Position numbers and translations under genes: made by a program. DNA of 57,858 nt from a virus, in the IMG/VR virus record IMGVR_UViG_3300021197_001472, positions 1 to 57,858 of that record; one strand, written 5' to 3'. The notes under the pieces were generated by a model that was not told the origin of the DNA, searched no databases, and was given only the letters and a program-made list of their open reading frames with translations. Positions 1 through 57,858 of the stretch are shown here, in pieces (the stretch's first letter is position 1; the number at the start of each line of letters is the position of its first letter).

Positions 1-14
1 TCAGCTTGTTTCAT
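1..14 (-). CDS. 5' end of a 79-aa gene that continues at the right edge
   Basis: Reading leftward, ATG begins at 14 and overlaps the TGA of the 198-aa gene before it (ATGA at 14-11). The four codons here give MKQA plus the bases GA. The right edge of the window supplies one more A and then an open frame to a stop at 57633, so the joined product is 79 aa and starts MKQAEGGWEWRVLKTYKHS. Its function is not recognised. The junction is the main evidence that the window is a closed genome. Confidence 0.75.
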
Positions 15-607
15 CGTACGCTCTCCTCTTTTCCGTAGTAGTGGACAGTGAACGTATGTTGAGAGTCTGAATACTTTGTGGGTCGTCCGAAGTTATTGAA
101 CGTGCCGAACTTCTTGGCGTCGTCGAACAGTGCGCTTATGAAAGCCTCGTCCACATCCCGTAATTCGTATCCCACATGTTCCCCACTTTCGGGATCGACC
201 TTGAAGAAGTAGTAATCTATGAGGTTGCCACGCCTACCTACCTCGAACGCAATCTTGTTGATGCCATCAGGCAACCCATGACATGGCCACTGACATTTGA
301 GGAAGTCAATCTTGTCCTTCCATACCTCAATACGATGAGCCTCTGAATGTTCTGGCAGTACATACGAGAAGATGTCTTCGAGTAAATTGGTTGCAAGCTC
401 TAGCTTGGCCAACGCATTAACGTCGGTTTCGTTATCCATGTTGACTAGCTTCTGCCTCAACTCTGGGTTACTGAGAAAATCCCCAAGCGAGACATGGTTG
501 TAGGAGAATTTAAATAGTTGGCTCAACTCCCCCTTGAAAGTAAGGCTCATACGTGGCCCGTCGCTAGTACGAAGTGGGCGTTGAACTACTTTAGTTTCGT
601 TTATCAT
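11..607 (-). CDS. hypothetical protein, 198 aa
   Basis: I do not recognise a family. The start at 607 (MINETKVVQRPL) is chosen because its ATG overlaps the TGA of the upstream gene (ATGA at 607-604); a longer reading to 640 would run into that gene. The protein is mixed in composition, soluble-looking and without membrane segments, with several aromatic residues near the C-terminus (HTFTVHYYGKEE). It is the penultimate gene of the leftward early operon and its own stop is coupled to the gene that crosses the window junction. Conservation in other phages would be the only route to a function. Confidence 0.75.
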   Translation of the reverse strand: MINETKVVQRPLRTSDGPRMSLTFKGELSQLFKFSYNHVSLGDFLSNPELRQKLVNMDNETDVNALAKLELATNLLEDIFSYVLPEHSEAHRIEVWKDKIDFLKCQWPCHGLPDGINKIAFEVGRRGNLIDYYFFKVDPESGEHVGYELRDVDEAFISALFDDAKKFGTFNNFGRPTKYSDSQHTFTVHYYGKEESVR

Positions 608-963
608 ATGTCGTCTCCAATTCTTGGTAAGTTTCTGCATTCAGCACGGCCTCGCTGTTCAACATCCTCGATGATCTGTTCGAGGGGTGTGACAGTGATG
701 TTGTCCCAACGCTTCTTGAATTTGTATGCGTCGCAATCCTCTTCGAGATACACATACCGCTCATCGTGGAAAGAGAAGCTGCTGAAATCACTAGGCTTCA
801 TACTCATGCGTTCAAGCATGTCCTTCGGTACACGTATCCATCCATGGCCTGAGTCGCTGATGAACAACAACTTGCTATGGTGTTTCATAATCCTAGCCTT
901 CATCACGTCGACGTAGCCAAGCTCGTCCATTAACTTTTCTGCGTATGTAAATTCGTTTGTCAT
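604..963 (-). CDS. hypothetical protein, 119 aa
   Basis: Family not recognised. The ATG at 963 is preceded by the recurrent leader AAAGGAAACACCAC, which also sets the start of several other genes here. The product is a small acidic soluble protein (MTNEFTYAEKLMDELGYVDV...) with no membrane segment or metal motif. Its stop overlaps the start of the next gene by four bases, so the two are probably translated together. Position in the leftward block of small proteins suggests an early, host-directed or accessory role; this is inference only. Confidence 0.75.
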   Translation of the reverse strand: MTNEFTYAEKLMDELGYVDVMKARIMKHHSKLLFISDSGHGWIRVPKDMLERMSMKPSDFSSFSFHDERYVYLEEDCDAYKFKKRWDNITVTPLEQIIEDVEQRGRAECRNLPRIGDDI

Positions 964-982
964 GTGGTGTTTCCTTTCTAAG

Positions 983-1291
983 TTAAGCGTTTAATTTCTC
1001 TACCTCTTCGTCTGTCCAGCAGTCAGGACACACAACCTCAGTGGTCGGAAGCCCTTCCTTGCATGTGGCTTCGACTTCGAAGATTTCGTACTCAAGGGTG
1101 AGTTCTCCGCACCGCCAACAATCAATCATCTGGCACTCAGCACATTGGTATCCGTGGCGAAGCTGACCTTCTGCGAAGACTTCGGTTTCTGTGTCAGTCG
1201 TGCAAGAGATACGATCGACAAACTTGTCGCTACCCCACGACGTGTCTTCGCCGCAAAAGCAACAACGATCTCCGATCTCTAATGTTTTCAT
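983..1291 (-). CDS. small zinc-ribbon protein, 102 aa
   Basis: The protein carries several Cys pairs: CCFCGEDT near residue 9, CAEC and CWRC around residues 50-61, and CPDCW near the C-terminus. This fits two zinc-binding knuckles. The rest is acidic. The start at 1291 follows GAAAGGAAACACC, a shortened copy of the common leader. Such proteins usually bind nucleic acid or protein partners, but no specific function can be read here. It lies in the early operon between the methyltransferase-like gene and the 119-aa gene. Confidence 0.75.
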   Translation of the reverse strand: MKTLEIGDRCCFCGEDTSWGSDKFVDRISCTTDTETEVFAEGQLRHGYQCAECQMIDCWRCGELTLEYEIFEVEATCKEGLPTTEVVCPDCWTDEEVEKLNA

Positions 1292-1303
1292 GGTGTTTCC
1301 TTT

Positions 1304-1966
1304 CTAGTGTACGAGTTCGCCCCATTGTTCAGCCATTGCTTCTGCAAAGGCGGGGAAGAAACGGCTTCGATCTTCTGATCTTGTCGGACTAGGTGGAGCT
1401 AAGTGGATGTCTTGCCGAGCCGTTGTTCCATCGAGAGTGCCAGTCGGCACTAACGTTGGTAAGTTCTGCAACCATAGACAGGTCTTCTTACTCACATTGT
1501 CTGGCCCGTCTTCGTCGTGGCCAAACTCCCATGGGTTTACGATCTGTTCATACTTGCGGAAATTTCTGATGCGTTCCTTCGCTCTCCAGTGCATGATCGG
1601 GTTCTCGACACAGATCATTGGAACATCTGCATTGAGTAGATCACCGAACAACTCGCAACCTTCGTCGAGTTCTCGCATAACATCCTCGTGTGTCATACCA
1701 CTGGGTGGATCTTCTGGCTTGAACCACCGGACACCGGAGTTGCAAAGCCTAGTGCATGGTGGATGGCAAACGATGAGCATGTCGAAGTGTTGTGTCGCTA
1801 ACATGTCACGCACGTCACACTGGAAATGTCGATTGGTTGGTACTTCTGAGGGCAACAAGTCACAACTGAATGCGTTGTGCCCACGTCGAACAAAGGCATC
1901 GCGTACCATACCAGATTTCTCACAACCAATCAGTATATCTTTCGGGTTATCCGTTTGCTGGAACAT
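1304..1966 (-). CDS. DNA cytosine methyltransferase-like protein, 220 aa
   Basis: The N-terminus DILIGCEKSGMVRDAFVRRGHNAFSCDLLPSE resembles motif I and the acidic loop of Rossmann-fold C5 methyltransferases. CHPPCTRLCNSG matches the PPC motif with its catalytic Cys, and CVENP resembles the ENV motif. The C-terminal SRFFPAFAEAMAEQWG is a common ending in phage members of this group. At 220 aa it lacks a clear target-recognition domain, so methylation may be weak, altered or absent. The start at 1966 has AGGAG at good spacing; a longer frame to 2215 would overlap two other genes. It may protect phage DNA from host restriction (inference). Confidence 0.8.
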   Translation of the reverse strand: MFQQTDNPKDILIGCEKSGMVRDAFVRRGHNAFSCDLLPSEVPTNRHFQCDVRDMLATQHFDMLIVCHPPCTRLCNSGVRWFKPEDPPSGMTHEDVMRELDEGCELFGDLLNADVPMICVENPIMHWRAKERIRNFRKYEQIVNPWEFGHDEDGPDNVSKKTCLWLQNLPTLVPTGTLDGTTARQDIHLAPPSPTRSEDRSRFFPAFAEAMAEQWGELVH

Positions 1967-1976
1967 TGTCAGTCTC

Positions 1977-2264
1977 CTAGTTATTGAGGTTGCCGAGCTT
2001 GTACTCACCGCTCTTGATTTTCTTGCGTGTCTCTGCGATACCTTCGTTGAGAAACTCATTTCGATACTTGCTTGTCGTTCTTGAGTAATCCCAGTAATGC
2101 TCATCGAGCATGACCTCGCCAGACCATGTCTTGATTGCGATCTTTTGTCCGTAGGACACAAAGCATTCGCCATTAGCGAGGTGCAAAACCATCTGGTTAG
2201 CAACTGGCTTACCACTACGAGGACTCCGCATGGGTTCGAATTTCAATGCTGTCGTCGACCTCAT
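1977..2264 (-). CDS. hypothetical protein, 95 aa
   Basis: Family not recognised. The start at 2264 (MRSTTALKFEPMRSP) is chosen because it overlaps the TGA of the upstream gene as ATGA; the reading frame itself opens slightly earlier. The protein is basic and contains VLHLANGECFVSYGQKIAIKTW, which looks like a small beta-rich fold. It sits directly before the methyltransferase-like gene, 10 bases away, so the two are likely co-translated. Confidence 0.7.
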   Translation of the reverse strand: MRSTTALKFEPMRSPRSGKPVANQMVLHLANGECFVSYGQKIAIKTWSGEVMLDEHYWDYSRTTSKYRNEFLNEGIAETRKKIKSGEYKLGNLNN

Positions 2265-2650
2265 GCCGCTACCTCCACGGTACACAGAAACTGGTCGAAG
2301 ACATTGTCCTCTTCCTTCTGTGCAGTCTGATCGACCAACCAGTAAGCATCGACCTCATCACCGTACTTGTCGAAGTAATGTGCGAACTCGTCAGTCGGAT
2401 ACGACGGTGCAATCGTGGGATAATGGTTATCACGACAAGGCTTAGAGCAGTCGTGGGTATCGACTTCAGCGACGTGGTCGATTTCTATGAGGTTTTCGGT
2501 GATGGTATGACGTATGTGTTCGTTCAATTCGCATCCCATGATTGCGTTATTCCCTACCTCTTCCATCGATGTATCTACTGGAACCATGATGTCGATTTCG
2601 TCTATGACTACGGCTCTGACGTAGAGTGAAACTTGCTTGTATTTCTGCAT
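2261..2650 (-). CDS. hypothetical protein, 129 aa
   Basis: Family not recognised. It starts at 2650 after TAGGAGAAAGTC and ends in a four-base overlap with the next gene. It is acidic (many Asp/Glu, e.g. DEIDIMVPVDTSMEEV, AQKEEDNVFDQF) with a HDC...C-containing middle (THDCSKPCRDNHYPT). No membrane segments. A small acidic early phage protein could bind a host factor, but nothing in the sequence proves this. Confidence 0.7.
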   Translation of the reverse strand: MQKYKQVSLYVRAVVIDEIDIMVPVDTSMEEVGNNAIMGCELNEHIRHTITENLIEIDHVAEVDTHDCSKPCRDNHYPTIAPSYPTDEFAHYFDKYGDEVDAYWLVDQTAQKEEDNVFDQFLCTVEVAA

Positions 2651-2659
2651 GACTTTCTC

Positions 2660-2896
2660 CTAGCTATGGGTGTAACCGTCAGGCTCAATGCCCAACCACA
2701 TGTTCCCTACGAAGGGAACCATTAAAGTTTCGTAATCGTAGTCCCGTGCTTCACCAACCAAACCTTGGACGGAGCCGAGGAACTCTCTATATCCTGGCTT
2801 AGTAAATCGATCGTCTGCCGACTGGATTCTCTGGAAGACTCGCTTGAGAGCGTGTCGTTGTGCTTGTGTAACTTTCAAGCCGTTTATGTTGGGCAT
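2660..2896 (-). CDS. hypothetical protein, 78 aa
   Basis: Family not recognised. It starts at 2896 with AAGGA about seven bases upstream. The N-terminal half is basic and probably helical (KVTQAQRHALKRVFQRIQSADDRFTKPGYREFLGSVQ). The ribosome site comes immediately after the U-run of a strong terminator hairpin (2919-2945), so the gene lies downstream of an attenuator-like element rather than in simple continuity with 3023-3331. Confidence 0.7.
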   Translation of the reverse strand: MPNINGLKVTQAQRHALKRVFQRIQSADDRFTKPGYREFLGSVQGLVGEARDYDYETLMVPFVGNMWLGIEPDGYTHS

Positions 2897-2918
2897 AGTA
2901 AAATCCTTCTAAAAAAAA

Positions 2919-2945
2919 AGCGGCTCCCAAAAAAAGGGAACCGCT
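2919..2945 (-). terminator. intrinsic terminator in the early leftward operon
   Basis: A 10-bp stem (one G-U pair on the minus strand), a 7-base loop of T residues and a following run of T residues (minus strand) form a textbook Rho-independent terminator. It lies between genes 3023-3331 and 2660-2896, ending right at the ribosome site of the latter. Together with leader repeat copy A just upstream it could make a short RNA or act as an attenuator. Confidence 0.85.
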
Positions 2946-2980
2946 ATAGGTTTTTGGAGAAACAATTTGGAGAAGAAAAT

Positions 2981-3013
2981 TCTCAGCGAACTATCTCTAA
3001 AGAGAAAAGAAAG
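2981..3013 (-). repeat. leader element copy A (diverged)
   Basis: On the minus strand this reads TTTTCTCTTTAGAGATAGTT followed by CGCTGAG. It matches the element seen three more times in the operon, whose core is CTTTAGAGATATTTCGGTGA and which holds the small hairpin CTCTTTAGAG. This copy is the most diverged and lies between a gene end (3023) and the terminator at 2919-2945. Confidence 0.6.
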
Positions 3014-3022
3014 GCGCGTATC

Positions 3023-3331
3023 CTACGTGGGATATACCCACCCACAAGGATGGCCAGTCTGATCAAACTTTGGGAGAGGTTCTCGTCGAACATCGGGGAT
3101 TTCTTCGGCAATCCAATTCACGTATTCGTCGTCAACGTGGGAGAAGTTGTCGTCAGTGTTTAACCAGTCCCGTGCCCCATCTGAGTCCGAATATCCATTG
3201 AGCATATTCTCTATCTCGTTATCAGTAGCTGATGCGTGGACTACTATCTCTGTTTCAAAGACGCAGGTTTTCACTTGCGTTACTATGATTTTCTTTAGTG
3301 GTGTTTCAAAGCTGTCTCGTTCGTTCCACAT
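3023..3331 (-). CDS. hypothetical acidic protein, 102 aa
   Basis: Family not recognised. It starts at 3331 with AAAGGGA upstream. The C-terminal part is acidic and rich in Asp, Asn and Trp (NGYSDSDGARDWLNTDDNFSHVDDEYVNWIAEEIPDVRREPLPKF), while the N-terminus looks like a beta strand pair (KKIIVTQVKTCVFETEIVVHA). It lies just downstream of the hyper-palindromic block, whose hairpin density does not continue into it. Confidence 0.7.
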   Translation of the reverse strand: MWNERDSFETPLKKIIVTQVKTCVFETEIVVHASATDNEIENMLNGYSDSDGARDWLNTDDNFSHVDDEYVNWIAEEIPDVRREPLPKFDQTGHPCGWVYPT

Positions 3332-3413
3332 GTGTCGTTATCCCTTTCATGCGTCGTTAACCGCCCTACACAAATAGGACGAGGGGAAAAATTTGAAATA
3401 AAAGAAAAAAGAA

Positions 3414-3432
3414 AGTCTCCATTATGGAGACT
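3414..3432 (-). terminator. terminator hairpin containing a stop codon in its loop
   Basis: On the minus strand AGTCTCCA-TAA-TGGAGACT is followed by TTTCTTTTTTC: an 8-bp stem, 3-base loop and U-rich tail. The three loop bases are the TAA stop of the 55-aa gene 3422-3589, so terminator and stop codon are one element. Confidence 0.8.
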
Positions 3433-3589
3433 CCCCAAATTCAACCATCGCTAGGGATATATCCCTAGCGACTATGAAGCCGTGTTCTCGACCTGTAAGG
3501 TCGAACTCTTTGGCCACTCTTTCTTGAGCTTCTAAGCTCAAGCCATGCCATCTATCGGCAATGCTTGTTCGAGCTATTACATAGCTCAT
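3422..3589 (-). CDS. small protein, 55 aa, in the hairpin block
   Basis: Frame from ATG at 3589 to TAA at 3422-3424, product MSYVIARTSIADRWHGLSLE...FGESP. The start is preceded by GAGGGA and lies two bases after the TGA of the upstream gene, so coupling is likely. The coding sequence contains four or five perfect hairpins (3449-3470, 3488-3504, 3524-3541, 3571-3587) and its stop is the loop of a terminator. No family recognised; the composition is that of a normal soluble protein (WHGLSLEAQERVAKEFDLTG), which argues that it is real. Confidence 0.65.
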   Translation of the reverse strand: MSYVIARTSIADRWHGLSLEAQERVAKEFDLTGREHGFIVARDISLAMVEFGESP

Positions 3590-3591
3590 GG

Positions 3592-3765
3592 TCAGTCCCT
3601 CCCCTCATGTGTGAATGGCCGCTCAAGCACGTCCTCGCCGTGTATGTGCTTGGCCGCAAGCGCAAGGAGCTTGTAAAGCTCCAAGAGGGTGAAACTGACT
3701 GCTGTACCTAGTACAGCAATACACCCTAGCATAGCTAGGGTACGGAAAATCTCTGCTTCAAACAT
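3592..3765 (-). CDS. small membrane protein, 57 aa
   Basis: Start at 3765 (MFEAEIFRTLAMLGCIAVLGT) chosen for GGAG seven bases upstream; the frame opens earlier but without a site. One transmembrane segment is clear (about residues 8-32, LAMLGCIAVLGTAVSFTLLELYKLLAL), followed by a polar tail. The ATG itself lies at the apex of a 6/3 hairpin (3758-3772), just after the terminator at 3784-3806. Function unknown; small early membrane proteins in phages can act in exclusion or host takeover, which is only a possibility here. Confidence 0.65.
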   Translation of the reverse strand: MFEAEIFRTLAMLGCIAVLGTAVSFTLLELYKLLALAAKHIHGEDVLERPFTHEGRD

Positions 3766-3783
3766 AGTTTGACTCCATAAAAA

Positions 3784-3806
3784 AAGGGGTCTCAAAGAGA
3801 CCCCTT
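3784..3806 (-). terminator. terminator hairpin enclosing the stop of the 48-aa gene
   Basis: A perfect 10-bp stem with a 3-base loop, followed on the minus strand by seven T residues. The TGA of the small gene 3792-3938 reaches the loop. The U-run ends about ten bases before the ribosome site of gene 3592-3765, the same geometry as the terminator at 2919-2945. Confidence 0.85.
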
Positions 3807-3938
3807 GTGGTTGTTAACAAAATCTACAATCCTTTGGATTGTAACCCTGACCATTGGATGGTCAGAGCCAAAGCAAGCCCAGTGGACAAGCTCTTTACAG
3901 AGCTTATCCAGAGCTTGGTTCCTAGGAACCAAGAGCAT
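3792..3938 (-). CDS. small protein, 48 aa, in the hairpin block
   Basis: Frame from ATG at 3938 to TGA at 3792: MLLVPRNQALDKLCKELVHW...VDFVNNHKGSL. The start overlaps the end of the upstream 155-aa gene by 17 bases. No strong ribosome site is seen, so translation would rely on coupling. The helical pattern (ALDKLCKELVHWA, RVTIQRIVDFVNNH) looks protein-like. The frame holds hairpins at 3825-3843, 3847-3865 and 3888-3905 and ends in a terminator apex. It may alternatively be an untranslated structured spacer. Confidence 0.5.
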   Translation of the reverse strand: MLLVPRNQALDKLCKELVHWACFGSDHPMVRVTIQRIVDFVNNHKGSL

Positions 3939-4389
3939 CAAGCTTTGCTTGAATGGTAGCTACCGACTTGGCAGCATACTTCTTCTGCTTTGCAGAAGTA
4001 GTCGGCTTATTTAGCTTCGCTAAATTAAGAGCCAAACCTTTCTCAAGGTTTGCTTGCTTGGTAGTAGCTTTACTAGCTACTACTTGGTCGACAGTAGCTT
4101 TAGCTACTGCTTTCTTGGTCTTCCTCTTCGTTGGAGCTTTAGCTCCATCGAGAGTTGTCTTCGACAAGTTTACAAGATCTTCGATCTTGGCAGGTCGAAC
4201 ATTGTTGTCGATCTTGGCAGTAGCCAAGTCGACTAGAACAGTGTCTGGAGACACTGCAACTGCAAAGCGTTTAGCTTTGCTGTAGTTGACAAAAATCTCA
4301 TTTTTGTCGTTGATAAATACAATTCTCTTCGAGAATTTAGCGTCGTTTTTTCCGTTTACGGAAAGATTTACTTGTACTGTATTCAGCAT
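3922..4389 (-). CDS. hypothetical basic protein, 155 aa, in the hairpin block
   Basis: The start is ATG 4389 (MLNTVQVNLSVNGKND); GGAGA lies at the apex of hairpin 4392-4408, nine bases upstream. The first 70 residues look beta-rich (VNLSVNGK, RIVFINDKNEIFVNY, RFAVAVSPDTVLVDL). The last 80 are Lys/Ala-rich and helical (APTKRKTKKAVAKATVDQVVASKATTKQANLEKG), like a histone-like or nucleic-acid-binding tail. At least ten perfect hairpins run through the gene in varying codon phase. The stop TAG sits at the exact centre of a 20-bp palindrome (3914-3933). No family recognised. Confidence 0.75.
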   Translation of the reverse strand: MLNTVQVNLSVNGKNDAKFSKRIVFINDKNEIFVNYSKAKRFAVAVSPDTVLVDLATAKIDNNVRPAKIEDLVNLSKTTLDGAKAPTKRKTKKAVAKATVDQVVASKATTKQANLEKGLALNLAKLNKPTTSAKQKKYAAKSVATIQAKLDALGS

Positions 4390-4432
4390 GATTTGATCTC
4401 CGATCAAAGTTTTTGGTTGATTTGGCGAAATG

Positions 4433-4461
4433 CCACTGAAATATCCCTAAAGGGAAGAAGG
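4433..4461 (-). repeat. leader element copy B
   Basis: Minus strand CTTCTTCCCTTTAGGGATAT followed by TTCAGTGG. It lies 44-72 bases before the ATG of gene 3922-4389. The apical hairpin has kept its pairing although its bases changed (CCCTTTAGGG here, CTCTTTAGAG in copies C and D). That compensatory change suggests the structure matters. Confidence 0.7.
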
Positions 4462-4479
4462 GGTTTCAAATGAAACCCC
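4460..4479 (-). terminator. hairpin with stop codon at apex, U-rich tail
   Basis: An 8-bp stem with a 4-base loop; on the minus strand it is followed by TTCTTCCCTTT. The TGA of gene 4466-4735 lies at the stem/loop border. It may be a weak terminator or a transcript-end protector just before leader copy B. Confidence 0.6.
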
Positions 4480-4735
4480 TGAGACACGCTACGACTTCGT
4501 CGTAGAGTTTGTTCCAATCTTCGATGCCTTTGGCATCGTCCATCAGAGCTATAGCTCTGGGGGCAAGATCGAAACCAATCGGCAATCTCTTCTCTAGAGA
4601 GAAGAGATTAGTGACAATAAACAATTGTTTATTGTCGATGCCAATTCCGTCGAACCGACCGTCGAAGGTCTGAAGACCTTCAATACTAGCAATTTGCATT
4701 GCTAGTTTACGATCAAGCTTTGCTTGATTAGTCAT
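4466..4735 (-). CDS. hypothetical protein, 89 aa, in the hairpin block
   Basis: Start at 4735 with AAAGGA eight bases upstream. Product MTNQAKLDRKLAMQIASIEG...KLYDEVVACLRGFI, a soluble alpha/beta-looking protein with no recognised family. The gene contains many perfect hairpins (4489-4505, 4522-4538, others near 4550, 4600, 4615, 4670, 4710). Leader copy C lies 50 bases upstream. The stop codon falls in hairpin 4460-4479. Confidence 0.7.
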   Translation of the reverse strand: MTNQAKLDRKLAMQIASIEGLQTFDGRFDGIGIDNKQLFIVTNLFSLEKRLPIGFDLAPRAIALMDDAKGIEDWNKLYDEVVACLRGFI

Positions 4736-4782
4736 CGTTTTTCCTTTCGAAGAAAGTAAAGTCCAAACCGAGGTGATTTGGA

Positions 4783-4811
4783 GTCACCGAAATATCTCTA
4801 AAGAGAGTGAA
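4783..4811 (-). repeat. leader element copy C
   Basis: Minus strand CACTCTCTTTAGAGATATTT followed by CGGTGAC. It lies about 50 bases upstream of the start of gene 4466-4735 and just after the stop of gene 4820-5065. It is nearly identical to copy D over 20 bases. Confidence 0.75.
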
Positions 4812-4819
4812 GCTTCGCT

Positions 4820-5065
4820 TCACATCATGTGTGTGAGGTCTTCGACCTCTGCGAGAAGTCCAATGTCAAAATCATGTTTTAAGTGAAACTTAAAACTTGG
4901 TTTGTGAACTTGCTCTTTAACCAGACTGTAAGTCTGGTCGGAAGTCAGTATGCCTTCGGCATACTGGTTAATGAGTCCTCTTAGGACTCTTGCTTCTTTC
5001 TTTGTGAGTACAAAGTACTCACAGAACTCCGTAACCAAATCTTCGATTTGTTTTTGTATTTCCAT
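4820..5065 (-). CDS. hypothetical protein, 81 aa, in the hairpin block
   Basis: Start ATG 5065 (MEIQKQIEDLVTEFCEYFVLT) has AAAGGA nine bases upstream; the open frame extends further but would overlap leader copy D and the divergent gene. The product is mainly helical, ending LLAEVEDLTHMM. Coding hairpins include 4876-4896, 4921-4937, 4946-4966, 4973-4989 and 5004-5022. The stop lies in the arm of hairpin 4807-4823. First gene of the leftward early operon by position. Family unknown. Confidence 0.7.
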   Translation of the reverse strand: MEIQKQIEDLVTEFCEYFVLTKKEARVLRGLINQYAEGILTSDQTYSLVKEQVHKPSFKFHLKHDFDIGLLAEVEDLTHMM

Positions 5066-5097
5066 GGTCTTCGTTCCTTTCAGAGTCGACGAAATTG

Positions 5098-5127
5098 TCA
5101 CCGAAATATCTCTAAAGAGAAGAAAGC
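5098..5127 (-). repeat. leader element copy D, divergent region
   Basis: Minus strand CTTCTCTTTAGAGATATTTC followed by GGTGA. It lies 33 bases upstream of the first leftward gene (4820-5065) in the interval between leftward and rightward genes, where an early promoter or operator is expected. No clear sigma70 -35/-10 pair accompanies it. Confidence 0.7.
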
Positions 5128-5186
5128 GTACGCAATGCGGAAAGAACGGGACGACCAGTACTTCGTACTGGATTAATTTATTGTTT

Positions 5187-5567
5187 ATGAACAATAAAGC
5201 ACTGGAAAAAGCATCGAAGATAGCTTCGCTATCTCCGAGAGAGATTTCGAAGATTCGTTCTGACATAGTCAGAACGGTTTCTCGATTTACTGGAGACGTC
5301 GAAGACGTTTTAGAGGGAAAAAAGCGTTGGACTAACGTCCAATTTGGCCTGTATAAAACCTTGTTAAACAAGGTTTGCCCAGACATTTCCTCAACTTACG
5401 TTGAGACTTCCCCCAATGGCTCTTCGGCTCGTCTCTCTGGACTTTCCAGAGAGGAACTCGAAGAGATGGTTCGACAAAGAAAAGAGAACATCTCTAATGA
5501 TGATGGGGATTCCCTAGGGAATCTGGGGGTTTCTGCCGATGTCATTGAAAACAATGACAAAAATTAG
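5187..5567 (+). CDS. possible terminase small subunit, 126 aa
   Basis: Start ATG 5187 (MNNKALEKASKIASLSPREISKIRSDIV) sits in the 4-base loop of a perfect 9-bp hairpin (5177-5198), with no clear Shine-Dalgarno. The N-terminal helices, a middle segment KRWTNVQFGLYKTLLNKVCPDISST and a C-terminal LSREELEEMVRQRKE recall small-terminase-like phage proteins. The gene lies upstream of TerL in the same direction, which supports this, but the similarity is only by eye. At least eight perfect hairpins lie inside the gene. Alternative: an unknown early protein. Confidence 0.55.
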   Translation: MNNKALEKASKIASLSPREISKIRSDIVRTVSRFTGDVEDVLEGKKRWTNVQFGLYKTLLNKVCPDISSTYVETSPNGSSARLSGLSREELEEMVRQRKENISNDDGDSLGNLGVSADVIENNDKN

Positions 5568-5689
5568 ACATCTTTTCATGCTCTGTTACACAGAGCATGG
5601 GGGGGCGGTCTATGTAAAACCCCCATGGCCCCGCGCGACGGTGACCTCCCCTAGCGGGGTGGGGGTACTATCATAAAAAGGAAATCACT

Positions 5690-5959
5690 ATGGGCGAAGT
5701 TGTTAAGCTATCTGTTCACAGAAACACATTACAGAAACGTCAGCGCAAAATTACGCGCAACTCTTTAGTTGCTACTGCCAAGCAAGTGCAAAGACATAGC
5801 AAAATAGATGGCTACGCCCTTGTCACATTTACAATCACTGACCATGGAACGGTTGAACACAAAGTTCACTACGATGTCCCTACGGCATCTTTCGCTTACG
5901 TGCTTCCTCAGATGGCACAACAAGCTTTGTTCGCGTCAATCATAGGGGAGAATGATTAA
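5690..5959 (+). CDS. hypothetical protein, 89 aa
   Basis: Starts MGEVVKLSVHRNTLQKRQRKI with AAAGGA upstream; its stop overlaps the next start as TAATG. The N-terminus is strongly basic, then a beta-like stretch (DGYALVTFTITDHGTVEHKVHYDV). It precedes the 85-aa gene and TerL, so a packaging or DNA-binding role is possible. The upstream gap 5568-5689 holds one large hairpin (5577-5599) and C/G-rich inverted repeats around 5598-5660. Confidence 0.65.
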   Translation: MGEVVKLSVHRNTLQKRQRKITRNSLVATAKQVQRHSKIDGYALVTFTITDHGTVEHKVHYDVPTASFAYVLPQMAQQALFASIIGEND

Positions 5960-6216
5960 TGAAAATAATCAACAAAGAAGCTGATCGCATACAGTCCGAA
6001 TGCACCCCAGAAGAACTAGGTCGTGCCCTTCAAGGTTTAGACCTCGAATCAATTCCTCCCCACAAGAAGTGGGAAGCCGTACGCGATCGTCTAAACGAAG
6101 TCATGTTGGCCACTACGACTGACCCCCATGAACGCGCCAAGGAACTCTTCCAGAAAGCGGCCACTACATACGGCACCCTTAGACGCAATGCCAGAAAGAC
6201 AAACCTCATCATATGA
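5959..6216 (+). CDS. hypothetical protein just upstream of TerL, 85 aa
   Basis: A helical, charged protein (MKIINKEADRIQSECTPEEL...ATTYGTLRRNARKTNLII). It overlaps the gene before it (TAATG) and TerL after it (ATGA), so it is translated in step with the terminase. Its position makes it a second candidate for the small terminase subunit, though it is short for that role and no HTH is obvious. Confidence 0.65.
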   Translation: MKIINKEADRIQSECTPEELGRALQGLDLESIPPHKKWEAVRDRLNEVMLATTTDPHERAKELFQKAATTYGTLRRNARKTNLII

Positions 6217-7853
6217 GCAAGAACCAGAATGCTCCCGAAACCGGACAGTTAATCTCAGAGATGACTGACGCAGATCTGGCTGATCTGCTTCTACAGGTAC
6301 GTGCCGCCGAAGAGGGGTTCGAAGGATTCGTTCGCTTGCTCCATCCCGAATGGGAAATCCCTTCCTACCAGCTAGAGTTCATCGATCTGCTAGACAAGCT
6401 GGAACGACGTGAGCTTCTGAACAAGAAAGGACAGCCTGTCCACAATCTTCTCGTGAACATGCCCCCTCGCCATAACAAATCCACACTGGCCACGAAGCTA
6501 TTCCCTGCTTACTGCATTGCCCGTGCCCCGTGGACAAAGATACTCGTATCATCTGCATCAAAAGACCTGGCTGAATCTTTCGGCGCGGAGACCCGTGCCT
6601 ATCTCACAAGTCCAAACACAAAGCTGGCTTATCCCGATTCTGGTATATCTAAAAAAACTACAGCAAAAGCAGACTGGCTCACCGATCTTGGTGGCCAATA
6701 CCTCGCGCTTGGCCAATCGGGTAACACAATCGGACGACCAGCCAATCTCCTCATCCTCGATGACCCATATCCAAACAGGCAAGCCGCCGAATCCCCTACT
6801 CAACGTCGTGCTATATGGTCGTTCTGGAACTCAGCCCTCTGGAGAAGACGCGAACCTGACCGCGATAACCGCCAACCAATCACAATTGTCATCCATACCC
6901 GCTGGCACCCTGCCGATATCACAGGCACTATCCTCGATGGCGAGGATTTCAAGGAGGGGTTCTGGCATCACGTATCCTATACTGCCATCAATAAAAAGAA
7001 ACTGACCGGACGCCTACCTATACGTCTAGCATTGTGGCCCGAACGGTTCCCAATTGACTGGCTTGAACGCGAAGAACGTGCAGACCCCCGTGAGTTTGCA
7101 TCCCAGTACCAACAGATGCCATACATTGAAGGGGGCAATCTCATACGCGGTTCATGGTGGGGCAACTTCGACCAAAACGCTGAACACATGCCGTCAATGA
7201 CTCAGGTAATCATAGGCGTAGACGGGGCATTCAAAAAGTCTGACCTCGCCGACTACTCGGTTGCTCTTGTTGCTGGCCTTGCCCAAGATGGTGACATCTA
7301 CATCCTAGACGTCATGCGGGAACGCCTAGACTTCCCCGAATTGAAACGCGCATTAATCCGTCTCAACAACCAGTGGAGAGGTCGCGGCCTCAGAGCAATG
7401 TACATAGAAGACAAAGCATCTGGCCAACCAGCCCTGCAAGAACTCAAACACCATTCTGGCCTATCTGTAATCCCTTACAAAGTTGTCAACGACAAAGTTT
7501 CCCGCGTTAGCGCAGTGACTCCCCTCATAGAAGGCGGCAGGGTTCTTCTTCCCACAAACGCCCCTTGGCTTGAAGCCTTCATCAAAGAGACTGAACAGTT
7601 CCCCAATGGCTCACACGATGATCAAGTAGACGCACTATCCATAGTCCTAGACATCCTCGCCCGTACACCACTTCATAATGCAGCCGATTTTTCTTTGGAC
7701 GCAATGGGCGCGGAGGACAGTCTACTCAAACAAATACAGTCTCACCGCCAGTACACGGACGATCCTTTCAACACTACTAACGGAATAGACCGCCGATCTG
7801 CTTCCACTAAACTCTTCTCCCGATCCGATTATTCAGCCGCGCTAGGTGAATAG
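6213..7853 (+). CDS. terL: terminase large subunit, 546 aa
   Basis: DNA-packaging motor ATPase and nuclease. The Walker A-like motif NMPPRHNKST is at residues 82-91 and Walker B LLILDD at 179-184. The RNase H-fold nuclease has IIGVDGAF (Asp337), YIEDKASG (about 398-405) and HDDQVDAL (Asp470/473). Length and order are normal for the family. It starts in an ATGA overlap with the preceding gene. The TAG stop is part of the recurrent TAGGGACGAC motif. It acts at the portal to fill the capsid; a headful mechanism would fit the closed map but cannot be read directly. Confidence 0.95.
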   Translation: MSKNQNAPETGQLISEMTDADLADLLLQVRAAEEGFEGFVRLLHPEWEIPSYQLEFIDLLDKLERRELLNKKGQPVHNLLVNMPPRHNKSTLATKLFPAYCIARAPWTKILVSSASKDLAESFGAETRAYLTSPNTKLAYPDSGISKKTTAKADWLTDLGGQYLALGQSGNTIGRPANLLILDDPYPNRQAAESPTQRRAIWSFWNSALWRRREPDRDNRQPITIVIHTRWHPADITGTILDGEDFKEGFWHHVSYTAINKKKLTGRLPIRLALWPERFPIDWLEREERADPREFASQYQQMPYIEGGNLIRGSWWGNFDQNAEHMPSMTQVIIGVDGAFKKSDLADYSVALVAGLAQDGDIYILDVMRERLDFPELKRALIRLNNQWRGRGLRAMYIEDKASGQPALQELKHHSGLSVIPYKVVNDKVSRVSAVTPLIEGGRVLLPTNAPWLEAFIKETEQFPNGSHDDQVDALSIVLDILARTPLHNAADFSLDAMGAEDSLLKQIQSHRQYTDDPFNTTNGIDRRSASTKLFSRSDYSAALGE

Positions 7854-7860
7854 GGACGAC
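7851..7860 (+). repeat. TAGGGACGAC motif after terL
   Basis: The motif overlaps the terL stop and is followed by ACTTACCTCAAAAG. Similar ACCTCA/CTCTCA tails follow the copies at 31425 and 18779. Role unknown; see the finding on GGGACGAC. Confidence 0.6.
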
Positions 7861-7889
7861 ACTTACCTCAAAAGAAAGACAATCGTGCC

Positions 7890-9812
7890 ATGGTAGAGCT
7901 TACATCCCCCACTGCTTCAGCGCACATTCCAGACGACGGTATCATCGTTGATCTGTCTATGTATGCGAACAAGCTTATGCAGAACGAAGACATCTCGATG
8001 GATCTAACAGACGATCAGAACAATCGTCTCGTCGAGTACATTCGCGAAATAGAGCGCATGTCCTACTCCCGTATCTCCCGAAGATACGACCATTGGAAAC
8101 TAGCTGACCGTGCCCACGACGTTTATGTCCCTGCCGACGCTACTCGTTTCCGCGAGAAAGCAGTCATCGCTGACACCCGTGCCATAGCAGACACAGTCCT
8201 AACCTACTTGATGGCCGCACTAGGCGGTCGTAACCCAATGTTCCAACTCGAAGGTCTCAATCGTAAATCCCGTAAAGCCGCCGCTATTCTAGAACAGGTA
8301 CTCCATCAGCAAATGCGTAGAACCGCTGGCGAGGCACGACTATCCCAACATCTCCTTGACTGCATCCGTTATGGATTCGCACCCACCAAAGTAACATGGG
8401 ATGCCAAAACCAATTCTAACCAGATAGCAAACTTCGACCCACGTCGCGTCTTTCCCGACCCTCGCGTCCAGTGGGGAGATTGGGAAAACATGCAGTACTG
8501 TGTCTTCACAAGCACAGGCTCCTACGACGCCCTCGTCCAAACTGGCCTTTACCCTAAGCTAAAGTCCGACAAAAAATACCGCTACAAAATGACGTCCGAT
8601 CAACAGGCATGGGAAGCGCACAGGTGGCATCAAGAAGAAGGTCGCGGCCTGTCTATAGACCCGCTCCAACCCAACGAAAGATCAACTGGCCGTTCCAACT
8701 CTAGCTTCTTCTCCCTAGGAAACAGCCGCATAATCGACGAGGCATGGATCAAACTGGCGGGATACCAAGTTAATCTGCCAAACGTAGACTCAATCTGGAT
8801 GCTCGTCACAATAATCGACGAGAGCTTGGTCATACGCTGTCATCTCAACCCATATGGCCGACAGTTCCCCGTTGTTATTGGCGGTTTATTCCACGATAGC
8901 CACAAGACATACGCTCAATCACTGTATGATCTACTTCTACCCCTACATGACATAGCAACATGGCTCCTACGTTCCCGCATCGACAACGTACAGGCCGCAA
9001 TGAACAATCTCATCTTCGTTGACCCCACGAAAGTAGCCGTGAGCGACCTCATCGACCGCAATCCATGGGGCATAGTAAGGTCAATGCCTGGACAAAATCC
9101 AGGTGATGGAGTTTTCATTGCGAATGTTCCCGATATAACGCGAGGACATTGGCAAGACATAGGCGCGTTGTCTGAAATGAAACAACGCCTTTCAGCCGCG
9201 TCAGACGCGCAACAGGGAATGCCAAGCCAAGGCTCTGATAGGACGACCGCCTATGAAGTACAAAGATTAACCCAACTAGGATCACAACGCCTTGGCGTTT
9301 TATCCCGCATAATATCTGCCACATCCATCCGACCACTCGTGCGAATGTCCGTTGAAAACATCCAAGACAGTCTCGCATACAATGGCTCCATCCGAATGAG
9401 CGCAGATAACGCCAGCGAAACCCTAGCCCCCATGATCGAGGAAGGTTACCTAGACTACGACGCGGAAGCCCTACAAGGAGACATCGAGTATCTCGTCGTA
9501 GATGGCACCCTCCCGATCGAACCCAGCCGCTCCCCACAATCATGGCTGAACGCAGTCCAAATAGCATCCCAAGCTGGGCTTGGTATGGAACTCGACCTCA
9601 AGTCCATGACACTAGAAGCTGTTCGCTCGATGGGTATATCCGACATAGACAGGTTCCGAATCCCACCCGAACAACTACAGCGTGATGGCCCCTCTCCATC
9701 TCAGCAAATGGAACTCATGGAAAAAGCGAGAGGTGCGTCTGTCCAGCCCCAAGAACAGATCGACCGCGAACTTGAAAAGGGAAACATCATACCCATGCGA
9801 GGACAGCAATGA
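7890..9812 (+). CDS. portal protein, 640 aa
   Basis: Forms the dodecameric head-tail connector. The sequence has the long helical portal pattern: an N-terminal RFREKAVIADTRAIADTVLTYLMAALGG region, then the FDPRRVFPDPRVQWGDWENMQYCVF segment typical of podovirus-type portals, and a C-terminal hydrophilic tail (QQMELMEKARGASVQPQEQIDRELEKGN). It directly follows TerL and is coupled by ATGA to the next gene. Exact family assignment would need a profile search, but size, position and pattern agree. Confidence 0.88.
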   Translation: MVELTSPTASAHIPDDGIIVDLSMYANKLMQNEDISMDLTDDQNNRLVEYIREIERMSYSRISRRYDHWKLADRAHDVYVPADATRFREKAVIADTRAIADTVLTYLMAALGGRNPMFQLEGLNRKSRKAAAILEQVLHQQMRRTAGEARLSQHLLDCIRYGFAPTKVTWDAKTNSNQIANFDPRRVFPDPRVQWGDWENMQYCVFTSTGSYDALVQTGLYPKLKSDKKYRYKMTSDQQAWEAHRWHQEEGRGLSIDPLQPNERSTGRSNSSFFSLGNSRIIDEAWIKLAGYQVNLPNVDSIWMLVTIIDESLVIRCHLNPYGRQFPVVIGGLFHDSHKTYAQSLYDLLLPLHDIATWLLRSRIDNVQAAMNNLIFVDPTKVAVSDLIDRNPWGIVRSMPGQNPGDGVFIANVPDITRGHWQDIGALSEMKQRLSAASDAQQGMPSQGSDRTTAYEVQRLTQLGSQRLGVLSRIISATSIRPLVRMSVENIQDSLAYNGSIRMSADNASETLAPMIEEGYLDYDAEALQGDIEYLVVDGTLPIEPSRSPQSWLNAVQIASQAGLGMELDLKSMTLEAVRSMGISDIDRFRIPPEQLQRDGPSPSQQMELMEKARGASVQPQEQIDRELEKGNIIPMRGQQ

Positions 9813-10087
9813 GCAAAAAAGTCGAAGAGGCATTAGCCTCATCAATTCCCCCGAAGGTCAGGGAATACATTAAGTCAATCATCGACCCTGCTCTCAAAGA
9901 AATGGATACCCGCATACGACAGCAAGCGGAGTACATGAAAGAGACACGAAGGATAATGCAGGGGGAAGCGTCCAGTTCCAAAGCACGAATAACCAACATG
10001 GAACGTATGCTTGACCTTCAGCCAAAATCCAGAGCGATGATGCAACAGCTTATCGCACATTTTAATGAGGACGACACTAACAGCTAA
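9809..10087 (+). CDS. small coiled-coil protein after portal, 92 aa
   Basis: Starts in ATGA overlap with the portal gene. The product is almost entirely helical and charged (KVREYIKSIIDPALKEMDTRIRQQAEYMKETRRIMQG). No family recognised. Translation coupled to portal suggests a head-assembly or connector-associated role (inference). Confidence 0.7.
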   Translation: MSKKVEEALASSIPPKVREYIKSIIDPALKEMDTRIRQQAEYMKETRRIMQGEASSSKARITNMERMLDLQPKSRAMMQQLIAHFNEDDTNS

Positions 10088-10104
10088 AGCGGATACCAAA
10101 ACGT

Positions 10105-11604
10105 ATGGCAATTACGCGACCCACTGGCGATCAATTACGATTCAACTCTTCGGTAAACGGGGAGATAATTCTTGACGCCTATCTAGAATCCGCAGAGATG
10201 GGTGGCCGTACGCTTGGCGACCTCATGGCAGACATCTTTGATAGCTCTGGCGAGTACCGCTCAGACCTATTTCAATTCCGAGAAGACCCCTCAAATGTAG
10301 GCCATTTTCAAGTTCGTGTGGGGAGCTTCACAGATCCAAACGCTGGCTGGGTAACAATAACATTCACGAACTTTGCTTCCTATGTAGCAGACGCCCTTTC
10401 CTACAAGAACGATGCAGAGACTGCCAAGACCGCCGCCGAAACAGCGGCTAATGCCGTAGCCCCTATAACTTCTGCACTACCAGCCATCAACACCAACGCA
10501 ACAAATATAAACGACATCAACACAGTCGCTTCCCAAGCTTCGGGCACCATAAGCATTGTACCCACAGTTGCTTCCAGTAATTTTGTTATAGACGGTACAG
10601 CCAACAAAGCCCTCACAATGAAGAGAGGCTACATATATTCGTTCGACGTTTCGGACTCTAGCCATACAGGTCAAATACTGGCCTTCTCTTCCACAACAGA
10701 TGGAACCCACACAGGCGGGGGCACAGAGTTCACAGGAAACGTCACTCGAACGGGAACTCCTGGTCAGACAAATGCCAAGGTTGAAATCTTAATCAACGAC
10801 AGCAACCCAACTGCATTTTTCTACTACAATCAAACAGCATCAGGATACGGCGGGAACATCACCGTCAAAGACCACAACCTAGAGACACTCGCTAATATCT
10901 CTGGCAAGATCACAACCACTGCCGATACGGTTGCCCCCTCAATCGATGACATTGTTGCCGTCGCAAATGCCCTGTCAACAATAGCCAATGTAGCCGCTCA
11001 ACTAACCCCTATAGGAAATGTAAACACAAGCCTCACAGATGTAACTAATGTAGCAAATGCAATTCCAAACATCACTACACTGGCTCAGTCCTCAAACATT
11101 ACAGCCGTAAACAATGTCAGTGGTGCGCTAACTCAAATTGGAAACGTCAATACAAATCTTGCCGCAATCAACAATGTATCTTCCAATACCGGAGACATAA
11201 CCACACTAGCAAACGGAACAAATCTCGCTTCAATCGGAACCGTGGCTTCCGGCATCGCAAGCGTTAATTCCGTAGCTGGCAATCTCACCGCAGTGATTAA
11301 TGCCGCCGCAGACGCAATCCTGTATGCAGTCAATCCGCAAAACCAACAATTCACAGACAGCGCGGGAACAACAGCATTCTCAGCACTCCACTACGCAAAC
11401 ATGGCCGCTGGTGCTGGCCAAGCATTCACATCAATGGTCGGAGATGAAAGAACCACCGGAGACGTTACCGACATCGTGGCAGATGCTGGAACCGACACAC
11501 TCACATTCAGAGGGCTTGGTGGAGCCAAGATCCGAACAGACGCAACCAACGATGACATTTACATCGACAGCCGTGCGGTCGCTATGGCCGTAGCATTGGG
11601 GTAA
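10105..11604 (+). CDS. tail fibre-like protein, 499 aa
   Basis: The first 90 residues (GGRTLGDLMADIFDSSGEYR...FQVRVGSFTDPNAGWVTITF) match the N-terminus of the fibre at 23368-24924, so this is probably a shared virion anchor. Residues about 155-250 resemble the cupredoxin-like domain of marine phage fibres (RGYIYSFDVSDSSHTGQILAFSS, GTPGQTNAKVEI, FFYYNQTASGYGG), but the usual Cys/His/Met ligands are missing. The C-terminal half repeats IGNVNTNLAAINNVSSN-like units, which form beta-helical or coiled fibre shafts. Likely a receptor-contacting fibre. Confidence 0.8.
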   Translation: MAITRPTGDQLRFNSSVNGEIILDAYLESAEMGGRTLGDLMADIFDSSGEYRSDLFQFREDPSNVGHFQVRVGSFTDPNAGWVTITFTNFASYVADALSYKNDAETAKTAAETAANAVAPITSALPAINTNATNINDINTVASQASGTISIVPTVASSNFVIDGTANKALTMKRGYIYSFDVSDSSHTGQILAFSSTTDGTHTGGGTEFTGNVTRTGTPGQTNAKVEILINDSNPTAFFYYNQTASGYGGNITVKDHNLETLANISGKITTTADTVAPSIDDIVAVANALSTIANVAAQLTPIGNVNTSLTDVTNVANAIPNITTLAQSSNITAVNNVSGALTQIGNVNTNLAAINNVSSNTGDITTLANGTNLASIGTVASGIASVNSVAGNLTAVINAAADAILYAVNPQNQQFTDSAGTTAFSALHYANMAAGAGQAFTSMVGDERTTGDVTDIVADAGTDTLTFRGLGGAKIRTDATNDDIYIDSRAVAMAVALG

Positions 11605-11607
11605 ACC

Positions 11608-11940
11608 ATGCCAGCATATGAGTTTAAGAACCAGACATCTAACGCCATAGGCACTACAGCCGTGGACGTTTACACCGTACCCTCAGCCAAGAAATCCATT
11701 CTGATCGGCTGCTCTGTGACAAACACAACTGGGGCATCTCTCCCCATTGAAGTGAAGCTGATCAAAGCTGACAATACAGAGATACATCTATCTGTTTCTG
11801 AACAAGTGAAAGGCGGGACGACGCGAGATTTCTTGAGTGGTAAAAAGTTGGTTATGACTGCTGGAGAAAAAATAAACGTAAAGAGCAAAGTCGCGTCATC
11901 ACTCGACGCGGTCATCTCTATTCTGGAGGACGTTGATTAA
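11608..11940 (+). CDS. small beta-rich virion-type protein, 110 aa
   Basis: A single beta-sandwich-like domain (SAKKSILIGCSVTNTTGASLPIEVKLIKADNTEIHL...KINVKSKVASSLDAVISILEDVD), the pattern of small virion or tail-associated proteins found beside fibres. It lies three bases after the fibre gene and overlaps the next start as TAATG. A fibre chaperone or decoration role is possible. Confidence 0.7.
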   Translation: MPAYEFKNQTSNAIGTTAVDVYTVPSAKKSILIGCSVTNTTGASLPIEVKLIKADNTEIHLSVSEQVKGGTTRDFLSGKKLVMTAGEKINVKSKVASSLDAVISILEDVD

Positions 11941-12182
11941 TGTCTACCATAACCATGAATGCTCTACCGCCAAACAACGACTACCAAGGTCTTACCTTTT
12001 ATGGATTCAAACTAGGTACGAATGGAAATCTTGACGTTGAACTAATCAATGACGGAAGCCTGATTAAAATTCCTGATCCCGACAATCAGTCTTCCGCTGA
12101 TTACAAGCATTACATGTGGACTGAAGATACGCTGACCTTTTCGTGGGGAACCAACGGACATCTGAAAATGGAGATACTATGA
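11940..12182 (+). CDS. hypothetical small protein of fibre cluster, 80 aa
   Basis: Product MSTITMNALPPNNDYQGLTFYGFKLG..., acidic and rich in aromatic residues. It overlaps both neighbours (TAATG before, ATGA after). Family unknown; the context implies a tail-fibre accessory protein. Confidence 0.65.
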   Translation: MSTITMNALPPNNDYQGLTFYGFKLGTNGNLDVELINDGSLIKIPDPDNQSSADYKHYMWTEDTLTFSWGTNGHLKMEIL

Positions 12183-13489
12183 GTACGATAATGGACTTAG
12201 GGAAGCTACGCTTCTACTGGGCTGGCGATTATAACGCCGCTACAGAATACGAATCAAATGACATCGTACGATATGGTGGTAACGTCTTCGTATACATCTA
12301 TGGATTAAAGACCGCTGGTAACCCTCCCACTGACACAACCTATTGGGCCAAGATGGTTGAAGGCATGAGCTTCGATGGCGTCTGGGCATCTGGCACAACA
12401 TATCAAGCTGGAGACAGTGTCACCCACGGTGGTGTTGTCTACATAGCAAGTCAAACCACAACCGGAAACACGCCGCCAAATGCAACGTACTGGTCAGTAT
12501 TTGCAGACGGCATACAATGGGAAGACGCTTACAACAACGCGACGGGATACCAGAAGAACGACGTAGTTTCTTACGGCCCATCAATATACATTGCAAAACA
12601 AAACACAACTGGCAACCTGCCAACGGACACAACATACTGGGATAAATTCGTAGAAGGCATCAGCGCATCAGCCGTCTACAACGCGGCAACGGCTTACGTT
12701 CCAAATGACCTCGTTGCTTACGGGGGTAACATCTACCAAGCCATTGCAAACACAACTGGCAACTTACCCACCGATACATCCAAATGGTCGATCTTCGTGG
12801 CAAGCATTAATCCACGAGGAAATTGGGCAACCTCGACCGCCTACAATGTCAACGACCTCGTACAATACGGAGGTAACACCTATCGCGTTCTCATATCACA
12901 CTCATCTGGAACTTTCGCAACCGACTTAGCCGCCTCGAAGTGGCAGAAATTCACGGGAGGGATCGAATGGAAGGGCACATGGGCTACGTCAACTGCGTAC
13001 AAAGTAGGCGATATTTTTCTATACGACGTAAGTTCGTACATTGTCATTGCGGATCACACATCCGCGACATTCGCTGGGGATTCAGCAAATTACGAGCAAC
13101 TAGCAGTTGGTGCAAACATAGCCAATGTGGTGGGGCAAAGTGGTAAATTCCTTACAACCAACGGAACGATCACACAGTGGGCCGAAATCCCACCAGCAAC
13201 CGAACAGACGTGGCTAATCAAAACAGCGAACTACACTGCCGCTGTCTACGACAGAATTTTCGCCAACACGTCTGGCGGTGTATGGACACTCACACTCCCT
13301 GCATCTCCGACAATTGGACAGTGGGTGCAAGTCAACGATGTATCAGGCTCATGGGCAACAAACAATCTGACGATTGCGCGGAACAGTACCAACATGATGG
13401 GCGGGACAACCAATCTGGTGGGTAACGTCGCAAACTCGTCTTTTTACCTCGTGTTTTCGGACGCGACAAATGGCTGGAGAATAGTGTAA
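12179..13489 (+). CDS. tail protein with six carbohydrate-binding-like repeats, 436 aa
   Basis: The start at 12179 (MSTIMDLGKLRFYWAGDYNAATEY) is coupled by ATGA to the gene before it. About residues 9-320 contain six repeats of roughly 50 aa with the pattern W/Y-x-Y-x2-ND-x-V-x-YGG-x-x-Y, then TTGNxPTDTTYWxxF. This is the CBM5/12-like carbohydrate-binding pattern. The last 100 residues (WTLTLPASPTIGQWVQVNDVSGSW) form a separate beta domain. It probably binds cell-surface polysaccharide. Confidence 0.8.
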   Translation: MSTIMDLGKLRFYWAGDYNAATEYESNDIVRYGGNVFVYIYGLKTAGNPPTDTTYWAKMVEGMSFDGVWASGTTYQAGDSVTHGGVVYIASQTTTGNTPPNATYWSVFADGIQWEDAYNNATGYQKNDVVSYGPSIYIAKQNTTGNLPTDTTYWDKFVEGISASAVYNAATAYVPNDLVAYGGNIYQAIANTTGNLPTDTSKWSIFVASINPRGNWATSTAYNVNDLVQYGGNTYRVLISHSSGTFATDLAASKWQKFTGGIEWKGTWATSTAYKVGDIFLYDVSSYIVIADHTSATFAGDSANYEQLAVGANIANVVGQSGKFLTTNGTITQWAEIPPATEQTWLIKTANYTAAVYDRIFANTSGGVWTLTLPASPTIGQWVQVNDVSGSWATNNLTIARNSTNMMGGTTNLVGNVANSSFYLVFSDATNGWRIV

Positions 13490-14911
13490 ATGGTTAATCT
13501 TTCAGACTTATCAACCGCTGGGGGGTCTTCTGACTCCTCGTCTTCGGGAACGACCAAAGTACAACTAGGTTACGGGGGAGCGGGTACTCCCGCTCACTAT
13601 GTACTGCAAACCCGCAACACATCTTCGGCGGGTTACGGGTTCACGTTTTACGACCAAGACTTTGGCTCTGTCGCTTGGGGCGGCACTGCATATTCCACGA
13701 CAGAGTATCAAACGGTGTCGCACTGGCAAAATTTTCAAAGCGGTACATTCACAAACGAAAGTAATTTATGGCCTTCTTACAGCGGCTCTCAAAGCCAAGT
13801 TTCCTCAAGCAGTGGAAGATTTTTGAATAGCTTACAGCATAGCCAATGGGGTGGCTCAGCTAATGTTCGTTTATATTCAAATGGCAGTGTTGGCACACGC
13901 ATAAGTAATAACCCCGACCACGTTATGCAAGAGATGAAGGCTGTTTTTAACTCCGATCACTCAAACCGTAGTATCGCGTACCAAATCAGTAACGCCAAAA
14001 TAAAGGCGGTTTCAAACGAGGGCTTTGCGTCAAACAATAACTCAGTTCACTTCCCCAACACAAAGGAGTGGTCAGTTCCTGGGATGACCACCACATTGAG
14101 GGGAACAGCTTCATATAACAAATCCCTTAAAAAACTTTTTGTTATCCGAAGCTGGTCAAGCACTAACGCAACGTACAACTGTTACAGCAATGTAGACTTT
14201 GACAAGTACCCAAGTCCATACGACGCAATGGAAGACTCAAGCGTAACCGTCGTTACTGGTCTGATGCAAGTTCCTAACATGGGAACCTCTTATTCCGAAA
14301 GCACTTACAGCTTTGTCCCTGTGTTATGCGACGATGGCACCCTGTGGGGGGCCACTATGAATCCACACAGTGGCCTACAACTCTGGGGCCGCACCTCTGT
14401 TCCAACGGCAGACGGAAATTTTTCACCAGCCTATGTAGGGCAATTGAACATAACAACTTCATACGGAGCGGAGCAAGGTTATCAATACGGGCGAACAATG
14501 ATGGAAACCCGTGACCGAACAGGTGTCTTGGTGGCATGTCCCTACTACTACTACGGCTCTGGGTGTATGGCTTTTTGTTTACCTAGGAGCGGCTCATCAA
14601 CAAACCACGCATATTCTCAGGTGTCTGAAGCTAACTCTAGTAGTGGCTGGCAACCCATGCCTTGGCGCGATTCTGGGTTCTGTTTTTACTCCGCGGGGAA
14701 TGGGTACTCGAACAACTACAACGGGTCATATGTGTCTTACTTCATGTCACAGTCAGCAAACACCACCGCTGGAGGGTTCAATACGACTGGCAACAATTCC
14801 GCAAAGCGCATCTACCTACCCTACTGGGGTTTGCCAAACACGACAAACTACCCTGGCCTAACCAAGGTCACTGATTACGATATGCTTTCCTATAACCACG
14901 GAGCGCGATAA
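13490..14911 (+). CDS. tail/receptor-binding protein, paralogue 1, 473 aa
   Basis: It begins one base after the stop of the repeat protein. The Gly/Ser-rich N-terminus LSTAGGSSDSSSSG leads into TKVQLGYGGAGTPAHYVLQTRN, then a long beta-rich body with many Asn, Ser, Tyr and Gly. Motifs FYDQDFGSVA, FNSDHSNRSIAYQISNAKIKA, YGAEQGYQYGRTMMETRD and CPYYYYGSGCMAF are matched in order in the next gene. The composition suggests a beta-propeller or beta-helix receptor-binding protein. Specific target unknown. Confidence 0.75.
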   Translation: MVNLSDLSTAGGSSDSSSSGTTKVQLGYGGAGTPAHYVLQTRNTSSAGYGFTFYDQDFGSVAWGGTAYSTTEYQTVSHWQNFQSGTFTNESNLWPSYSGSQSQVSSSSGRFLNSLQHSQWGGSANVRLYSNGSVGTRISNNPDHVMQEMKAVFNSDHSNRSIAYQISNAKIKAVSNEGFASNNNSVHFPNTKEWSVPGMTTTLRGTASYNKSLKKLFVIRSWSSTNATYNCYSNVDFDKYPSPYDAMEDSSVTVVTGLMQVPNMGTSYSESTYSFVPVLCDDGTLWGATMNPHSGLQLWGRTSVPTADGNFSPAYVGQLNITTSYGAEQGYQYGRTMMETRDRTGVLVACPYYYYGSGCMAFCLPRSGSSTNHAYSQVSEANSSSGWQPMPWRDSGFCFYSAGNGYSNNYNGSYVSYFMSQSANTTAGGFNTTGNNSAKRIYLPYWGLPNTTNYPGLTKVTDYDMLSYNHGAR

Positions 14912-14912
14912 C

Positions 14913-16376
14913 ATGGCGTTTATTCCAAGTCCAGCTAGTACAGGCGGCGGCGGCGGCCTCATAAAAACGGGATATGGTGGATTGGGTTCACCAGCTAAAT
15001 ATGTGTGGCTAAGTACCTATGGGAACCAAATGCATGCTTGGTATCTTGACCAAGATTTCAACAGCATGGCCCCCCGATATAATCAGTTCAATCAAAATTC
15101 TACGCCATCCTCGTATATAAACCCTCATGGCGGGTATGTTTATTTACCACAAAGCAACCAAAACTACGCCAATGCTGGGGCAACGGGTTACGGACAGCAC
15201 TCCAACCAAAACAGTACCAACCAAATTGGCAGTAGCAATGCTTTCCCCCCGATGTCAGCGTCAATGATGAGCAACAAAGGGAACCCCTTTGTCGGTCACT
15301 ACGCTAGTGGCTCATGGTGCGACATGATAGAACATGGAAATGGTTATGGTATTACCTATAGCCGACACTACTTCAATAGCGACCACCCCGACAAAAGAAT
15401 TAACTATGCTATGTTTGGAGCCACAATTCGGGCAAAAGACCTCGGCTTATCATCCCAAACGAACCACGACACAGAAGCTCACGACGCAGATGGAACTGTT
15501 CGCCAGCGTCTAGACCTGTTAACTGGTTCTCTTGCACCGACATTTACGTTCCATAATAATCAAAACCACAATGCATCGTACAATCATAAATTAAAAAAAC
15601 TTCTTGTTTTCTCAAATAACGGGAATAACGCATTCAATTGCGTTATTTACACAGGCATCGACTTCGAAGCTAACCCCAGCCCGAAAGCCGCGTTTGCCGC
15701 CGCTGGGGTAGGACGAGAAACTCCTTTTTCAATAAGCTTACCAAGCTGGGGATTAACGAATAACGAAACACGGTATAACCTTCATATGATCCTATGTAAT
15801 AACGGCGGCATACGAGTGGCCTCATGGCAACAAGCAAATGGATTAAGGGCGTGGAAATTTGATCCCCCCTCTGATGGATCGGCTGTATCCCCAACATATT
15901 TGGGGGGAACGACTGGAACAACGTCGTATGGCGCGGATCAAGGCACAGAATACGGAGCGTCGATGATCACAAGCACAGATGGCAAGACAGTCTGCATAAT
16001 GGCCCCATACTATTATTATCATGCGGGGTGCATGGCTCACTTCCTCGACAAAGTAAATTCAAATTCAACTATCTCCGTAATACAAGACACGCAATCTGGC
16101 GACGTAAGATATGCGGTTCCTTACCGAGATGATGGCTTCGCTTTTTTCCAAGGCGGGAACATCTACGCAAACAGTTCTGGCGGTGGGTACATATCCCAGT
16201 GGGTTACGAGAACAAGTTCCAACGAAACTGCTACAAGTGGAATTAACAATCTCAAACACACCACAAACCCAAGTCAAATGTTCCACAAATTCCATGTGGA
16301 AAATACAACAACTTATCCAACACTGTTTCAATGCACGGACTACCACGCTCATCCATACAACTACAGCGCACGATAG
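14913..16376 (+). CDS. tail/receptor-binding protein, paralogue 2, 487 aa
   Basis: A tandem paralogue of the preceding gene: IKTGYGGLGSPAKYVW, YLDQDFNSMAP, FNSDHPDKRINYAMFGATIRA, YGADQGTEYGASMI and APYYYYHAGCMAHFLD align with it in order. Identity looks low to moderate by eye, implying an old duplication. Together they may form a hetero-oligomeric tip or give two host specificities (inference). Starts two bases after the previous stop. Confidence 0.75.
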   Translation: MAFIPSPASTGGGGGLIKTGYGGLGSPAKYVWLSTYGNQMHAWYLDQDFNSMAPRYNQFNQNSTPSSYINPHGGYVYLPQSNQNYANAGATGYGQHSNQNSTNQIGSSNAFPPMSASMMSNKGNPFVGHYASGSWCDMIEHGNGYGITYSRHYFNSDHPDKRINYAMFGATIRAKDLGLSSQTNHDTEAHDADGTVRQRLDLLTGSLAPTFTFHNNQNHNASYNHKLKKLLVFSNNGNNAFNCVIYTGIDFEANPSPKAAFAAAGVGRETPFSISLPSWGLTNNETRYNLHMILCNNGGIRVASWQQANGLRAWKFDPPSDGSAVSPTYLGGTTGTTSYGADQGTEYGASMITSTDGKTVCIMAPYYYYHAGCMAHFLDKVNSNSTISVIQDTQSGDVRYAVPYRDDGFAFFQGGNIYANSSGGGYISQWVTRTSSNETATSGINNLKHTTNPSQMFHKFHVENTTTYPTLFQCTDYHAHPYNYSAR

Positions 16377-16387
16377 GAGACATCATA

Positions 16388-16669
16388 ATGGCCTATAAAG
16401 TATATTTCATGCCCAACCCTGACGATGAGGATAACCCTATCCCGCAAGTAGCGGAATGGGCTGACGACAGCCACATCGAGTGCGTTGCCTCATTCGCTGT
16501 TCCTAAAGACGGCTCACGTCACGCTCCCCGTTACGAAATCAAGGACGGCAAGCTCAATGATAAATACGGCTCAAAATCTGATGAAGACGTATTCGCGGAA
16601 GAACAAGCGGCTGAAGCCGCTCTCGCAAAAAAGATTGAAGACGACATCAAGAAAGCGGCGGGAGAATAG
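16388..16669 (+). CDS. hypothetical protein after fibre cluster, 93 aa
   Basis: Start at 16388 (MAYKVYFMPNPDDEDNPIPQVAEW) has AGGAGA upstream. A beta-rich N-terminus is followed by an acidic and Lys/Ala-rich helical C-terminus (EDVFAEEQAAEAALAKKIEDDIKKAAGE). The pattern of a short domain with a terminal helix resembles fibre-assembly or capping proteins; unproven. Confidence 0.7.
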   Translation: MAYKVYFMPNPDDEDNPIPQVAEWADDSHIECVASFAVPKDGSRHAPRYEIKDGKLNDKYGSKSDEDVFAEEQAAEAALAKKIEDDIKKAAGE

Positions 16670-16671
16670 GC

Positions 16672-16818
16672 ATGGGAATGATGGAAGACAAAACCTACAT
16701 GGACATGTTGAAAAAATCCAACATGTCTAGGAACAAAGTCATCAAAAAAGGTTCTGAGATTGCCATGATTGGTGACGCCAAAAAGAAGAAGCCAAAGGGA
16801 AAAATTAAAACAGCGTGA
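16672..16818 (+). CDS. small basic protein, 48 aa
   Basis: Frame from ATG 16672 to TGA 16816-16818 with GGAG upstream: MGMMEDKTYMDMLKKSNMSRNKVIKKGSEI...KGKIKTA. Very basic and Met-rich. The stop overlaps the GTG start of the next gene (GTGA). Tight packing supports translation. Function unknown. Confidence 0.65.
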   Translation: MGMMEDKTYMDMLKKSNMSRNKVIKKGSEIAMIGDAKKKKPKGKIKTA

Positions 16819-17141
16819 GCATCACAAACGCCGAGAGGCAATTAAAACAGATACGCCAGCTTGCGAGGAGTCCAGGTTGGAAAGTTATCGAACAAATTAT
16901 GCGAGATGAAATCGTCACACTGGCTTTATCTACAGCCAAGAACCCGAATAAGACGCTACAGGAAGCGGCCTATTATGCTGGCTGTTTACAGGCGTCTGAA
17001 AATCTTCTCAACATTATCCCAAACCTAGAAGCAAAACTACAGGGTTCAGCCCATTTAGAATCATGGGAGAAACGGGACGACCCAAACCCAATTGATGATC
17101 CATTATCCCTGCACGAACAACTCAACCAACCGCTCCGCTAA
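16815..17141 (+). CDS. hypothetical helical protein, 108 aa
   Basis: Starts with GTG at 16815 in a GTGA overlap. Product MSITNAERQLKQIRQLARSPGWKVIEQIMRDEIV..., fully helical, no membrane segment. It is located just upstream of the scaffold gene, where small head-assembly proteins are common. A GGGACGAC motif falls inside the gene (17074-17081). Confidence 0.7.
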   Translation: MSITNAERQLKQIRQLARSPGWKVIEQIMRDEIVTLALSTAKNPNKTLQEAAYYAGCLQASENLLNIIPNLEAKLQGSAHLESWEKRDDPNPIDDPLSLHEQLNQPLR

Positions 17142-17162
17142 GGCCGAGAAAGGAAACACCAC

Positions 17163-18191
17163 ATGTCTATGGAACAAGAAGATCCAATCGCACGTATCGC
17201 CGCTAACCAATTAGGTCAGCCACCTGCACCACCTGCTCCACCTGCACCACCACCTTCTGCCCCCGACGCAGATACAGCTATGGACAAGGCTCAAACTGAT
17301 GCGGCCCCAACAACAGCCGACGATAAAACCAACATGGAGCCTATCCAAACATTTAAGGTAATGATGGACGGTGTCGAGCAAGAACTCAGTGCCCCTCAAA
17401 TAGAAGGGACATTCGCTCGATATAGAGATCTCAACCACAAACATGCACAACGAAAAGATATGGAACCATTCGATAACATGGTTTCTAAGCTTGCAGAGTC
17501 AGGTAAGCCTCGCGCTGAGATCATAGGAAACATGTTCGAGTTAATGAAAAAGGGCATGGATAAAAATACAACAATGGGTGATGACGGCGTTCCCTCTGCA
17601 CGTCCAGCCGAAGATTCGATGCCCTCCCAAGATATTGGCTCCGAAGATCCATACGAAAGATGGACGCGAGAAAATGATCTCTCCACTATGCCACCTGGAT
17701 TCAGAGAGCAACAAGCTCAAATAGCACAGATGTCCCAACAAATGGGAGCATTACAACAAATGCTTGCACCCATTCTACAAAATGCACAAGGAACCGCACA
17801 GAAGGCTGTTCAAAGTCAAGAGAAGGCAAATCAAATGAAAGTAGATGCTGCCAAAGATCGCATAGCCGCGAACATGGATCGTTTAGCCGACTCGCTTGGC
17901 CTTACAGAAGAAGACGCACCCATGTTCAACGAATACATAAAGGAACGCGGTTTTGGCTTCCCTGATTTTGAAGATCCCAACCTTCTTAAAATGGTATTGA
18001 CCGATTATACAAATGCCAAAAACGGCCCCGAAATGGATCGTCTCCGCGCAATCAACGAGCGAAGACAAGCCTATCAAGGAACGATGGTCGCTTCCCCTGC
18101 TGATGGAGCAAGCCCTGCCCCATCTGGTGCAGATGAAATGATTAGCCGTCTTGCCGACAAGCAGTTCAACAAAAATTCTGGGATGGCATAA
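17163..18191 (+). CDS. scaffolding-like protein, 342 aa
   Basis: It precedes the capsid gene and has the usual scaffold composition: a Pro/Ala-rich N-terminal linker (residues about 20-40), acidic, Gln- and Met-rich helices (REQQAQIAQMSQQMGALQQMLAPILQNAQG) and a helical C-terminus. It probably guides procapsid assembly and then leaves. The ATG at 17163 is preceded by AAAGGAAACACCAC, the same leader as many minus-strand genes and the only plus-strand case seen. Confidence 0.75.
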   Translation: MSMEQEDPIARIAANQLGQPPAPPAPPAPPPSAPDADTAMDKAQTDAAPTTADDKTNMEPIQTFKVMMDGVEQELSAPQIEGTFARYRDLNHKHAQRKDMEPFDNMVSKLAESGKPRAEIIGNMFELMKKGMDKNTTMGDDGVPSARPAEDSMPSQDIGSEDPYERWTRENDLSTMPPGFREQQAQIAQMSQQMGALQQMLAPILQNAQGTAQKAVQSQEKANQMKVDAAKDRIAANMDRLADSLGLTEEDAPMFNEYIKERGFGFPDFEDPNLLKMVLTDYTNAKNGPEMDRLRAINERRQAYQGTMVASPADGASPAPSGADEMISRLADKQFNKNSGMA

Positions 18192-18341
18192 ATGGCAAAG
18201 CAAGGTCTCTACGCCAACATTCACAAGCGAAGGAAAGCGGGTAAGAAGCCACGACCCGCTGGCCATCCTGACCGCCCTTCAAATGCTGACTTTGCCCGAA
18301 GCAAAAAAACAGCAAAGCCGCGCCCAAAAAGGAGAGCCTAA
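18192..18341 (+). CDS. small basic phage protein, 49 aa
   Basis: Frame from ATG 18192, adjacent to the scaffold stop, to TAA 18339-18341: MAKQGLYANIHKRRKAGKKP...ARSKKTAKPRPKRRA. The opening KQGLYANIHKRR recurs in small head-region phage proteins. Highly basic, so nucleic acid contact is likely. Overlaps the next start as TAATG. Confidence 0.75.
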   Translation: MAKQGLYANIHKRRKAGKKPRPAGHPDRPSNADFARSKKTAKPRPKRRA

Positions 18342-18571
18342 TGGCTACCCCTAAAGGCAAAGCGAAATGCAAAACAACATCAAAAGGTAAGAAGGTTTGC
18401 TATGGCGCGAAGGGAGCGAAGGTAGCTCCGAACACTGCCAAAGGGGATGCGTATTGTAGTAGGTCATATGCCCAGCTTAAAAAATTTAAAAAGGCGGCAA
18501 GCAACCCAAACAGCCCCCTTCGGCTTTCACGCAAGCGTTGGAAATGCTCTGGTAAACGAAGCGTAGCCTAA
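18341..18571 (+). CDS. small basic Cys-containing phage protein (DUF6321-like), 76 aa
   Basis: Product MATPKGKAKCKTTSKGKKVCYG...GDAYCSRSYAQLKKFK...SPLRLSRKRWKCSGKRSVA. The SPLRLSRKRWKC ending and GDAYCSRSY are typical of a widespread small phage family near capsid genes. Four or more Cys residues could bind zinc. Function unknown. Overlaps both neighbours as TAATG. Confidence 0.75.
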   Translation: MATPKGKAKCKTTSKGKKVCYGAKGAKVAPNTAKGDAYCSRSYAQLKKFKKAASNPNSPLRLSRKRWKCSGKRSVA

Positions 18572-18777
18572 TGCAAACACGAAAGATGTCTCTCTTCGAG
18601 GCTAATCTCAACGCTGGCATTGGCCTGATAGTATCCTACCTGTTTACTTATTTGGCCTTACCCATATTCGGATTGCACCCAGATCCATGGGAAGCTGGCT
18701 ACATAACAGCTTCTTTCTTTTTTCTATCGGCAATTCGTAGTTATATCCTTCGAAGAATTTTTATAAATTTCTTTTGA
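18571..18777 (+). CDS. small membrane protein (DUF7220-like), 68 aa
   Basis: MQTRKMSLFEANLNAGIGLIVSYLFTYLALPIFGLH...ASFFFLSAIRSYILRRIFINFF. Two hydrophobic segments (about residues 14-33 and 43-60) and the MSLFEA start with SYILRRIF end recall the DUF7220 family of phage membrane proteins. Role unknown. It closes the small-gene run before the capsid gene. Confidence 0.75.
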   Translation: MQTRKMSLFEANLNAGIGLIVSYLFTYLALPIFGLHPDPWEAGYITASFFFLSAIRSYILRRIFINFF

Positions 18778-18778
18778 A

Positions 18779-18788
18779 TAGGGACGAC
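18779..18788 (+). repeat. TAGGGACGAC motif upstream of capsid gene
   Basis: Located two bases after the TGA of the small membrane protein, followed by CGCTCTCAAAAAAACCC. The interval 18789-18950 to the capsid ATG holds only short inverted repeats (around 18838-18850 and 18885-18902) and AAAGGAGA before the start. Confidence 0.6.
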
Positions 18789-18950
18789 CGCTCTCAAAAA
18801 AACCCTAAAGTAAACTTGTCAGAAGCTGTATATGCCGCGATAGCCGCTATCAGTACCGCCCAAGACACGCCGCTGAAGTCATAGTACGTGACCATCCGTA
18901 CGTTTCTGATGCTTGTTTTTGCAATTTGAAACCCGTAAAGGAGACTACCC

Positions 18951-20129
18951 ATGCCTACAGGCATTCAAGGTCTACGCGGAAGTGGTGAATTTTCTACCGA
19001 TTTTCGTCCGACCAACTATCGCTCCCTGTATACGCTCTTAGAGCCAAACGGAAGCGCACCCTTTAACGCTCTGCTTGCCATGACCACTGGCGAGGCCACA
19101 GATGACCCGAAAATTAATCACTTTCGTGATGAGATTCCCGAACGCGTTGTAAAGATAAACAACGGTGCTGGGTACAACGCGACAGCTACATCAATTACGA
19201 TTGATGCAGACGTTGAAGTTGGGTTCTTAACTGCTGGCACTCTACTTGCTAACGCAAGAACTGGTGAAATCATGCGAGTGACAACCGATGCTTCTGGCAC
19301 AACATTAGCTGTTGCCCGAAACCTTGGTTCTTCTGGTTTGACGATCCTCGATAACGACGATCTATTTGTGGCTGGTTTCGCCGCCGCTGATGGTTCCGAC
19401 GTGTCAACGGCAGTCTCGTTCGATCCAAGCGTCGTATTCAACTACACCCAAATATTCCGTACACCTTTCGCAGTGACTAACACTTTGAAAGCAACGTATC
19501 GAAGAACAGGTGACGCTGAAGACGAATATGCAACGAAAGCTCTCAAGCTTCACATGCAAGAAATCGAACGCGCAATGTTTTTTGGCAAGCGACACATCGA
19601 GAACTCCTCTGCGTACAACGAAAGAAGGTACACTGGTGGATTGTTAACATCGATAACCAATGTCACAGATGGAGCAACTTTCTCCACACCTGGCCAGATG
19701 ACTGAAGATGAGTTCGATTCAATGCTCATCAACACCATCTTCGCTTTCGGCTCACAACAGAAGCTTGCTTTTGTTGGTTCCAAAGTGGCCGCTCACTTAC
19801 AGCGTTTCGGAAAATCAAGGTGGCAACCCACCGTGGTCTCTGGAACATACGGAGTGAACGTGACGAGATACTCAACGATGGCTGGGGATTTGATGGTGCA
19901 TTTACACCCTCAATTCCGACAGGTTCCAAACATGGATTCTGCAATGGTTATCGTCGATATGCCACATGTTAAATACCGATACTTAGAAGGACGCGATACG
20001 CAATTGCTTCGTGACCGACAAGGTAACGGTGTCGATGGAGTGATCCATGAGTACCTATCTGATTGTGCGCTAGAACTTACACAAGACAAAGTTCACACGT
20101 ACATTAAGGGTTGGTCAACAACCGCGTAA
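18951..20129 (+). CDS. major capsid protein (DUF5309-type), 392 aa
   Basis: The start follows AAAGGAGACTACCC. Motifs include MPTGIQGLRGSGEFSTDFRP, a beta domain around residues 70-140, FRTPFAVTNTLKATYRR and EIERAMFFGKRHIENS, the last being characteristic of DUF5309 capsid proteins. Size and position after scaffold are as expected for a HK97-fold capsid. A strong hairpin follows the stop, which fits a highly expressed transcript end or processing signal. Confidence 0.88.
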   Translation: MPTGIQGLRGSGEFSTDFRPTNYRSLYTLLEPNGSAPFNALLAMTTGEATDDPKINHFRDEIPERVVKINNGAGYNATATSITIDADVEVGFLTAGTLLANARTGEIMRVTTDASGTTLAVARNLGSSGLTILDNDDLFVAGFAAADGSDVSTAVSFDPSVVFNYTQIFRTPFAVTNTLKATYRRTGDAEDEYATKALKLHMQEIERAMFFGKRHIENSSAYNERRYTGGLLTSITNVTDGATFSTPGQMTEDEFDSMLINTIFAFGSQQKLAFVGSKVAAHLQRFGKSRWQPTVVSGTYGVNVTRYSTMAGDLMVHLHPQFRQVPNMDSAMVIVDMPHVKYRYLEGRDTQLLRDRQGNGVDGVIHEYLSDCALELTQDKVHTYIKGWSTTA

Positions 20130-20136
20130 CATGGAT

Positions 20137-20156
20137 GGGTGGGCTAAGGCCCACCC
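20137..20156 (+). terminator. hairpin after the capsid gene
   Basis: An 8-bp G/C-rich stem (GGGTGGGC/GCCCACCC) with a 4-base loop, followed by TTCTATCT. It lies 8 bases after the capsid stop. The tail is only partly U-rich, so termination may be partial. Confidence 0.65.
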
Positions 20157-20176
20157 TTCTATCTAGGGGAAATTGA

Positions 20177-20368
20177 ATGAACGAAATGGGGAAACTCATT
20201 ATGGGAGGGTTCCTCCCAGAAGGTGTAGAGGTTTGCGAAAAATGCGGAGTGCTTATGCGTCCCGCTGATGAAAAACCTCACTACGTTAATGGCCACCTTC
20301 AATGCAGATGCGGGAAAAACATAGACGAATGTTGTCAAATGGAAACCGCGAACGAGTTACACAGCTAA
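20177..20368 (+). CDS. small zinc-ribbon protein, 63 aa
   Basis: CEKCGVLM and CRCGKNIDECC give Cys pairs spaced as in a zinc ribbon. Starts after AGGGGAAATTGA. Overlaps the next tiny frame as TAATG. Role in the head region unknown. Confidence 0.7.
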   Translation: MNEMGKLIMGGFLPEGVEVCEKCGVLMRPADEKPHYVNGHLQCRCGKNIDECCQMETANELHS

Positions 20369-20427
20369 TGCTTTGGGTAAGGATCATAGAGATGTATGGA
20401 AAGAAACGAAAGCCACGTAAGAAATGA
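20368..20427 (+). CDS. possible 19-aa peptide
   Basis: MLWVRIIEMYGKKRKPRKK between a TAATG overlap and an ATGA overlap. The unbroken chain of overlaps supports translation, at least as a coupling peptide. Too short for any assignment. Confidence 0.4.
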   Translation: MLWVRIIEMYGKKRKPRKK

Positions 20428-20594
20428 TGAATTGCTGGTTTTGCGGCCCTGACCAACAGTTAATCTGGGGAGGCGATTTCAACTTCGAGGATTATGGTTT
20501 GGAAGGGGATGGCATAATCGCCAACCTGAGTTGCCCCAAGTGCGGCTCATATGTTGAAGCCAGAACAGGCATCGACGAAGAAGAAGATGAATGA
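20424..20594 (+). CDS. small zinc-ribbon protein, 55-56 aa
   Basis: Frame MNCWFCGPDQQLIWGGDFNF...ANLSCPKCGSYVEARTGIDEEEDE. CWFC and CPKC pairs indicate a zinc ribbon. It starts at 20424 or 20427 (two adjacent ATG codons), overlapping the tiny frame before it, and its end overlaps the MscS-like gene by 8 bases. Confidence 0.65.
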   Translation: MMNCWFCGPDQQLIWGGDFNFEDYGLEGDGIIANLSCPKCGSYVEARTGIDEEEDE

Positions 20595-20928
20595 GATAGC
20601 CAACATCAACCAGATGTCCATCGACATGGTCGCGCTGATAGCCCCACTATTAGCTCTCACCGTTTCCATTGGCATAGGACTTTGGGTCAAAGACTCTATG
20701 GACGCTTTCATAAAAGGACTGACCTTCCGCATGGCAACTGCCTTCGAGGAAGGTTCGTTCGTTTACATAGACGGTGAAGCCGCGACAATTGTCAAAATAG
20801 GATTATTCAGAACTACCTTCCAGATCAATAATGGCAGAGGCGTCACTTGGCGTTTCGTTCCAAACCGACGCATTGAGTACCTCAAAATTGAGAAGGTAGT
20901 GAACCAAGCAAAGTCAGACGATCATTAG
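20587..20928 (+). CDS. single-span membrane protein with MscS-like beta domain, 113 aa
   Basis: Start at 20587 (MNEIANINQMSIDMVALIAPLLAL) chosen inside a longer frame; MSID, nine codons on, is possible. One transmembrane helix (about residues 12-34) is followed by KDSMDAFIKGLTFRMATAFEEGSFVYIDGEAATIVKIGLFRTTFQINNGRGVTWRFVPNRRIEYLKI. The pattern G-x-x-V-x-I-D-G-x-x-x-x-x-x-I-G-L-F-R-T, then PNRRI, matches the beta domain of MscS mechanosensitive channels. The pore helix is not complete. Unusual in a structural cluster. Confidence 0.7.
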   Translation: MNEIANINQMSIDMVALIAPLLALTVSIGIGLWVKDSMDAFIKGLTFRMATAFEEGSFVYIDGEAATIVKIGLFRTTFQINNGRGVTWRFVPNRRIEYLKIEKVVNQAKSDDH

Positions 20929-20935
20929 GGACGAC
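20926..20935 (+). repeat. TAGGGACGAC motif
   Basis: Overlaps the TAG stop of the MscS-like gene and is followed by AGCCCCCTGTAAACACGCG. It precedes gene 20987-21313. Confidence 0.6.
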
Positions 20936-20986
20936 AGCCCCCTGTAAACACGCGAAAAAGATCTATGAAAATCACGGAGATCTATA

Positions 20987-21313
20987 ATGAATGTTTCACA
21001 AGGTATGCGGTCAGTCCAATCCTCAGATGCAGAAGTATCAATCCGAGACGAGGACGCCCGAACAGAACAAGTAAAAAAGAAAGTAGCAAAGAAAACAAAG
21101 GCCAGCCAATCAACCTCCTCGTCTAAAGAACTTGTCCTCATGTCAACAGAATCTGAAGGGCAACGCTTCAGCATAATCCTAGATTCAGAAACCCATATAA
21201 CAGGCGTTCGCGCCCAAGGTGGTTACATGATGTTTCATGTACCCGAAGAACTTCGCAGTCGAGTAATGAGACACACATGGATCACTGAAGGAAAACTTGT
21301 GGAGGTTGAATGA
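20987..21313 (+). CDS. hypothetical protein, 108 aa
   Basis: Low-complexity charged N-terminus (DEDARTEQVKKKVAKKTKASQSTSSSKE) then a compact beta domain (ELVLMSTESEGQRFSIILDSETHITGVRAQGGYMMFHVPEELRSRVMRHTWITEGKLVEVE). The stop is coupled by ATGA to the head-tail adaptor gene. Probably a virion or assembly protein; not recognised. Confidence 0.65.
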   Translation: MNVSQGMRSVQSSDAEVSIRDEDARTEQVKKKVAKKTKASQSTSSSKELVLMSTESEGQRFSIILDSETHITGVRAQGGYMMFHVPEELRSRVMRHTWITEGKLVEVE

Positions 21314-21825
21314 GTACGACAAAAGTAAGCTCTACTGACCATCTAACTGTAGGCACGAGGGAAGCTCCGACAGACACTCGTCTTGCTCCCCACGTATTCC
21401 AAGGAAGCCCAAACGCTCCTTTGGAAAATCTTGTTGCCTTAGCTCTTCGCAGATACGGAGACTTTAGCTCACGCCGTGTCACGGGGGATGTCGTCCTTAT
21501 GATGATCGAGATGGCTAATGAAGTCGTCGAGATGATCAATTCTCACCCATATAACGACTCAGTTACAGCAATCGAGTACTACACCTCGCAAACAGATGTA
21601 CGAGCGATAGAAGATGCAATCATGGTTCGCGGTCTACTGGCCTTGTACGCAGAGCAACAGGCATCCGAAAAATACCCAAACTCTCGCATGGAGTTTGCCA
21701 AGCACTTGAACAGCATCCTCTACAATCGAAAGTATAAAGGCACTGTCCGACATGAGTTTGTGCCCACAGAGAACTCTGATCCCATGCGAACAGTCAATGG
21801 CGTAGACTCAAAGTTAGCGATCTAA
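21310..21825 (+). CDS. head-tail adaptor-like protein, 171 aa
   Basis: Helical protein with VALALRRYGDFSSRRVTGDVVLMMIEMANEVVEMIN and a middle ALYAEQQASEKYPNSRMEFAKHLNSILYNRKYKG, similar in layout to podovirus tail adaptor/tubular-A proteins that plug into the portal ring. It sits between capsid and the tail protein 21827-23353, which is the usual site of adaptors. Confidence 0.65.
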   Translation: MSTTKVSSTDHLTVGTREAPTDTRLAPHVFQGSPNAPLENLVALALRRYGDFSSRRVTGDVVLMMIEMANEVVEMINSHPYNDSVTAIEYYTSQTDVRAIEDAIMVRGLLALYAEQQASEKYPNSRMEFAKHLNSILYNRKYKGTVRHEFVPTENSDPMRTVNGVDSKLAI

Positions 21826-21826
21826 T

Positions 21827-23353
21827 ATGCGTACAAAGTCTCCATCCCTCATAGCATCCCGACTCTCTGGGTACTATGGTTTCACTGGCCTCGATCGATC
21901 GCGACCAGTAATCGGAATGGACGATGGGAAAAAACAACCCCTCTTCACATTAAACAACGCCCATTCAAAATGGACGGGCACAATCATTCGAGACACCGGA
22001 TTAAAGCTCAGAAAGAAAGTCGAACAGGGTGAAATAGTACACCAAGATTTCTTTAACCGAACTGGTCTTGTATATGCAGTACAAGACGGGAAAAGCATAT
22101 CTCTCTACTCTGAGCGAACAGGAACCTACCCTGACGCATTCACGGTTAATCAACCTGTAACCAGTGCAACATTCGCGAACCAAACTTTCTTTTGTTCCGC
22201 TGGCTTCAACATGATTATGACTGACGGGTTTTCATTCGCAAAAAACAACTCGACAGCAAGACCAGGATTCGCTGTTGCGATCGAGGGACGTTTATACACA
22301 GCGGGTTATATAAACGACCCCGCACAAATAATTGCGTCTCGTGTATTCGTCCAAAAAGGAGACGAGGAAATCTTCCTAGATGAAGAGACAAACACAACTA
22401 CAGCCATACGCGCAGACTTTCTCGACCTCAGCAACGTGATAGGTACAGCCGACGAAATCACTGGCCTCGCAAGATTTGAAACAAACCGCCTCGCAATTTT
22501 CACAAACGACCAATGCCTTGTATACAAGGTCGACCCTGACGTAGCGAACTGGCAAATAGACACAAGAGCAAACGTACAATTAGGAGCGGTAGCTCACAAC
22601 GCAATCTCTCAAGTAGGCTCTGACATAATATTCTGTTCAAGGCATGGCGTACACAGTCTGATCCGTTCCAACGAAAACGGTGTAACAATCGGAACCCGTA
22701 CAATCTCATTTGAAATAGAAGAGGTCTACAAAGAGTTTTTACGCAAATGTATTGGCCCTCGTTTCGTTTCTTCAACCTACGATCAAGACCTTGGACGTTT
22801 ACACATATTCTTCCCCATGGCTGATGGGGCACACAAAAGCCTAGTCGCAGAATTTCGAAAGGGTTACGACGCCTTAACATGGTCATCTTCAGATTTAGGG
22901 GCGGCTCGATGCGGCGCGTTCCTTGCTGGCTCAATGACGTTTGGGACAACCTACGCCATATACGATCGTCTGGATGAACTCTTCGAACTTTCCCCACAGG
23001 ACGACATCACAGACGATTTCATTCGCCCACCAATGCTCATAGAAACGCCCATCCTCTGGCATGGTCAGATAGATGAAGTCAAAGAAAGCCGTGCCCTCGT
23101 ATTGCAAGCCTCTGGAAATGGAACACTGGCTATTACAGCCCACGATGAAGAAGGAAACGAAGTCCTCACAGAGACAATCGCTATCGCAAGACGGGACGAC
23201 AATCCAGATGGATTCCCGTTAGATGCACTAGACGTTCAATTTCGTATCCCGTTTCAGTTGCGATACAGAGGTATCCAACTCAAATTTGAGTCTACGGATA
23301 TGGGCGATATAGAGATTTTAGGGTTTGCGATCGAACTGAAAACGAGTAGCTAG
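21827..23353 (+). CDS. tail protein, P22 gp10-like beta-propeller, 508 aa
   Basis: Beta-rich protein whose repeated blades carry motifs such as QDFFNRTGLVYAVQDGKSISLYSERTG, FFCSAGFNMIMTDGFSF, ITGLARFETNRLAIFTNDQCLVYKVDP and IIFCSRHGVHSLI. The layout matches podovirus tail hub or stabilisation proteins that form a propeller below the adaptor. Begins two bases after the adaptor stop. Confidence 0.72.
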   Translation: MRTKSPSLIASRLSGYYGFTGLDRSRPVIGMDDGKKQPLFTLNNAHSKWTGTIIRDTGLKLRKKVEQGEIVHQDFFNRTGLVYAVQDGKSISLYSERTGTYPDAFTVNQPVTSATFANQTFFCSAGFNMIMTDGFSFAKNNSTARPGFAVAIEGRLYTAGYINDPAQIIASRVFVQKGDEEIFLDEETNTTTAIRADFLDLSNVIGTADEITGLARFETNRLAIFTNDQCLVYKVDPDVANWQIDTRANVQLGAVAHNAISQVGSDIIFCSRHGVHSLIRSNENGVTIGTRTISFEIEEVYKEFLRKCIGPRFVSSTYDQDLGRLHIFFPMADGAHKSLVAEFRKGYDALTWSSSDLGAARCGAFLAGSMTFGTTYAIYDRLDELFELSPQDDITDDFIRPPMLIETPILWHGQIDEVKESRALVLQASGNGTLAITAHDEEGNEVLTETIAIARRDDNPDGFPLDALDVQFRIPFQLRYRGIQLKFESTDMGDIEILGFAIELKTSS

Positions 23354-23367
23354 AAACGGAAAAAAGA

Positions 23368-24924
23368 ATGGCCAGAATCCAGCAGTTACACCCAGGGAAT
23401 TACCGAAGCACAGGAAATATCGATGACGAATTTAACTCTGTAATTCGATACCTTGTCAGCGGTGAAAAGGGAGATTTCACATTAGGGGAGTTGATGTCTG
23501 TCCTGTTCGATAGCACGGGCAAACTCATAGCTCCCATTGAAATGCGATTGGATGGTTCATCAAACCTACAATACAGGGTCGGTACATACACCGACACAAC
23601 CACTGGCTGGACTACAATAGTTGCCGCTTCAGAAATCAGAGGAGCTGCGGGAGCCGATTTAGGTACAATCGAAGGCCCACTTTTTAACGGTGGGACTCTA
23701 TTTACAGCCACATCTGGTCAAACTGTGTTTTCGTACAACCACGAGACTACAGATGACCTCATGGTATTCATAGATGGTATCCTTCAAATCCCGACATCCT
23801 ACACAGGAAACACCAGCAACAATACCGTTACACTTTCGGCTGGCGCGACTACTGGCCAAAAGGTCTATATCATCAAGCTTCGGGCAAACTCCGTTTCGAA
23901 TTTTCGAAGAACCTCAGCCACTGCGACAACAAACCAAGCAGTCTTCCCGTTTGCTCACACATCTGACGAAAAAATACTCGTATTCAGAAACGGCCTGTTC
24001 CAAACAGAAGGTGGTTCAAATGATTACACGGCTTCGAGCGATCAGAACACAGTCACTTTCAATACCGCTCTAGCTCTTAACGACGAAGTCACAATCCTTA
24101 CGGTCGAGAATACAGCCAATACAAAAGTATCTGGCCTCGTAACAGCCGACGACTATCTTGATAGCAGTGGCTTCATCCCATATTCCAAACTCGCAATAAC
24201 CGCTGGACAGATTCCGCAAGACCGCGTGGCTAACCTCGCATCTCTCACGGCAAACAGAGGCAAAACATTCGTCTCAGCTTCTGCTCCCACAGGAGCAGAT
24301 GCAGTGGCTGGTAATTTCTGGATAGATACATCTACTTCTCCAGACACACCCAAGTTCCACGACGGGGTTCAATGGTTAGACTTCGCGTCTCAAACAACCA
24401 TACCAACATTTACTGTTACTGACGCATTGAAAGCCCTCCACATAAACTCATCTGGCACAGGCTTAGAGTTCAGAACCGTCGATCTATCCGCATATGTCCC
24501 TTTAAGCACAGTCGGGGCCGCAAGTGGGGTAGCCGCCCTAGACTCAACCGGACGACTGGCCGTTTCACAAATACCAACAGTTATGGCCCTAGACAGCTTA
24601 CACTTCGTTCAGTCTGGTAACACAACGAGTACAACTTCTTTTGTGATCAAGCGCATCTATGGAGAAATGGTACGCATAGACAAGATCAGCGTTAGGACAT
24701 CGAGCGGGACTTGTGACATCACATTGCAAGTCAATGGTGTGAACGTAGCTGGCTTCACCCCAATCAGTGCATCATCTACACCCGTCGAACAAAACTTGGC
24801 CAACTCTATCAGCGTAGACGCTCAAACCGTAAACGCTTCTAAGACCATTGGCTTTGAGGCATCAAACGTCTCTACCGCCGCTGACATCGAGATCGTATTG
24901 GCTGTAACAAAGGTGGCTCCTTAA
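23368..24924 (+). CDS. tail fibre protein, 518 aa
   Basis: The N-terminal about 90 residues (FTLGELMSVLFDSTGKLIAPIEMRLDGSSNLQYRVGTYTDTTTGWTTIV) parallel the fibre at 10105-11604. Two copies of a fibre repeat follow (VFSYNHETTDDLMVFIDGILQIPTSY and VFPFAHTSDEKILVFRNGLFQTEGGSNDY), common in marine phage fibres. Then NFWIDTSTSPDTPKFHDGVQWLDF and a C-terminal jelly-roll-like domain. It probably attaches to the same virion site as its paralogue and contacts the receptor. Confidence 0.82.
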   Translation: MARIQQLHPGNYRSTGNIDDEFNSVIRYLVSGEKGDFTLGELMSVLFDSTGKLIAPIEMRLDGSSNLQYRVGTYTDTTTGWTTIVAASEIRGAAGADLGTIEGPLFNGGTLFTATSGQTVFSYNHETTDDLMVFIDGILQIPTSYTGNTSNNTVTLSAGATTGQKVYIIKLRANSVSNFRRTSATATTNQAVFPFAHTSDEKILVFRNGLFQTEGGSNDYTASSDQNTVTFNTALALNDEVTILTVENTANTKVSGLVTADDYLDSSGFIPYSKLAITAGQIPQDRVANLASLTANRGKTFVSASAPTGADAVAGNFWIDTSTSPDTPKFHDGVQWLDFASQTTIPTFTVTDALKALHINSSGTGLEFRTVDLSAYVPLSTVGAASGVAALDSTGRLAVSQIPTVMALDSLHFVQSGNTTSTTSFVIKRIYGEMVRIDKISVRTSSGTCDITLQVNGVNVAGFTPISASSTPVEQNLANSISVDAQTVNASKTIGFEASNVSTAADIEIVLAVTKVAP

Positions 24925-26183
24925 TGCCTAATTTCGCTAAACAAATCGCTGGTCATGGGAGATTTGGAGATACGTTAGTCGCGCATCTCACTAAAGCACA
25001 AGCCAACACGCTTAAAAAAGCGGGTGGTGCTGGCACGATCAATCCAACTACAGGCTTACTAGAGTTCTATAAAGGAACATTAGGAAACCCAAGGCAGTCA
25101 GAAGGAAACGCTTTTACTTCAGCATTCACCAAGGCTGACGGTGGACAGCGAACTGTAGCCGATGTATTCAACAACATATCTAAAATCCAGAAAGATAATG
25201 CCCCTAAAAAAGCGGATCAAAATCAAAAGGACAGCGTGTCAAAGCAAGCACTGGCTGTTGCACACATTCTCAACTACACCGTTCCTCATTACAATGACAA
25301 AGAAGCTATGACAGGCTTCGTCTACATGGGACAAGACGGTAAAGGCCCACTTCATCCAGACACGATCGCCGAGCTTGACAATAAGTTACTAGACGTGGGG
25401 CACAGCGTACGAAGAGTTGTTATTGGTGGTGTCAATAATGATGATACAAACGAAGACATGGCTCCTCGTGATATGTCCATATTTCTACGAGCGATCGGCC
25501 CATCTGGACGATCAGGAAACCTCAAGAGAGGCACACCTCTCGTTAGCGAGGAAGAGCTTATGAGAGCGTATCAACAAATCGGGGTTATGCCTTACGAACT
25601 TGACGCCAAAATAGGACAAGGGTCATTTGATATGTACGGCTACAACACATACAAAACAGTTGGTAATAAACCTCTATCACTAGCACAACAGCAAGTAACT
25701 GCACTCACTGCTAACTACTTCAATGATCTGCTTGCAAGTAACGATGTACGCCAGTTCAAAAGTTCTGCCAACAGCGATGGTACAGGAGGTGCAAATCAAA
25801 TTAGTGACGGTGGATTGCACGGTCTGGGCATTAGTATAAATGGAGATCCGTCTCACCCATCAACGTTTTCCAACATGCAAGCTCGATTAACTAATGAGAT
25901 CGGTTTTGTTAACATGTTAAATTCAGTTCCAGCCGCTTTGAAATATGCCTATGACAATCCAGAAGGCCCACCCCTGCGACCTGATTTGGCTAAAGATCCA
26001 ATAACTGGCGAGATTGCGGATCGAGCAGATGAATCTCTACTTGGAGATTTGGGCGTAAGTTATCAAAGTTTTTCTCAAGCTCTAGCCAGCAACAACTACA
26101 ACCAATACGGAGATTTTGGCGGCAAGGGTTTTGGTCAAGGGTTTGGCACCGGATTCAATCGTGGTTATTCGATAGGCACATAG
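24924..26183 (+). CDS. virion protein with GRFGDT tag, paralogue 1, 419 aa
   Basis: Overlaps the fibre gene as TAATG. The N-terminus GHGRFGDTLVAHLTKAQANTLKKAGGAGTINPTTGLLEF is shared with the next gene. The rest includes a predicted globular middle (HYNDKEAMTGFVYMGQDGKGPLHPDTIAELDNKLLD) and a Gly-rich tail (GKGFGQGFGTGFNRGYSIGT). The GRFGDT...GTINPxTG element recurs in phage structural proteins next to tail genes. Role uncertain: tail or internal virion protein. Confidence 0.7.
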   Translation: MPNFAKQIAGHGRFGDTLVAHLTKAQANTLKKAGGAGTINPTTGLLEFYKGTLGNPRQSEGNAFTSAFTKADGGQRTVADVFNNISKIQKDNAPKKADQNQKDSVSKQALAVAHILNYTVPHYNDKEAMTGFVYMGQDGKGPLHPDTIAELDNKLLDVGHSVRRVVIGGVNNDDTNEDMAPRDMSIFLRAIGPSGRSGNLKRGTPLVSEEELMRAYQQIGVMPYELDAKIGQGSFDMYGYNTYKTVGNKPLSLAQQQVTALTANYFNDLLASNDVRQFKSSANSDGTGGANQISDGGLHGLGISINGDPSHPSTFSNMQARLTNEIGFVNMLNSVPAALKYAYDNPEGPPLRPDLAKDPITGEIADRADESLLGDLGVSYQSFSQALASNNYNQYGDFGGKGFGQGFGTGFNRGYSIGT

Positions 26184-26198
26184 GTAGGAGTGTAAGTA

Positions 26199-27689
26199 AT
26201 GACGTTCAGTACAAAAATGTTTGGCCCTGCAAGGAAAATGGCTAGACACGGTAGGTTTGGAGACACGATCCTTGCCCACATCAATCCCAAAGAAGCCGCA
26301 CTCCTTAAAGCTAGAGGTGGCAGTGGCACGATCAACCCAAAGACAGGGGCTATGGAGTTCGCAAATCGAGAAGACTTCGACGCCGACTTTTATCTAGATC
26401 AATATCAAGACGTAACTAAGGCTGGCTATGGAAGTGGAAATCCTGATGACGAAAATTTCCTAGATCCGTTTGAACACTATCAAACGTATGGTCGTTTTGA
26501 AGGGCGTTCTGGTAACGTCAACGAACAACAAGTGCAAGATCTTGGTGCATACACTGGAGCTTTTGACGAAGATTTCTACTTATCCAACAACCAAGATGTT
26601 TCAGATGCTATAGACAACGATCTACTTGGCGGTCTCTCCGCACGAGACCACTTCAACATCTTCGGACAATCTGAAAAGCGCACAACCAACCAACTTCAAC
26701 AAGATCTAAAAGAAGGTGGCTTCGGTGGACGCTTCGGTCGAAATCAGGGAATGTCATCATATGAAGACAACGTCATTGGCGGCGGCAAAAGTGACCGTGC
26801 GACAGCACGAACAAATTTTCTGGGTGGGAATACCACAGGCCGAACACCCGAAGAATTAGCCGAAATGGGGCCATTTGGAACAAACTATTTAAACCAAAAT
26901 CAAACCAATATCGCAGACAACCTAGTAGGATCTGGGGATTTCGCATACGACTTACTTGGGGGAACCGCAGGTCTTACGGCTCAACAAATTATCGATCAGC
27001 TTTCCCCTCGTAAGGACGCAGTCGACAGCGGGTTCATTGGGAACTTTGATCCGAACCTGATGACCGCATACACAAACGACTATACCGATTTCGATAACGA
27101 CGCTTCAACAAATTTCTCCGCGCCTAATACAAGTAACATCAGTCGTGGAGGTGAGGACATAACACAAATAAGGAACGCCATTCGAGGTATTGGATACGAA
27201 GGTAGATTTGGAACAGGAGAAGCTGAGACATATATAAACGACCAGCTATCAGAACTTGGCTTGACCTCTACGGGGGATTTAGCCAGAGACATCAACGCGG
27301 TTAAATCACAACAGGGTTATCAAACTAGGATTTCAGAACTTGAAGACGAGTTAGATGAGCTTCTAGCCGCTAGAAATGCTCCTCCTGTAACCACTCAGCC
27401 TTTGACAACGGGCGACACCTCAACGGGCGACATCCCAACAGATGTAAGCGTAGGGGTTCCACAGATTGCCCTTGGCTCTAATGCAGATGGAACAATCCCT
27501 TCAGCCCCAACCGCTGGACGCTTCAATGATACGACTGGCTTTCCATCGTTCAGAAGAACACGCATCAATCCATTTACGGGGGCACTTGAATACTTGCCCC
27601 CATCTACGAACTTCAGAAACGCCTTTTCTCAATCCACAGAAACACGCCCTCGTTTCTCCAGTGGTTTCGGGAACACGATCCGACTATAG
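26199..27689 (+). CDS. virion protein with GRFGDT tag, paralogue 2, 496 aa
   Basis: The N-terminal ARHGRFGDTILAHINPKEAALLKARGGSGTINPKTGAMEF matches paralogue 1. Residues about 60-170 carry two repeats of FDADFYLDQYQDVTKAGY...PFEHYQTYGRFEGR and FDEDFYLSNNQDVSDAI...ARDHFNIFGQSEKR, the YL-x-x-NxDV pattern seen in some secreted and adhesion proteins. A coiled segment lies near 390 and a Thr/Gly-rich tail ends the protein. Likely a tail or ejected structural protein. Confidence 0.7.
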   Translation: MTFSTKMFGPARKMARHGRFGDTILAHINPKEAALLKARGGSGTINPKTGAMEFANREDFDADFYLDQYQDVTKAGYGSGNPDDENFLDPFEHYQTYGRFEGRSGNVNEQQVQDLGAYTGAFDEDFYLSNNQDVSDAIDNDLLGGLSARDHFNIFGQSEKRTTNQLQQDLKEGGFGGRFGRNQGMSSYEDNVIGGGKSDRATARTNFLGGNTTGRTPEELAEMGPFGTNYLNQNQTNIADNLVGSGDFAYDLLGGTAGLTAQQIIDQLSPRKDAVDSGFIGNFDPNLMTAYTNDYTDFDNDASTNFSAPNTSNISRGGEDITQIRNAIRGIGYEGRFGTGEAETYINDQLSELGLTSTGDLARDINAVKSQQGYQTRISELEDELDELLAARNAPPVTTQPLTTGDTSTGDIPTDVSVGVPQIALGSNADGTIPSAPTAGRFNDTTGFPSFRRTRINPFTGALEYLPPSTNFRNAFSQSTETRPRFSSGFGNTIRL

Positions 27690-27698
27690 GAGTACAAA

Positions 27699-28976
27699 AT
27701 GGTATCATTCAGTAACCTGATTGACGGGGCTACAGCAGTAGCAAATCTTGTGGGCGGCTTTTCCGCAAGCAACCGCGCCGACAAAGCGGCTGGCCAATCT
27801 GAAGCTTTAACAAACGCACAACTAGAAGCTCTCTCACGACAAGAGGGAATTTTTGACTCAGGGGCAGACGCTCTTGAGATTGCATTATCCCAAATACTTG
27901 AAGCCTTTGGTGGGCGTGGCCAATATGATCCCCAATTCGTCGACGATATGGCGTCTCTTCTCTCACAGGAACGAGCCGAGGGAGAAGACCAGACCAAGTC
28001 TGAAATCCTAGGGGAACGCGTACTACAAGCTGGCAGACAACAAGATGAAATGCTTAGGGAGCTTGGCATTGCCGACGCCCTGTTCGCGCCTACAGCCGAC
28101 AATGTAGCTCCACGTAAAGAGTTCGACGTTCGCTTCAATACAAACACCTATGACAATGCCCTAAACAAACTCACTGAGATGTTCAAGGCAAACCTTGATG
28201 TATCCTCAGACAGAAATCTCAACGAAACAATGTCCAAGATGATAGCAGACAATCAGCGAAAACTTGGAGGTGCGTCCTCTGGCCAAGCAGTAGTAAATGC
28301 ACGAATGATGGCTGATGCAAAAGACGAAGCTGAGGCAAGAAACATGCTTACTGCGCTCAACATGGCCACAAACCAGTTAACAGGACTGCAAGGTCTCGAC
28401 ACGAATTTACAGAGCGGGAACATCAACGCGCAAAACGCTAATGTCGCTGGCTTAAACTACGATAAGGCTCTCCAAGATATGCTGTTCAAACAAGCCATTA
28501 CCTCAGCAGATGCTGGACAGAAATTTTCGCAAGGAGCAGCAGGTGGCGAAAGGTTAAACCAAGCCAGTGTCTTGGGTGCCCTTGCAGGTGTGAACAACTT
28601 AAACCAGAACACAGATCTAATAGACTACACAACCGCTCTTAGCACGATTGGTGCAGAGCAAGGTCTGGCAAACAATACGCTCAACACGTTACAGAATTTG
28701 GTAACCGCGCCATACAACTATCGTGTTCAAGGCCCACAAGGAATACTGAAAGGTGCCCCAGCCGCCTCAGAAAGTGCAAACAACCTTCTAACAACGTTCT
28801 CAACAGCCGCTGGTAATTCATTCAACGCCGCTGGACAGGGCATCGAGAACTTCTTCAAGGAGTCAAACTTAGGAAATACAGATGTCTCGTCCTTCTTCAA
28901 CTCCGACACTGGCAGTACAATGGCTCCTACGTTAAGAGAAAATGCGACTTATACCGATCCTTGGGGAGTAATCTAG
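27699..28976 (+). CDS. internal virion / ejection protein candidate, 425 aa
   Basis: Starts MVSFSNLIDGATAVANLVGGFSASNRADKAAGQSE, a hydrophobic Gly/Ala segment followed by long Gln/Ala-rich helices. Small phage ejectosome proteins such as T7 gp14 have this layout. It is followed immediately (next base) by the 816-aa and then the 3164-aa genes, a size ladder like T7 gp14-gp15-gp16. Assignment is by position and composition. Confidence 0.65.
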   Translation: MVSFSNLIDGATAVANLVGGFSASNRADKAAGQSEALTNAQLEALSRQEGIFDSGADALEIALSQILEAFGGRGQYDPQFVDDMASLLSQERAEGEDQTKSEILGERVLQAGRQQDEMLRELGIADALFAPTADNVAPRKEFDVRFNTNTYDNALNKLTEMFKANLDVSSDRNLNETMSKMIADNQRKLGGASSGQAVVNARMMADAKDEAEARNMLTALNMATNQLTGLQGLDTNLQSGNINAQNANVAGLNYDKALQDMLFKQAITSADAGQKFSQGAAGGERLNQASVLGALAGVNNLNQNTDLIDYTTALSTIGAEQGLANNTLNTLQNLVTAPYNYRVQGPQGILKGAPAASESANNLLTTFSTAAGNSFNAAGQGIENFFKESNLGNTDVSSFFNSDTGSTMAPTLRENATYTDPWGVI

Positions 28977-31427
28977 ATGCTTTTCGGTTTCTCTCAATTC
29001 AACGAAGGTAGACGTAAAGCCCAACAGGATTACGCTACCAAACGTACACAGAACCTTGAACACTACAAACGGTGGCGAGAGCTATTTCCTGATGCCCCTA
29101 TCTCTGACCATGAGAACCTTCTTGAAGAACTCTCCGGCGGCAGTAACTACTTACGCAACCAGTTACCTTCCATGGATGCCCTCGAACAATACGGGGCACG
29201 TCGAGATAAAGAACGTTCAATAAAGGATGCTCAGGTACAAGCCCAACAAGCAACTAGCCAGATAAATTTAAACAACAGCATTGCTAGTCTGGTCGAAAAA
29301 GACATTAATTTTAACGACACATATGAAGGGTTAAGCGAAAGAACACTATCTAAATTTACGCCAAATAGTGCTGGCTACAACATTGCAAAACGAACGCTAG
29401 AAGAATACCAGCCAACGTTCGAGAACATACGTCGCAAGAAGATGATGACAGTGTCTCAGGAGATAGCCAACAAGCTGAAAGAAGGAGCAAATCCTGACGC
29501 ACTCGCAATGTCTCTTGGCATTGAAAAATCTGACAACGTTTTCAAGCAAGGCATCTCGCTGTACGACCAAGCACAAAAGGATGACAACGAAGACAAATTC
29601 CAAAAGGCTATGACCGCTGTAAACACTAACGAAAACATACAGACGTTATTGCAATCCGGTGACGACGAAAAAATAAAACAAGCGCGAGCTTTGATATCGA
29701 ACATCGTGGGAAGTTACGGCGTTACAATGACGGCACAGATGCAAGCTCGACTTCAGCAAGGTGCAACCGTCGCAAAATCCGCTGGCTCAATTAATGCGTC
29801 AGAGAGTTTTGTAAACACTGCCGTTGGCAACGGTAATTACATGGGCAACATTGCCACTCTCATGCTGAAGAACAAACGCGTGGATGGAACCACAAACATG
29901 GACGCAGTCAAGGCTCAAGTCCTTGCTACCATGCCTTCAACCATGTCAAACGACGCCAAGGAGATTGCCTTTAAACAACTCACTGCTCTATCTCGAATAA
30001 ATATGCCACAAGCAGTGGCTAACGAAGTTAAAAAACTATCAGAGTTTTTCGACATTGCGGATGCAGACACACCAGCGAAACAGAAAGAAGCCGCAAAAAA
30101 GATGGGTGTATTCGACCCCCAACTTATTAAACTGGCTGGCGCGAAACTCGCTGAAACAAAGACAGCTAATGATTTGAAAAAAGAAGCTGAAGTTAGAAAG
30201 ACTACTTTGAATGCCAATACGATTGCCGATCTAGAATCGTTCGACATAGATAAGCGTGACCGAGCAATAACGAAAATAAAGAACGCTTACACACGAAATG
30301 GCATAAGCCATTTGTTTGACGAATCCCGTTGGGAAGAAGAAGCAGACTCTATGAACGCGAACGCAACCATTAAAATAACAGAATCTAAATTCAATGAAAT
30401 CCAGGGGGGAAATAATTTTAAAGGTGCTATCCAGCTTATGAAAGATGGAGAAGCCGAGAGAGCCATAATGCAACTAAATACATCAATTGGGCCTATGATC
30501 TCTGGGGATGCAAGACAGGATCTTTTAAACAGGTTAATCGAATCAGCAGAGGGACTGGCTGGAGTGGCGATTAACAAAGACTACGAGTCAAAAATTGATC
30601 TCGTAAGAAAATCAGCAGACAAGACGTTCGCCAAAAGACTAGAACTCGCAATCGAATCAGCAAAGGACACAGGACAGACATATGCACAATCGCTCTTTCC
30701 AAGTATACGCACCAAAGACGGGGATGATATTAAGGCTATTGAATATGGCCAATTGTTTCAGGCTGAAGTTGTCTCGCGTGGAATCATAGACCTAACAGGA
30801 ATAGCGCAACAAGCGTTCATAAATGCTGGGAAAGCCGCAAAAAATGAGAAAGATTTCAAAACTAGATTCAAGGAATTGTACAACGCCGCTTACATACAAC
30901 TAAAGGGAAAGAGTGCTGGGGAAACTCGTACTGATTTCATTACCCAATCGATTGCGGCTTTAACACTGAAACCAGAAGTAAAAGAACGCTTCAACAATAG
31001 GGTAACAGAAGTGGGTGAACAAATGAGACGTTTGCCAACCGACTTAAAACTTTTCGGACTACCTAAAACAGATCAAAACCCTAACGGAATTAACGACCCA
31101 GCCGAATGGGAAACGGTCAGAAGAGAAGAAATCCAAGATATAGAGGCCAAAATAAAATCCATCAAACGACATTTCATTCAGCCTAACCGCATGAAGTATG
31201 GTGCGTTAGATGAGGGAACAGAAGACCTCATTGAAGAACTTGAAAAAGATCTCAAGATGATAAAGAAGATGGAGAACCCTGTTCAACGAAGACTTAATGC
31301 CGAAGCGCAATATAGGCAAAGCGTAGTGAACGATCAGTTTAGGCGACAAGGTGGACAAATTGGTGGGAAGACACAAGAGAGTTTTTCAGTTCTAGGAAAC
31401 ACTCAACCTCGATTATACGGACAATAG
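28977..31427 (+). CDS. internal virion protein candidate, 816 aa
   Basis: Begins directly after the previous stop. Highly helical and charged, without recognisable catalytic motifs; consistent with a T7 gp15-like tube-forming internal virion protein. C-terminal QYRQSVVNDQFRRQGGQIGG may be a packing tail. The TAG stop overlaps a TAGGGACGAC motif. No sequence similarity to gp15 is claimed. Confidence 0.65.
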   Translation: MLFGFSQFNEGRRKAQQDYATKRTQNLEHYKRWRELFPDAPISDHENLLEELSGGSNYLRNQLPSMDALEQYGARRDKERSIKDAQVQAQQATSQINLNNSIASLVEKDINFNDTYEGLSERTLSKFTPNSAGYNIAKRTLEEYQPTFENIRRKKMMTVSQEIANKLKEGANPDALAMSLGIEKSDNVFKQGISLYDQAQKDDNEDKFQKAMTAVNTNENIQTLLQSGDDEKIKQARALISNIVGSYGVTMTAQMQARLQQGATVAKSAGSINASESFVNTAVGNGNYMGNIATLMLKNKRVDGTTNMDAVKAQVLATMPSTMSNDAKEIAFKQLTALSRINMPQAVANEVKKLSEFFDIADADTPAKQKEAAKKMGVFDPQLIKLAGAKLAETKTANDLKKEAEVRKTTLNANTIADLESFDIDKRDRAITKIKNAYTRNGISHLFDESRWEEEADSMNANATIKITESKFNEIQGGNNFKGAIQLMKDGEAERAIMQLNTSIGPMISGDARQDLLNRLIESAEGLAGVAINKDYESKIDLVRKSADKTFAKRLELAIESAKDTGQTYAQSLFPSIRTKDGDDIKAIEYGQLFQAEVVSRGIIDLTGIAQQAFINAGKAAKNEKDFKTRFKELYNAAYIQLKGKSAGETRTDFITQSIAALTLKPEVKERFNNRVTEVGEQMRRLPTDLKLFGLPKTDQNPNGINDPAEWETVRREEIQDIEAKIKSIKRHFIQPNRMKYGALDEGTEDLIEELEKDLKMIKKMENPVQRRLNAEAQYRQSVVNDQFRRQGGQIGGKTQESFSVLGNTQPRLYGQ

Positions 31428-31434
31428 GGACGAC
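31425..31434 (+). repeat. TAGGGACGAC motif before the giant gene
   Basis: Overlaps the stop of the 816-aa gene and is followed by CGTACCTCAG, which begins the hairpin described at 31436-31480. Confidence 0.6.
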
Positions 31435-31435
31435 C

Positions 31436-31480
31436 GTACCTCAGTTTCCAACGATAAATAGGTATCGGAAACTGGAGTAC
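31436..31480 (+). promoter_or_regulatory. stem-loop that buries the ribosome site of the giant gene
   Basis: Arms 31436-31449 and 31467-31480 pair over 14 positions with one G-U and one mismatch, leaving a 17-base loop. The 3' arm contains GGAG (31474-31477), the only good Shine-Dalgarno for the ATG at 31485. Folding would reduce translation of the 9.5-kb gene until the stem is opened. Confidence 0.65.
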
Positions 31481-31484
31481 CGTA

Positions 31485-34400
31485 ATGAAATTATCTGAAT
31501 CAGCTATACAGCGTTTGGCCGACATCAGGTCAAGAGCCGCCCCTCAACAATCTGGCTCTGACTATCTCTCAAACTTCGACCCCAAAACAGTCTTATCCAA
31601 TCCTCAATTCTTACAGGACGTTCGAGATGTTATGTCATCTCAAGGACAAGAGTTCGCGTCCGACGACGAGATGCTCCAAGAGTTTTTCTGGGAGAGAAAC
31701 TGGCGCGACCTAAACTTCGGTGCCGCAGTCGGAGGTGATGCTGGATACAACGCAGTAAACCGTGCAACAGATGACATCAAATCCAAGATGGGACGTATCC
31801 AACGCGTCTTCGATCAGTACCCTGCATTCTGGCAAGAAGGTGGCCGAGGCATTATCGAAGGTCTAGAAGACTCTGTACCTGCTCTGCTTCTTGCTCCAGA
31901 AAATCTGCTTCCAGGTGGTGCCGCAGTCAAAGCTGGCAGGGGTGCGTACGTTGCGGGGAAATCTGCGCTTGGTGCTGGTATAAAGGAAGGTGGTAAGTAC
32001 GGTTTGATTGCCAGTGCCCCCGTTGAATTTGGACAGAACATTGCCAATCAGCTTACCGATCTTGAATCCGAAGCACAGACTGAGTTCAGTGGGACTGAAC
32101 TAGCGACAGCAACTGCTCTTGGGGGTGTGTTTGGTGCTGGCGTTGGCGGTGTTATAGGTGGTGTAGCTGGAGCAGTTGGCGGTAAACTAGCTAAAGGTGC
32201 CCTACAAAAAATTGGCCAGTTACAAGACAGCAAGGCACAGATGCTCGATGCCGATCCCAACGCAGACACAAGTGCAATAGATGCAGAAATACAAGCCCTT
32301 CAACAAAAGAACGAGATACCTGCCGCACAGGAAGCAATTGAAGAAGAAGACTTTGTAGACACCACACCCGATCCCATAGAGCCAGATGAAGATCCTACTA
32401 TCGACCTCATGGCAGAGGCAGATGCAGAAAAATCTATTGCCCAGAATCTTTACAACGAGAACAACCTTGGCGGTATAGACAAACGCCTCGACAAGAGTGC
32501 CCTGAAAGATCCTGAAGTTAAGGAGTCTTTTAAGCAAGCCAAGGTCGCAATGAACAAGGCTGGAATATACAGGCAGGTAGCCCGAACACAAAAGGCAATC
32601 GAAGAGATAGATCGTAAACTTGAAACTGAAACAAACCAGAAAAAGCAATACGCGCTTGAACAAGAAAAGATCGATCTCGAAGTAAACTACGGGGCCGTAC
32701 TTGAATATGTGAAACGTGGACAGGCAGAAGAACTTGAAGACGCAGTCAATACAATGGCTGAGAACCAATACCGGAGAGACGAGAATCAACTCATGCTCGA
32801 TCTCGACGATCCTGATGCACCGAAAAAAGAGACTGCTGCTGAAACTGATCCAGAGCCTACCGCTCCTGAGCCTGAGCCTGAGCCAGTAGACGCATTGGAA
32901 GCACGTTACGCAGAGATGGCTAACGTGAACAATGCAGTCGATACAATCGAGAGCCTAAACCTTGAACCAGAACAACTTGCCTCACTGGAAGACAACCCAG
33001 AGATAATGCGTGAAATGCTTACTGGCCTTAATCAAGGTGTGGAAGGATACACCGTACCAGATCTCTCTAAAGTTTTTGCCAAGCTCAGAGGCACAGACGA
33101 GCCAGAAGTTCTTGAAGCTCCAACAGGCGTCACTGCTCAGTCTTTCAAAACCCGATTGGCTAAATCGGTCACATCGAAGATGGACTTGGATGCACTCAGC
33201 CAAGGCACCCGTCAATCATTTATGACTGACTTAGAAAAGTTCGTAGACCGACTCTCTATCCAGAAAGAAAAGACACCATCTTTCAAGATGATGGACTCTC
33301 TGCGTGAGCTTGCCGAACTTGAATACCAACGTCTCATCGAAATGGATGAAGGCCGACGTGAGGGCGGTCAATCATTCCTTGGAAGAGACGACACCTTTTT
33401 CAACAACGAAGAAGGCCGTAGGCAAGCTGGCCTTGGCAAAGCGGAAAGAAAAGCTACACGCAAAGACATCACAGAAGCCGCTGGTTTGAAGGCCCGTGCA
33501 GAACAGAATAAAGCTGAGAACGAAGCCCTCAAGGGTAAGGATGCTGACGACACTTCCAAATATAAAGACACGACCATTAGTGCCATCATGTCTACAGGTC
33601 GCAAACTACCCAATGGTAATCAGCGTTACCGAAAAGGTGACCGTGTCACCTACAACGCAGACACTAAAAAATTCACCATCGAGAAGATGTCAAAGCGACG
33701 AGGCTCCAAGGTGGCTACGCCTACTGAAGCTCTTGCAAGTATTGACGACAGTAAGGAATTTGCTGAAGCACTCGTACAACTCGTCTCTGATGGAAAGCTA
33801 GATCCATCTGCCATAGGTGAAATACAGGCACAACGCCGCGCACGATTGGCTGGTGCAAAGGAAGAAGTTGCTCCAACCGCCGCAACCGAAGAGGTTGCCC
33901 CCGCTGTTTCAACAGATACACCCGTTGAAACGACTACAGCTTCCTCGACCATGCCCCAAATACCTGATGGCCGTGTACATGCCATAAGACGCAAGAATCC
34001 AAAAAGTAAAGTTCACAAATACGAACACAGAATGCTTGGCAAGAACCAAACATCCTACGATCAGCTATACGGAAAGAGCGACCCCTCTGGCTGGGAACGT
34101 GGGCACGTAAGCATCGACGACAATCCATTCAGAGGCAAGGTGAATTTCGTGCCACTTGGCGAAGAAGCCGTGGAAGATACTGTTACTGCCGCCATAGAGA
34201 ATCCCCCGCTACCAGCCAAAGACATTCCAACAATCGAGAAGCTCCGACAAGACCCCTTGAACGACGTTAACTACATAGAAGTTGCTGGATTAGAGGGTTC
34301 CCCGTTCGAAGAGAACTTGGTTGATTTTGACAAAAGAATTAAAAAGATAGAGGATTTATACAGCGTTCTTCCAGAGTATAAAGCTTCCGAGCAAACGCGA

Positions 34401-37400
34401 TTAGAAGCATGGGGTGCATTGGATAAAATTTTCAGTGCAGGGAAACTAGAAGGCACTAGTGTTTCAGATCTTCAATTAGATAAACAGATGGCTAAAGATG
34501 TCCTCCGACGTTTGAGCAATGCCAATAAAGGAATGGCCCCTCAAATTAGCAGAGGTGACCAAGGCGCATACGTGGGAAAAACTGGTGGCATCCAACTAAG
34601 TCCTAGCATAAATGGAAGGGATCAGTATCACACCGTAATACATGAAATGTTCCATTGGGCATACATGAATGTCTTAACGCCGCAAGACCGTGGCAACATG
34701 CTCAAAGAAATGCGTTCTTATTACGCTCCTGATGGATCGCTGGACTATCAAAAAATCCAAGAGATGTCTCCCTATCTTATTCAGTTTCCAACTGAAGCGA
34801 ATAACGCTCAAAAAGCGGCGATGGTTGCGACAGGCAAACTAGATCCTATGGAAGCAAAGTACCCAACTCGAAGGACAGAAAGAGACCAAGTGGTTATGAG
34901 TCGGTTTAGCCCACAAGAGTTCTTGGCTGGACAATTTCAAATGTACGTGGAAGGTCGGCTACCGTACAAAGGGACACTGCTTTCAAAGATGGGATACTTG
35001 CTTGAACGCATAGTAGAACACATGTTTGGAATGAAGAAGAAATCCCCTGTCGATAAAAATTTAATTCCTTATTTCGATAAACTTTACAGTGACAACGCAC
35101 AAGATTTTATTTCGAGGACAAGCGACCCTACAACCCCAGAGGGTAAATCTATTGAAACCATTATGGATGGGTTCAATAACCAGAGAATAGACTTAGAAGA
35201 CGCATTTGATAATGTATCCGATGTAGACGGCAGAACTGTTTATGGCCCCTCCTCCAGACAGATCAGACAATCATACAATTCTCTTGATGCTTTAATAGAG
35301 CCTGATGAAACAGGTGTGTCAGTTGCATCAGACTTGGTGAGGGAAACAGAACTTGGTCGCGCACTGAATGACAGCCCGACAGTCAGGCAAGAATTAGCAA
35401 AGGTTCTTGATGATATAAACATACTGCTTCGCAAGGACGCTAATCCCTCTGGTTCTCCCATATCAAGTCCATTGGATCGTTTAGATGCAGGTAATCGCGT
35501 GATTGATGCTTTTGATATGATCGATGAAGCCTTATTCCAAAGATATAAAAGCGTCGAGGGTTCCAACCCACGGCCTGTGGCCATTCCTGTCAGACCAATA
35601 AAGCAAGCAACTTCTGGAGAGGGTAAAAGGAATCAAAAACTTCTTGAAGATGTAAGAGAAGCACAGGTCAAATTTCAACAGGAATTTTCAGAGTCAGGTT
35701 CAAGTCGAGAAGAGTTAAAATCGATACTGCAAATGGTAACCGAATTTACATCTGGCCTCTCATATCACGGGGGCAATCCATTAGCTGGCTCTGTCCGACG
35801 TATTGGTAATCGCACAAGCAATCCCAAGAATAGAAATTTAGTTGTAGGAGAAAAGGCAGAGCGTCTCTCGTTACCAACCAGAGCAACAGCCGCTCAAATT
35901 GCAGAGAACCCAGACAACGCTTACTTTGGATACGACAAACGTTTTCTACTCCCTGGCACCATCCAGAAAATCTCCAGAGATATGAGGGCGATGATGGGCT
36001 TAGAGGGTAAAGGTACTACCAAAGAAGATGTAGCTATGTATGCCGACATGGACGAACAAACGTGGGTTACCACGGCAGTCAATTCATTTGATGACATGAT
36101 GGATCAGATGTATCTGGCAGATACAAGACTGCAATTTAAAATTATTCACGAAGACCGACTGCAAGTCAAAAGGGACAAAGCTACTGCCAAGGCCAACAGG
36201 CAAAAAGTTGTTGAGAAAAAACGTGTAGAGGTAGCGAAGGAATCTAAAAAGGTCGCAGACAAGAAACCAGTGGATACAAAGCCAACGCCAACCAAGAAGA
36301 CACGCAAGAAAACCCGCACAAATAAACGCACGAAGACTGCCCCTGCTAGATCTCTCGATGAGGAAATCAGGACAAAGCCTGAGACACAACGTTCGCGTGA
36401 CATAGGCGCGGAATGGATACGACGTGTTCGAGCCGCATCTGACATCGAACCTGTAGCCATTGATATGGACACAGTGCGTATGCCCGACGCCGAACTTGAG
36501 AGTAGTCTTATCAAGGCTCTTAACGACGGCAACAAAAAAGATGTACAGAAGTATAGCTACGAGATGTTCCTTCGAAACAATCCAGACGCAAAGCCAATCT
36601 TAAAATTCGAAAGCCCAAAACTTGTTGGCCTTCTCGAACTTGAAGACCTGCACACACGCGGAGTGTCCAGAGTAGAAGGTGTGCCTAATGATGCACCCGA
36701 ATACATCCGGTCAGTCTTAACCAAGGTCACACACAGAGATCCCGACACACAACGTGTGGCACGAAACTTGGCTCATCGTCTGTTGCTCCTAAGCGATAGC
36801 CCAGCTAAAGCTGATGAAAAATTTGACATCAACGGGGATGGGTTCAACGATTTCAGAAACGAACTTCGCTCCCTGTCGAAAGCACTAGTTGGCTCTGGCA
36901 AAACACAAACAATGTCTGGCGCGGAAACAGTTGATATGGCCATGCGCTTGGCAATACAAGCAAACCCCCTCACCGACCTCGACGCAAAGATTATCAAAAA
37001 GCAGTTTGATTTAGATCAATTCCAAGCTGTTCGCGTTGAAGTCGAAAGAGATATGCTTGGAGACAACACACAGGACATGGCAAACGAATGGTTCATGCGT
37101 ATGCTTTCCAAGGCTATATCTGGCGAACGGGGAGAAGCTCCGTTCACAGGTAGTGGATTTGAACACCTCAACAATCTTGTAAAAGAACGCATCAAAGACA
37201 CGAGCTACCTAGTGAATGGATTGATGAGCAGAGGTGATGTTCGCAAAGCAGGTAGACGCCTAACCCTATACGGTGATCTGTTTAAAAATGTCACGCCCAA
37301 AGACAATGAGTTACGCATGGTAAACCAAAAGCAATTCATTGGCAGTGGCCTTGGTGCTGATGCTGAGGGGAATCCGATCACTTACTACCACTCTTCCCCG

Positions 37401-40400
37401 AACACGAAAGTATTCGACGAAAAAGATTTTATCTTTGATGGCTCTTCTGGATTTACTAAATACGGCAAGGGAATATACCTATCTAGGCGTCCAGAAGTTT
37501 CTTCGGAAATGTTTGCCGACATGCCCACCCCAATGGCAATGGACAGGATGATGCGAAACGCTACATCAAGTCCCGAAGAATTGGGTTTAGGTATGCATGT
37601 AGTTGAAGATTATCTGGAGGTTCGTTCAAATCTTCGTGAGATAGATAACGATTTAAGAAACAACGTTGATTTACCATTCGATGTTGATGGTGTTGTCTAT
37701 AACCTAATCGAAAAGTCTGAAGACTTGACCAGACAGTTAAAAGATTTTGGCGTTGAGATGTCACCTGGAACCGTTCCTGTGATTGTACGGGCAGAGAATC
37801 CTTTAGACATTACAGAAGCTACTAAAATAACCAAAGCCAGCTACGACTCTGGCATAGGTCAAGTAGTCGAGCAACTCGATAGTGCTGGCCTCATCGACAT
37901 GGAATATTTAGATTCAAAGTTAGCTGGTATGGGGCGTCCCATGTTTGCGAAAACTTTCATGGCACAGGACGTTTACATCAATGTTTTAGACGCCATGGTA
38001 CAGCAACGTATGAAGACGCCTGATACAACCGATCGCCCTATAGATGTCATAGGTCTCGAAGACCAAATAACGACAAGAGACTTATTCAATGAAGTAGCTG
38101 AGTTCATAGGTTTCGATAGCTTGAGAACCACTGAGTACAATTCAAACCTTGAGCAAGGAGGCCGGACTGACTCCTATGAAGGGGCAGTGATTTTCAACTC
38201 ATCATCTGTCAAGCATCCAGACGCAGAATACTTTGATAGCGATAGCCCATTCTTCTGGGAAAGCCCACAGACTTCTGCACAATCCCCGCAAGGAAAGTTA
38301 TTCCAGACTCTTGTGACAGACGAGGATGCCACTGCCGCAAACACTGGCCAGTTTTACACTGACGCAGAAGGATTGGGAGCGCATCCATCAGTCGTTGATG
38401 CAATGAAAAAGATCGGGGCCAAGAAAGAATTAGCTACCGAAGACTATCAAGCTCTATCCAAATACAACCCGATACGTTTCCTATCCGACAACGCAAAGAA
38501 GCTCCGGTACAACAACATGCATTGGTTAGGTAACTGGGCGAAGCCAGAGGATGGCGTCTCCATTCACGACACAGAGAATGCTGACATGGCTAAGAAGGTA
38601 ATGCCTCTCTTCACCGAAATGAAAAAGTTATCTGGTGAAGGTAAGGTCATGCGCTGGGGCAGAGGTTTAAAATTCTATGGGCAAGCAAGCCAACCAAAAG
38701 AGTACAAGAATATCGTTCGTGCATTACGAAGACAGAGTCAAAACAACTTACAAAACTTGACTGCTGCCGAAAAGAAAGTTGCCGTCGCGATACGCTCTCG
38801 CTTTGATCTTGAACTACAGGACATGAAAGACGCTGGCATACGCGTTGGCACAATACCTGATAACTACTTCCCACAAGTCTGGAACGTCGAGGCTATCAGG
38901 GAAAACTACAGTAAATTCACAAAAGCTTTGACAGCTTACCTACACAAAGAACAGACGACACGGCTAAAGCCCAGTGAATACAGAGAAGTACGCGATCTCC
39001 AAGACATCGCAGATCACATGGCCAACACACTCATAGCTGAAGACGGTGTTTACTTGCCGCATCAATCCTCAAAGTATGCAAGGGCGGGTGGTAAGACAGA
39101 CGCTGAGTATATGAGATTGATCCGTTTGAACGAAGCAGATGGTAAAGGCAAACTCGTATATGAAGACGTCCTAAATTTTATGGAGAAGGAAGGATTCCTA
39201 GCAGACGACTTACAATCTGTAATCAGTAAATACTTTGAGGGAACTACCAGACGCATAGCGTACCAGAAGAAATTTGGTACAAACAACCATGGCTTCTACG
39301 ATTACATACAGGTACGAGCTAACGGCGCGAAGGAAGCAGTCAAGCTTCTATCCACTGATAAAGTCGTAACCTCTACCCGTAAACGATACCCAGAATTTGG
39401 CCAAGGTATAGAGAACCACACTGTTCGTATCCCAGAACTACGAGGTATGCGCGAAGACCAAGCTGACATGGCCGTTCAGATTGCTATGCAGAACATAGAG
39501 AATGGTGCAGGGGTTCAACAAACGATGAACTATCTGAACGCACTCAAGCCCAACTCTGGCCGTGGCTACCGCCGACGTGTGGAAGCTATCGCCAATGGCC
39601 TAGTCGAACATCAAAAATTCGGGAACCTAGAAAAGAAATCCGCGACCGATACCGATCCAGTTGTATTTGCCGAAAACTATTTCAGTATCCTACAGGGCAG
39701 ACCCGTGAACAACGACGCATATTTCCAGACACGAAGGCGCGTATCGAAAGGTGCCCGTGCATTTAACTCTGTCACCTTACTTGGCTTCACCACCTTGACA
39801 TCATTCACTGATGTGAGCTTGCCATTTATTCGCGGGGCACGTTTCAGAGATGCAACGAAAGCACTGTACAATTCTACCGTTGGCCCTGACGCAAAACATT
39901 ATCGTGCGGCCCTCGCTTCTGTAGGTGCATCAATGGACAACATCACCCATAGCAGAATGACTATGTTGTACGGTGGAACAGGCGGGAAAATATCAAACGC
40001 TTTCTTCAATGCGAACTTGCTCACGCCATGGACTAACGGCATGAAGGAAGCCGCTGTTGCGATTGGCTACGAGATGCTTAAAGCGAACGCCCGTATTGCA
40101 CAGGAAGCACGACAGTCTGGGGTCATAGGGCAAAGCAGAAAGTTCCGACAAGCTAAACGAAAGCTATCGCAGTTTGGACTCGGTGATTACGCCGACAACG
40201 ATCGATCACTAGAAGATGTTGCTCTCTTATACGACGACCCTCGTTTGAGAGCGGCCCTTCACAAGTTTAGCGGAGAGTCCATATTCTCGCCGTCCAAAAC
40301 AGATGTGCCATTGATCTTTCAAGACCCCATGTCACCAGAGGGTGCGATGCTGTTCCAGCTTAAATCATACCCGCTTATGTATCAGCGTTTGGCATACCGC

Positions 40401-40979
40401 ACATTCAACGAAGCCAAGCGTTGGGTAGTCAATGGCGATGGAGACATTGGCCCCCTCATAAATATGGCAACAATTGGAACCGGATCAGGTGCCCTCGCAC
40501 TATTGGCCAAGGACATTGTCCAAATGCGTGGTGGTGATGACGAACGATCTTCGGCTCCACGGGAACGATCATACAACAAGATCATGGAAGAGCTTGGCTA
40601 TGACGCTCGTATCCATGGTGACGACAAGGACGCATTTGCTGGATGGGCCATTGAGAGCATCATGCACATGGGAGGACTTGGTCTGGTTGCAGACGTTTTC
40701 TATCAAGCCGCAATGCAAGGGGAGAAAGGTTCATACGGAACCAATCGTATCATGGGTCTTATCGCTGGCCCGACTTACGGATCAGTCTATGACGCAGTCG
40801 GCGTGGTTCAAGGCGTAGACTCTGATGGAATATCACGGGCGGCTACTCGAAGTCTTGCTCAACGCATTCCGTTCATCACACGAGACTGGAGAGAGAGCAT
40901 CATCGACACTGTGGCTCGTGATCCCAAAAACAAAAAGAAGAAGGGTATGAAATCAGGCTTATCGAGTGGACTCAAATAG
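31485..40979 (+). CDS. giant polyvalent internal virion protein, 3164 aa
   Basis: The largest gene, 16 percent of the genome. Visible parts: an N-terminal FDQYPAFWQEGGRGIIEGLEDSVPALLLAPE region; a Gly-rich zipper or membrane-active segment (about 203-240, TALGGVFGAGVGGVIGGVAGAVGG); an acidic Glu/Pro linker near 455-470; and a zincin motif VIHEMFHWAYMN (HExxH about 1052-1056). An ADP-ribosyltransferase-like domain runs from about 1966 to 2250 (YYHSSPNTKVFDEKDF, GKGIYLSRRPEV, VIVRAENPLDIT, EGAVIFNSSSVKHPDAEYFD), matching ART-PolyVal. Large helical polyvalent-type domains reach the C-terminus. Such proteins are packaged and injected to act on host targets. No lysozyme motif was seen. Confidence 0.85.
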   Translation: MKLSESAIQRLADIRSRAAPQQSGSDYLSNFDPKTVLSNPQFLQDVRDVMSSQGQEFASDDEMLQEFFWERNWRDLNFGAAVGGDAGYNAVNRATDDIKSKMGRIQRVFDQYPAFWQEGGRGIIEGLEDSVPALLLAPENLLPGGAAVKAGRGAYVAGKSALGAGIKEGGKYGLIASAPVEFGQNIANQLTDLESEAQTEFSGTELATATALGGVFGAGVGGVIGGVAGAVGGKLAKGALQKIGQLQDSKAQMLDADPNADTSAIDAEIQALQQKNEIPAAQEAIEEEDFVDTTPDPIEPDEDPTIDLMAEADAEKSIAQNLYNENNLGGIDKRLDKSALKDPEVKESFKQAKVAMNKAGIYRQVARTQKAIEEIDRKLETETNQKKQYALEQEKIDLEVNYGAVLEYVKRGQAEELEDAVNTMAENQYRRDENQLMLDLDDPDAPKKETAAETDPEPTAPEPEPEPVDALEARYAEMANVNNAVDTIESLNLEPEQLASLEDNPEIMREMLTGLNQGVEGYTVPDLSKVFAKLRGTDEPEVLEAPTGVTAQSFKTRLAKSVTSKMDLDALSQGTRQSFMTDLEKFVDRLSIQKEKTPSFKMMDSLRELAELEYQRLIEMDEGRREGGQSFLGRDDTFFNNEEGRRQAGLGKAERKATRKDITEAAGLKARAEQNKAENEALKGKDADDTSKYKDTTISAIMSTGRKLPNGNQRYRKGDRVTYNADTKKFTIEKMSKRRGSKVATPTEALASIDDSKEFAEALVQLVSDGKLDPSAIGEIQAQRRARLAGAKEEVAPTAATEEVAPAVSTDTPVETTTASSTMPQIPDGRVHAIRRKNPKSKVHKYEHRMLGKNQTSYDQLYGKSDPSGWERGHVSIDDNPFRGKVNFVPLGEEAVEDTVTAAIENPPLPAKDIPTIEKLRQDPLNDVNYIEVAGLEGSPFEENLVDFDKRIKKIEDLYSVLPEYKASEQTRLEAWGALDKIFSAGKLEGTSVSDLQLDKQMAKDVLRRLSNANKGMAPQISRGDQGAYVGKTGGIQLSPSINGRDQYHTVIHEMFHWAYMNVLTPQDRGNMLKEMRSYYAPDGSLDYQKIQEMSPYLIQFPTEANNAQKAAMVATGKLDPMEAKYPTRRTERDQVVMSRFSPQEFLAGQFQMYVEGRLPYKGTLLSKMGYLLERIVEHMFGMKKKSPVDKNLIPYFDKLYSDNAQDFISRTSDPTTPEGKSIETIMDGFNNQRIDLEDAFDNVSDVDGRTVYGPSSRQIRQSYNSLDALIEPDETGVSVASDLVRETELGRALNDSPTVRQELAKVLDDINILLRKDANPSGSPISSPLDRLDAGNRVIDAFDMIDEALFQRYKSVEGSNPRPVAIPVRPIKQATSGEGKRNQKLLEDVREAQVKFQQEFSESGSSREELKSILQMVTEFTSGLSYHGGNPLAGSVRRIGNRTSNPKNRNLVVGEKAERLSLPTRATAAQIAENPDNAYFGYDKRFLLPGTIQKISRDMRAMMGLEGKGTTKEDVAMYADMDEQTWVTTAVNSFDDMMDQMYLADTRLQFKIIHEDRLQVKRDKATAKANRQKVVEKKRVEVAKESKKVADKKPVDTKPTPTKKTRKKTRTNKRTKTAPARSLDEEIRTKPETQRSRDIGAEWIRRVRAASDIEPVAIDMDTVRMPDAELESSLIKALNDGNKKDVQKYSYEMFLRNNPDAKPILKFESPKLVGLLELEDLHTRGVSRVEGVPNDAPEYIRSVLTKVTHRDPDTQRVARNLAHRLLLLSDSPAKADEKFDINGDGFNDFRNELRSLSKALVGSGKTQTMSGAETVDMAMRLAIQANPLTDLDAKIIKKQFDLDQFQAVRVEVERDMLGDNTQDMANEWFMRMLSKAISGERGEAPFTGSGFEHLNNLVKERIKDTSYLVNGLMSRGDVRKAGRRLTLYGDLFKNVTPKDNELRMVNQKQFIGSGLGADAEGNPITYYHSSPNTKVFDEKDFIFDGSSGFTKYGKGIYLSRRPEVSSEMFADMPTPMAMDRMMRNATSSPEELGLGMHVVEDYLEVRSNLREIDNDLRNNVDLPFDVDGVVYNLIEKSEDLTRQLKDFGVEMSPGTVPVIVRAENPLDITEATKITKASYDSGIGQVVEQLDSAGLIDMEYLDSKLAGMGRPMFAKTFMAQDVYINVLDAMVQQRMKTPDTTDRPIDVIGLEDQITTRDLFNEVAEFIGFDSLRTTEYNSNLEQGGRTDSYEGAVIFNSSSVKHPDAEYFDSDSPFFWESPQTSAQSPQGKLFQTLVTDEDATAANTGQFYTDAEGLGAHPSVVDAMKKIGAKKELATEDYQALSKYNPIRFLSDNAKKLRYNNMHWLGNWAKPEDGVSIHDTENADMAKKVMPLFTEMKKLSGEGKVMRWGRGLKFYGQASQPKEYKNIVRALRRQSQNNLQNLTAAEKKVAVAIRSRFDLELQDMKDAGIRVGTIPDNYFPQVWNVEAIRENYSKFTKALTAYLHKEQTTRLKPSEYREVRDLQDIADHMANTLIAEDGVYLPHQSSKYARAGGKTDAEYMRLIRLNEADGKGKLVYEDVLNFMEKEGFLADDLQSVISKYFEGTTRRIAYQKKFGTNNHGFYDYIQVRANGAKEAVKLLSTDKVVTSTRKRYPEFGQGIENHTVRIPELRGMREDQADMAVQIAMQNIENGAGVQQTMNYLNALKPNSGRGYRRRVEAIANGLVEHQKFGNLEKKSATDTDPVVFAENYFSILQGRPVNNDAYFQTRRRVSKGARAFNSVTLLGFTTLTSFTDVSLPFIRGARFRDATKALYNSTVGPDAKHYRAALASVGASMDNITHSRMTMLYGGTGGKISNAFFNANLLTPWTNGMKEAAVAIGYEMLKANARIAQEARQSGVIGQSRKFRQAKRKLSQFGLGDYADNDRSLEDVALLYDDPRLRAALHKFSGESIFSPSKTDVPLIFQDPMSPEGAMLFQLKSYPLMYQRLAYRTFNEAKRWVVNGDGDIGPLINMATIGTGSGALALLAKDIVQMRGGDDERSSAPRERSYNKIMEELGYDARIHGDDKDAFAGWAIESIMHMGGLGLVADVFYQAAMQGEKGSYGTNRIMGLIAGPTYGSVYDAVGVVQGVDSDGISRAATRSLAQRIPFITRDWRESIIDTVARDPKNKKKKGMKSGLSSGLK

Positions 40980-40981
40980 AA

Positions 40982-40989
40982 GGGACGAC
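40982..40989 (+). repeat. GGGACGAC motif after the giant gene
   Basis: Lies two bases after the stop of the giant gene and two bases before the ATG of the small membrane protein. Here the preceding bases are GAA rather than TA. Confidence 0.55.
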
Positions 40990-40991
40990 GC

Positions 40992-41147
40992 ATGGGGGAA
41001 ACATGGGACATTATGGTAAGCGCATGGCCGATCGTATTTGGGTTCGTAACGCTTGTTATTGTTTTGGCAAAAATGCACGGACAGATCGAGGTAATGCAAG
41101 AGAAGATTAAAACATTGTTCGAGCTTTGGAACTCAAAAGATAAATGA
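40992..41147 (+). CDS. small membrane protein of lysis cluster, 51 aa
   Basis: Frame from ATG 40992 to TGA 41145-41147: MGETWDIMVSAWPIVFGFVTLVIVLAKM..., one transmembrane helix (about residues 10-27) and a short charged coiled tail (HGQIEVMQEKIKTLFELWNSKDK). Layout fits a small class II/III holin or an inner spanin-like protein. It is coupled by ATGA to the M15 peptidase. Which lysis role it has is open, since a 3TM holin follows. Confidence 0.65.
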   Translation: MGETWDIMVSAWPIVFGFVTLVIVLAKMHGQIEVMQEKIKTLFELWNSKDK

Positions 41148-41542
41148 AACTGCTTCGAAATGAATACGCGACCAAGAACTTCAAGTGGAAGGAACTCGAA
41201 TGCAAGTGCGGAAAAGGTTGTGGGTTAAACGGAATTGGACAAGCGAGGTACATACAAGATGAGCATCTTCAGAAACTTCAAATACTACGTGACCTGCTTG
41301 GCCCGATCAGCCTGTCGAGTGTTTCGCGATGCCCAAAACACAATCAAGTCGTGGGTGGAGTTCCATTATCGATGCATCGGTCGACGATTACGCGACCTGC
41401 GAGAGCGGCTGATGTAATCATTGGGCGATACAACAAACATGACATCATACACGCGGCTGAAGAAGCTGGCTTCATGGGCATAGGTGTCAACTATAGAACA
41501 TTTGTACATGTGGATAACAGGCCCAGAAGGGCGCGGTGGTGA
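41144..41542 (+). CDS. M15-family peptidase endolysin, 132 aa
   Basis: Cleaves peptidoglycan cross-links (D-Ala-D-Ala carboxypeptidase/VanY fold). FKWKELECKCGKGCG resembles the N-terminal motif of phage M15 enzymes, followed by SRCPKHNQVVGGVPLSMH (His78), ARAADVI (Asp90) and FVHVDNR (His122), the expected zinc ligands. The segment HRSTITRPARAADV is longer and more basic than the usual SxHxxGxAxD. No signal peptide, so release depends on a holin. Confidence 0.85.
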   Translation: MKLLRNEYATKNFKWKELECKCGKGCGLNGIGQARYIQDEHLQKLQILRDLLGPISLSSVSRCPKHNQVVGGVPLSMHRSTITRPARAADVIIGRYNKHDIIHAAEEAGFMGIGVNYRTFVHVDNRPRRARW

Positions 41543-41545
41543 AGT

Positions 41546-42028
41546 ATGGAAATTCTAGGTACGGTAGTAAGCTCCCTATTCGGGAGCGCGATAGGGGGAT
41601 CGGGGCTTGGACTGATAGGCGCGATAGCTGGCAAAGTTTTTGGATGGCTAGAACTAAAGGAAAAAGCAAAGGTACAACAAGCAGAGAACGCGCACGAACT
41701 CGCTTTGATCCAAGCCCAATCGCAGATGAAACAAGCGGAGATGGAGAGTGAGCTTTTAATCTCTCAAGTAGATGCAGACACAAAGCTCAGGACAGCGGCT
41801 TATGCCCACGACAGTGCCATGGGTACGCCCCATAAATGGTGTTCGTCCGTACTAAGATTGGTACGCCCATCCATCACAGTGTTCTTGCTTGGCCTAACAA
41901 CGTGGATCTACTGGAAGGCATACGCCATGGGCGAGATAGATACGCTTCAGATGCTGGCTGATGAAGTAGTATTTATGACTTCTCTTGCCATCACATTTTG
42001 GTTTGGTTCAAGAGGCGTTAGTCGATGA
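41546..42028 (+). CDS. 3TM-type holin (GTA-holin-like), 160 aa
   Basis: An N-terminal Gly-rich hydrophobic segment (VVSSLFGSAIGGSGLGLIGAIAGKVFGW), an amphipathic Gln/Glu-rich helix (ELKEKAKVQQAENAHELALIQAQSQMKQAE), then two C-terminal transmembrane segments (SITVFLLGLTTWIYWKAY and VVFMTSLAITFWFG). This is the layout of the 3TM holin family found in gene transfer agents and marine phages. Its last 21 bases overlap the end of the convergent gene 42008-42349. Confidence 0.82.
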   Translation: MEILGTVVSSLFGSAIGGSGLGLIGAIAGKVFGWLELKEKAKVQQAENAHELALIQAQSQMKQAEMESELLISQVDADTKLRTAAYAHDSAMGTPHKWCSSVLRLVRPSITVFLLGLTTWIYWKAYAMGEIDTLQMLADEVVFMTSLAITFWFGSRGVSR

Positions 42029-42349
42029 AGGTTTAAAGCCTTTCACTAGCCCCTTCTCCGCACGTTCAACGAGCCTGATCGCTTTCTTCTCCGCGTGGGG
42101 GAAAAAGTATTTCTGCTTTTTAGTTACTTTATCGTACAAGTCGCAGTTCTCTTGGAATTTTTGCCAAGCTGCACGAGCCACTTGATACCAACCAGGGATC
42201 TTTCCATTTTCCTTGTACATCTCTTTCGCTATAGCCAGCACCTGCTTCTCTAAATATGAGTTGCGTCCATCTACGATTAGTCCAGACTTACGAACAATTT
42301 TCGTTGCATCCGCGATGGTGCTTATCCGCACGTAGTTCATGTTACTCAT
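42008..42349 (-). CDS. hypothetical protein, 113 aa
   Basis: Start 42349 with GGAGGG upstream and coupled by ATGA to the preceding gene. Product MSNMNYVRISTIADATKIVRKSGLIVDGRNSYLEKQVLAIAKEMYKENGKIPGWYQVARAAWQKFQENC..., basic and helical. No family. Its 3' end overlaps the holin gene tail-to-tail by 21 bases, so convergent transcripts meet here without a visible terminator. Confidence 0.65.
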   Translation of the reverse strand: MSNMNYVRISTIADATKIVRKSGLIVDGRNSYLEKQVLAIAKEMYKENGKIPGWYQVARAAWQKFQENCDLYDKVTKKQKYFFPHAEKKAIRLVERAEKGLVKGFKPSSTNAS

Positions 42350-42537
42350 TTTGGCCCTCCTACACTGGTCAATCCGTTTTTAATTTTTTCAAGAAACCCT
42401 TCTTTGATCGGCTTCGGTTGTGGCATCCCACTCACCCAAAGAACATTGAACCCTTCTTCACACTGGCTGAGGATGTACCCTTCCCTGCCATCGATGTGTC
42501 GAACAGAATCACCTTGTTTTATGCGTCCAGATTTCAC
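42346..42537 (-). CDS. small SH3/KOW-like protein, 63 aa
   Basis: Starts with GTG at 42537 after GAGAGG. IKQGDSVRHIDGREGYILSQCEEGFNVLWVSG resembles a small beta-barrel of the KOW/Tudor type (G-D-x-V, then D-G-x-x-G-x-V). Such modules bind RNA or protein. Coupled to the next gene. Confidence 0.6.
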   Translation of the reverse strand: MKSGRIKQGDSVRHIDGREGYILSQCEEGFNVLWVSGMPQPKPIKEGFLEKIKNGLTSVGGPK

Positions 42538-42549
42538 GTTCCTCTCTCC

Positions 42550-42909
42550 CTATCCATCGTCCGTAAGTGACTTTTTTTTTGGGGGTCGATCGTCGTTAAT
42601 ATCCCCCGTCCACAAAGCGTGGATCAAAATCCCGACACATGCTCTCACATGGCCTAGGTGTGTAGCCCCGCTCTCAGGATCTACGTCTTCCCTATTCTGA
42701 AATTTGAGGAGATGTCTCAGAGCCGCATCAACATAGATGCTCACGCTTATTCTTTCTTCAGCCCAGTTCCATGGCTCATACTTATCTGCACCATGTGCAA
42801 ATGCTTTCGCTTCCTGTATCTGTGCTTCCGGTGGTATCAATCCTAGACGTGGCTTCTTAATTCCTTGTGCGGTCTTCGGATTTTTATCTGGCAGTTTAGT
42901 CTTCTTCAT
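42550..42909 (-). CDS. dATP/dGTP diphosphohydrolase-like protein (DUF5664), 119 aa
   Basis: The sequence KPRLGLIPPEAQIQEAKAFAHGADKYEPWNWAEE, then YVDAALRHLLKFQNREDVDPESGATHLGHVRACVGILIHAL, matches the family annotated as dATP/dGTP diphosphohydrolase N-terminal domain (formerly DUF5664). These are MazG-like all-alpha pyrophosphohydrolases whose Glu/Asp residues bind Mg. It may adjust nucleotide pools. No PurZ-like gene is present, so a modified 2-aminoadenine genome is not implied. Confidence 0.82.
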   Translation of the reverse strand: MKKTKLPDKNPKTAQGIKKPRLGLIPPEAQIQEAKAFAHGADKYEPWNWAEERISVSIYVDAALRHLLKFQNREDVDPESGATHLGHVRACVGILIHALWTGDINDDRPPKKKSLTDDG

Positions 42910-43142
42910 AGATCGATTAACTCCTGTTCTGCTTTCAAGCGTTTGCTCACGCCATACAGAGGAGCTAATGCAAGATATGAATGCGCTACTTTTTGAAGTG
43001 CCCCGCTCAATTCTGTATCTGAGAGATTTGGGAAATGCTCCAGACGCATTTTAATTGAGAGGATCTCTCCCTCATGCTTACTTATCTGTGTCTGGTTACG
43101 CTCGATCTGTTCCAATAACTTGTCGTACCTATCAAATTCCAT
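42906..43142 (-). CDS. hypothetical coiled-coil protein, 78 aa
   Basis: MEFDRYDKLLEQIERNQTQISKHEGEILSIKMRLEHFPNL..., helical with coiled-coil heptads in the first 40 residues. Coupled by ATGA to the diphosphohydrolase gene and overlapping the gene upstream by 11 bases. Function unknown. Confidence 0.65.
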   Translation of the reverse strand: MEFDRYDKLLEQIERNQTQISKHEGEILSIKMRLEHFPNLSDTELSGALQKVAHSYLALAPLYGVSKRLKAEQELIDL

Positions 43143-43371
43143 CTAACTCCTCCGCTTTCTTGATTATAAATTCCCGTTGCTTTTCTATTTCTTCTCTTCG
43201 TTTATTTTTTTCTCTACCGTTTGGCATACGCGCTACTTCTTTTGCTTGTTTCGAAAGCCGTATCCACAACGACCAGATGTCACCCTTCCGTTTGATGACT
43301 GCATCAGGCGGCTTGCCCAACCATCCCCATATCGCCCTCTCCTTTGCCCGTTCCCTTATGTCTTTGGCCAT
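43132..43371 (-). CDS. hypothetical basic helical protein, 79 aa
   Basis: MAKDIRERAKERAIWGWLGKPPDAVIKRKGDIWSLW... Rich in Lys, Arg and Glu. No recognised motif. It overlaps the exonuclease gene by 16 bases, so co-translation in the recombination operon is likely. Confidence 0.65.
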   Translation of the reverse strand: MAKDIRERAKERAIWGWLGKPPDAVIKRKGDIWSLWIRLSKQAKEVARMPNGREKNKRREEIEKQREFIIKKAEELDGI

Positions 43372-44180
43372 GGCTCATACACTTCGTAATCTGCACATGG
43401 TTCGTTGGCTTGGATGTGATGCTTGCCGCAATGCCAATGCTCGTCGGGATGCGCTGATGCATGTTTGCAAGAAGCGCATTCAACCTTGGGAGCTAGTCCG
43501 TTCCAGCATGTGTCTAACTTGAAACATCCCTTACACCGCCAATCAGTTTTGTAGCGGCGATCATCGACGAGCTTCTCTGCTTTGTTCTGAAGTACTCTCT
43601 CAATCTTCACTTTCAGAAAAGCGAAGTCGGTGTCATTAAAATTAATTATCTCGCTGGCATAATCGCTATTGTTTTTGTTGTAGCTAACCAGCATTGTCTT
43701 CTTCATCTTGCCACCGCTCAGACCCATCATCAGCATGACCTGCCAGTAGTACATTGGGTGGGATGACTTCACGCCCTTATTCACAAAGCTTGTGAACTTC
43801 GCGTGGTTCATGCTCTTAATTTCTAGTAAGGCTACCTCTCCATCATCGAGTTCAATCTGTCCATCAGCGTGGCCAACCACATGACGACCAAACTCTCTGT
43901 ACTCGTATTGCTTCCTTGTCTTCGGGTCTACCTCTTGCACCCAGTAGCCAGCCTTCTTCAAGTCAGACACGACCTGATCCTCCAGCCTATGCCCCTCTCG
44001 AAAGATCCGTAGAAGCTGAGGGCTTGGCTCTGTATTTGGAAACCCGCGCAGACTAAACGCGAGATTGGCCTCGCATTGATGGCCTACTCCACTTGCCCCT
44101 AGATATTGTCTCGCTGGTTGGGGTGTACTAGGGATCGCATTGATACGTTCCCTTACGGGATCAACAACCTCATCGTTCAT
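43356..44180 (-). CDS. PD-(D/E)XK exonuclease, 274 aa
   Basis: Core motif GHADGQIELDDGEVALLEIKSMNHAKF (Asp...Glu-x-Lys) with an upstream Glu (FREGHRLEDQVV) marks the PD-(D/E)XK nuclease fold of phage Cas4/YqaJ-like exonucleases. The C-terminal third has multiple Cys (CKGCFKLDTCW, CASCKHASAH, HCGKHH, CADY), possibly a zinc or Fe-S site. With the SSB-like and Sak4-like genes upstream it forms a recombination module in which the nuclease would make single-stranded DNA. Confidence 0.82.
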   Translation of the reverse strand: MNDEVVDPVRERINAIPSTPQPARQYLGASGVGHQCEANLAFSLRGFPNTEPSPQLLRIFREGHRLEDQVVSDLKKAGYWVQEVDPKTRKQYEYREFGRHVVGHADGQIELDDGEVALLEIKSMNHAKFTSFVNKGVKSSHPMYYWQVMLMMGLSGGKMKKTMLVSYNKNNSDYASEIINFNDTDFAFLKVKIERVLQNKAEKLVDDRRYKTDWRCKGCFKLDTCWNGLAPKVECASCKHASAHPDEHWHCGKHHIQANEPCADYEVYEPWPKT

Positions 44181-44478
44181 ACTGAACTTCTTTACTTGGC
44201 AACCTCAGCTTTGCATCGGAACCCTCGTCGGCTACACACATTAGATCTTTGTCGGTGAGATACGTTGCAGTCCAAGCACCTGTCTTTCTGTTTACCCAGA
44301 TCTGCGTGATATGTCGTCTCACGCTTATGGCCATGAAAACGTTGACCATCTCAGCCGATTTAAAAAGAGCTAAAGCTTTATAGCTTTCTACACACAAAGC
44401 AGAGTTAGCGTCTGCCCTCATAGGGACAAACGCCAACAGCATTGCAAAACTAAAAAGGAAGAGTCTCATCTTCATCAT
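44170..44478 (-). CDS. secreted small protein in the recombination operon, 102 aa
   Basis: The N-terminus MMKMRLFLFSFAMLLAFVPMRADA followed by NSALCVES is a clear Sec signal peptide with a cleavage site near ADA-NS. The mature part is about 78 residues with two Cys (ALCVES, LMCVAD), possibly a disulfide. The gene overlaps its neighbours by 29 and 11 bases. A periplasmic protein inside a DNA-metabolism operon is odd; a superinfection-exclusion role is one possibility. Confidence 0.72.
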   Translation of the reverse strand: MMKMRLFLFSFAMLLAFVPMRADANSALCVESYKALALFKSAEMVNVFMAISVRRHITQIWVNRKTGAWTATYLTDKDLMCVADEGSDAKLRLPSKEVQYER

Positions 44479-45058
44479 CCATCTCTACATGTCCGTTTGC
44501 TTGGCCAGACTCAGTGGAGTCGATGACATATGAGTCTGTATCGTATCCGTTCTCTAGTGGTGGTGGTGTGTAGAAGGGGCCGAACTTGGCTGGCTTCACA
44601 CCAGCCGTTAACCCTTTCTCCCCTGTCTTTGGGTTGTCCCATTTCTCAGGAACCCACATACCCAATGAGTCCTTGACCTTGGGCACTGCAAAGTTTACGC
44701 CTACCCTGAGACCTACTAACGATTTTATATCACCAGGATTGTCGGGATTTGAATGGCCACCGTGGACAAGCAAGCTCTTGAAGTCCTTGAGATTTTGCTC
44801 GACCGCTTTCTTTATACCTTCATCTTTTTGCGTCGGCCCTCCAGCCAAAAAGAAATAGTGCCATCGCTCAATTTTTTGCTCTTCGGTCGTGAATACCACC
44901 GCGACTTGACGACCATTCTTTAGGGTCTTTGTCATCTCCGCTTTTGTCACACGACAGACATGCGGCCCTTCCTTCAATGATTCTTTCCGGTTACCGCTGT
45001 AATCTACCGCTACATTTTTCAATCCACTGGTGATCGAGCTAAAATCTAAATCATTCAT
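44450..45058 (-). CDS. SSB-like protein (DUF669-type), 202 aa
   Basis: Central beta-rich OB-like domain (GPHVCRVTKAEMTKTLKNGRQVAVVFTTEEQKIERWHYFFLAGG, SLVGLRVGVNFAV). The acidic C-terminal tail ends DDEDETLPF, the hallmark of single-strand-binding proteins that recruit partners. GGAGAG precedes the ATG. Lies between Sak4-like and exonuclease genes. Probably coats single-stranded DNA during phage recombination and replication. Confidence 0.75.
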   Translation of the reverse strand: MNDLDFSSITSGLKNVAVDYSGNRKESLKEGPHVCRVTKAEMTKTLKNGRQVAVVFTTEEQKIERWHYFFLAGGPTQKDEGIKKAVEQNLKDFKSLLVHGGHSNPDNPGDIKSLVGLRVGVNFAVPKVKDSLGMWVPEKWDNPKTGEKGLTAGVKPAKFGPFYTPPPLENGYDTDSYVIDSTESGQANGHVEMDDEDETLPF

Positions 45059-45875
45059 TTACTTTACTCTCCTTTGGTTGTTGTTTGTTTGGTTTGAGCG
45101 CATCAAAATCCGCAGTCGTCATCTCCATTCTCTTGAACAGATCGACGATGTTCCCCGTGCGTTCGACAGGTTTGACTCGACGACGTGGATCGCGGATCTT
45201 ACCCTGCCACCCGTTGTATTTTTCAGTGACAAGGTAACGCTCTACTCGCACACCTTGGCTCTGGCCTTTGTCGTCTTTGGTTTCATTGCTTGCGCGAACG
45301 CCACAGAATACGTTGTCAAAAATACCAGCCAATTGTTTCTGGGTATTCTTCCCTGTAATCATTGGCCAGTATTCTGTGCGGCCATTGTCATCTTCTTGCT
45401 CGGTCACTAGTGCAGTCACAAGAACATGCATACGAAAGTCTCGTAACTGCTTAACAACCCCTAACATTTCGCCAGCGATATCACTCCATTTCTCGAAACC
45501 ATTAGAGTTGTTTTTGTGTTCGAGAAACTTTTCCTTCGTCAACATCTGCGAAGCTTCTGTCAAACTGTCGAGGACAACGCATTTGTATCCGCGCTCTTGA
45601 AAATCTTTATTAGTCATAAACATCATCAGATCCTTCAGTGAATAAACACCGTTGGATGGATCGCTTTTCCCTGCCCATGACGTGAACGGAAGGTAGTCGA
45701 TGTCTACATTGCTGACACTGAGAAGACCTGCCTCACCCGAAAGGATGAGGGTCTTCCCATAGTGTTCCTGTAGGTGGGCGGCTTGGGTGGTTTTTCCCCA
45801 CCCGTGATGCCCATAGAGAAGCGTCTTCTGTGCATCCCTGACGGTTCCGTCTGAAGTTTTTAAAGGTTCAAACAT
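45051..45875 (-). CDS. Sak4-like RecA-fold ATPase, 274 aa
   Basis: Walker A YGHHGWGKTT (residues 21-30), Walker B KCVVLDSLTE (Asp103), and a LVTALVTEQEDD segment in the position of a sensor. This is the phage AAA_24/Sak4 family of RecA-core single-strand annealing proteins. It overlaps the SSB-like gene by 8 bases, as Sak4 and SSB partners often do. It would promote annealing of phage DNA ends. Confidence 0.82.
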   Translation of the reverse strand: MFEPLKTSDGTVRDAQKTLLYGHHGWGKTTQAAHLQEHYGKTLILSGEAGLLSVSNVDIDYLPFTSWAGKSDPSNGVYSLKDLMMFMTNKDFQERGYKCVVLDSLTEASQMLTKEKFLEHKNNSNGFEKWSDIAGEMLGVVKQLRDFRMHVLVTALVTEQEDDNGRTEYWPMITGKNTQKQLAGIFDNVFCGVRASNETKDDKGQSQGVRVERYLVTEKYNGWQGKIRDPRRRVKPVERTGNIVDLFKRMEMTTADFDALKPNKQQPKESKVNE

Positions 45876-45877
45876 CC

Positions 45878-46297
45878 TTATAGCTCCACCGTAACTTTGG
45901 CAGGGCCAGGGACTCTCGTAAGCGCAGGGTTAAGTATGTCCTGATCCTCTGGAGCTAACGTGTTGTACACAGATTTCTGTACCACCAACTTCTTCTCGAT
46001 GTAGTTGGGCAAGATGTCTGTATCATTGAGTTGTTGAGCTAAAAGTTTCTGATCCCATTTGAAATTCTCGCTCCGCTCAACGACAACTTTAGTTGAGCCT
46101 ACTTCTTTTTCAACCACACCAAAGTCGACAGGCATACCTGCTGTCACTATCGTCTTTAGCTTCTTTACTTTTTCTTTCAGTGTGGAAAGTTGTTCTTCAA
46201 AGACTGCTAGGCTTTCTGCATTCCTTAGCCATTCTAAATCTTCGTCACTTAGTCTTGTAGTTGTAGTCCATTTATTTGACATAACTCCGTCATTCAT
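45878..46297 (-). CDS. hypothetical protein leading the recombination operon, 139 aa
   Basis: Start 46297 follows AAAAGGAAACACCAC. N-terminal coiled coil (residues about 17-50), then a compact C-terminal domain (FKWDQKLLAQQLNDTDILPNYIEKKLVVQKSVYNTLAPEDQDILNPALTRVPGPAKVTVEL). Proteins of this shape (DUF7173-like) commonly accompany phage Sak4 genes; the role is unknown, perhaps a recombinase accessory factor. Confidence 0.68.
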   Translation of the reverse strand: MNDGVMSNKWTTTTRLSDEDLEWLRNAESLAVFEEQLSTLKEKVKKLKTIVTAGMPVDFGVVEKEVGSTKVVVERSENFKWDQKLLAQQLNDTDILPNYIEKKLVVQKSVYNTLAPEDQDILNPALTRVPGPAKVTVEL

Positions 46298-46435
46298 GTG
46301 GTGTTTCCTTTTCTTTAAAAATAATGGTCGCTATGACCGACCCAACTAGTTTAGCATCTTTACATAACTTTTGTCTAGCATTATTTCTAAAGCAATGTTA
46401 CTAATGCTGTTCGAAAAAATAACGAAGAGAGAAGG
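46298..46435. promoter_or_regulatory. divergent promoter/operator region
   Basis: This 138-bp A/T-rich interval separates the leftward recombination operon from the rightward HTH and prim-pol genes, so promoters for both must lie here. Repeated and inverted AGCATTA/AGCAATG/TAATGCT elements around 46377-46410 look like operator half-sites for the HTH protein encoded next to it. Exact -35/-10 boxes are not convincing by eye. Confidence 0.5.
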
Positions 46436-46681
46436 ATGAAGTTCGAAGTGGTAATAAATTACAAAGGTTTAATAGGTGATTGTGGCACCCCTCAAGAGGT
46501 AGCCGCCCAGCTTGGCTGTCACTACACGACAGTCTATCGATGGCTTAGAGGGCACCCGCCCAATGTCGATGTACTTTCCAAAATCATAACAAAATTCAAT
46601 TTAAATTTAGCTAACTATATAATAGATGGAGATTACATTAATGACTCAACCAATGAAGGATCAGCGAGAGAGACTGTATAA
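46436..46681 (+). CDS. HTH regulator (Cro/CI-like), 81 aa
   Basis: GTPQEVAAQLGCHYTTVYRWLRGHPPNVDVLSKIITKFN is a helix-turn-helix of the phage repressor type. Small size, position at a divergent promoter and the nearby repeated half-sites suggest it controls the recombination and replication operons. It overlaps the prim-pol gene by about 41 bases. Confidence 0.78.
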   Translation: MKFEVVINYKGLIGDCGTPQEVAAQLGCHYTTVYRWLRGHPPNVDVLSKIITKFNLNLANYIIDGDYINDSTNEGSARETV

Positions 46682-48626
46682 CGCGGCCATTGAATATCTT
46701 GATAGAGGCTGGTCGATCATACCAATCTCTCCCGCACAGAAAACTCCATGGGCACCATGGGCAGAATACCAACATCGTCAGCCGACTGAAGATGAGGTTG
46801 AGGATTGGTTTACTAATGGGGTGGTGTCGAAGAACGGTCATGTTCTCCACGATTTCGACCTCGCTGTAATCACTGGCAGTACATCTGGCGTAGTAATCGT
46901 TGACGCTGACAACGACGAAGCAATAGCTGAAGCGCAGAGACTTGGCTTAACATCAGAGTGTCAAGTCAAGACACGTCGGGGAAAACATTACTACTGGATA
47001 CACGATGGCACCGATCAACATAGGCTGAAGGTAGGTGGGCACGTAAAGGCTACCGACTTCAGTTGGCCAAAATTTGATGGTCTGGATTTCAAAGGGGATG
47101 GTGGATACGCATTACTTCCTCCTTCACGAACAAGTGATGGGGGCACGTATGAATGGCTGACAGACTTCGATGACCTGCCAAATGATAGGGTCTGGAGAAA
47201 AAGAAACTTCCCTAGGGATGTCGCAACCATGACGCCTGTAGATATAGATCAGCTAAGTGCTGGCATACTGCCTGATCTGTCCGGTGTGAAGGCCAGTACT
47301 GGCAGAAGTCTTTCACCGGAGGAGGAGATACTGGAGTCTGGTGGTAAAGTTCTGGAGGGTGCCAGGAATTTCACACTCACACGTCAGGTGGGATGGCTAC
47401 TTAAATACGGCACACTGCCTACAGAACTCATGGACTCTGCCTACGATTTTGTATCTAAGTATATGGGTGACGACCCTCTGCCAGATGAAGAGGTTGAGAC
47501 AGTCGTCAATTCAATAATCGAAACAGATAGACGCGATAAGCCTTGGCGGTACGACAACCAAGGGAATTTCTTGGAGCCAGAAAGAGAGAAAGTTCCCGAC
47601 AAAAAACCAACTTTGCAGCCTCTGATTTTTCGTAGCCAAGCGCAAGACATACTCGAATCAATCGGTCGAGAAAACTTTCTGATGTTTCCGATCATCCCTC
47701 ACCCGACGATCATGCAGATATACGGATTCAGTGGACATGGTAAGTCACTGTTCCTTGGCCATCTTCTATACGCCCTGTCCACGGGACAGGACTTTGTTTC
47801 TTTCGAGTGCATGAAACGTGGACGCGTTCTTTATTTAGACTTCGAGAATGGATTGGGAACCATAGCTGAACGGCTTCAGAATTTTCACGACACCTTTGGC
47901 CAGCCAGCGGATGACTCTGGTTTCGCGGTTTACTCCCCATCCCAACGCAATACGACGATGATCGATATGCGAACAGACAAAGGTGTGACTGAAGTCATAC
48001 GAAATGCAGAGGCACATGAAGCTGACGTTATCGTCATTGATACAGTGCGTACCGCATTCACTGGCTTCGACGAGAACAAGCAACAGGATTGGTCGAGAGT
48101 AAACGAGATCTCACTTCAGCTTCGCAACCTTGGATATACAATCATAGTTGTTCATCACGCGAACAAGCCCCAGCTATTGGCTGGTCAGGGAACCCAACAA
48201 GGAATGGAAGCTGGCTCGACAAACCAATTGACTCCGGTCGAGATTCAAATCCGCATCACGCAGATATTCCCATCGACAGATAAGGGTGTTCAGAGAGCCG
48301 AGGAAGTGAGAGGGGTAGTCGATGACAATGGCTACGACATCATCTTAAAAATGAAAGACAAAAAAGAGATGGATAACTTCGAGCGATACAGGCTCAAGAC
48401 AGCCATACGTGTATCGTACGGGAAGAACAGAAAAGAAAACGAGGCACATCGTACGACATATCTAGGGTTTGGTGAGGACAAAGATGGTCGAGCGGTGACG
48501 ATTGGCACCACACCTATACGAACAAGGGTGCGTCTCGAAGCGTTGGGAGGTAAGTATACCACAGATGAGATCGCTGACAGGTACAATTTACCCCAGCGTC
48601 TGGTCAAGGAATGGTCGGGATTATGA
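46641..48626 (+). CDS. primase-polymerase / helicase, 661 aa
   Basis: The start at 46641 (MTQPMKDQRERLYNAAIEYL) is chosen for GGAG nine bases upstream; an ATG at 46626 overlaps that site. The N-terminal prim-pol domain has the catalytic pair VVIVDADND (Asp88, Asp90) and TRRGKHYYW (about 111-119). The C-terminal RepA/DnaB-like RecA domain has Walker A GFSGHGKS (about 361) and Walker B DVIVIDTVRTAF (about 460). It would prime and unwind phage DNA. No separate DNA polymerase is seen, so the host replisome probably elongates. Confidence 0.88.
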   Translation: MTQPMKDQRERLYNAAIEYLDRGWSIIPISPAQKTPWAPWAEYQHRQPTEDEVEDWFTNGVVSKNGHVLHDFDLAVITGSTSGVVIVDADNDEAIAEAQRLGLTSECQVKTRRGKHYYWIHDGTDQHRLKVGGHVKATDFSWPKFDGLDFKGDGGYALLPPSRTSDGGTYEWLTDFDDLPNDRVWRKRNFPRDVATMTPVDIDQLSAGILPDLSGVKASTGRSLSPEEEILESGGKVLEGARNFTLTRQVGWLLKYGTLPTELMDSAYDFVSKYMGDDPLPDEEVETVVNSIIETDRRDKPWRYDNQGNFLEPEREKVPDKKPTLQPLIFRSQAQDILESIGRENFLMFPIIPHPTIMQIYGFSGHGKSLFLGHLLYALSTGQDFVSFECMKRGRVLYLDFENGLGTIAERLQNFHDTFGQPADDSGFAVYSPSQRNTTMIDMRTDKGVTEVIRNAEAHEADVIVIDTVRTAFTGFDENKQQDWSRVNEISLQLRNLGYTIIVVHHANKPQLLAGQGTQQGMEAGSTNQLTPVEIQIRITQIFPSTDKGVQRAEEVRGVVDDNGYDIILKMKDKKEMDNFERYRLKTAIRVSYGKNRKENEAHRTTYLGFGEDKDGRAVTIGTTPIRTRVRLEALGGKYTTDEIADRYNLPQRLVKEWSGL

Positions 48627-48819
48627 TACTATAGAGTATATACAGTGTATCTATCGAGGAAACCTAGCGTCACTTCAGTGTAAGCGTTCTAGCGTCTTGC
48701 GAGTATATCCTCTATATACAGCCTAGGAAAATCCTGTCAAGCAAGAGTTTAGTTTTTCGTTGTTAAAGTTGCTATGTATGGTATAAATAACACAACTTTG
48801 ATAACAACGGGAGACAACC
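48627..48819. promoter_or_regulatory. intergenic control region after prim-pol; direct repeats
   Basis: Non-coding, A/T-rich. It holds two CTAGCGTC repeats 25 bases apart (48664-48671, 48689-48696), two GAGTATAT elements and TATA-rich inverted stretches near 48640-48720. The position beside the replication protein makes an origin or operator possible. The last 60 bases hold the promoter listed separately. Confidence 0.4.
48760..48787 (+). promoter_or_regulatory. sigma70-type promoter for 48820-49567
   Basis: TTGTTA and TATAAA separated by 16 bases, 33 bases upstream of the TTG start. An imperfect inverted repeat (TTGTTAAAGTTG at 48760-48771; CAACTTTGATAACAA at 48793-48807) flanks the -10 box and could be an operator. 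Confidence 0.55.
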
Positions 48820-49128
48820 TTGCCAGCACACCCGACCGTCCAAGCGGATGTCGAGTGGCTAAAATTTCATTTTAAAAAACAAGATATGACACTCAAGCAG
48901 ATGGCTGACCATGTTGGGTGTTGTGTGGATACGCTCAAGCGCATCCTCAATAGAGAAAATATCGCAATTTATACAGCCGCGAAGTACCAGACATCAAAGA
49001 CCAAGAACGCAGGTTCATGGACACGACCGTGCATGAAATGCGGAAGCAAAAAATCCAGACCACGTTGGCAGTACATCTGTACTCCATGTAAAGAAGCACA
49101 ACCAAGCGAAAGTCCATACGATTTCTAG
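48820..49128 (+). CDS. HTH protein with zinc ribbon, 102 aa
   Basis: The start is TTG at 48820 with GGGAG six bases upstream. DMTLKQMADHVGCCVDTLKRILNRENI (about residues 26-52) is a helix-turn-helix. CMKCGSKKSRPRWQYICTPC near the C-terminus is a zinc ribbon. Likely DNA-binding, perhaps controlling its own promoter. The last codons overlap the next frame. Confidence 0.68.
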   Translation: MPAHPTVQADVEWLKFHFKKQDMTLKQMADHVGCCVDTLKRILNRENIAIYTAAKYQTSKTKNAGSWTRPCMKCGSKKSRPRWQYICTPCKEAQPSESPYDF

Positions 49129-49567
49129 ACTCACTGGCCGTTCACTCAAGCGTAAAGGTGATGAGTTCGAACGTGAACTAGCACGTTGGTTTAACGACAA
49201 GCTGTTCGATGGTGAGGAAAGAGTATCGAGGGCACCCTTATCAGGTGGGGGATTCACCAGCCTAAACGCTGGCGGGGCAGACCTGCTTGGCCTACCCCTC
49301 TGTTTTGTGGAGGCGAAGCGTACCGAAAAATTAAATATTAGAGCTGCACTCAGACAAGCAATTGGCAATGTTTTCAAGAGGAAATCAACCGACGTTCCAA
49401 TTGTCATTACAAGAAAGAACAACGAGAACTTACCTGATTCAATCGTGGCCTTACGCCTATCCGATTTCACGGATCTTCTCACGATCGCCCTGCATGAGCA
49501 GGGCTATATTAATAATCGGGACGACCCTCTCCCTATTATAGAGGATGTTCTCCAGCATGATCGATGA
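49121..49567 (+). CDS. Holliday-junction-resolvase-like PD-(D/E)XK nuclease, about 148 aa
   Basis: The frame reads SLKRKGDEFERELARWFNDK, then RAPLSGGGFTSLNAGGADLLGLPLCFVEAKRTEKLNIRAALRQAIGN: Glu in helix 1, GAD, and VEAKR form the resolvase-type PD-(D/E)XK site. No ATG, GTG or TTG exists at the N-terminus; the first plausible codon is ATT at 49121. A start at GTG 49307 would remove the catalytic Asp. Translation may start at ATT, or arise by frameshift from the preceding gene, with which it overlaps. Confidence 0.7.
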   Translation: MSRLTGRSLKRKGDEFERELARWFNDKLFDGEERVSRAPLSGGGFTSLNAGGADLLGLPLCFVEAKRTEKLNIRAALRQAIGNVFKRKSTDVPIVITRKNNENLPDSIVALRLSDFTDLLTIALHEQGYINNRDDPLPIIEDVLQHDR

Positions 49568-49802
49568 TGAACAACGCTTGCAAGAACTCCTCAACCGTGC
49601 CGCACATGATGGTGCGAAGGAAGCTCTCTCACGTATTGGCCTATCCGACGAGGAAGCGGGTCAAGACATTCACGACCTTCGAAAGCTGATCGATGATTGG
49701 CGTTCATGCAAGCGAACGGTATTCACAACAATCATCAAAGCCTCGACGATAGCAGTGCTTGGATTCATCAGTGCGGCAATCTGGTTCAAGCTCGGAGACT
49801 GA
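49557..49802 (+). CDS. DUF6127-like membrane protein, 81 aa
   Basis: MIDDEQRLQELLNRAAHDGAKEALSRIGLSDEEAGQDIHDLRKLIDDWRSCKRTVFTTIIKASTIAVLGFISAAIWFKLGD. Helical cytoplasmic part and one C-terminal transmembrane helix (about residues 57-77); GLSDEEAGQDIHDLRKLIDDWR is the family signature. An ATG at 49545 is an alternative start. Such proteins often lie near phage or GTA structural genes, here instead beside nucleases. Confidence 0.72.
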   Translation: MIDDEQRLQELLNRAAHDGAKEALSRIGLSDEEAGQDIHDLRKLIDDWRSCKRTVFTTIIKASTIAVLGFISAAIWFKLGD

Positions 49803-50280
49803 GCGCAAGTGCAAGCATTGCGGTAAGACGTATCCCTCGCATCATTTCAGATGGGAGAAAAAGGCCAAGGCCATATATCAAACTCGTGAGTGTCACAAGT
49901 GTTATCGTAAACGCTTCAAGGGATACAACGATCGAGACCTGCACAATGGCGAGTACAGATTAAAGCGCGTCCTCCGTGATGCAAGGTGGAAGGCAAAGAA
50001 ACGTGGCTACGATTTCGCAATCACCTTACAGGATTTACTTGAGATGTTTGAAACTCAGGGGGGAAAGTGTGCGCTCACTGGCCATCACATGACACTGGGT
50101 TCATCCGATGATCTGGAGCTACGCCGCTACGCGGCTTCTCCCGATCGCATTGACAACGAACGGGGATACACCAATGACAATGTATGGCTCGTCTGCCAAC
50201 ATGCAAACGCAATGAAATCCTCAACCGATCTGGAAGACTTCATTGACTGGTGCAGGGCTGTCACTCGCACACAGAAGTGA
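49759..50280 (+). CDS. HNH endonuclease, 173 aa
   Basis: N-terminal zinc knuckles (CKHCGKTYPSHHF, CHKCYRKRF) are followed by KCALTGHHMTLG...AASPDRIDNERGYTNDNVWLVCQHANAMKS, a full HNH site. The start is TTG 49759 or GTG 49771, overlapping the gene before it. It could be a packaging-associated or homing HNH nuclease; the freestanding position away from terL favours a homing or DNA-processing role. Confidence 0.8.
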   Translation: MDSSVRQSGSSSETERKCKHCGKTYPSHHFRWEKKAKAIYQTRECHKCYRKRFKGYNDRDLHNGEYRLKRVLRDARWKAKKRGYDFAITLQDLLEMFETQGGKCALTGHHMTLGSSDDLELRRYAASPDRIDNERGYTNDNVWLVCQHANAMKSSTDLEDFIDWCRAVTRTQK

Positions 50281-50341
50281 CATAAACTTTCGGGCACAAC
50301 TTGGTAAACTTCACTGTTAAAAAAAAATTACCACACAAAAA

Positions 50342-50370
50342 AACACCCTTGCTATTATCGCAAGAGTGTT
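50342..50370 (-). terminator. intrinsic terminator for leftward gene 50420-50659
   Basis: An 11-position stem, complete on the minus strand with one G-U, a 7-base loop, followed by a seven-T run. It lies between the convergent HNH gene and the 79-aa gene. The interval 50371-50419 also holds an orphan copy of the common leader (50393-50407). Confidence 0.8.
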
Positions 50371-50419
50371 TAGTTATTGTGCCGTCAACTTGAAATGTGG
50401 TGTTTCCGTTGGCTTAGGA

Positions 50420-50659
50420 CTAGTGAGTTGCGTTATGCGCTCCTAGTCCTTTCTCACATTCGCTATCAATTAATTCATCAATCATTCGTGTCATAATGCG
50501 GTGCGCTTCATTCGATCCGATCAACCCGTGCTTTGTTCTTATCTTTGGGATCTGGGCTTTGACAGCTTTGATCATAACAACCTGGCTTTCTTTCCAGCCC
50601 TCGTATCTTTTCGCGGCAACATCATCTTCACTGATATTGTTTAACAAATCTTCATACAT
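50420..50659 (-). CDS. hypothetical protein, 79 aa
   Basis: MYEDLLNNISEDDVAAKRYEGWKESQVVMIKAVKAQIPKIRTKHGLIGSNEAHRIMTRMIDELIDSECEKG..., helical and amphipathic. AAAGGA lies upstream, beside a CCAATTGG palindrome. It appears to form its own transcription unit, with a terminator at 50342-50370. Unknown function. Confidence 0.65.
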   Translation of the reverse strand: MYEDLLNNISEDDVAAKRYEGWKESQVVMIKAVKAQIPKIRTKHGLIGSNEAHRIMTRMIDELIDSECEKGLGAHNATH

Positions 50660-50762
50660 CCAATTGGATTCCTTTCGGTTGGTTGAACTACCAACAAATA
50701 ATCCATATTTTTTTCAAGGTGAATAGTGTTAGAGTTTCATCAATGGTGAAAAAAATTCACCA

Positions 50763-51518
50763 CTAGATTGCAAACCTCACGTTGGTAGATCTGTCTGGCG
50801 TAATCATAGATCCTTCGCCCAGATCCATGAAGTATTCTATGAGTTCAGACGTATGATCAAACACCTCGTACCATTGTCGTAGCAAAGTTTGAGCGATCAT
50901 CGTGTCCTTGCGTTGGTTCCTAGCTACATATATGGCTTGCTTGACTAACTCATCTCTCGTAAACATCATACGACCAGCTACCCTGACATAGTACAGGAAT
51001 GGAGAATGATACGATCCGGTTTTCTTTTCTCTGTTATACAATCTAGACTTGATGCGGCTATCTGTTTTGTTTGCCAACTGTTTTTCTATATTACGAGAGG
51101 TACAATCGGGCAGACCCAAACCGCTGATGCCCAAGCGTTCACCAGACAGATCCGTGCCTGTCCACAAGTAGTCCCTGTCCCTAGTAAAAATACAAGCATA
51201 CGTTCCTTCTAAGATAGCACACTCAACTACTCCCCACATACTGGCTGGGGTATTATCCCGCAGGGAAACCAATTTATTTTTCCGCGCAAAGAGAAGTCCT
51301 TGGGCCACACCCGCCAGCCAACTCATACGGTACATCCTTGTCATTTCTGGAACCATATGATTTGTGTAATAGGTCGCTTGATCTGGCAGACTACTCGCCC
51401 AGTACGCTCCCTCCCATGGACATTCCGTTGGCGAGAACGAATACCTCTCAGCCATAAGTTTTTCAGCCAACCGATTCGGCTCTGTTATATTTATCTCACT
51501 ACTACCTATAATAGTCAT
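50763..51518 (-). CDS. hypothetical protein, 251 aa
   Basis: No family recognised. Mixed alpha/beta protein with many aromatic residues (FSPTECPWEGAYWASSLPDQATYYTNHMVPEMTRMYRMSWLAGVAQGLLFARKNK) and a C-terminal helical part. AAGGG precedes the ATG at 51518. Immediately after the stop, TGGTGAA and TTCACCA arms form a hairpin with a five-base loop. It lies between the integrase and the 79-aa gene, a common place for lysogeny-related or cargo genes. Confidence 0.65.
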   Translation of the reverse strand: MTIIGSSEINITEPNRLAEKLMAERYSFSPTECPWEGAYWASSLPDQATYYTNHMVPEMTRMYRMSWLAGVAQGLLFARKNKLVSLRDNTPASMWGVVECAILEGTYACIFTRDRDYLWTGTDLSGERLGISGLGLPDCTSRNIEKQLANKTDSRIKSRLYNREKKTGSYHSPFLYYVRVAGRMMFTRDELVKQAIYVARNQRKDTMIAQTLLRQWYEVFDHTSELIEYFMDLGEGSMITPDRSTNVRFAI

Positions 51519-51584
51519 AGCTTACCCTTCTGAATAATTTATAATATTTTTTTTTGAAAAAATGTAGAGGAACTAAAGTTGCTT

Positions 51585-51720
51585 AAACTGTCACAACGTT
51601 TGCCAACTACCCATCTATGATTGGGATGGAAGCTAGATAAGTTATTGTTTTCCTTTCTATTTTCGGGGTGATGAAGGGGCATAACTGTCACATGACAGCA
51701 TGACAATGACAGACGTGACA
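51585..51720. repeat. TGTCA/TGACA repeats beside the integrase: attP candidate
   Basis: Between genes 50763-51518 and 51724-52869 lie CTGTCACA (51588-51595), the palindrome CTGTCA-CA-TGACAG (51685-51698) and three more TGACA copies (51701, 51707, 51716). Clustered short repeats next to an integrase gene often are arm-type integrase or excisionase sites. The crossover core itself cannot be identified here. The rest of this 205-bp interval shows nothing else. Confidence 0.45.
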
Positions 51721-51723
51721 TAA

Positions 51724-52869
51724 CTATAAACTCTGCACTGCACTAGCCAAATCATCAGGATGTAACGAGGCATACCTCATCGTTGTCTGGATGTTCTGAT
51801 GTCCCATCAACCGTCTGATTGTATCTAGTTGATGTCCTTTAAATCGTAACCAACTGGCAAACGTATGACGCAAGTGATACAACGTCGTGCCCTCTGGCAA
51901 GTCAGCCAGTTCTCTGGCCTTCTGCCATGGGTGCTTACAGAAATGTGGCTTCTGACTTTGACCGTCCTTGCCTACGATTGTATACCCACCACCAAATTGA
52001 TTCTTAAAAACGAAGCCGTATCGATCATGCCCTGGTATCTCGTTCAACGTCTCGTAAACAAGCGGATGTATTGGCACACTTCGCTTACGAAGTTGCTTGG
52101 TTTTCCCCTTGTAATTTTTCAGAACTAAGCTGCTAGAAGTAAGGTCATTGCGAAGGAACACATCATCCCACTTGAGCCTAGCCAACTCCACTGGCCGTGC
52201 CCCTGTATAAACAAGACACACATAGATCGCCAGCTTGTTTGGCCATCTCTCTTTGATGATATCAAGCAGTCTAGTTACTTCATCTTGCGTAAGGAAAATA
52301 TCCTCAAGATCTGGCTCAGGTAAAGCAACCATAGTCGGTGCGCGATAATCACTGTTGCCACCATGCTCTCTCTCCCACCGCTCCACGTAATTACACATGG
52401 CCCGAAATATTCCCAAGTATCTATTCACGCTTGAGTCACTCAACGGTGTCCTTGCAATGCTACGCCAGTGGTCGAATACACGATCTACCTCTACCTTTGT
52501 CCTTGGCAAATCCCAGTTTAACAATCCCCGTGTAACCGTCTTCGCCATACTCGTGGTATTCCCACTGCAAGAAGGATCGTTGGTATACACATGGAGCATG
52601 TCTTTTACCTTCCAGTGATTCACCCTCGACCAATCACCAATCAAAACTGGCTTAGACTCACGAACACTCTTGCGTTCAACCCGTGTCAATTCCCTCAACT
52701 GATATGCCTTAGCCAACACGGGGTTGTCTAATTCAATCTCTCTCAACTTTCTAAGTAGTACTTCGCTGGCCGCATCCTCACACGTAAGACCAGTAGACTC
52801 CTGTATCTTTACGCCAAGGTACTCACCCCACAAGCTGTACCGCTTGCCTCTTTTCCGTAACTTTATCAT
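51724..52869 (-). CDS. int: tyrosine recombinase / integrase, 381 aa
   Basis: C-terminal catalytic domain with the full set of residues: TGARPVELARLKWDDV (Arg), a Lys in the TKQLRKRSVPIH hairpin, YHLRHTFASWLRFKGH (His-x-x-Arg), LMGHQNIQTTMRYASL (His and the nucleophile Tyr near residue 365). N-terminal SAM-like core-binding domain lies around residues 75-165. The start follows AAGGAAACACCAC. It would integrate the genome into the host chromosome or resolve multimers; TGACA repeats just past its stop may be binding sites. Confidence 0.92.
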   Translation of the reverse strand: MIKLRKRGKRYSLWGEYLGVKIQESTGLTCEDAASEVLLRKLREIELDNPVLAKAYQLRELTRVERKSVRESKPVLIGDWSRVNHWKVKDMLHVYTNDPSCSGNTTSMAKTVTRGLLNWDLPRTKVEVDRVFDHWRSIARTPLSDSSVNRYLGIFRAMCNYVERWEREHGGNSDYRAPTMVALPEPDLEDIFLTQDEVTRLLDIIKERWPNKLAIYVCLVYTGARPVELARLKWDDVFLRNDLTSSSLVLKNYKGKTKQLRKRSVPIHPLVYETLNEIPGHDRYGFVFKNQFGGGYTIVGKDGQSQKPHFCKHPWQKARELADLPEGTTLYHLRHTFASWLRFKGHQLDTIRRLMGHQNIQTTMRYASLHPDDLASAVQSL

Positions 52870-52890
52870 GTGGTGTTTCCTTATTTTAAT

Positions 52891-53325
52891 CTACGTTGAA
52901 TATAAATCCTTATTGATTGCTCGATCCTCCGCACTCCAGCTTGTACTCCACGTTGGCTTCAGCCCACAGAACCGTTCGAACTCTACGTCTGTGTAACTAC
53001 CCATAGCTTCTGTATACATTCTGGAAGTCATCAATCGATTCCTAACCGTTATCCCTGTGCCTCTAATGATATGGTCTTGTGCCCCTCTTATGTGGCCCTT
53101 CACTGTACTTTCTGTACAGCCCAACCGACTGGCTATCTCACCATTGGAAGCCCCGCCCGTAAGCATCAGCATCACTGCATGTTGCTTGCGACTGAGACGT
53201 TCTATCCACTGGTTTGATTCTTGGCTGACGCTTGAGCCAGCGTTACCTCCACTGGCCATTCGTATCAACATATCGACTTGGGCTTCGAGCCTCCCAACTC
53301 TTTGCTCTAAGTCTTCGCTTATCAT
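52891..53325 (-). CDS. LuxR-type HTH regulator, 144 aa
   Basis: A short coiled segment (LEQRVGRLEAQVDMLIRM) precedes a LuxR/GerE helix-turn-helix (LSRKQHAVMLMLTGGASNGEIASRLGCTESTVKGHIRGAQDHI). No autoinducer or receiver domain. It lies just upstream of the integrase on the same strand, so it may control lysogeny functions. The start follows AAGAGGCACCAC, a variant of the common leader. Confidence 0.78.
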   Translation of the reverse strand: MISEDLEQRVGRLEAQVDMLIRMASGGNAGSSVSQESNQWIERLSRKQHAVMLMLTGGASNGEIASRLGCTESTVKGHIRGAQDHIIRGTGITVRNRLMTSRMYTEAMGSYTDVEFERFCGLKPTWSTSWSAEDRAINKDLYST

Positions 53326-53360
53326 GTGGTGCCTCTTTTCTGTTAGTAATAATGCTAAAC

Positions 53361-53579
53361 TTATTTAGTGTCTATGCCAACTTCTGTCAACTTTCGACGT
53401 GCCCCGTTCGCAAACTGCTTACGCCACTTGGGGTTATCAAGTGCCTGTGCTATGGCGTATCCAAGCATAGCCCCGTCAGTGTCACTGTCTGTATCGAACA
53501 CGGCACCTCCAAGGGTGCCGTTAGGACTCACTACAATGATTGCTCCCCCTTCCTCTAGTACAAGGGTGGCCTTACTCAT
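53361..53579 (-). CDS. hypothetical protein, 72 aa
   Basis: MSKATLVLEEGGAIIVVSPNGTLGGAVFDTDSDTDGAMLGYAIAQALDNPKWRKQFANGARRKLTEVGIDTK. Coupled by ATGA to the CobT-like gene before it. Small alpha/beta protein; no family. Might work with the AAA+/VWA pair (context only). Confidence 0.65.
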   Translation of the reverse strand: MSKATLVLEEGGAIIVVSPNGTLGGAVFDTDSDTDGAMLGYAIAQALDNPKWRKQFANGARRKLTEVGIDTK

Positions 53580-55453
53580 GCTACTCTCCTCTCATTACTT
53601 GCCTTAAAGTTCTCACCCAACAACATCTTCGCAAAGTCATCCATCACCTTGCTGGCAAGAGCATCAACATCCTCCACGACGACGCTTCGATCACACCATC
53701 TCCCTATGTAGTCCTTACCAATGCCGACACCGACGACCTCGATGCCTTTATTCTGCATCGTTCTTATCGCTTGCCGTGCAGTGTCCTGACTGTTTGGCTC
53801 TCCATCGGTCACAAGGATAATGATCTTCCGATCCGCGTGTCGTTTCTCTAGCCTTGGGTATGTAAGATACAGGGCATCAGTCAGCGGAGTATCTGCATGG
53901 GATAGTGTCGTACCAGTGCCAAAGAAGGGAAGGCATTTGGCTACCCGCATACCGAATGGCTTGACTGCCAACACCTGTAATGGGTAGTAACGACTGAAGC
54001 CTTTCTCTTTAGCTTGAAGTTCCCTGCATTCATAACTGTTCCAGTTACCTCCCAAGAAAAGCAAAGCCTCATTGCCGACACCGATATTCTCCATCGTCTT
54101 AGACAATGCATAACCCATAGCCATGGCACTCTGCATTCTTGGGCCACTCATACTAGACGAACCATCAATGAGTATCTGCACATCAGTATCTATCTCTGGC
54201 GTACGTTGGCGTTTCCTAAACACGTCGGGATGCAGGTTGAATGCACGAACGAGACGACTTGGATCTAATCTCCCATCCATGTGTCCACTGTCCCAGCGTC
54301 GTGTCATCTGGGCAACAAACCCCCGCTGTATCTTGCGACGCATAACGCTTATCTTCCCACCGACCATCTTCGATAGCTCGACGTAGGGTTTCAGCCCATT
54401 CTTCAATCCATCCTTGCCAAACATTTGCTCGGCTGGCGTCTCTCCACTGTACAATGACCACTTCGATTCACCCCCTCCAAGACTCTGCCAGTTACCAGGT
54501 TCAAACACTCTGTCCCTGGTTGTAGTGTATGGCCTGTAAATCGCATCCCCTCTATTGCCGTGGCCATGTGGTGCATGGTCAGAGTCATGCCGTGTGATCT
54601 GCTCCATGTATGCCTTAGCCTCTATGTTGAAGGGCTTGGTTATATCAATCACTGGCTCGGCATCCCGATCAGCGAGAAGACGGTCGTTGTGCATGTCCTC
54701 CCACTCCTTGGCCTGTGTCCTCACCTTGATCTGGCATGGTGCCATGCCATCCTTGTCGTACTCACGCATGGCATCCGCAATCTTCTTAGCCACACTAATC
54801 GCCTCTTCCGGTGTCTCAACCGCTTCGATCCAGCTATAGTACTCCCGCAAATGATCCAGTTGATCTGGCTTGAATGACCGCCAACAATGCTTACTCCACT
54901 TACCTGCATACCCCTTGGCCTGACCACTGAACCACGTCATCGACTGCGGCCCCATGTAAGATATGGGCATCCGTACATATGAATCGTCCCTGAGTACTGC
55001 ATCATCATCGTCACTCGCAGTCACCTGTGTCGCAACGATAGCACTGAACGTATCCATATCTATCCGGTCATGGACATCGGATAGGAACTGCAATGATCCC
55101 TCGTACTCGGCAAGCCAGAGCTTCTCGATACGACAATCCTCTACAACATTCAGAAGGTATGCATACAACTCGTCTTTGTCTCTCCGTATCTCAGCAACCT
55201 TCTCGTGCAAACTCCTTGGCGTAAACATGATGTGGGCACACTCGTGGTGGTAGTACCCACGGCTGAAGCTGATCTCATCATCCGTAAGGTACAACTCGTG
55301 CCCGTATATGGCAGGTAGGAATATGACATTGCCATCTGTACAGGCTTCGTTACCCTCGAACTGTACGACAACATCCATCTTGCCGCCTAACATCTTGGCA
55401 CCCGTAACGATTGCTCGTTCGAATACCTCGGTAGTCATTGGTCTTCTATGCAT
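53576..55453 (-). CDS. CobT-like VWA protein with HExxH motif, 625 aa
   Basis: The N-terminal part contains YYHHECAHIMF (HExxH at 70-74), a zincin-like site. The C-terminus is a von Willebrand A domain with a MIDAS motif VQILIDGSSSMSGP (about residue 430), a later IILVTDGEPN and GIEVVGVGIG. This is the layout of CobT-like proteins encoded by phages together with a CobS-like AAA+ ATPase. In bacteria CobS and CobT form a metal-insertion chelatase; phage pairs lack other cobalamin genes, so a MoxR-type remodelling or proteolytic role is more likely. Confidence 0.85.
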   Translation of the reverse strand: MHRRPMTTEVFERAIVTGAKMLGGKMDVVVQFEGNEACTDGNVIFLPAIYGHELYLTDDEISFSRGYYHHECAHIMFTPRSLHEKVAEIRRDKDELYAYLLNVVEDCRIEKLWLAEYEGSLQFLSDVHDRIDMDTFSAIVATQVTASDDDDAVLRDDSYVRMPISYMGPQSMTWFSGQAKGYAGKWSKHCWRSFKPDQLDHLREYYSWIEAVETPEEAISVAKKIADAMREYDKDGMAPCQIKVRTQAKEWEDMHNDRLLADRDAEPVIDITKPFNIEAKAYMEQITRHDSDHAPHGHGNRGDAIYRPYTTTRDRVFEPGNWQSLGGGESKWSLYSGETPAEQMFGKDGLKNGLKPYVELSKMVGGKISVMRRKIQRGFVAQMTRRWDSGHMDGRLDPSRLVRAFNLHPDVFRKRQRTPEIDTDVQILIDGSSSMSGPRMQSAMAMGYALSKTMENIGVGNEALLFLGGNWNSYECRELQAKEKGFSRYYPLQVLAVKPFGMRVAKCLPFFGTGTTLSHADTPLTDALYLTYPRLEKRHADRKIIILVTDGEPNSQDTARQAIRTMQNKGIEVVGVGIGKDYIGRWCDRSVVVEDVDALASKVMDDFAKMLLGENFKASNERRVA

Positions 55454-55715
55454 GTGTGGTGTCTCCTTTTATTTCGACGAATTTTTTACGTTTCAATTTA
55501 ACAGGGTTAGTATGTGCGTCTTGCCAATAGAACTCTGGCCCACCATGAAATTTTTCTAAGGTATAATTGACCGTCGATCCATCACGATACGTCGCTTCAG
55601 AGGCTTCTATCTCTTTTGCTTTTTCAAGTGCATCTGCCCTGCTCGTAGCCATTACTTCACAATATGCAATGTGGTATACTGAACCGCTTACAAAATACTT
55701 CTTTTCCTTACTCAT
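55446..55715 (-). CDS. hypothetical protein, 89 aa
   Basis: MSKEKKYFVSGSVYHIAYCEVMATSRADALEKAKEIEASEATYRDGSTVNYTLEKFHGG..., a beta-alpha-beta small domain. The start follows AAGGAGACACCAC. Overlaps the CobT-like gene by 8 bases. Function unknown. Confidence 0.65.
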   Translation of the reverse strand: MSKEKKYFVSGSVYHIAYCEVMATSRADALEKAKEIEASEATYRDGSTVNYTLEKFHGGPEFYWQDAHTNPVKLKRKKFVEIKGDTTHA

Positions 55716-55726
55716 GTGGTGTCTCC

Positions 55727-55927
55727 TTATCCTATCAATGATTGTACAATGGAGCGGTCGTCGTCTTCGGCATACTTCTTGACGAAGTTATTCCGTACCC
55801 GCCTTGCCGCCTCTTTCTGCGACCTTGCCTGTACAGATTTGACTTCGTCTATTTGATGCTCAACGCCAAGCTTATCGACTAACCTGTCAACAATCCTTGC
55901 TTGTATCCTGATGTCATACTTAGGCAT
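55727..55927 (-). CDS. hypothetical protein, 66 aa
   Basis: MPKYDIRIQARIVDRLVDKLGVEHQIDEVKSVQARSQKEAARRVRNNFVKKYAEDDDRSIVQSLIG. Beta strand then helix, similar in layout to the neighbouring 89-aa protein. It overlaps the next upstream gene by 8 bases. Unknown. Confidence 0.65.
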   Translation of the reverse strand: MPKYDIRIQARIVDRLVDKLGVEHQIDEVKSVQARSQKEAARRVRNNFVKKYAEDDDRSIVQSLIG

Positions 55928-56111
55928 CGTTGTCCTCCTCTGGTAAATACCGAACGTCTAGATGCCATGAGTAATTTGAGAACTTTCCCCGTGTCTCATC
56001 ATCTCCTTCTAGTATGTCTCCGATTAAACATGCGAACATGTCTCGCAAATGTGGATGTCTATCCAGTCTTGCTTCCATGTCGAATGGTGTATAGTCTTCT
56101 ACGTCTATCAT
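55920..56111 (-). CDS. hypothetical protein, 63 aa
   Basis: MIDVEDYTPFDMEARLDRHPHLRDMFACLIGDILEGDDETRGKFSNYSWHLDVRYLPEEDNDA, acidic. Coupled by ATGA to the gene upstream. Unknown function. Confidence 0.65.
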   Translation of the reverse strand: MIDVEDYTPFDMEARLDRHPHLRDMFACLIGDILEGDDETRGKFSNYSWHLDVRYLPEEDNDA

Positions 56112-56341
56112 GTGTCGTTCACCTTTTTGATTGTTGAATAGATTTTCTTAGACAGCCTCAGCTTCACATCCCTGTAGGGATCGTGGATGTACACCCACTT
56201 CAATCCCGTCTTGGCCCATACCCAACGATGACCACTCCCAACCTTGGGGATCTCATCTTGCAGAACCATGTGTACAAACTGACAGCCCTTCCACTTGTTG
56301 CCCTTTGGTTTGGGCAACCTCTTCTCTCTCGACCACGCCAT
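56108..56341 (-). CDS. hypothetical basic protein, 77 aa
   Basis: Start at 56341 (MAWSREKRLPKPKGNKWKGCQFV) chosen for GGAGG six bases upstream, two bases beyond the CobS-like stop. Basic protein with several Trp (GSGHRWVWAKTGLKWVYIHDPYRDVKLR). Likely beta-rich. Unknown. Confidence 0.65.
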   Translation of the reverse strand: MAWSREKRLPKPKGNKWKGCQFVHMVLQDEIPKVGSGHRWVWAKTGLKWVYIHDPYRDVKLRLSKKIYSTIKKVNDT

Positions 56342-56343
56342 GA

Positions 56344-57564
56344 TCAACCTCCGAAGTGGGCGTCGATAGCCTCGTTCATCTTGGCTATGTCCTCATCAGA
56401 GGCACGACCGGATAGCGTGTACCCGATAGCCGATTTGATTGCTGCCTTATCCTGACCCCACACATCGATCATCTTGGCCACAGTCGTGAGACCACGAGGC
56501 GTGATGGTTGTGAGTACCTCGCCCTTGGTAAACGCATCCCGAATGTGGTTGGCTATACGAACGAGCTTGGTTGCAACACTATGCTTGCAGGTAGGAACCT
56601 TCGCAGTAATGAGCGCGACCTCTTCGTCATGGTCAAGATAACTGGCCTCAACCCAGACTTGAAACCTGTCGATGAAAGCTTGGCTCTGTATACGCGCACC
56701 CTGATAGCACCCATACTCATCACCCTGCCCCTTGGTATTGGCAGTCGCAACGATACGGAACATCGGATCAGCCTTGATTACTCGACCGCCATCCTCAGTG
56801 ATACGCAACGTGCGACCATCCTCAAGCACTGGCTGAAACGCATACAGGACATCCGATCGAGCGAAGTCGATCTCGTCTGCCTCTAATATGTATGGCCCCT
56901 GCATTGCTTGCGGAAGCACACCGTCCACAAACTTTGATGCAGTCACACCGTCTATACTTACGAGGGTGTCACGCCCAAGGAAATCGAGACGTGTCATCTC
57001 GCTGTCCATGTTGACTCGCAACGATGGTTGTTGTGTACGTGCAGAGATCTGTTGGATGAGCGTCGTTTTACCAGTGCCCGTATGACCGAAGTGATACACG
57101 GGAAGGTCATGCTCCAGTGCATACAGGATCGGACACAAGACATCTGGGTTGAACAGGTAGTCTGGATCAATGTCTGGTACATCTGGATGCACACCGTTTG
57201 GCCAAAAGAACTTGGTCACCATCTGCATCATAGGTGCTGGCAACGTAAGGTCACCCCTCCGCATGGCTTCCTTGGTTTCTTCTGGAGCAAACAACTCATA
57301 CGCTGGCACTCGCTCGGTCTGGTAATCGAAGTCGATACGGGAGTTCATCTTGGCAAGATCCTTGTCACTTGTCCTGATGATCTTGCCACCGTTGGCAAGC
57401 TGTTGTTGCAAGTCCTTGATCGTGCGCTGGTACTTCTCCTCGTCCATAATGTGGAGCCTCTCCTGACTTTGAAGAGCCGCCTGTACTTCCTGATCGGCAA
57501 CGCCCTGGCTAACCATTGGCTGGCCAGTTACTTCGGCTTGCAAGTTATCTAAGTCTGTACTCAT
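56344..57564 (-). CDS. CobS/MoxR-like AAA+ ATPase, 406 aa
   Basis: The ATG at 57564 is preceded by AAGGAAACACCAC. Residues 1-60 form a coiled N-terminal region. The AAA+ core has Walker A FGHTGTGKTT (159-168), Walker B YILEADEIDFA (225-235) and RITEDGGRVIKADPMFRIVATANTKGQGDE as the sensor region. Partner of the CobT-like VWA protein four genes downstream. MoxR/VWA pairs act as chaperones inserting metals or remodelling complexes. Acts probably on a phage or host protein soon after infection. Confidence 0.85.
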   Translation of the reverse strand: MSTDLDNLQAEVTGQPMVSQGVADQEVQAALQSQERLHIMDEEKYQRTIKDLQQQLANGGKIIRTSDKDLAKMNSRIDFDYQTERVPAYELFAPEETKEAMRRGDLTLPAPMMQMVTKFFWPNGVHPDVPDIDPDYLFNPDVLCPILYALEHDLPVYHFGHTGTGKTTLIQQISARTQQPSLRVNMDSEMTRLDFLGRDTLVSIDGVTASKFVDGVLPQAMQGPYILEADEIDFARSDVLYAFQPVLEDGRTLRITEDGGRVIKADPMFRIVATANTKGQGDEYGCYQGARIQSQAFIDRFQVWVEASYLDHDEEVALITAKVPTCKHSVATKLVRIANHIRDAFTKGEVLTTITPRGLTTVAKMIDVWGQDKAAIKSAIGYTLSGRASDEDIAKMNEAIDAHFGG

Positions 57565-57595
57565 GTGGTGTTTCCTTCTTTGGTTGAAATGAAAA

Positions 57596-57618
57596 CGGGG
57601 AAGCAAGATGCTTCCCCG
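57596..57618 (-). terminator. intrinsic terminator between the junction gene and cobS-like gene
   Basis: A 9-bp stem CGGGGAAGC/GCTTCCCCG with a 5-base loop, followed on the minus strand by TTTTCATTT. It lies 15 bases after the stop of the 79-aa junction gene, so it ends the leftward early operon, and the cobS-like operon begins right after it. Confidence 0.82.
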
Positions 57619-57632
57619 ATAGTGGTCGAACT

Positions 57633-57858
57633 CTATGATGCACTTGGATAAGTGTACTCTGCTAACCATTTGTCGTCGGCAGTCACGAGCTTCACTGAGC
57701 CATGATTAATCAGGTCTCGAATGTAGGTGTCGGCTGGCCCTTCCCAAGTCCCGTGAGTAAACGGAGATTTAACAGCGACGTTCCATCGAGCGTAGTTGTC
57801 ATTCTTCTCAGCCGCTGAATGCTTATAGGTCTTGAGAACCCTCCACTCCCATCCACCT
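57633..57858 (-). CDS. 3' part of the 79-aa gene crossing the window junction
   Basis: Open from the right edge to TAG at 57633-57635: one base, then GGWEWRVLKTYKHSAAEKND...KWLAEYTYPSAS. Joined to bases 14-1 it gives a complete frame of 80 codons. The Trp- and Tyr-rich small protein resembles phage hypothetical proteins without known role. It is the last gene of the leftward early operon, followed by the terminator at 57596-57618. Confidence 0.75.
   Translation of the reverse strand, partial: GGWEWRVLKTYKHSAAEKNDNYARWNVAVKSPFTHGTWEGPADTYIRDLINHGSVKLVTADDKWLAEYTYPSAS

Follow-up and report, generated by a model that had tools for sequence, protein, structure and literature searches.

The record IMGVR_UViG_3300021197_001472 of a marine bacteriophage, analysed here over its full length of 57,858 nt (the window), carries between positions 3414 and 5599 a block of about 2.2 kb in which small protein genes are densely filled with perfect hairpins, and this hyper-palindromic block is confirmed as real. 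The hairpins look like the work of a DNA-level process, so far undescribed in viruses, that makes and maintains them. As their cause we favour fold-back template switching that recurs only within the first divergent early transcription units and would both create and perfect them; we propose it tentatively, at somewhat less than an even chance.

The block contains 46 perfect inverted repeats (arm of at least 7, loop 3-8), where 60 first-order shuffles gave 0.9 ± 1.1 with a maximum of 3; the first-pass annotation had counted more than 25 whose arms were at least 7 bp long, with about one expected by chance. The sharp edges that it described are equally borne out, with one repeat in positions 1-3413 (1.0 expected) and five in 5600-15000 (2.7 expected). 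Outside the block both the window virus and its block-carrying relatives are at or near background hairpin density. With arms of at least 6 and loops of 3-4 nt the block holds 55 non-overlapping hairpins that cover about half of its bases. The comparison with codon-shuffled controls that the annotation had called for gave the same answer: 32 hairpins are coding, as against 1.27 (maximum 5) after within-gene shuffling of synonymous codons and 0.28 after shuffling of codon order. Chance, codon usage and repeated peptides are thus ruled out by the Markov, synonymous-codon and codon-order shuffles. An assembly artefact is also ruled out, since the same kind of block, different in sequence, lies at the same genomic place in two independent assemblies, L008 (IMG/VR) and L131 (a GTDB contig); in each of the three viruses the hairpins are restricted to one block of about 2 kb. 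The arm sequences differ, which rules out a copied mobile repeat.

The block comprises the first two divergent early transcription units, adjoins the terminase genes, and its limits are the limits of the transcription units. Good support exists for six small genes, of which five point leftward and one rightward; of the at least seven that had been annotated, the seventh (3792-3941, minus strand, 49 aa, non-ATG start) is likely rather than certain, on the ground of protein-level conservation in L008. On the minus strand the left border (3414-3432) is a terminator-like hairpin followed by a T-rich tract, which ends the leftward unit; L008 and a further relative, L007, also have a hairpin there. 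It is followed by a 55-aa gene (3422-3589) with no homologue among the L008 and L007 ORFs, a gene for a 57-aa probable membrane protein with a hydrophobic stretch (3592-3765; homologues in L008 and L007), an intergenic intrinsic-terminator-like hairpin with T7 (3784-3806), and the gene for a 155-aa Ala/Lys-rich protein (3922-4389; homologues in L008 and L007). The 89-aa protein gene (4466-4735) has homologues in L008 (35%) and L007 (26%), and the 81-aa protein gene (4820-5065) shows a distant similarity to an L008 gene (23%). Between these leftward genes lie the minus-strand intergenic elements TCCCTTTAGGGATATTTC (4438-4455), a shared repeat ahead of early genes, and TCTCTTTAGAGATATTTC (4789-4806), the latter with a second minus-strand site at 5103-5120. 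This second site falls in the region where the leftward and rightward units start in opposite directions (5051-5154), the longest hairpin-free gap of the block (104 nt). The rightward 126-aa protein gene (5187-5567, plus strand) is the best conserved of the block, 70% identical to its L008 and 58% to its L007 counterpart, and contains 8 perfect hairpins. The right border hairpin catgctctgt TAC acagagcatg (5577-5599, plus strand) stands 3' of its stop codon, directly before a G-rich conserved site. The window virus also encodes a protein of 3164 aa, a PrimPol, an AAA protein (45051-45875) and a YqaJ-like protein (43356-44180).

The hairpins are uniform in shape. Arms measure 6-14 bp, and among hairpins with arms of at least 6 there are 34 loops of 3 nt, 22 of 4 nt, 2 of 5 nt and none of 6-8 nt; the typical form, annotated as a stem of 7-9 bp with a 3-base loop, is therefore better described by loops almost strictly of 3 or 4 nt. 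Arm identity is all-or-none: perfect 7-pair stems number 44 against 0.5 expected, whereas stems with five of seven pairs are near expectation (81 against 57). The high density that had been read as one repeat every 20-45 bases is upheld, but not as a regular spacing, since gaps between hairpins are Poisson-like (CV 0.98, null 0.98; mean 20 nt); regular spacing or coverage is thereby ruled out. Loops begin in differing codon phases, as had been noted, with all phases filled (codon positions 1/2/3: triloops 31/7/15, tetraloops 10/12/14, window virus and L008 together).

Selection for folded early mRNA, for example for ribonuclease resistance or translation control, had been offered as one cause. 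The coincidence of block and transcription-unit limits and the position of the longest hairpin-free gap at the start region would suit it, as would the GAA loops, which are found 16 times in the mRNA-sense strand against 4 for TTC, and the first unpaired position beyond the stems, which in mRNA sense is G.U in 28 cases and A.C in 15 (p = 0.07). Within the stems, however, G.U is as rare as A.C (4 and 6 among 248 cells at arm positions 6-7 from the loop). Single internal exceptions are neutral in type, with G.U in 4 of 24, where composition predicts 3.7 (P = 0.0008 for a half share of G.U), so that G.U is treated like any other mismatch and the tolerance of it that marks a transcribed strand was not found. 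Stem GC (0.43-0.45) equals that of the spacers (0.43-0.44) and of the background, and therefore thermal stability is not the quantity maximised; a bias is seen in the closing pair only (C-G in 64 of 109, T-A in 31 of 109). Loops of 5-8 nt, which RNA would tolerate, are absent except for the two of 5 nt, folding energy in 32-nt windows is only moderately lower (-5.7 against -3.8 kcal/mol), and the lack of Rfam families in L007 and L008 also counts against an RNA role. We consider selection on mRNA folding unlikely.

The rarity of G.U, which shows that both strands matter, would also agree with evasion of guide-based immunity: guides or spacers acquired from either strand of the DNA that enters first would be self-folding and poorly functional, and hairpins on both strands would thus be favoured. 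Folding energies below -4 kcal/mol on both strands are found for 59-63% of 32-nt windows in the block, compared with about 30% elsewhere; the block adjoins the terminase genes and the conserved G-rich site and includes the first of the early genes. Against this, placement is random rather than gap-free (CV 0.98; gaps of up to 104 nt), the stems are not stabilised by GC, and the physical genome end is itself presumptive, which makes guide evasion improbable, more so than a role in mRNA folding.

The relatives show how the hairpins change. Homologous block proteins of the window virus and L008 are 70-23% identical, and their genes are intact with perfect hairpins inside. In five gene pairs 8 of 37 aligned hairpin positions are shared (3.9 expected); outside the 126-aa gene the two have 3 in common where about 3.1 are expected, so that site-conserved regulatory hairpins are unsupported there. 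Hairpin positions turn over, yet density has persisted even where protein identity has dropped to 23-42%. The annotated observation that arms all differ and the shape is conserved thus holds over long divergence for density, and not for individual positions. Turnover is seen side by side with retention at 4584-4609, where the hairpin aatctcttctc TAGA gagaagagatt has the same arms in L008, and at 4613-4636, where gacaataaac AATT gtttattgtc is replaced in L008 by a different 14-bp hairpin beside the same neighbour. The hairpin ccagtac TTC gtactgg (5155-5171) corresponds in place to acggtatc TAAA gataccgt in L008, and L131 has the latter arms with the loop inverted to TTTA.

The compensatory arm changes proposed as a check were found. 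In stems shared by the window virus and L008, 54 pairs are unchanged, 11 are changed on both sides and none on one side. For most of the block L008 and L131 have an identity of about 99%, and between them one arm pair changed together from GGTATC/GATACC to GGCCTC/GAGGCC. Arm changes are thus paired in these comparisons, and conversion of one arm to match the other in a single event may lie behind them. In two hairpins the loop is exactly inverted between unchanged arms: GGTTGGC TTT GCCAACC in L008 has the loop AAA in L131, and ACGGTATC TAAA GATACCGT has the loop TTTA. These two, few as such events are, are the only loops with more than one substitution between unchanged arms. Strict complementarity, GC-neutral stems, loops of 3-4 nt, paired changes and loop inversions therefore argue against mRNA folding and for a DNA-level process.

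Template switching between the arms of inverted repeats leaves a published signature of homogenised arms and inverted spacers, and short spacers favour it (PMC8604942). On the mechanism that we favour, a nascent strand would fold back over a loop of 3-4 nt, use its own other arm as template over some 6-11 bases and then return to the original one, by which imperfect repeats would be perfected and the loop sometimes inverted. If it is only in the two first divergent early units, beside the terminase genes, that switching occurs or its products are tolerated, hairpins there would be random in position, turning over and dense. Transcription or local single-strandedness may focus it on the block; template-switch mutations can depend on high transcription (PMC3820800), which would suit block limits that match transcription units. 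Of the three causes first put forward, template switching that perfects palindromes is thus the best supported and folded mRNA is disfavoured. On the other side, template switching is not known at such density or in one 2-kb phage block, and the loop ceiling of 4 nt is tighter than in yeast, where inverted spacers measure 2-5 nt with arms of more than 9 bp (PMC8604942).

The main rival, cruciform DNA in the first-pass annotation, is selection for DNA hairpins as such, which would be extruded from supercoiled duplex or arise in single-stranded DNA, and of which the number would matter and the position would not; putative uses are titration of a host structured-DNA-binding protein or absorption of supercoiling at the divergent early promoters. 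Between L008 and L131 substitutions fall in 1 of 661 stem positions and in 15 of 1255 positions of loops and spacers (p = 0.016), a difference that pure mutational upkeep does not predict and selection does. The AT-rich tight loops (GC 0.23-0.27), closed by C-G or T-A over GC-neutral stems, suit extrusion, because this pattern is expected if hairpins compete with duplex, stem pairs then having no net cost and loops being costliest. The density kept by the window virus and L008 through protein divergence and moved positions also speaks for it. For cruciforms, however, 7-9 bp is a short arm length, close relatives live without the hairpins, and searches gave neither a hairpin-binding protein nor a Y1 transposase or reverse transcriptase. 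A cellular palindrome sensor, such as the Lamassu literature describes, would moreover turn the hairpins into a liability. Selection of this kind is possible, with a clearly smaller chance than template switching. Some selection for stem upkeep may add to template switching, and a dense array of minimal hairpins could be a device, for example a decoy or torsion sink in the first early region, in which the number of hairpins, and not their sequence or place, is selected and which switching renews; we hold this combined form to be doubtful to the same degree.

The relatives without hairpins, L007, L009 and L010, have homologous genes in the same order with almost no such hairpins, and their terminase is closer to that of the window virus than the L008 terminase is. 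L007 is a weak candidate for a decayed block, its excess of imperfect repeats being broad (z 3-5) over all loop sizes and not specific to 3-4 nt. L007 and L009 share the replication and recombination genes and are without a block, and therefore no trans-acting cause was identified; a search for a trans-acting gene unique to block carriers gave no clear candidate. Genes 1304 and 2660 of the window have matches in L008-type genomes and none in the L009 record, which is incomplete. No block beyond those of the window virus, L008 and L131 was found in 2.39 Mb (222 loci) of DNA that was almost all viral, and two shared hairpins used as DNA probes returned L008 as the sole block carrier, the two other loci of probe 1 lying outside the density scan. 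DNA similarity of the window to 50,697 phage records was nil. Among cultured phages the closest relative found was Roseobacter phage CRP-810.

Whatever the cause, these are natural protein genes about half of whose bases lie in perfect hairpins, at a density kept through deep protein divergence, and with a close hairpin-free natural control the cause is testable. Template switching, if true, would make these phages a comparative system in which a mutation process mostly met as rare, isolated events is local and very active, and they may then shed light on the coding palindromes of Nematomorpha, which are themselves unexplained. Selection, if true, would mean a novel use for minimal DNA hairpin arrays in early infection.

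Among known systems, promoters of the N4 virion RNA polymerase resemble the block in being short small-loop DNA hairpins of an early phage region. Early N4 promoters are short hairpins (PMC4496689), and hairpin promoters read by an injected polymerase might be suspected here because of the 3164-aa gene. N4 has a few promoters of conserved sequence, whereas the block has more than 50 unrelated sequences, mostly intragenic; an N4-type virion RNA polymerase was not found in the window, the 3164-aa protein matching no solved structure and no polymerase family, and the arms have no sequence in common, the hairpins being scattered at random within genes. This reading is very improbable. The hairpin at a diversity-generating retroelement target (PMC3240598) is likewise a hairpin- or cruciform-capable inverted repeat of a phage locus. 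There, however, it is a single structure beside a variable repeat and a reverse transcriptase; the window has none of these, reverse transcriptase PF00078 being absent from its record. REP/IS200-type hairpins are ruled out, since the arms are all different and the Y1 transposase PF01797 is absent. Rickettsia palindromic elements also lie within coding sequence and, in the accounts cited in PMC6649704, are copies of one mobile element with decaying arm identity; the arms of the block all differ and stay perfect. Quasipalindrome template switching in E. coli and yeast shares exact spacer inversion, short spacers and apparent arm homogenisation with the block (PMC7202029, PMC8604942, PMC3820800), and transcription dependence, seen in one yeast assay (PMC3820800), would be a further trait in common. 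Its events are scattered and single; a locus with tens of repeats side by side is not described in these papers. Closest as a precedent are the coding palindromes in Nematomorpha mtDNA (PMC6649704), for which active maintenance was favoured by the authors in 2019, with template switching as one candidate. Both systems have perfect inverted repeats inside protein genes, all-or-none arms and retained function, with gains and losses at different positions. In Nematomorpha, however, arms of 15-142 bp stand a mean of 37 bp apart and are spread over mitochondrial genes, whereas the phage hairpins, with arms of 6-14 bp and loops of 3-4 nt, reach a saturating density in one block.

Small perfect DNA hairpins crowd the early genes of the window, a 57.9-kb virus record whose genes include those for terminase, portal, integrase, Prim-Pol/helicase and CobS/CobT-like proteins and whose terminase places it nearest, among cultured phages, to Roseobacter phage CRP-810 (47%). 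With perfect arms no shorter than 7 bp and loops of 3-8 nt as criteria, the block at 3414-5599 contains 46 inverted repeats against a mean of 0.9 and a maximum of 3 in 60 shuffles; counts in the flanks (arms of at least 7 bp) are near expectation, with one repeat in 1-3413 and five in 5600-15000. If 6-bp arms are allowed and loops kept to 3-4 nt, 55 non-overlapping hairpins cover about half of the sequence. The first-pass annotation, which had described such a block, proposed codon-preserving shuffling and a search for equal density elsewhere as checks, and its description withstood both: coding hairpins number 32 against a mean of 1.27 when synonymous codons are shuffled within each gene and the proteins kept, and the other parts of the hairpin-bearing genomes lie at or near background. 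Across 2.39 Mb of fetched loci no further region exceeded 5 such hairpins per kb, compared with 20-23 per kb in the blocks.

The block comprises five small leftward genes, one rightward gene of 126 amino acids and probably one more ORF, an order that points to two divergent transcription units. Its limits are sharp: a terminator-like hairpin on the left, and on the right a hairpin that follows the rightward gene's stop codon. At 104 nt, the start region between the divergent units is the widest stretch of the block without a hairpin. The 18-bp element TCYCTTTAGRGATATTTC precedes early genes on the minus strand at 2988-3005, 4438-4455, 4789-4806 and 5103-5120 (four matches in the window, 0.15 expected) and is likely to be an early promoter or operator specific to the phage. 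A near-identical element precedes early genes of the L008-type phage outside the block, on a 49.8-kb contig, L099, at 423-439, 1626-1642 and 2504-2520; the corresponding gaps in the relative L007 hold another repeated element (around CTTTACAAGTAAAG). The leftward early operon of the L008-type phage encodes an ArdC-like anti-restriction protein with ArdcN and MPTase-PolyVal domains (L131 2663-3529, minus strand). Elsewhere in the window, a 3164-aa protein (31485-40979) has only a marginal PHROG hit and no Pfam or PDB-sequence match.

Such hairpins are known from just three sequences, two of which are close to each other. In L008, a metagenome contig assembled independently and with a terminase 83% identical to that of the window, the same kind of block occupies the same place. 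The contig L131, from a GTDB genome bin, has the L008 block with about 99% identity except in one patch. That patch (L008 786-980, L131 6601-6800; divergence about 12% or more) suggests a recombination event whose other partner was a third hairpin-bearing relative, so far unsampled. Two neighbouring small genes of L008 (1461-2095, versus L131 7195-7600) are apparently related to each other, and a deletion of some 340 bases (L008 1757-2095) has removed one of the pair from L131. By eye, the left end of L008 (1-53) agrees at some 51 of 53 bases with the reverse complement of L099 1-53. Both contigs come from one sample and are probably pieces of one genome whose assembly broke near the block.

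The relatives L007, L009 and L010 (terminases 87-88% identical to that of the window, block regions near-identical to each other) keep homologous genes in unchanged order, yet just six repeats (arms >=7 bp, loops 3-5 nt) are present there, and several of the six lie between genes. Phages of this type have no block and yet similar replication and recombination genes. The terminase places the window nearer to L007 than to L008, whereas block proteins do the reverse (identities to L008 and L007 of 70 and 58%, 42 and 23%, 35 and 26%, and 33 and 31%), and DNA similarity to L007 resumes at 5616, immediately past the block, which therefore behaves as an exchanged module. Beyond the right-limit hairpin lie a conserved G-rich site (GGGGGGCG ... 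TGACCTCCCCTAGC; window 5600-5675, L008 2650-2730, L007 2450-2525) and then the genes up to the large terminase. The site resembles a cos or packaging site and may also be a point of module exchange since DNA similarity to L007 begins there. The genome end, like the transcription units, is a prediction from sequence.

Hairpin loops are 3 or 4 nt long and almost never 5-8 nt, 95 of the 109 closing pairs are C-G or T-A, and GC content is equal in stems and spacers, with AT-rich loops. Pairing is strictly Watson-Crick: counting from the loop, 4 of the 248 cells at stem positions 6 and 7 are G.U and 6 are A.C, and in the 24 stems with a single internal exception G.U, A.C and other mismatches occur in the proportions expected from composition. 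Folded mRNA selected for stability, one of the origins first proposed, predicts acceptance of G.U, GC preference and tolerance of larger loops, none of which was observed; the sole RNA-like sign is a weak G.U excess just past the stem ends (28 versus 15, p = 0.07).

Hairpin placement is random (gap CV 0.98, equal to the random-placement value). The window and L008 have five hairpin positions in common in the well-conserved 126-aa gene (0.8 expected) and three in the remaining genes (about 3.1 expected), where density is nonetheless equal. Of the pairs in their shared stems, 54 are the same in both, 11 differ on both sides and none differs on one side alone, a zero that the perfect-stem definition itself imposes. 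Compensating paired changes in arms, which the first-pass annotation had proposed to look for, also distinguish L008 and L131, as do two exact loop inversions between unchanged arms (TTT/AAA and TAAA/TTTA), a small number. When DNA polymerase switches template between the arms of an inverted repeat, the published signs are spacer inversion and arm homogenisation, favoured by short spacers (PMC8604942); a yeast assay yielded such mutations only when transcription was high (PMC3820800). For these reasons we favour, as the most likely origin of the hairpins, recurrent fold-back template switching, an enzymatic process that would both create and repair them and, through a link to transcription, be concentrated on the early units. 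In the rest of the L008 and L131 blocks, substitutions affect 1 of 661 stem sites and 15 of 1255 sites elsewhere (p = 0.016), a low stem rate which hints that selection favours stems too and makes a selected array of DNA hairpins the main rival to template switching. Amino-acid identity of the 126-aa protein to L007 is the same in hairpins (29/52) and outside them (44/73).

No phage locus of this kind was found in the open-access literature, of which coverage was incomplete. Against that literature the sequence architecture of the block is new, and template switching, the favoured mechanism, is of a known kind at a local intensity that has not been described. Among described phenomena, the coding palindromes of Nematomorpha mitochondria (PMC6649704) come closest: like the block they show perfect arms, identity that is all or none, and turnover, but their arms are far longer, their spacing is wider and they are not confined to a block. 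By a membership test the block does not belong to that family, though the two may work alike.
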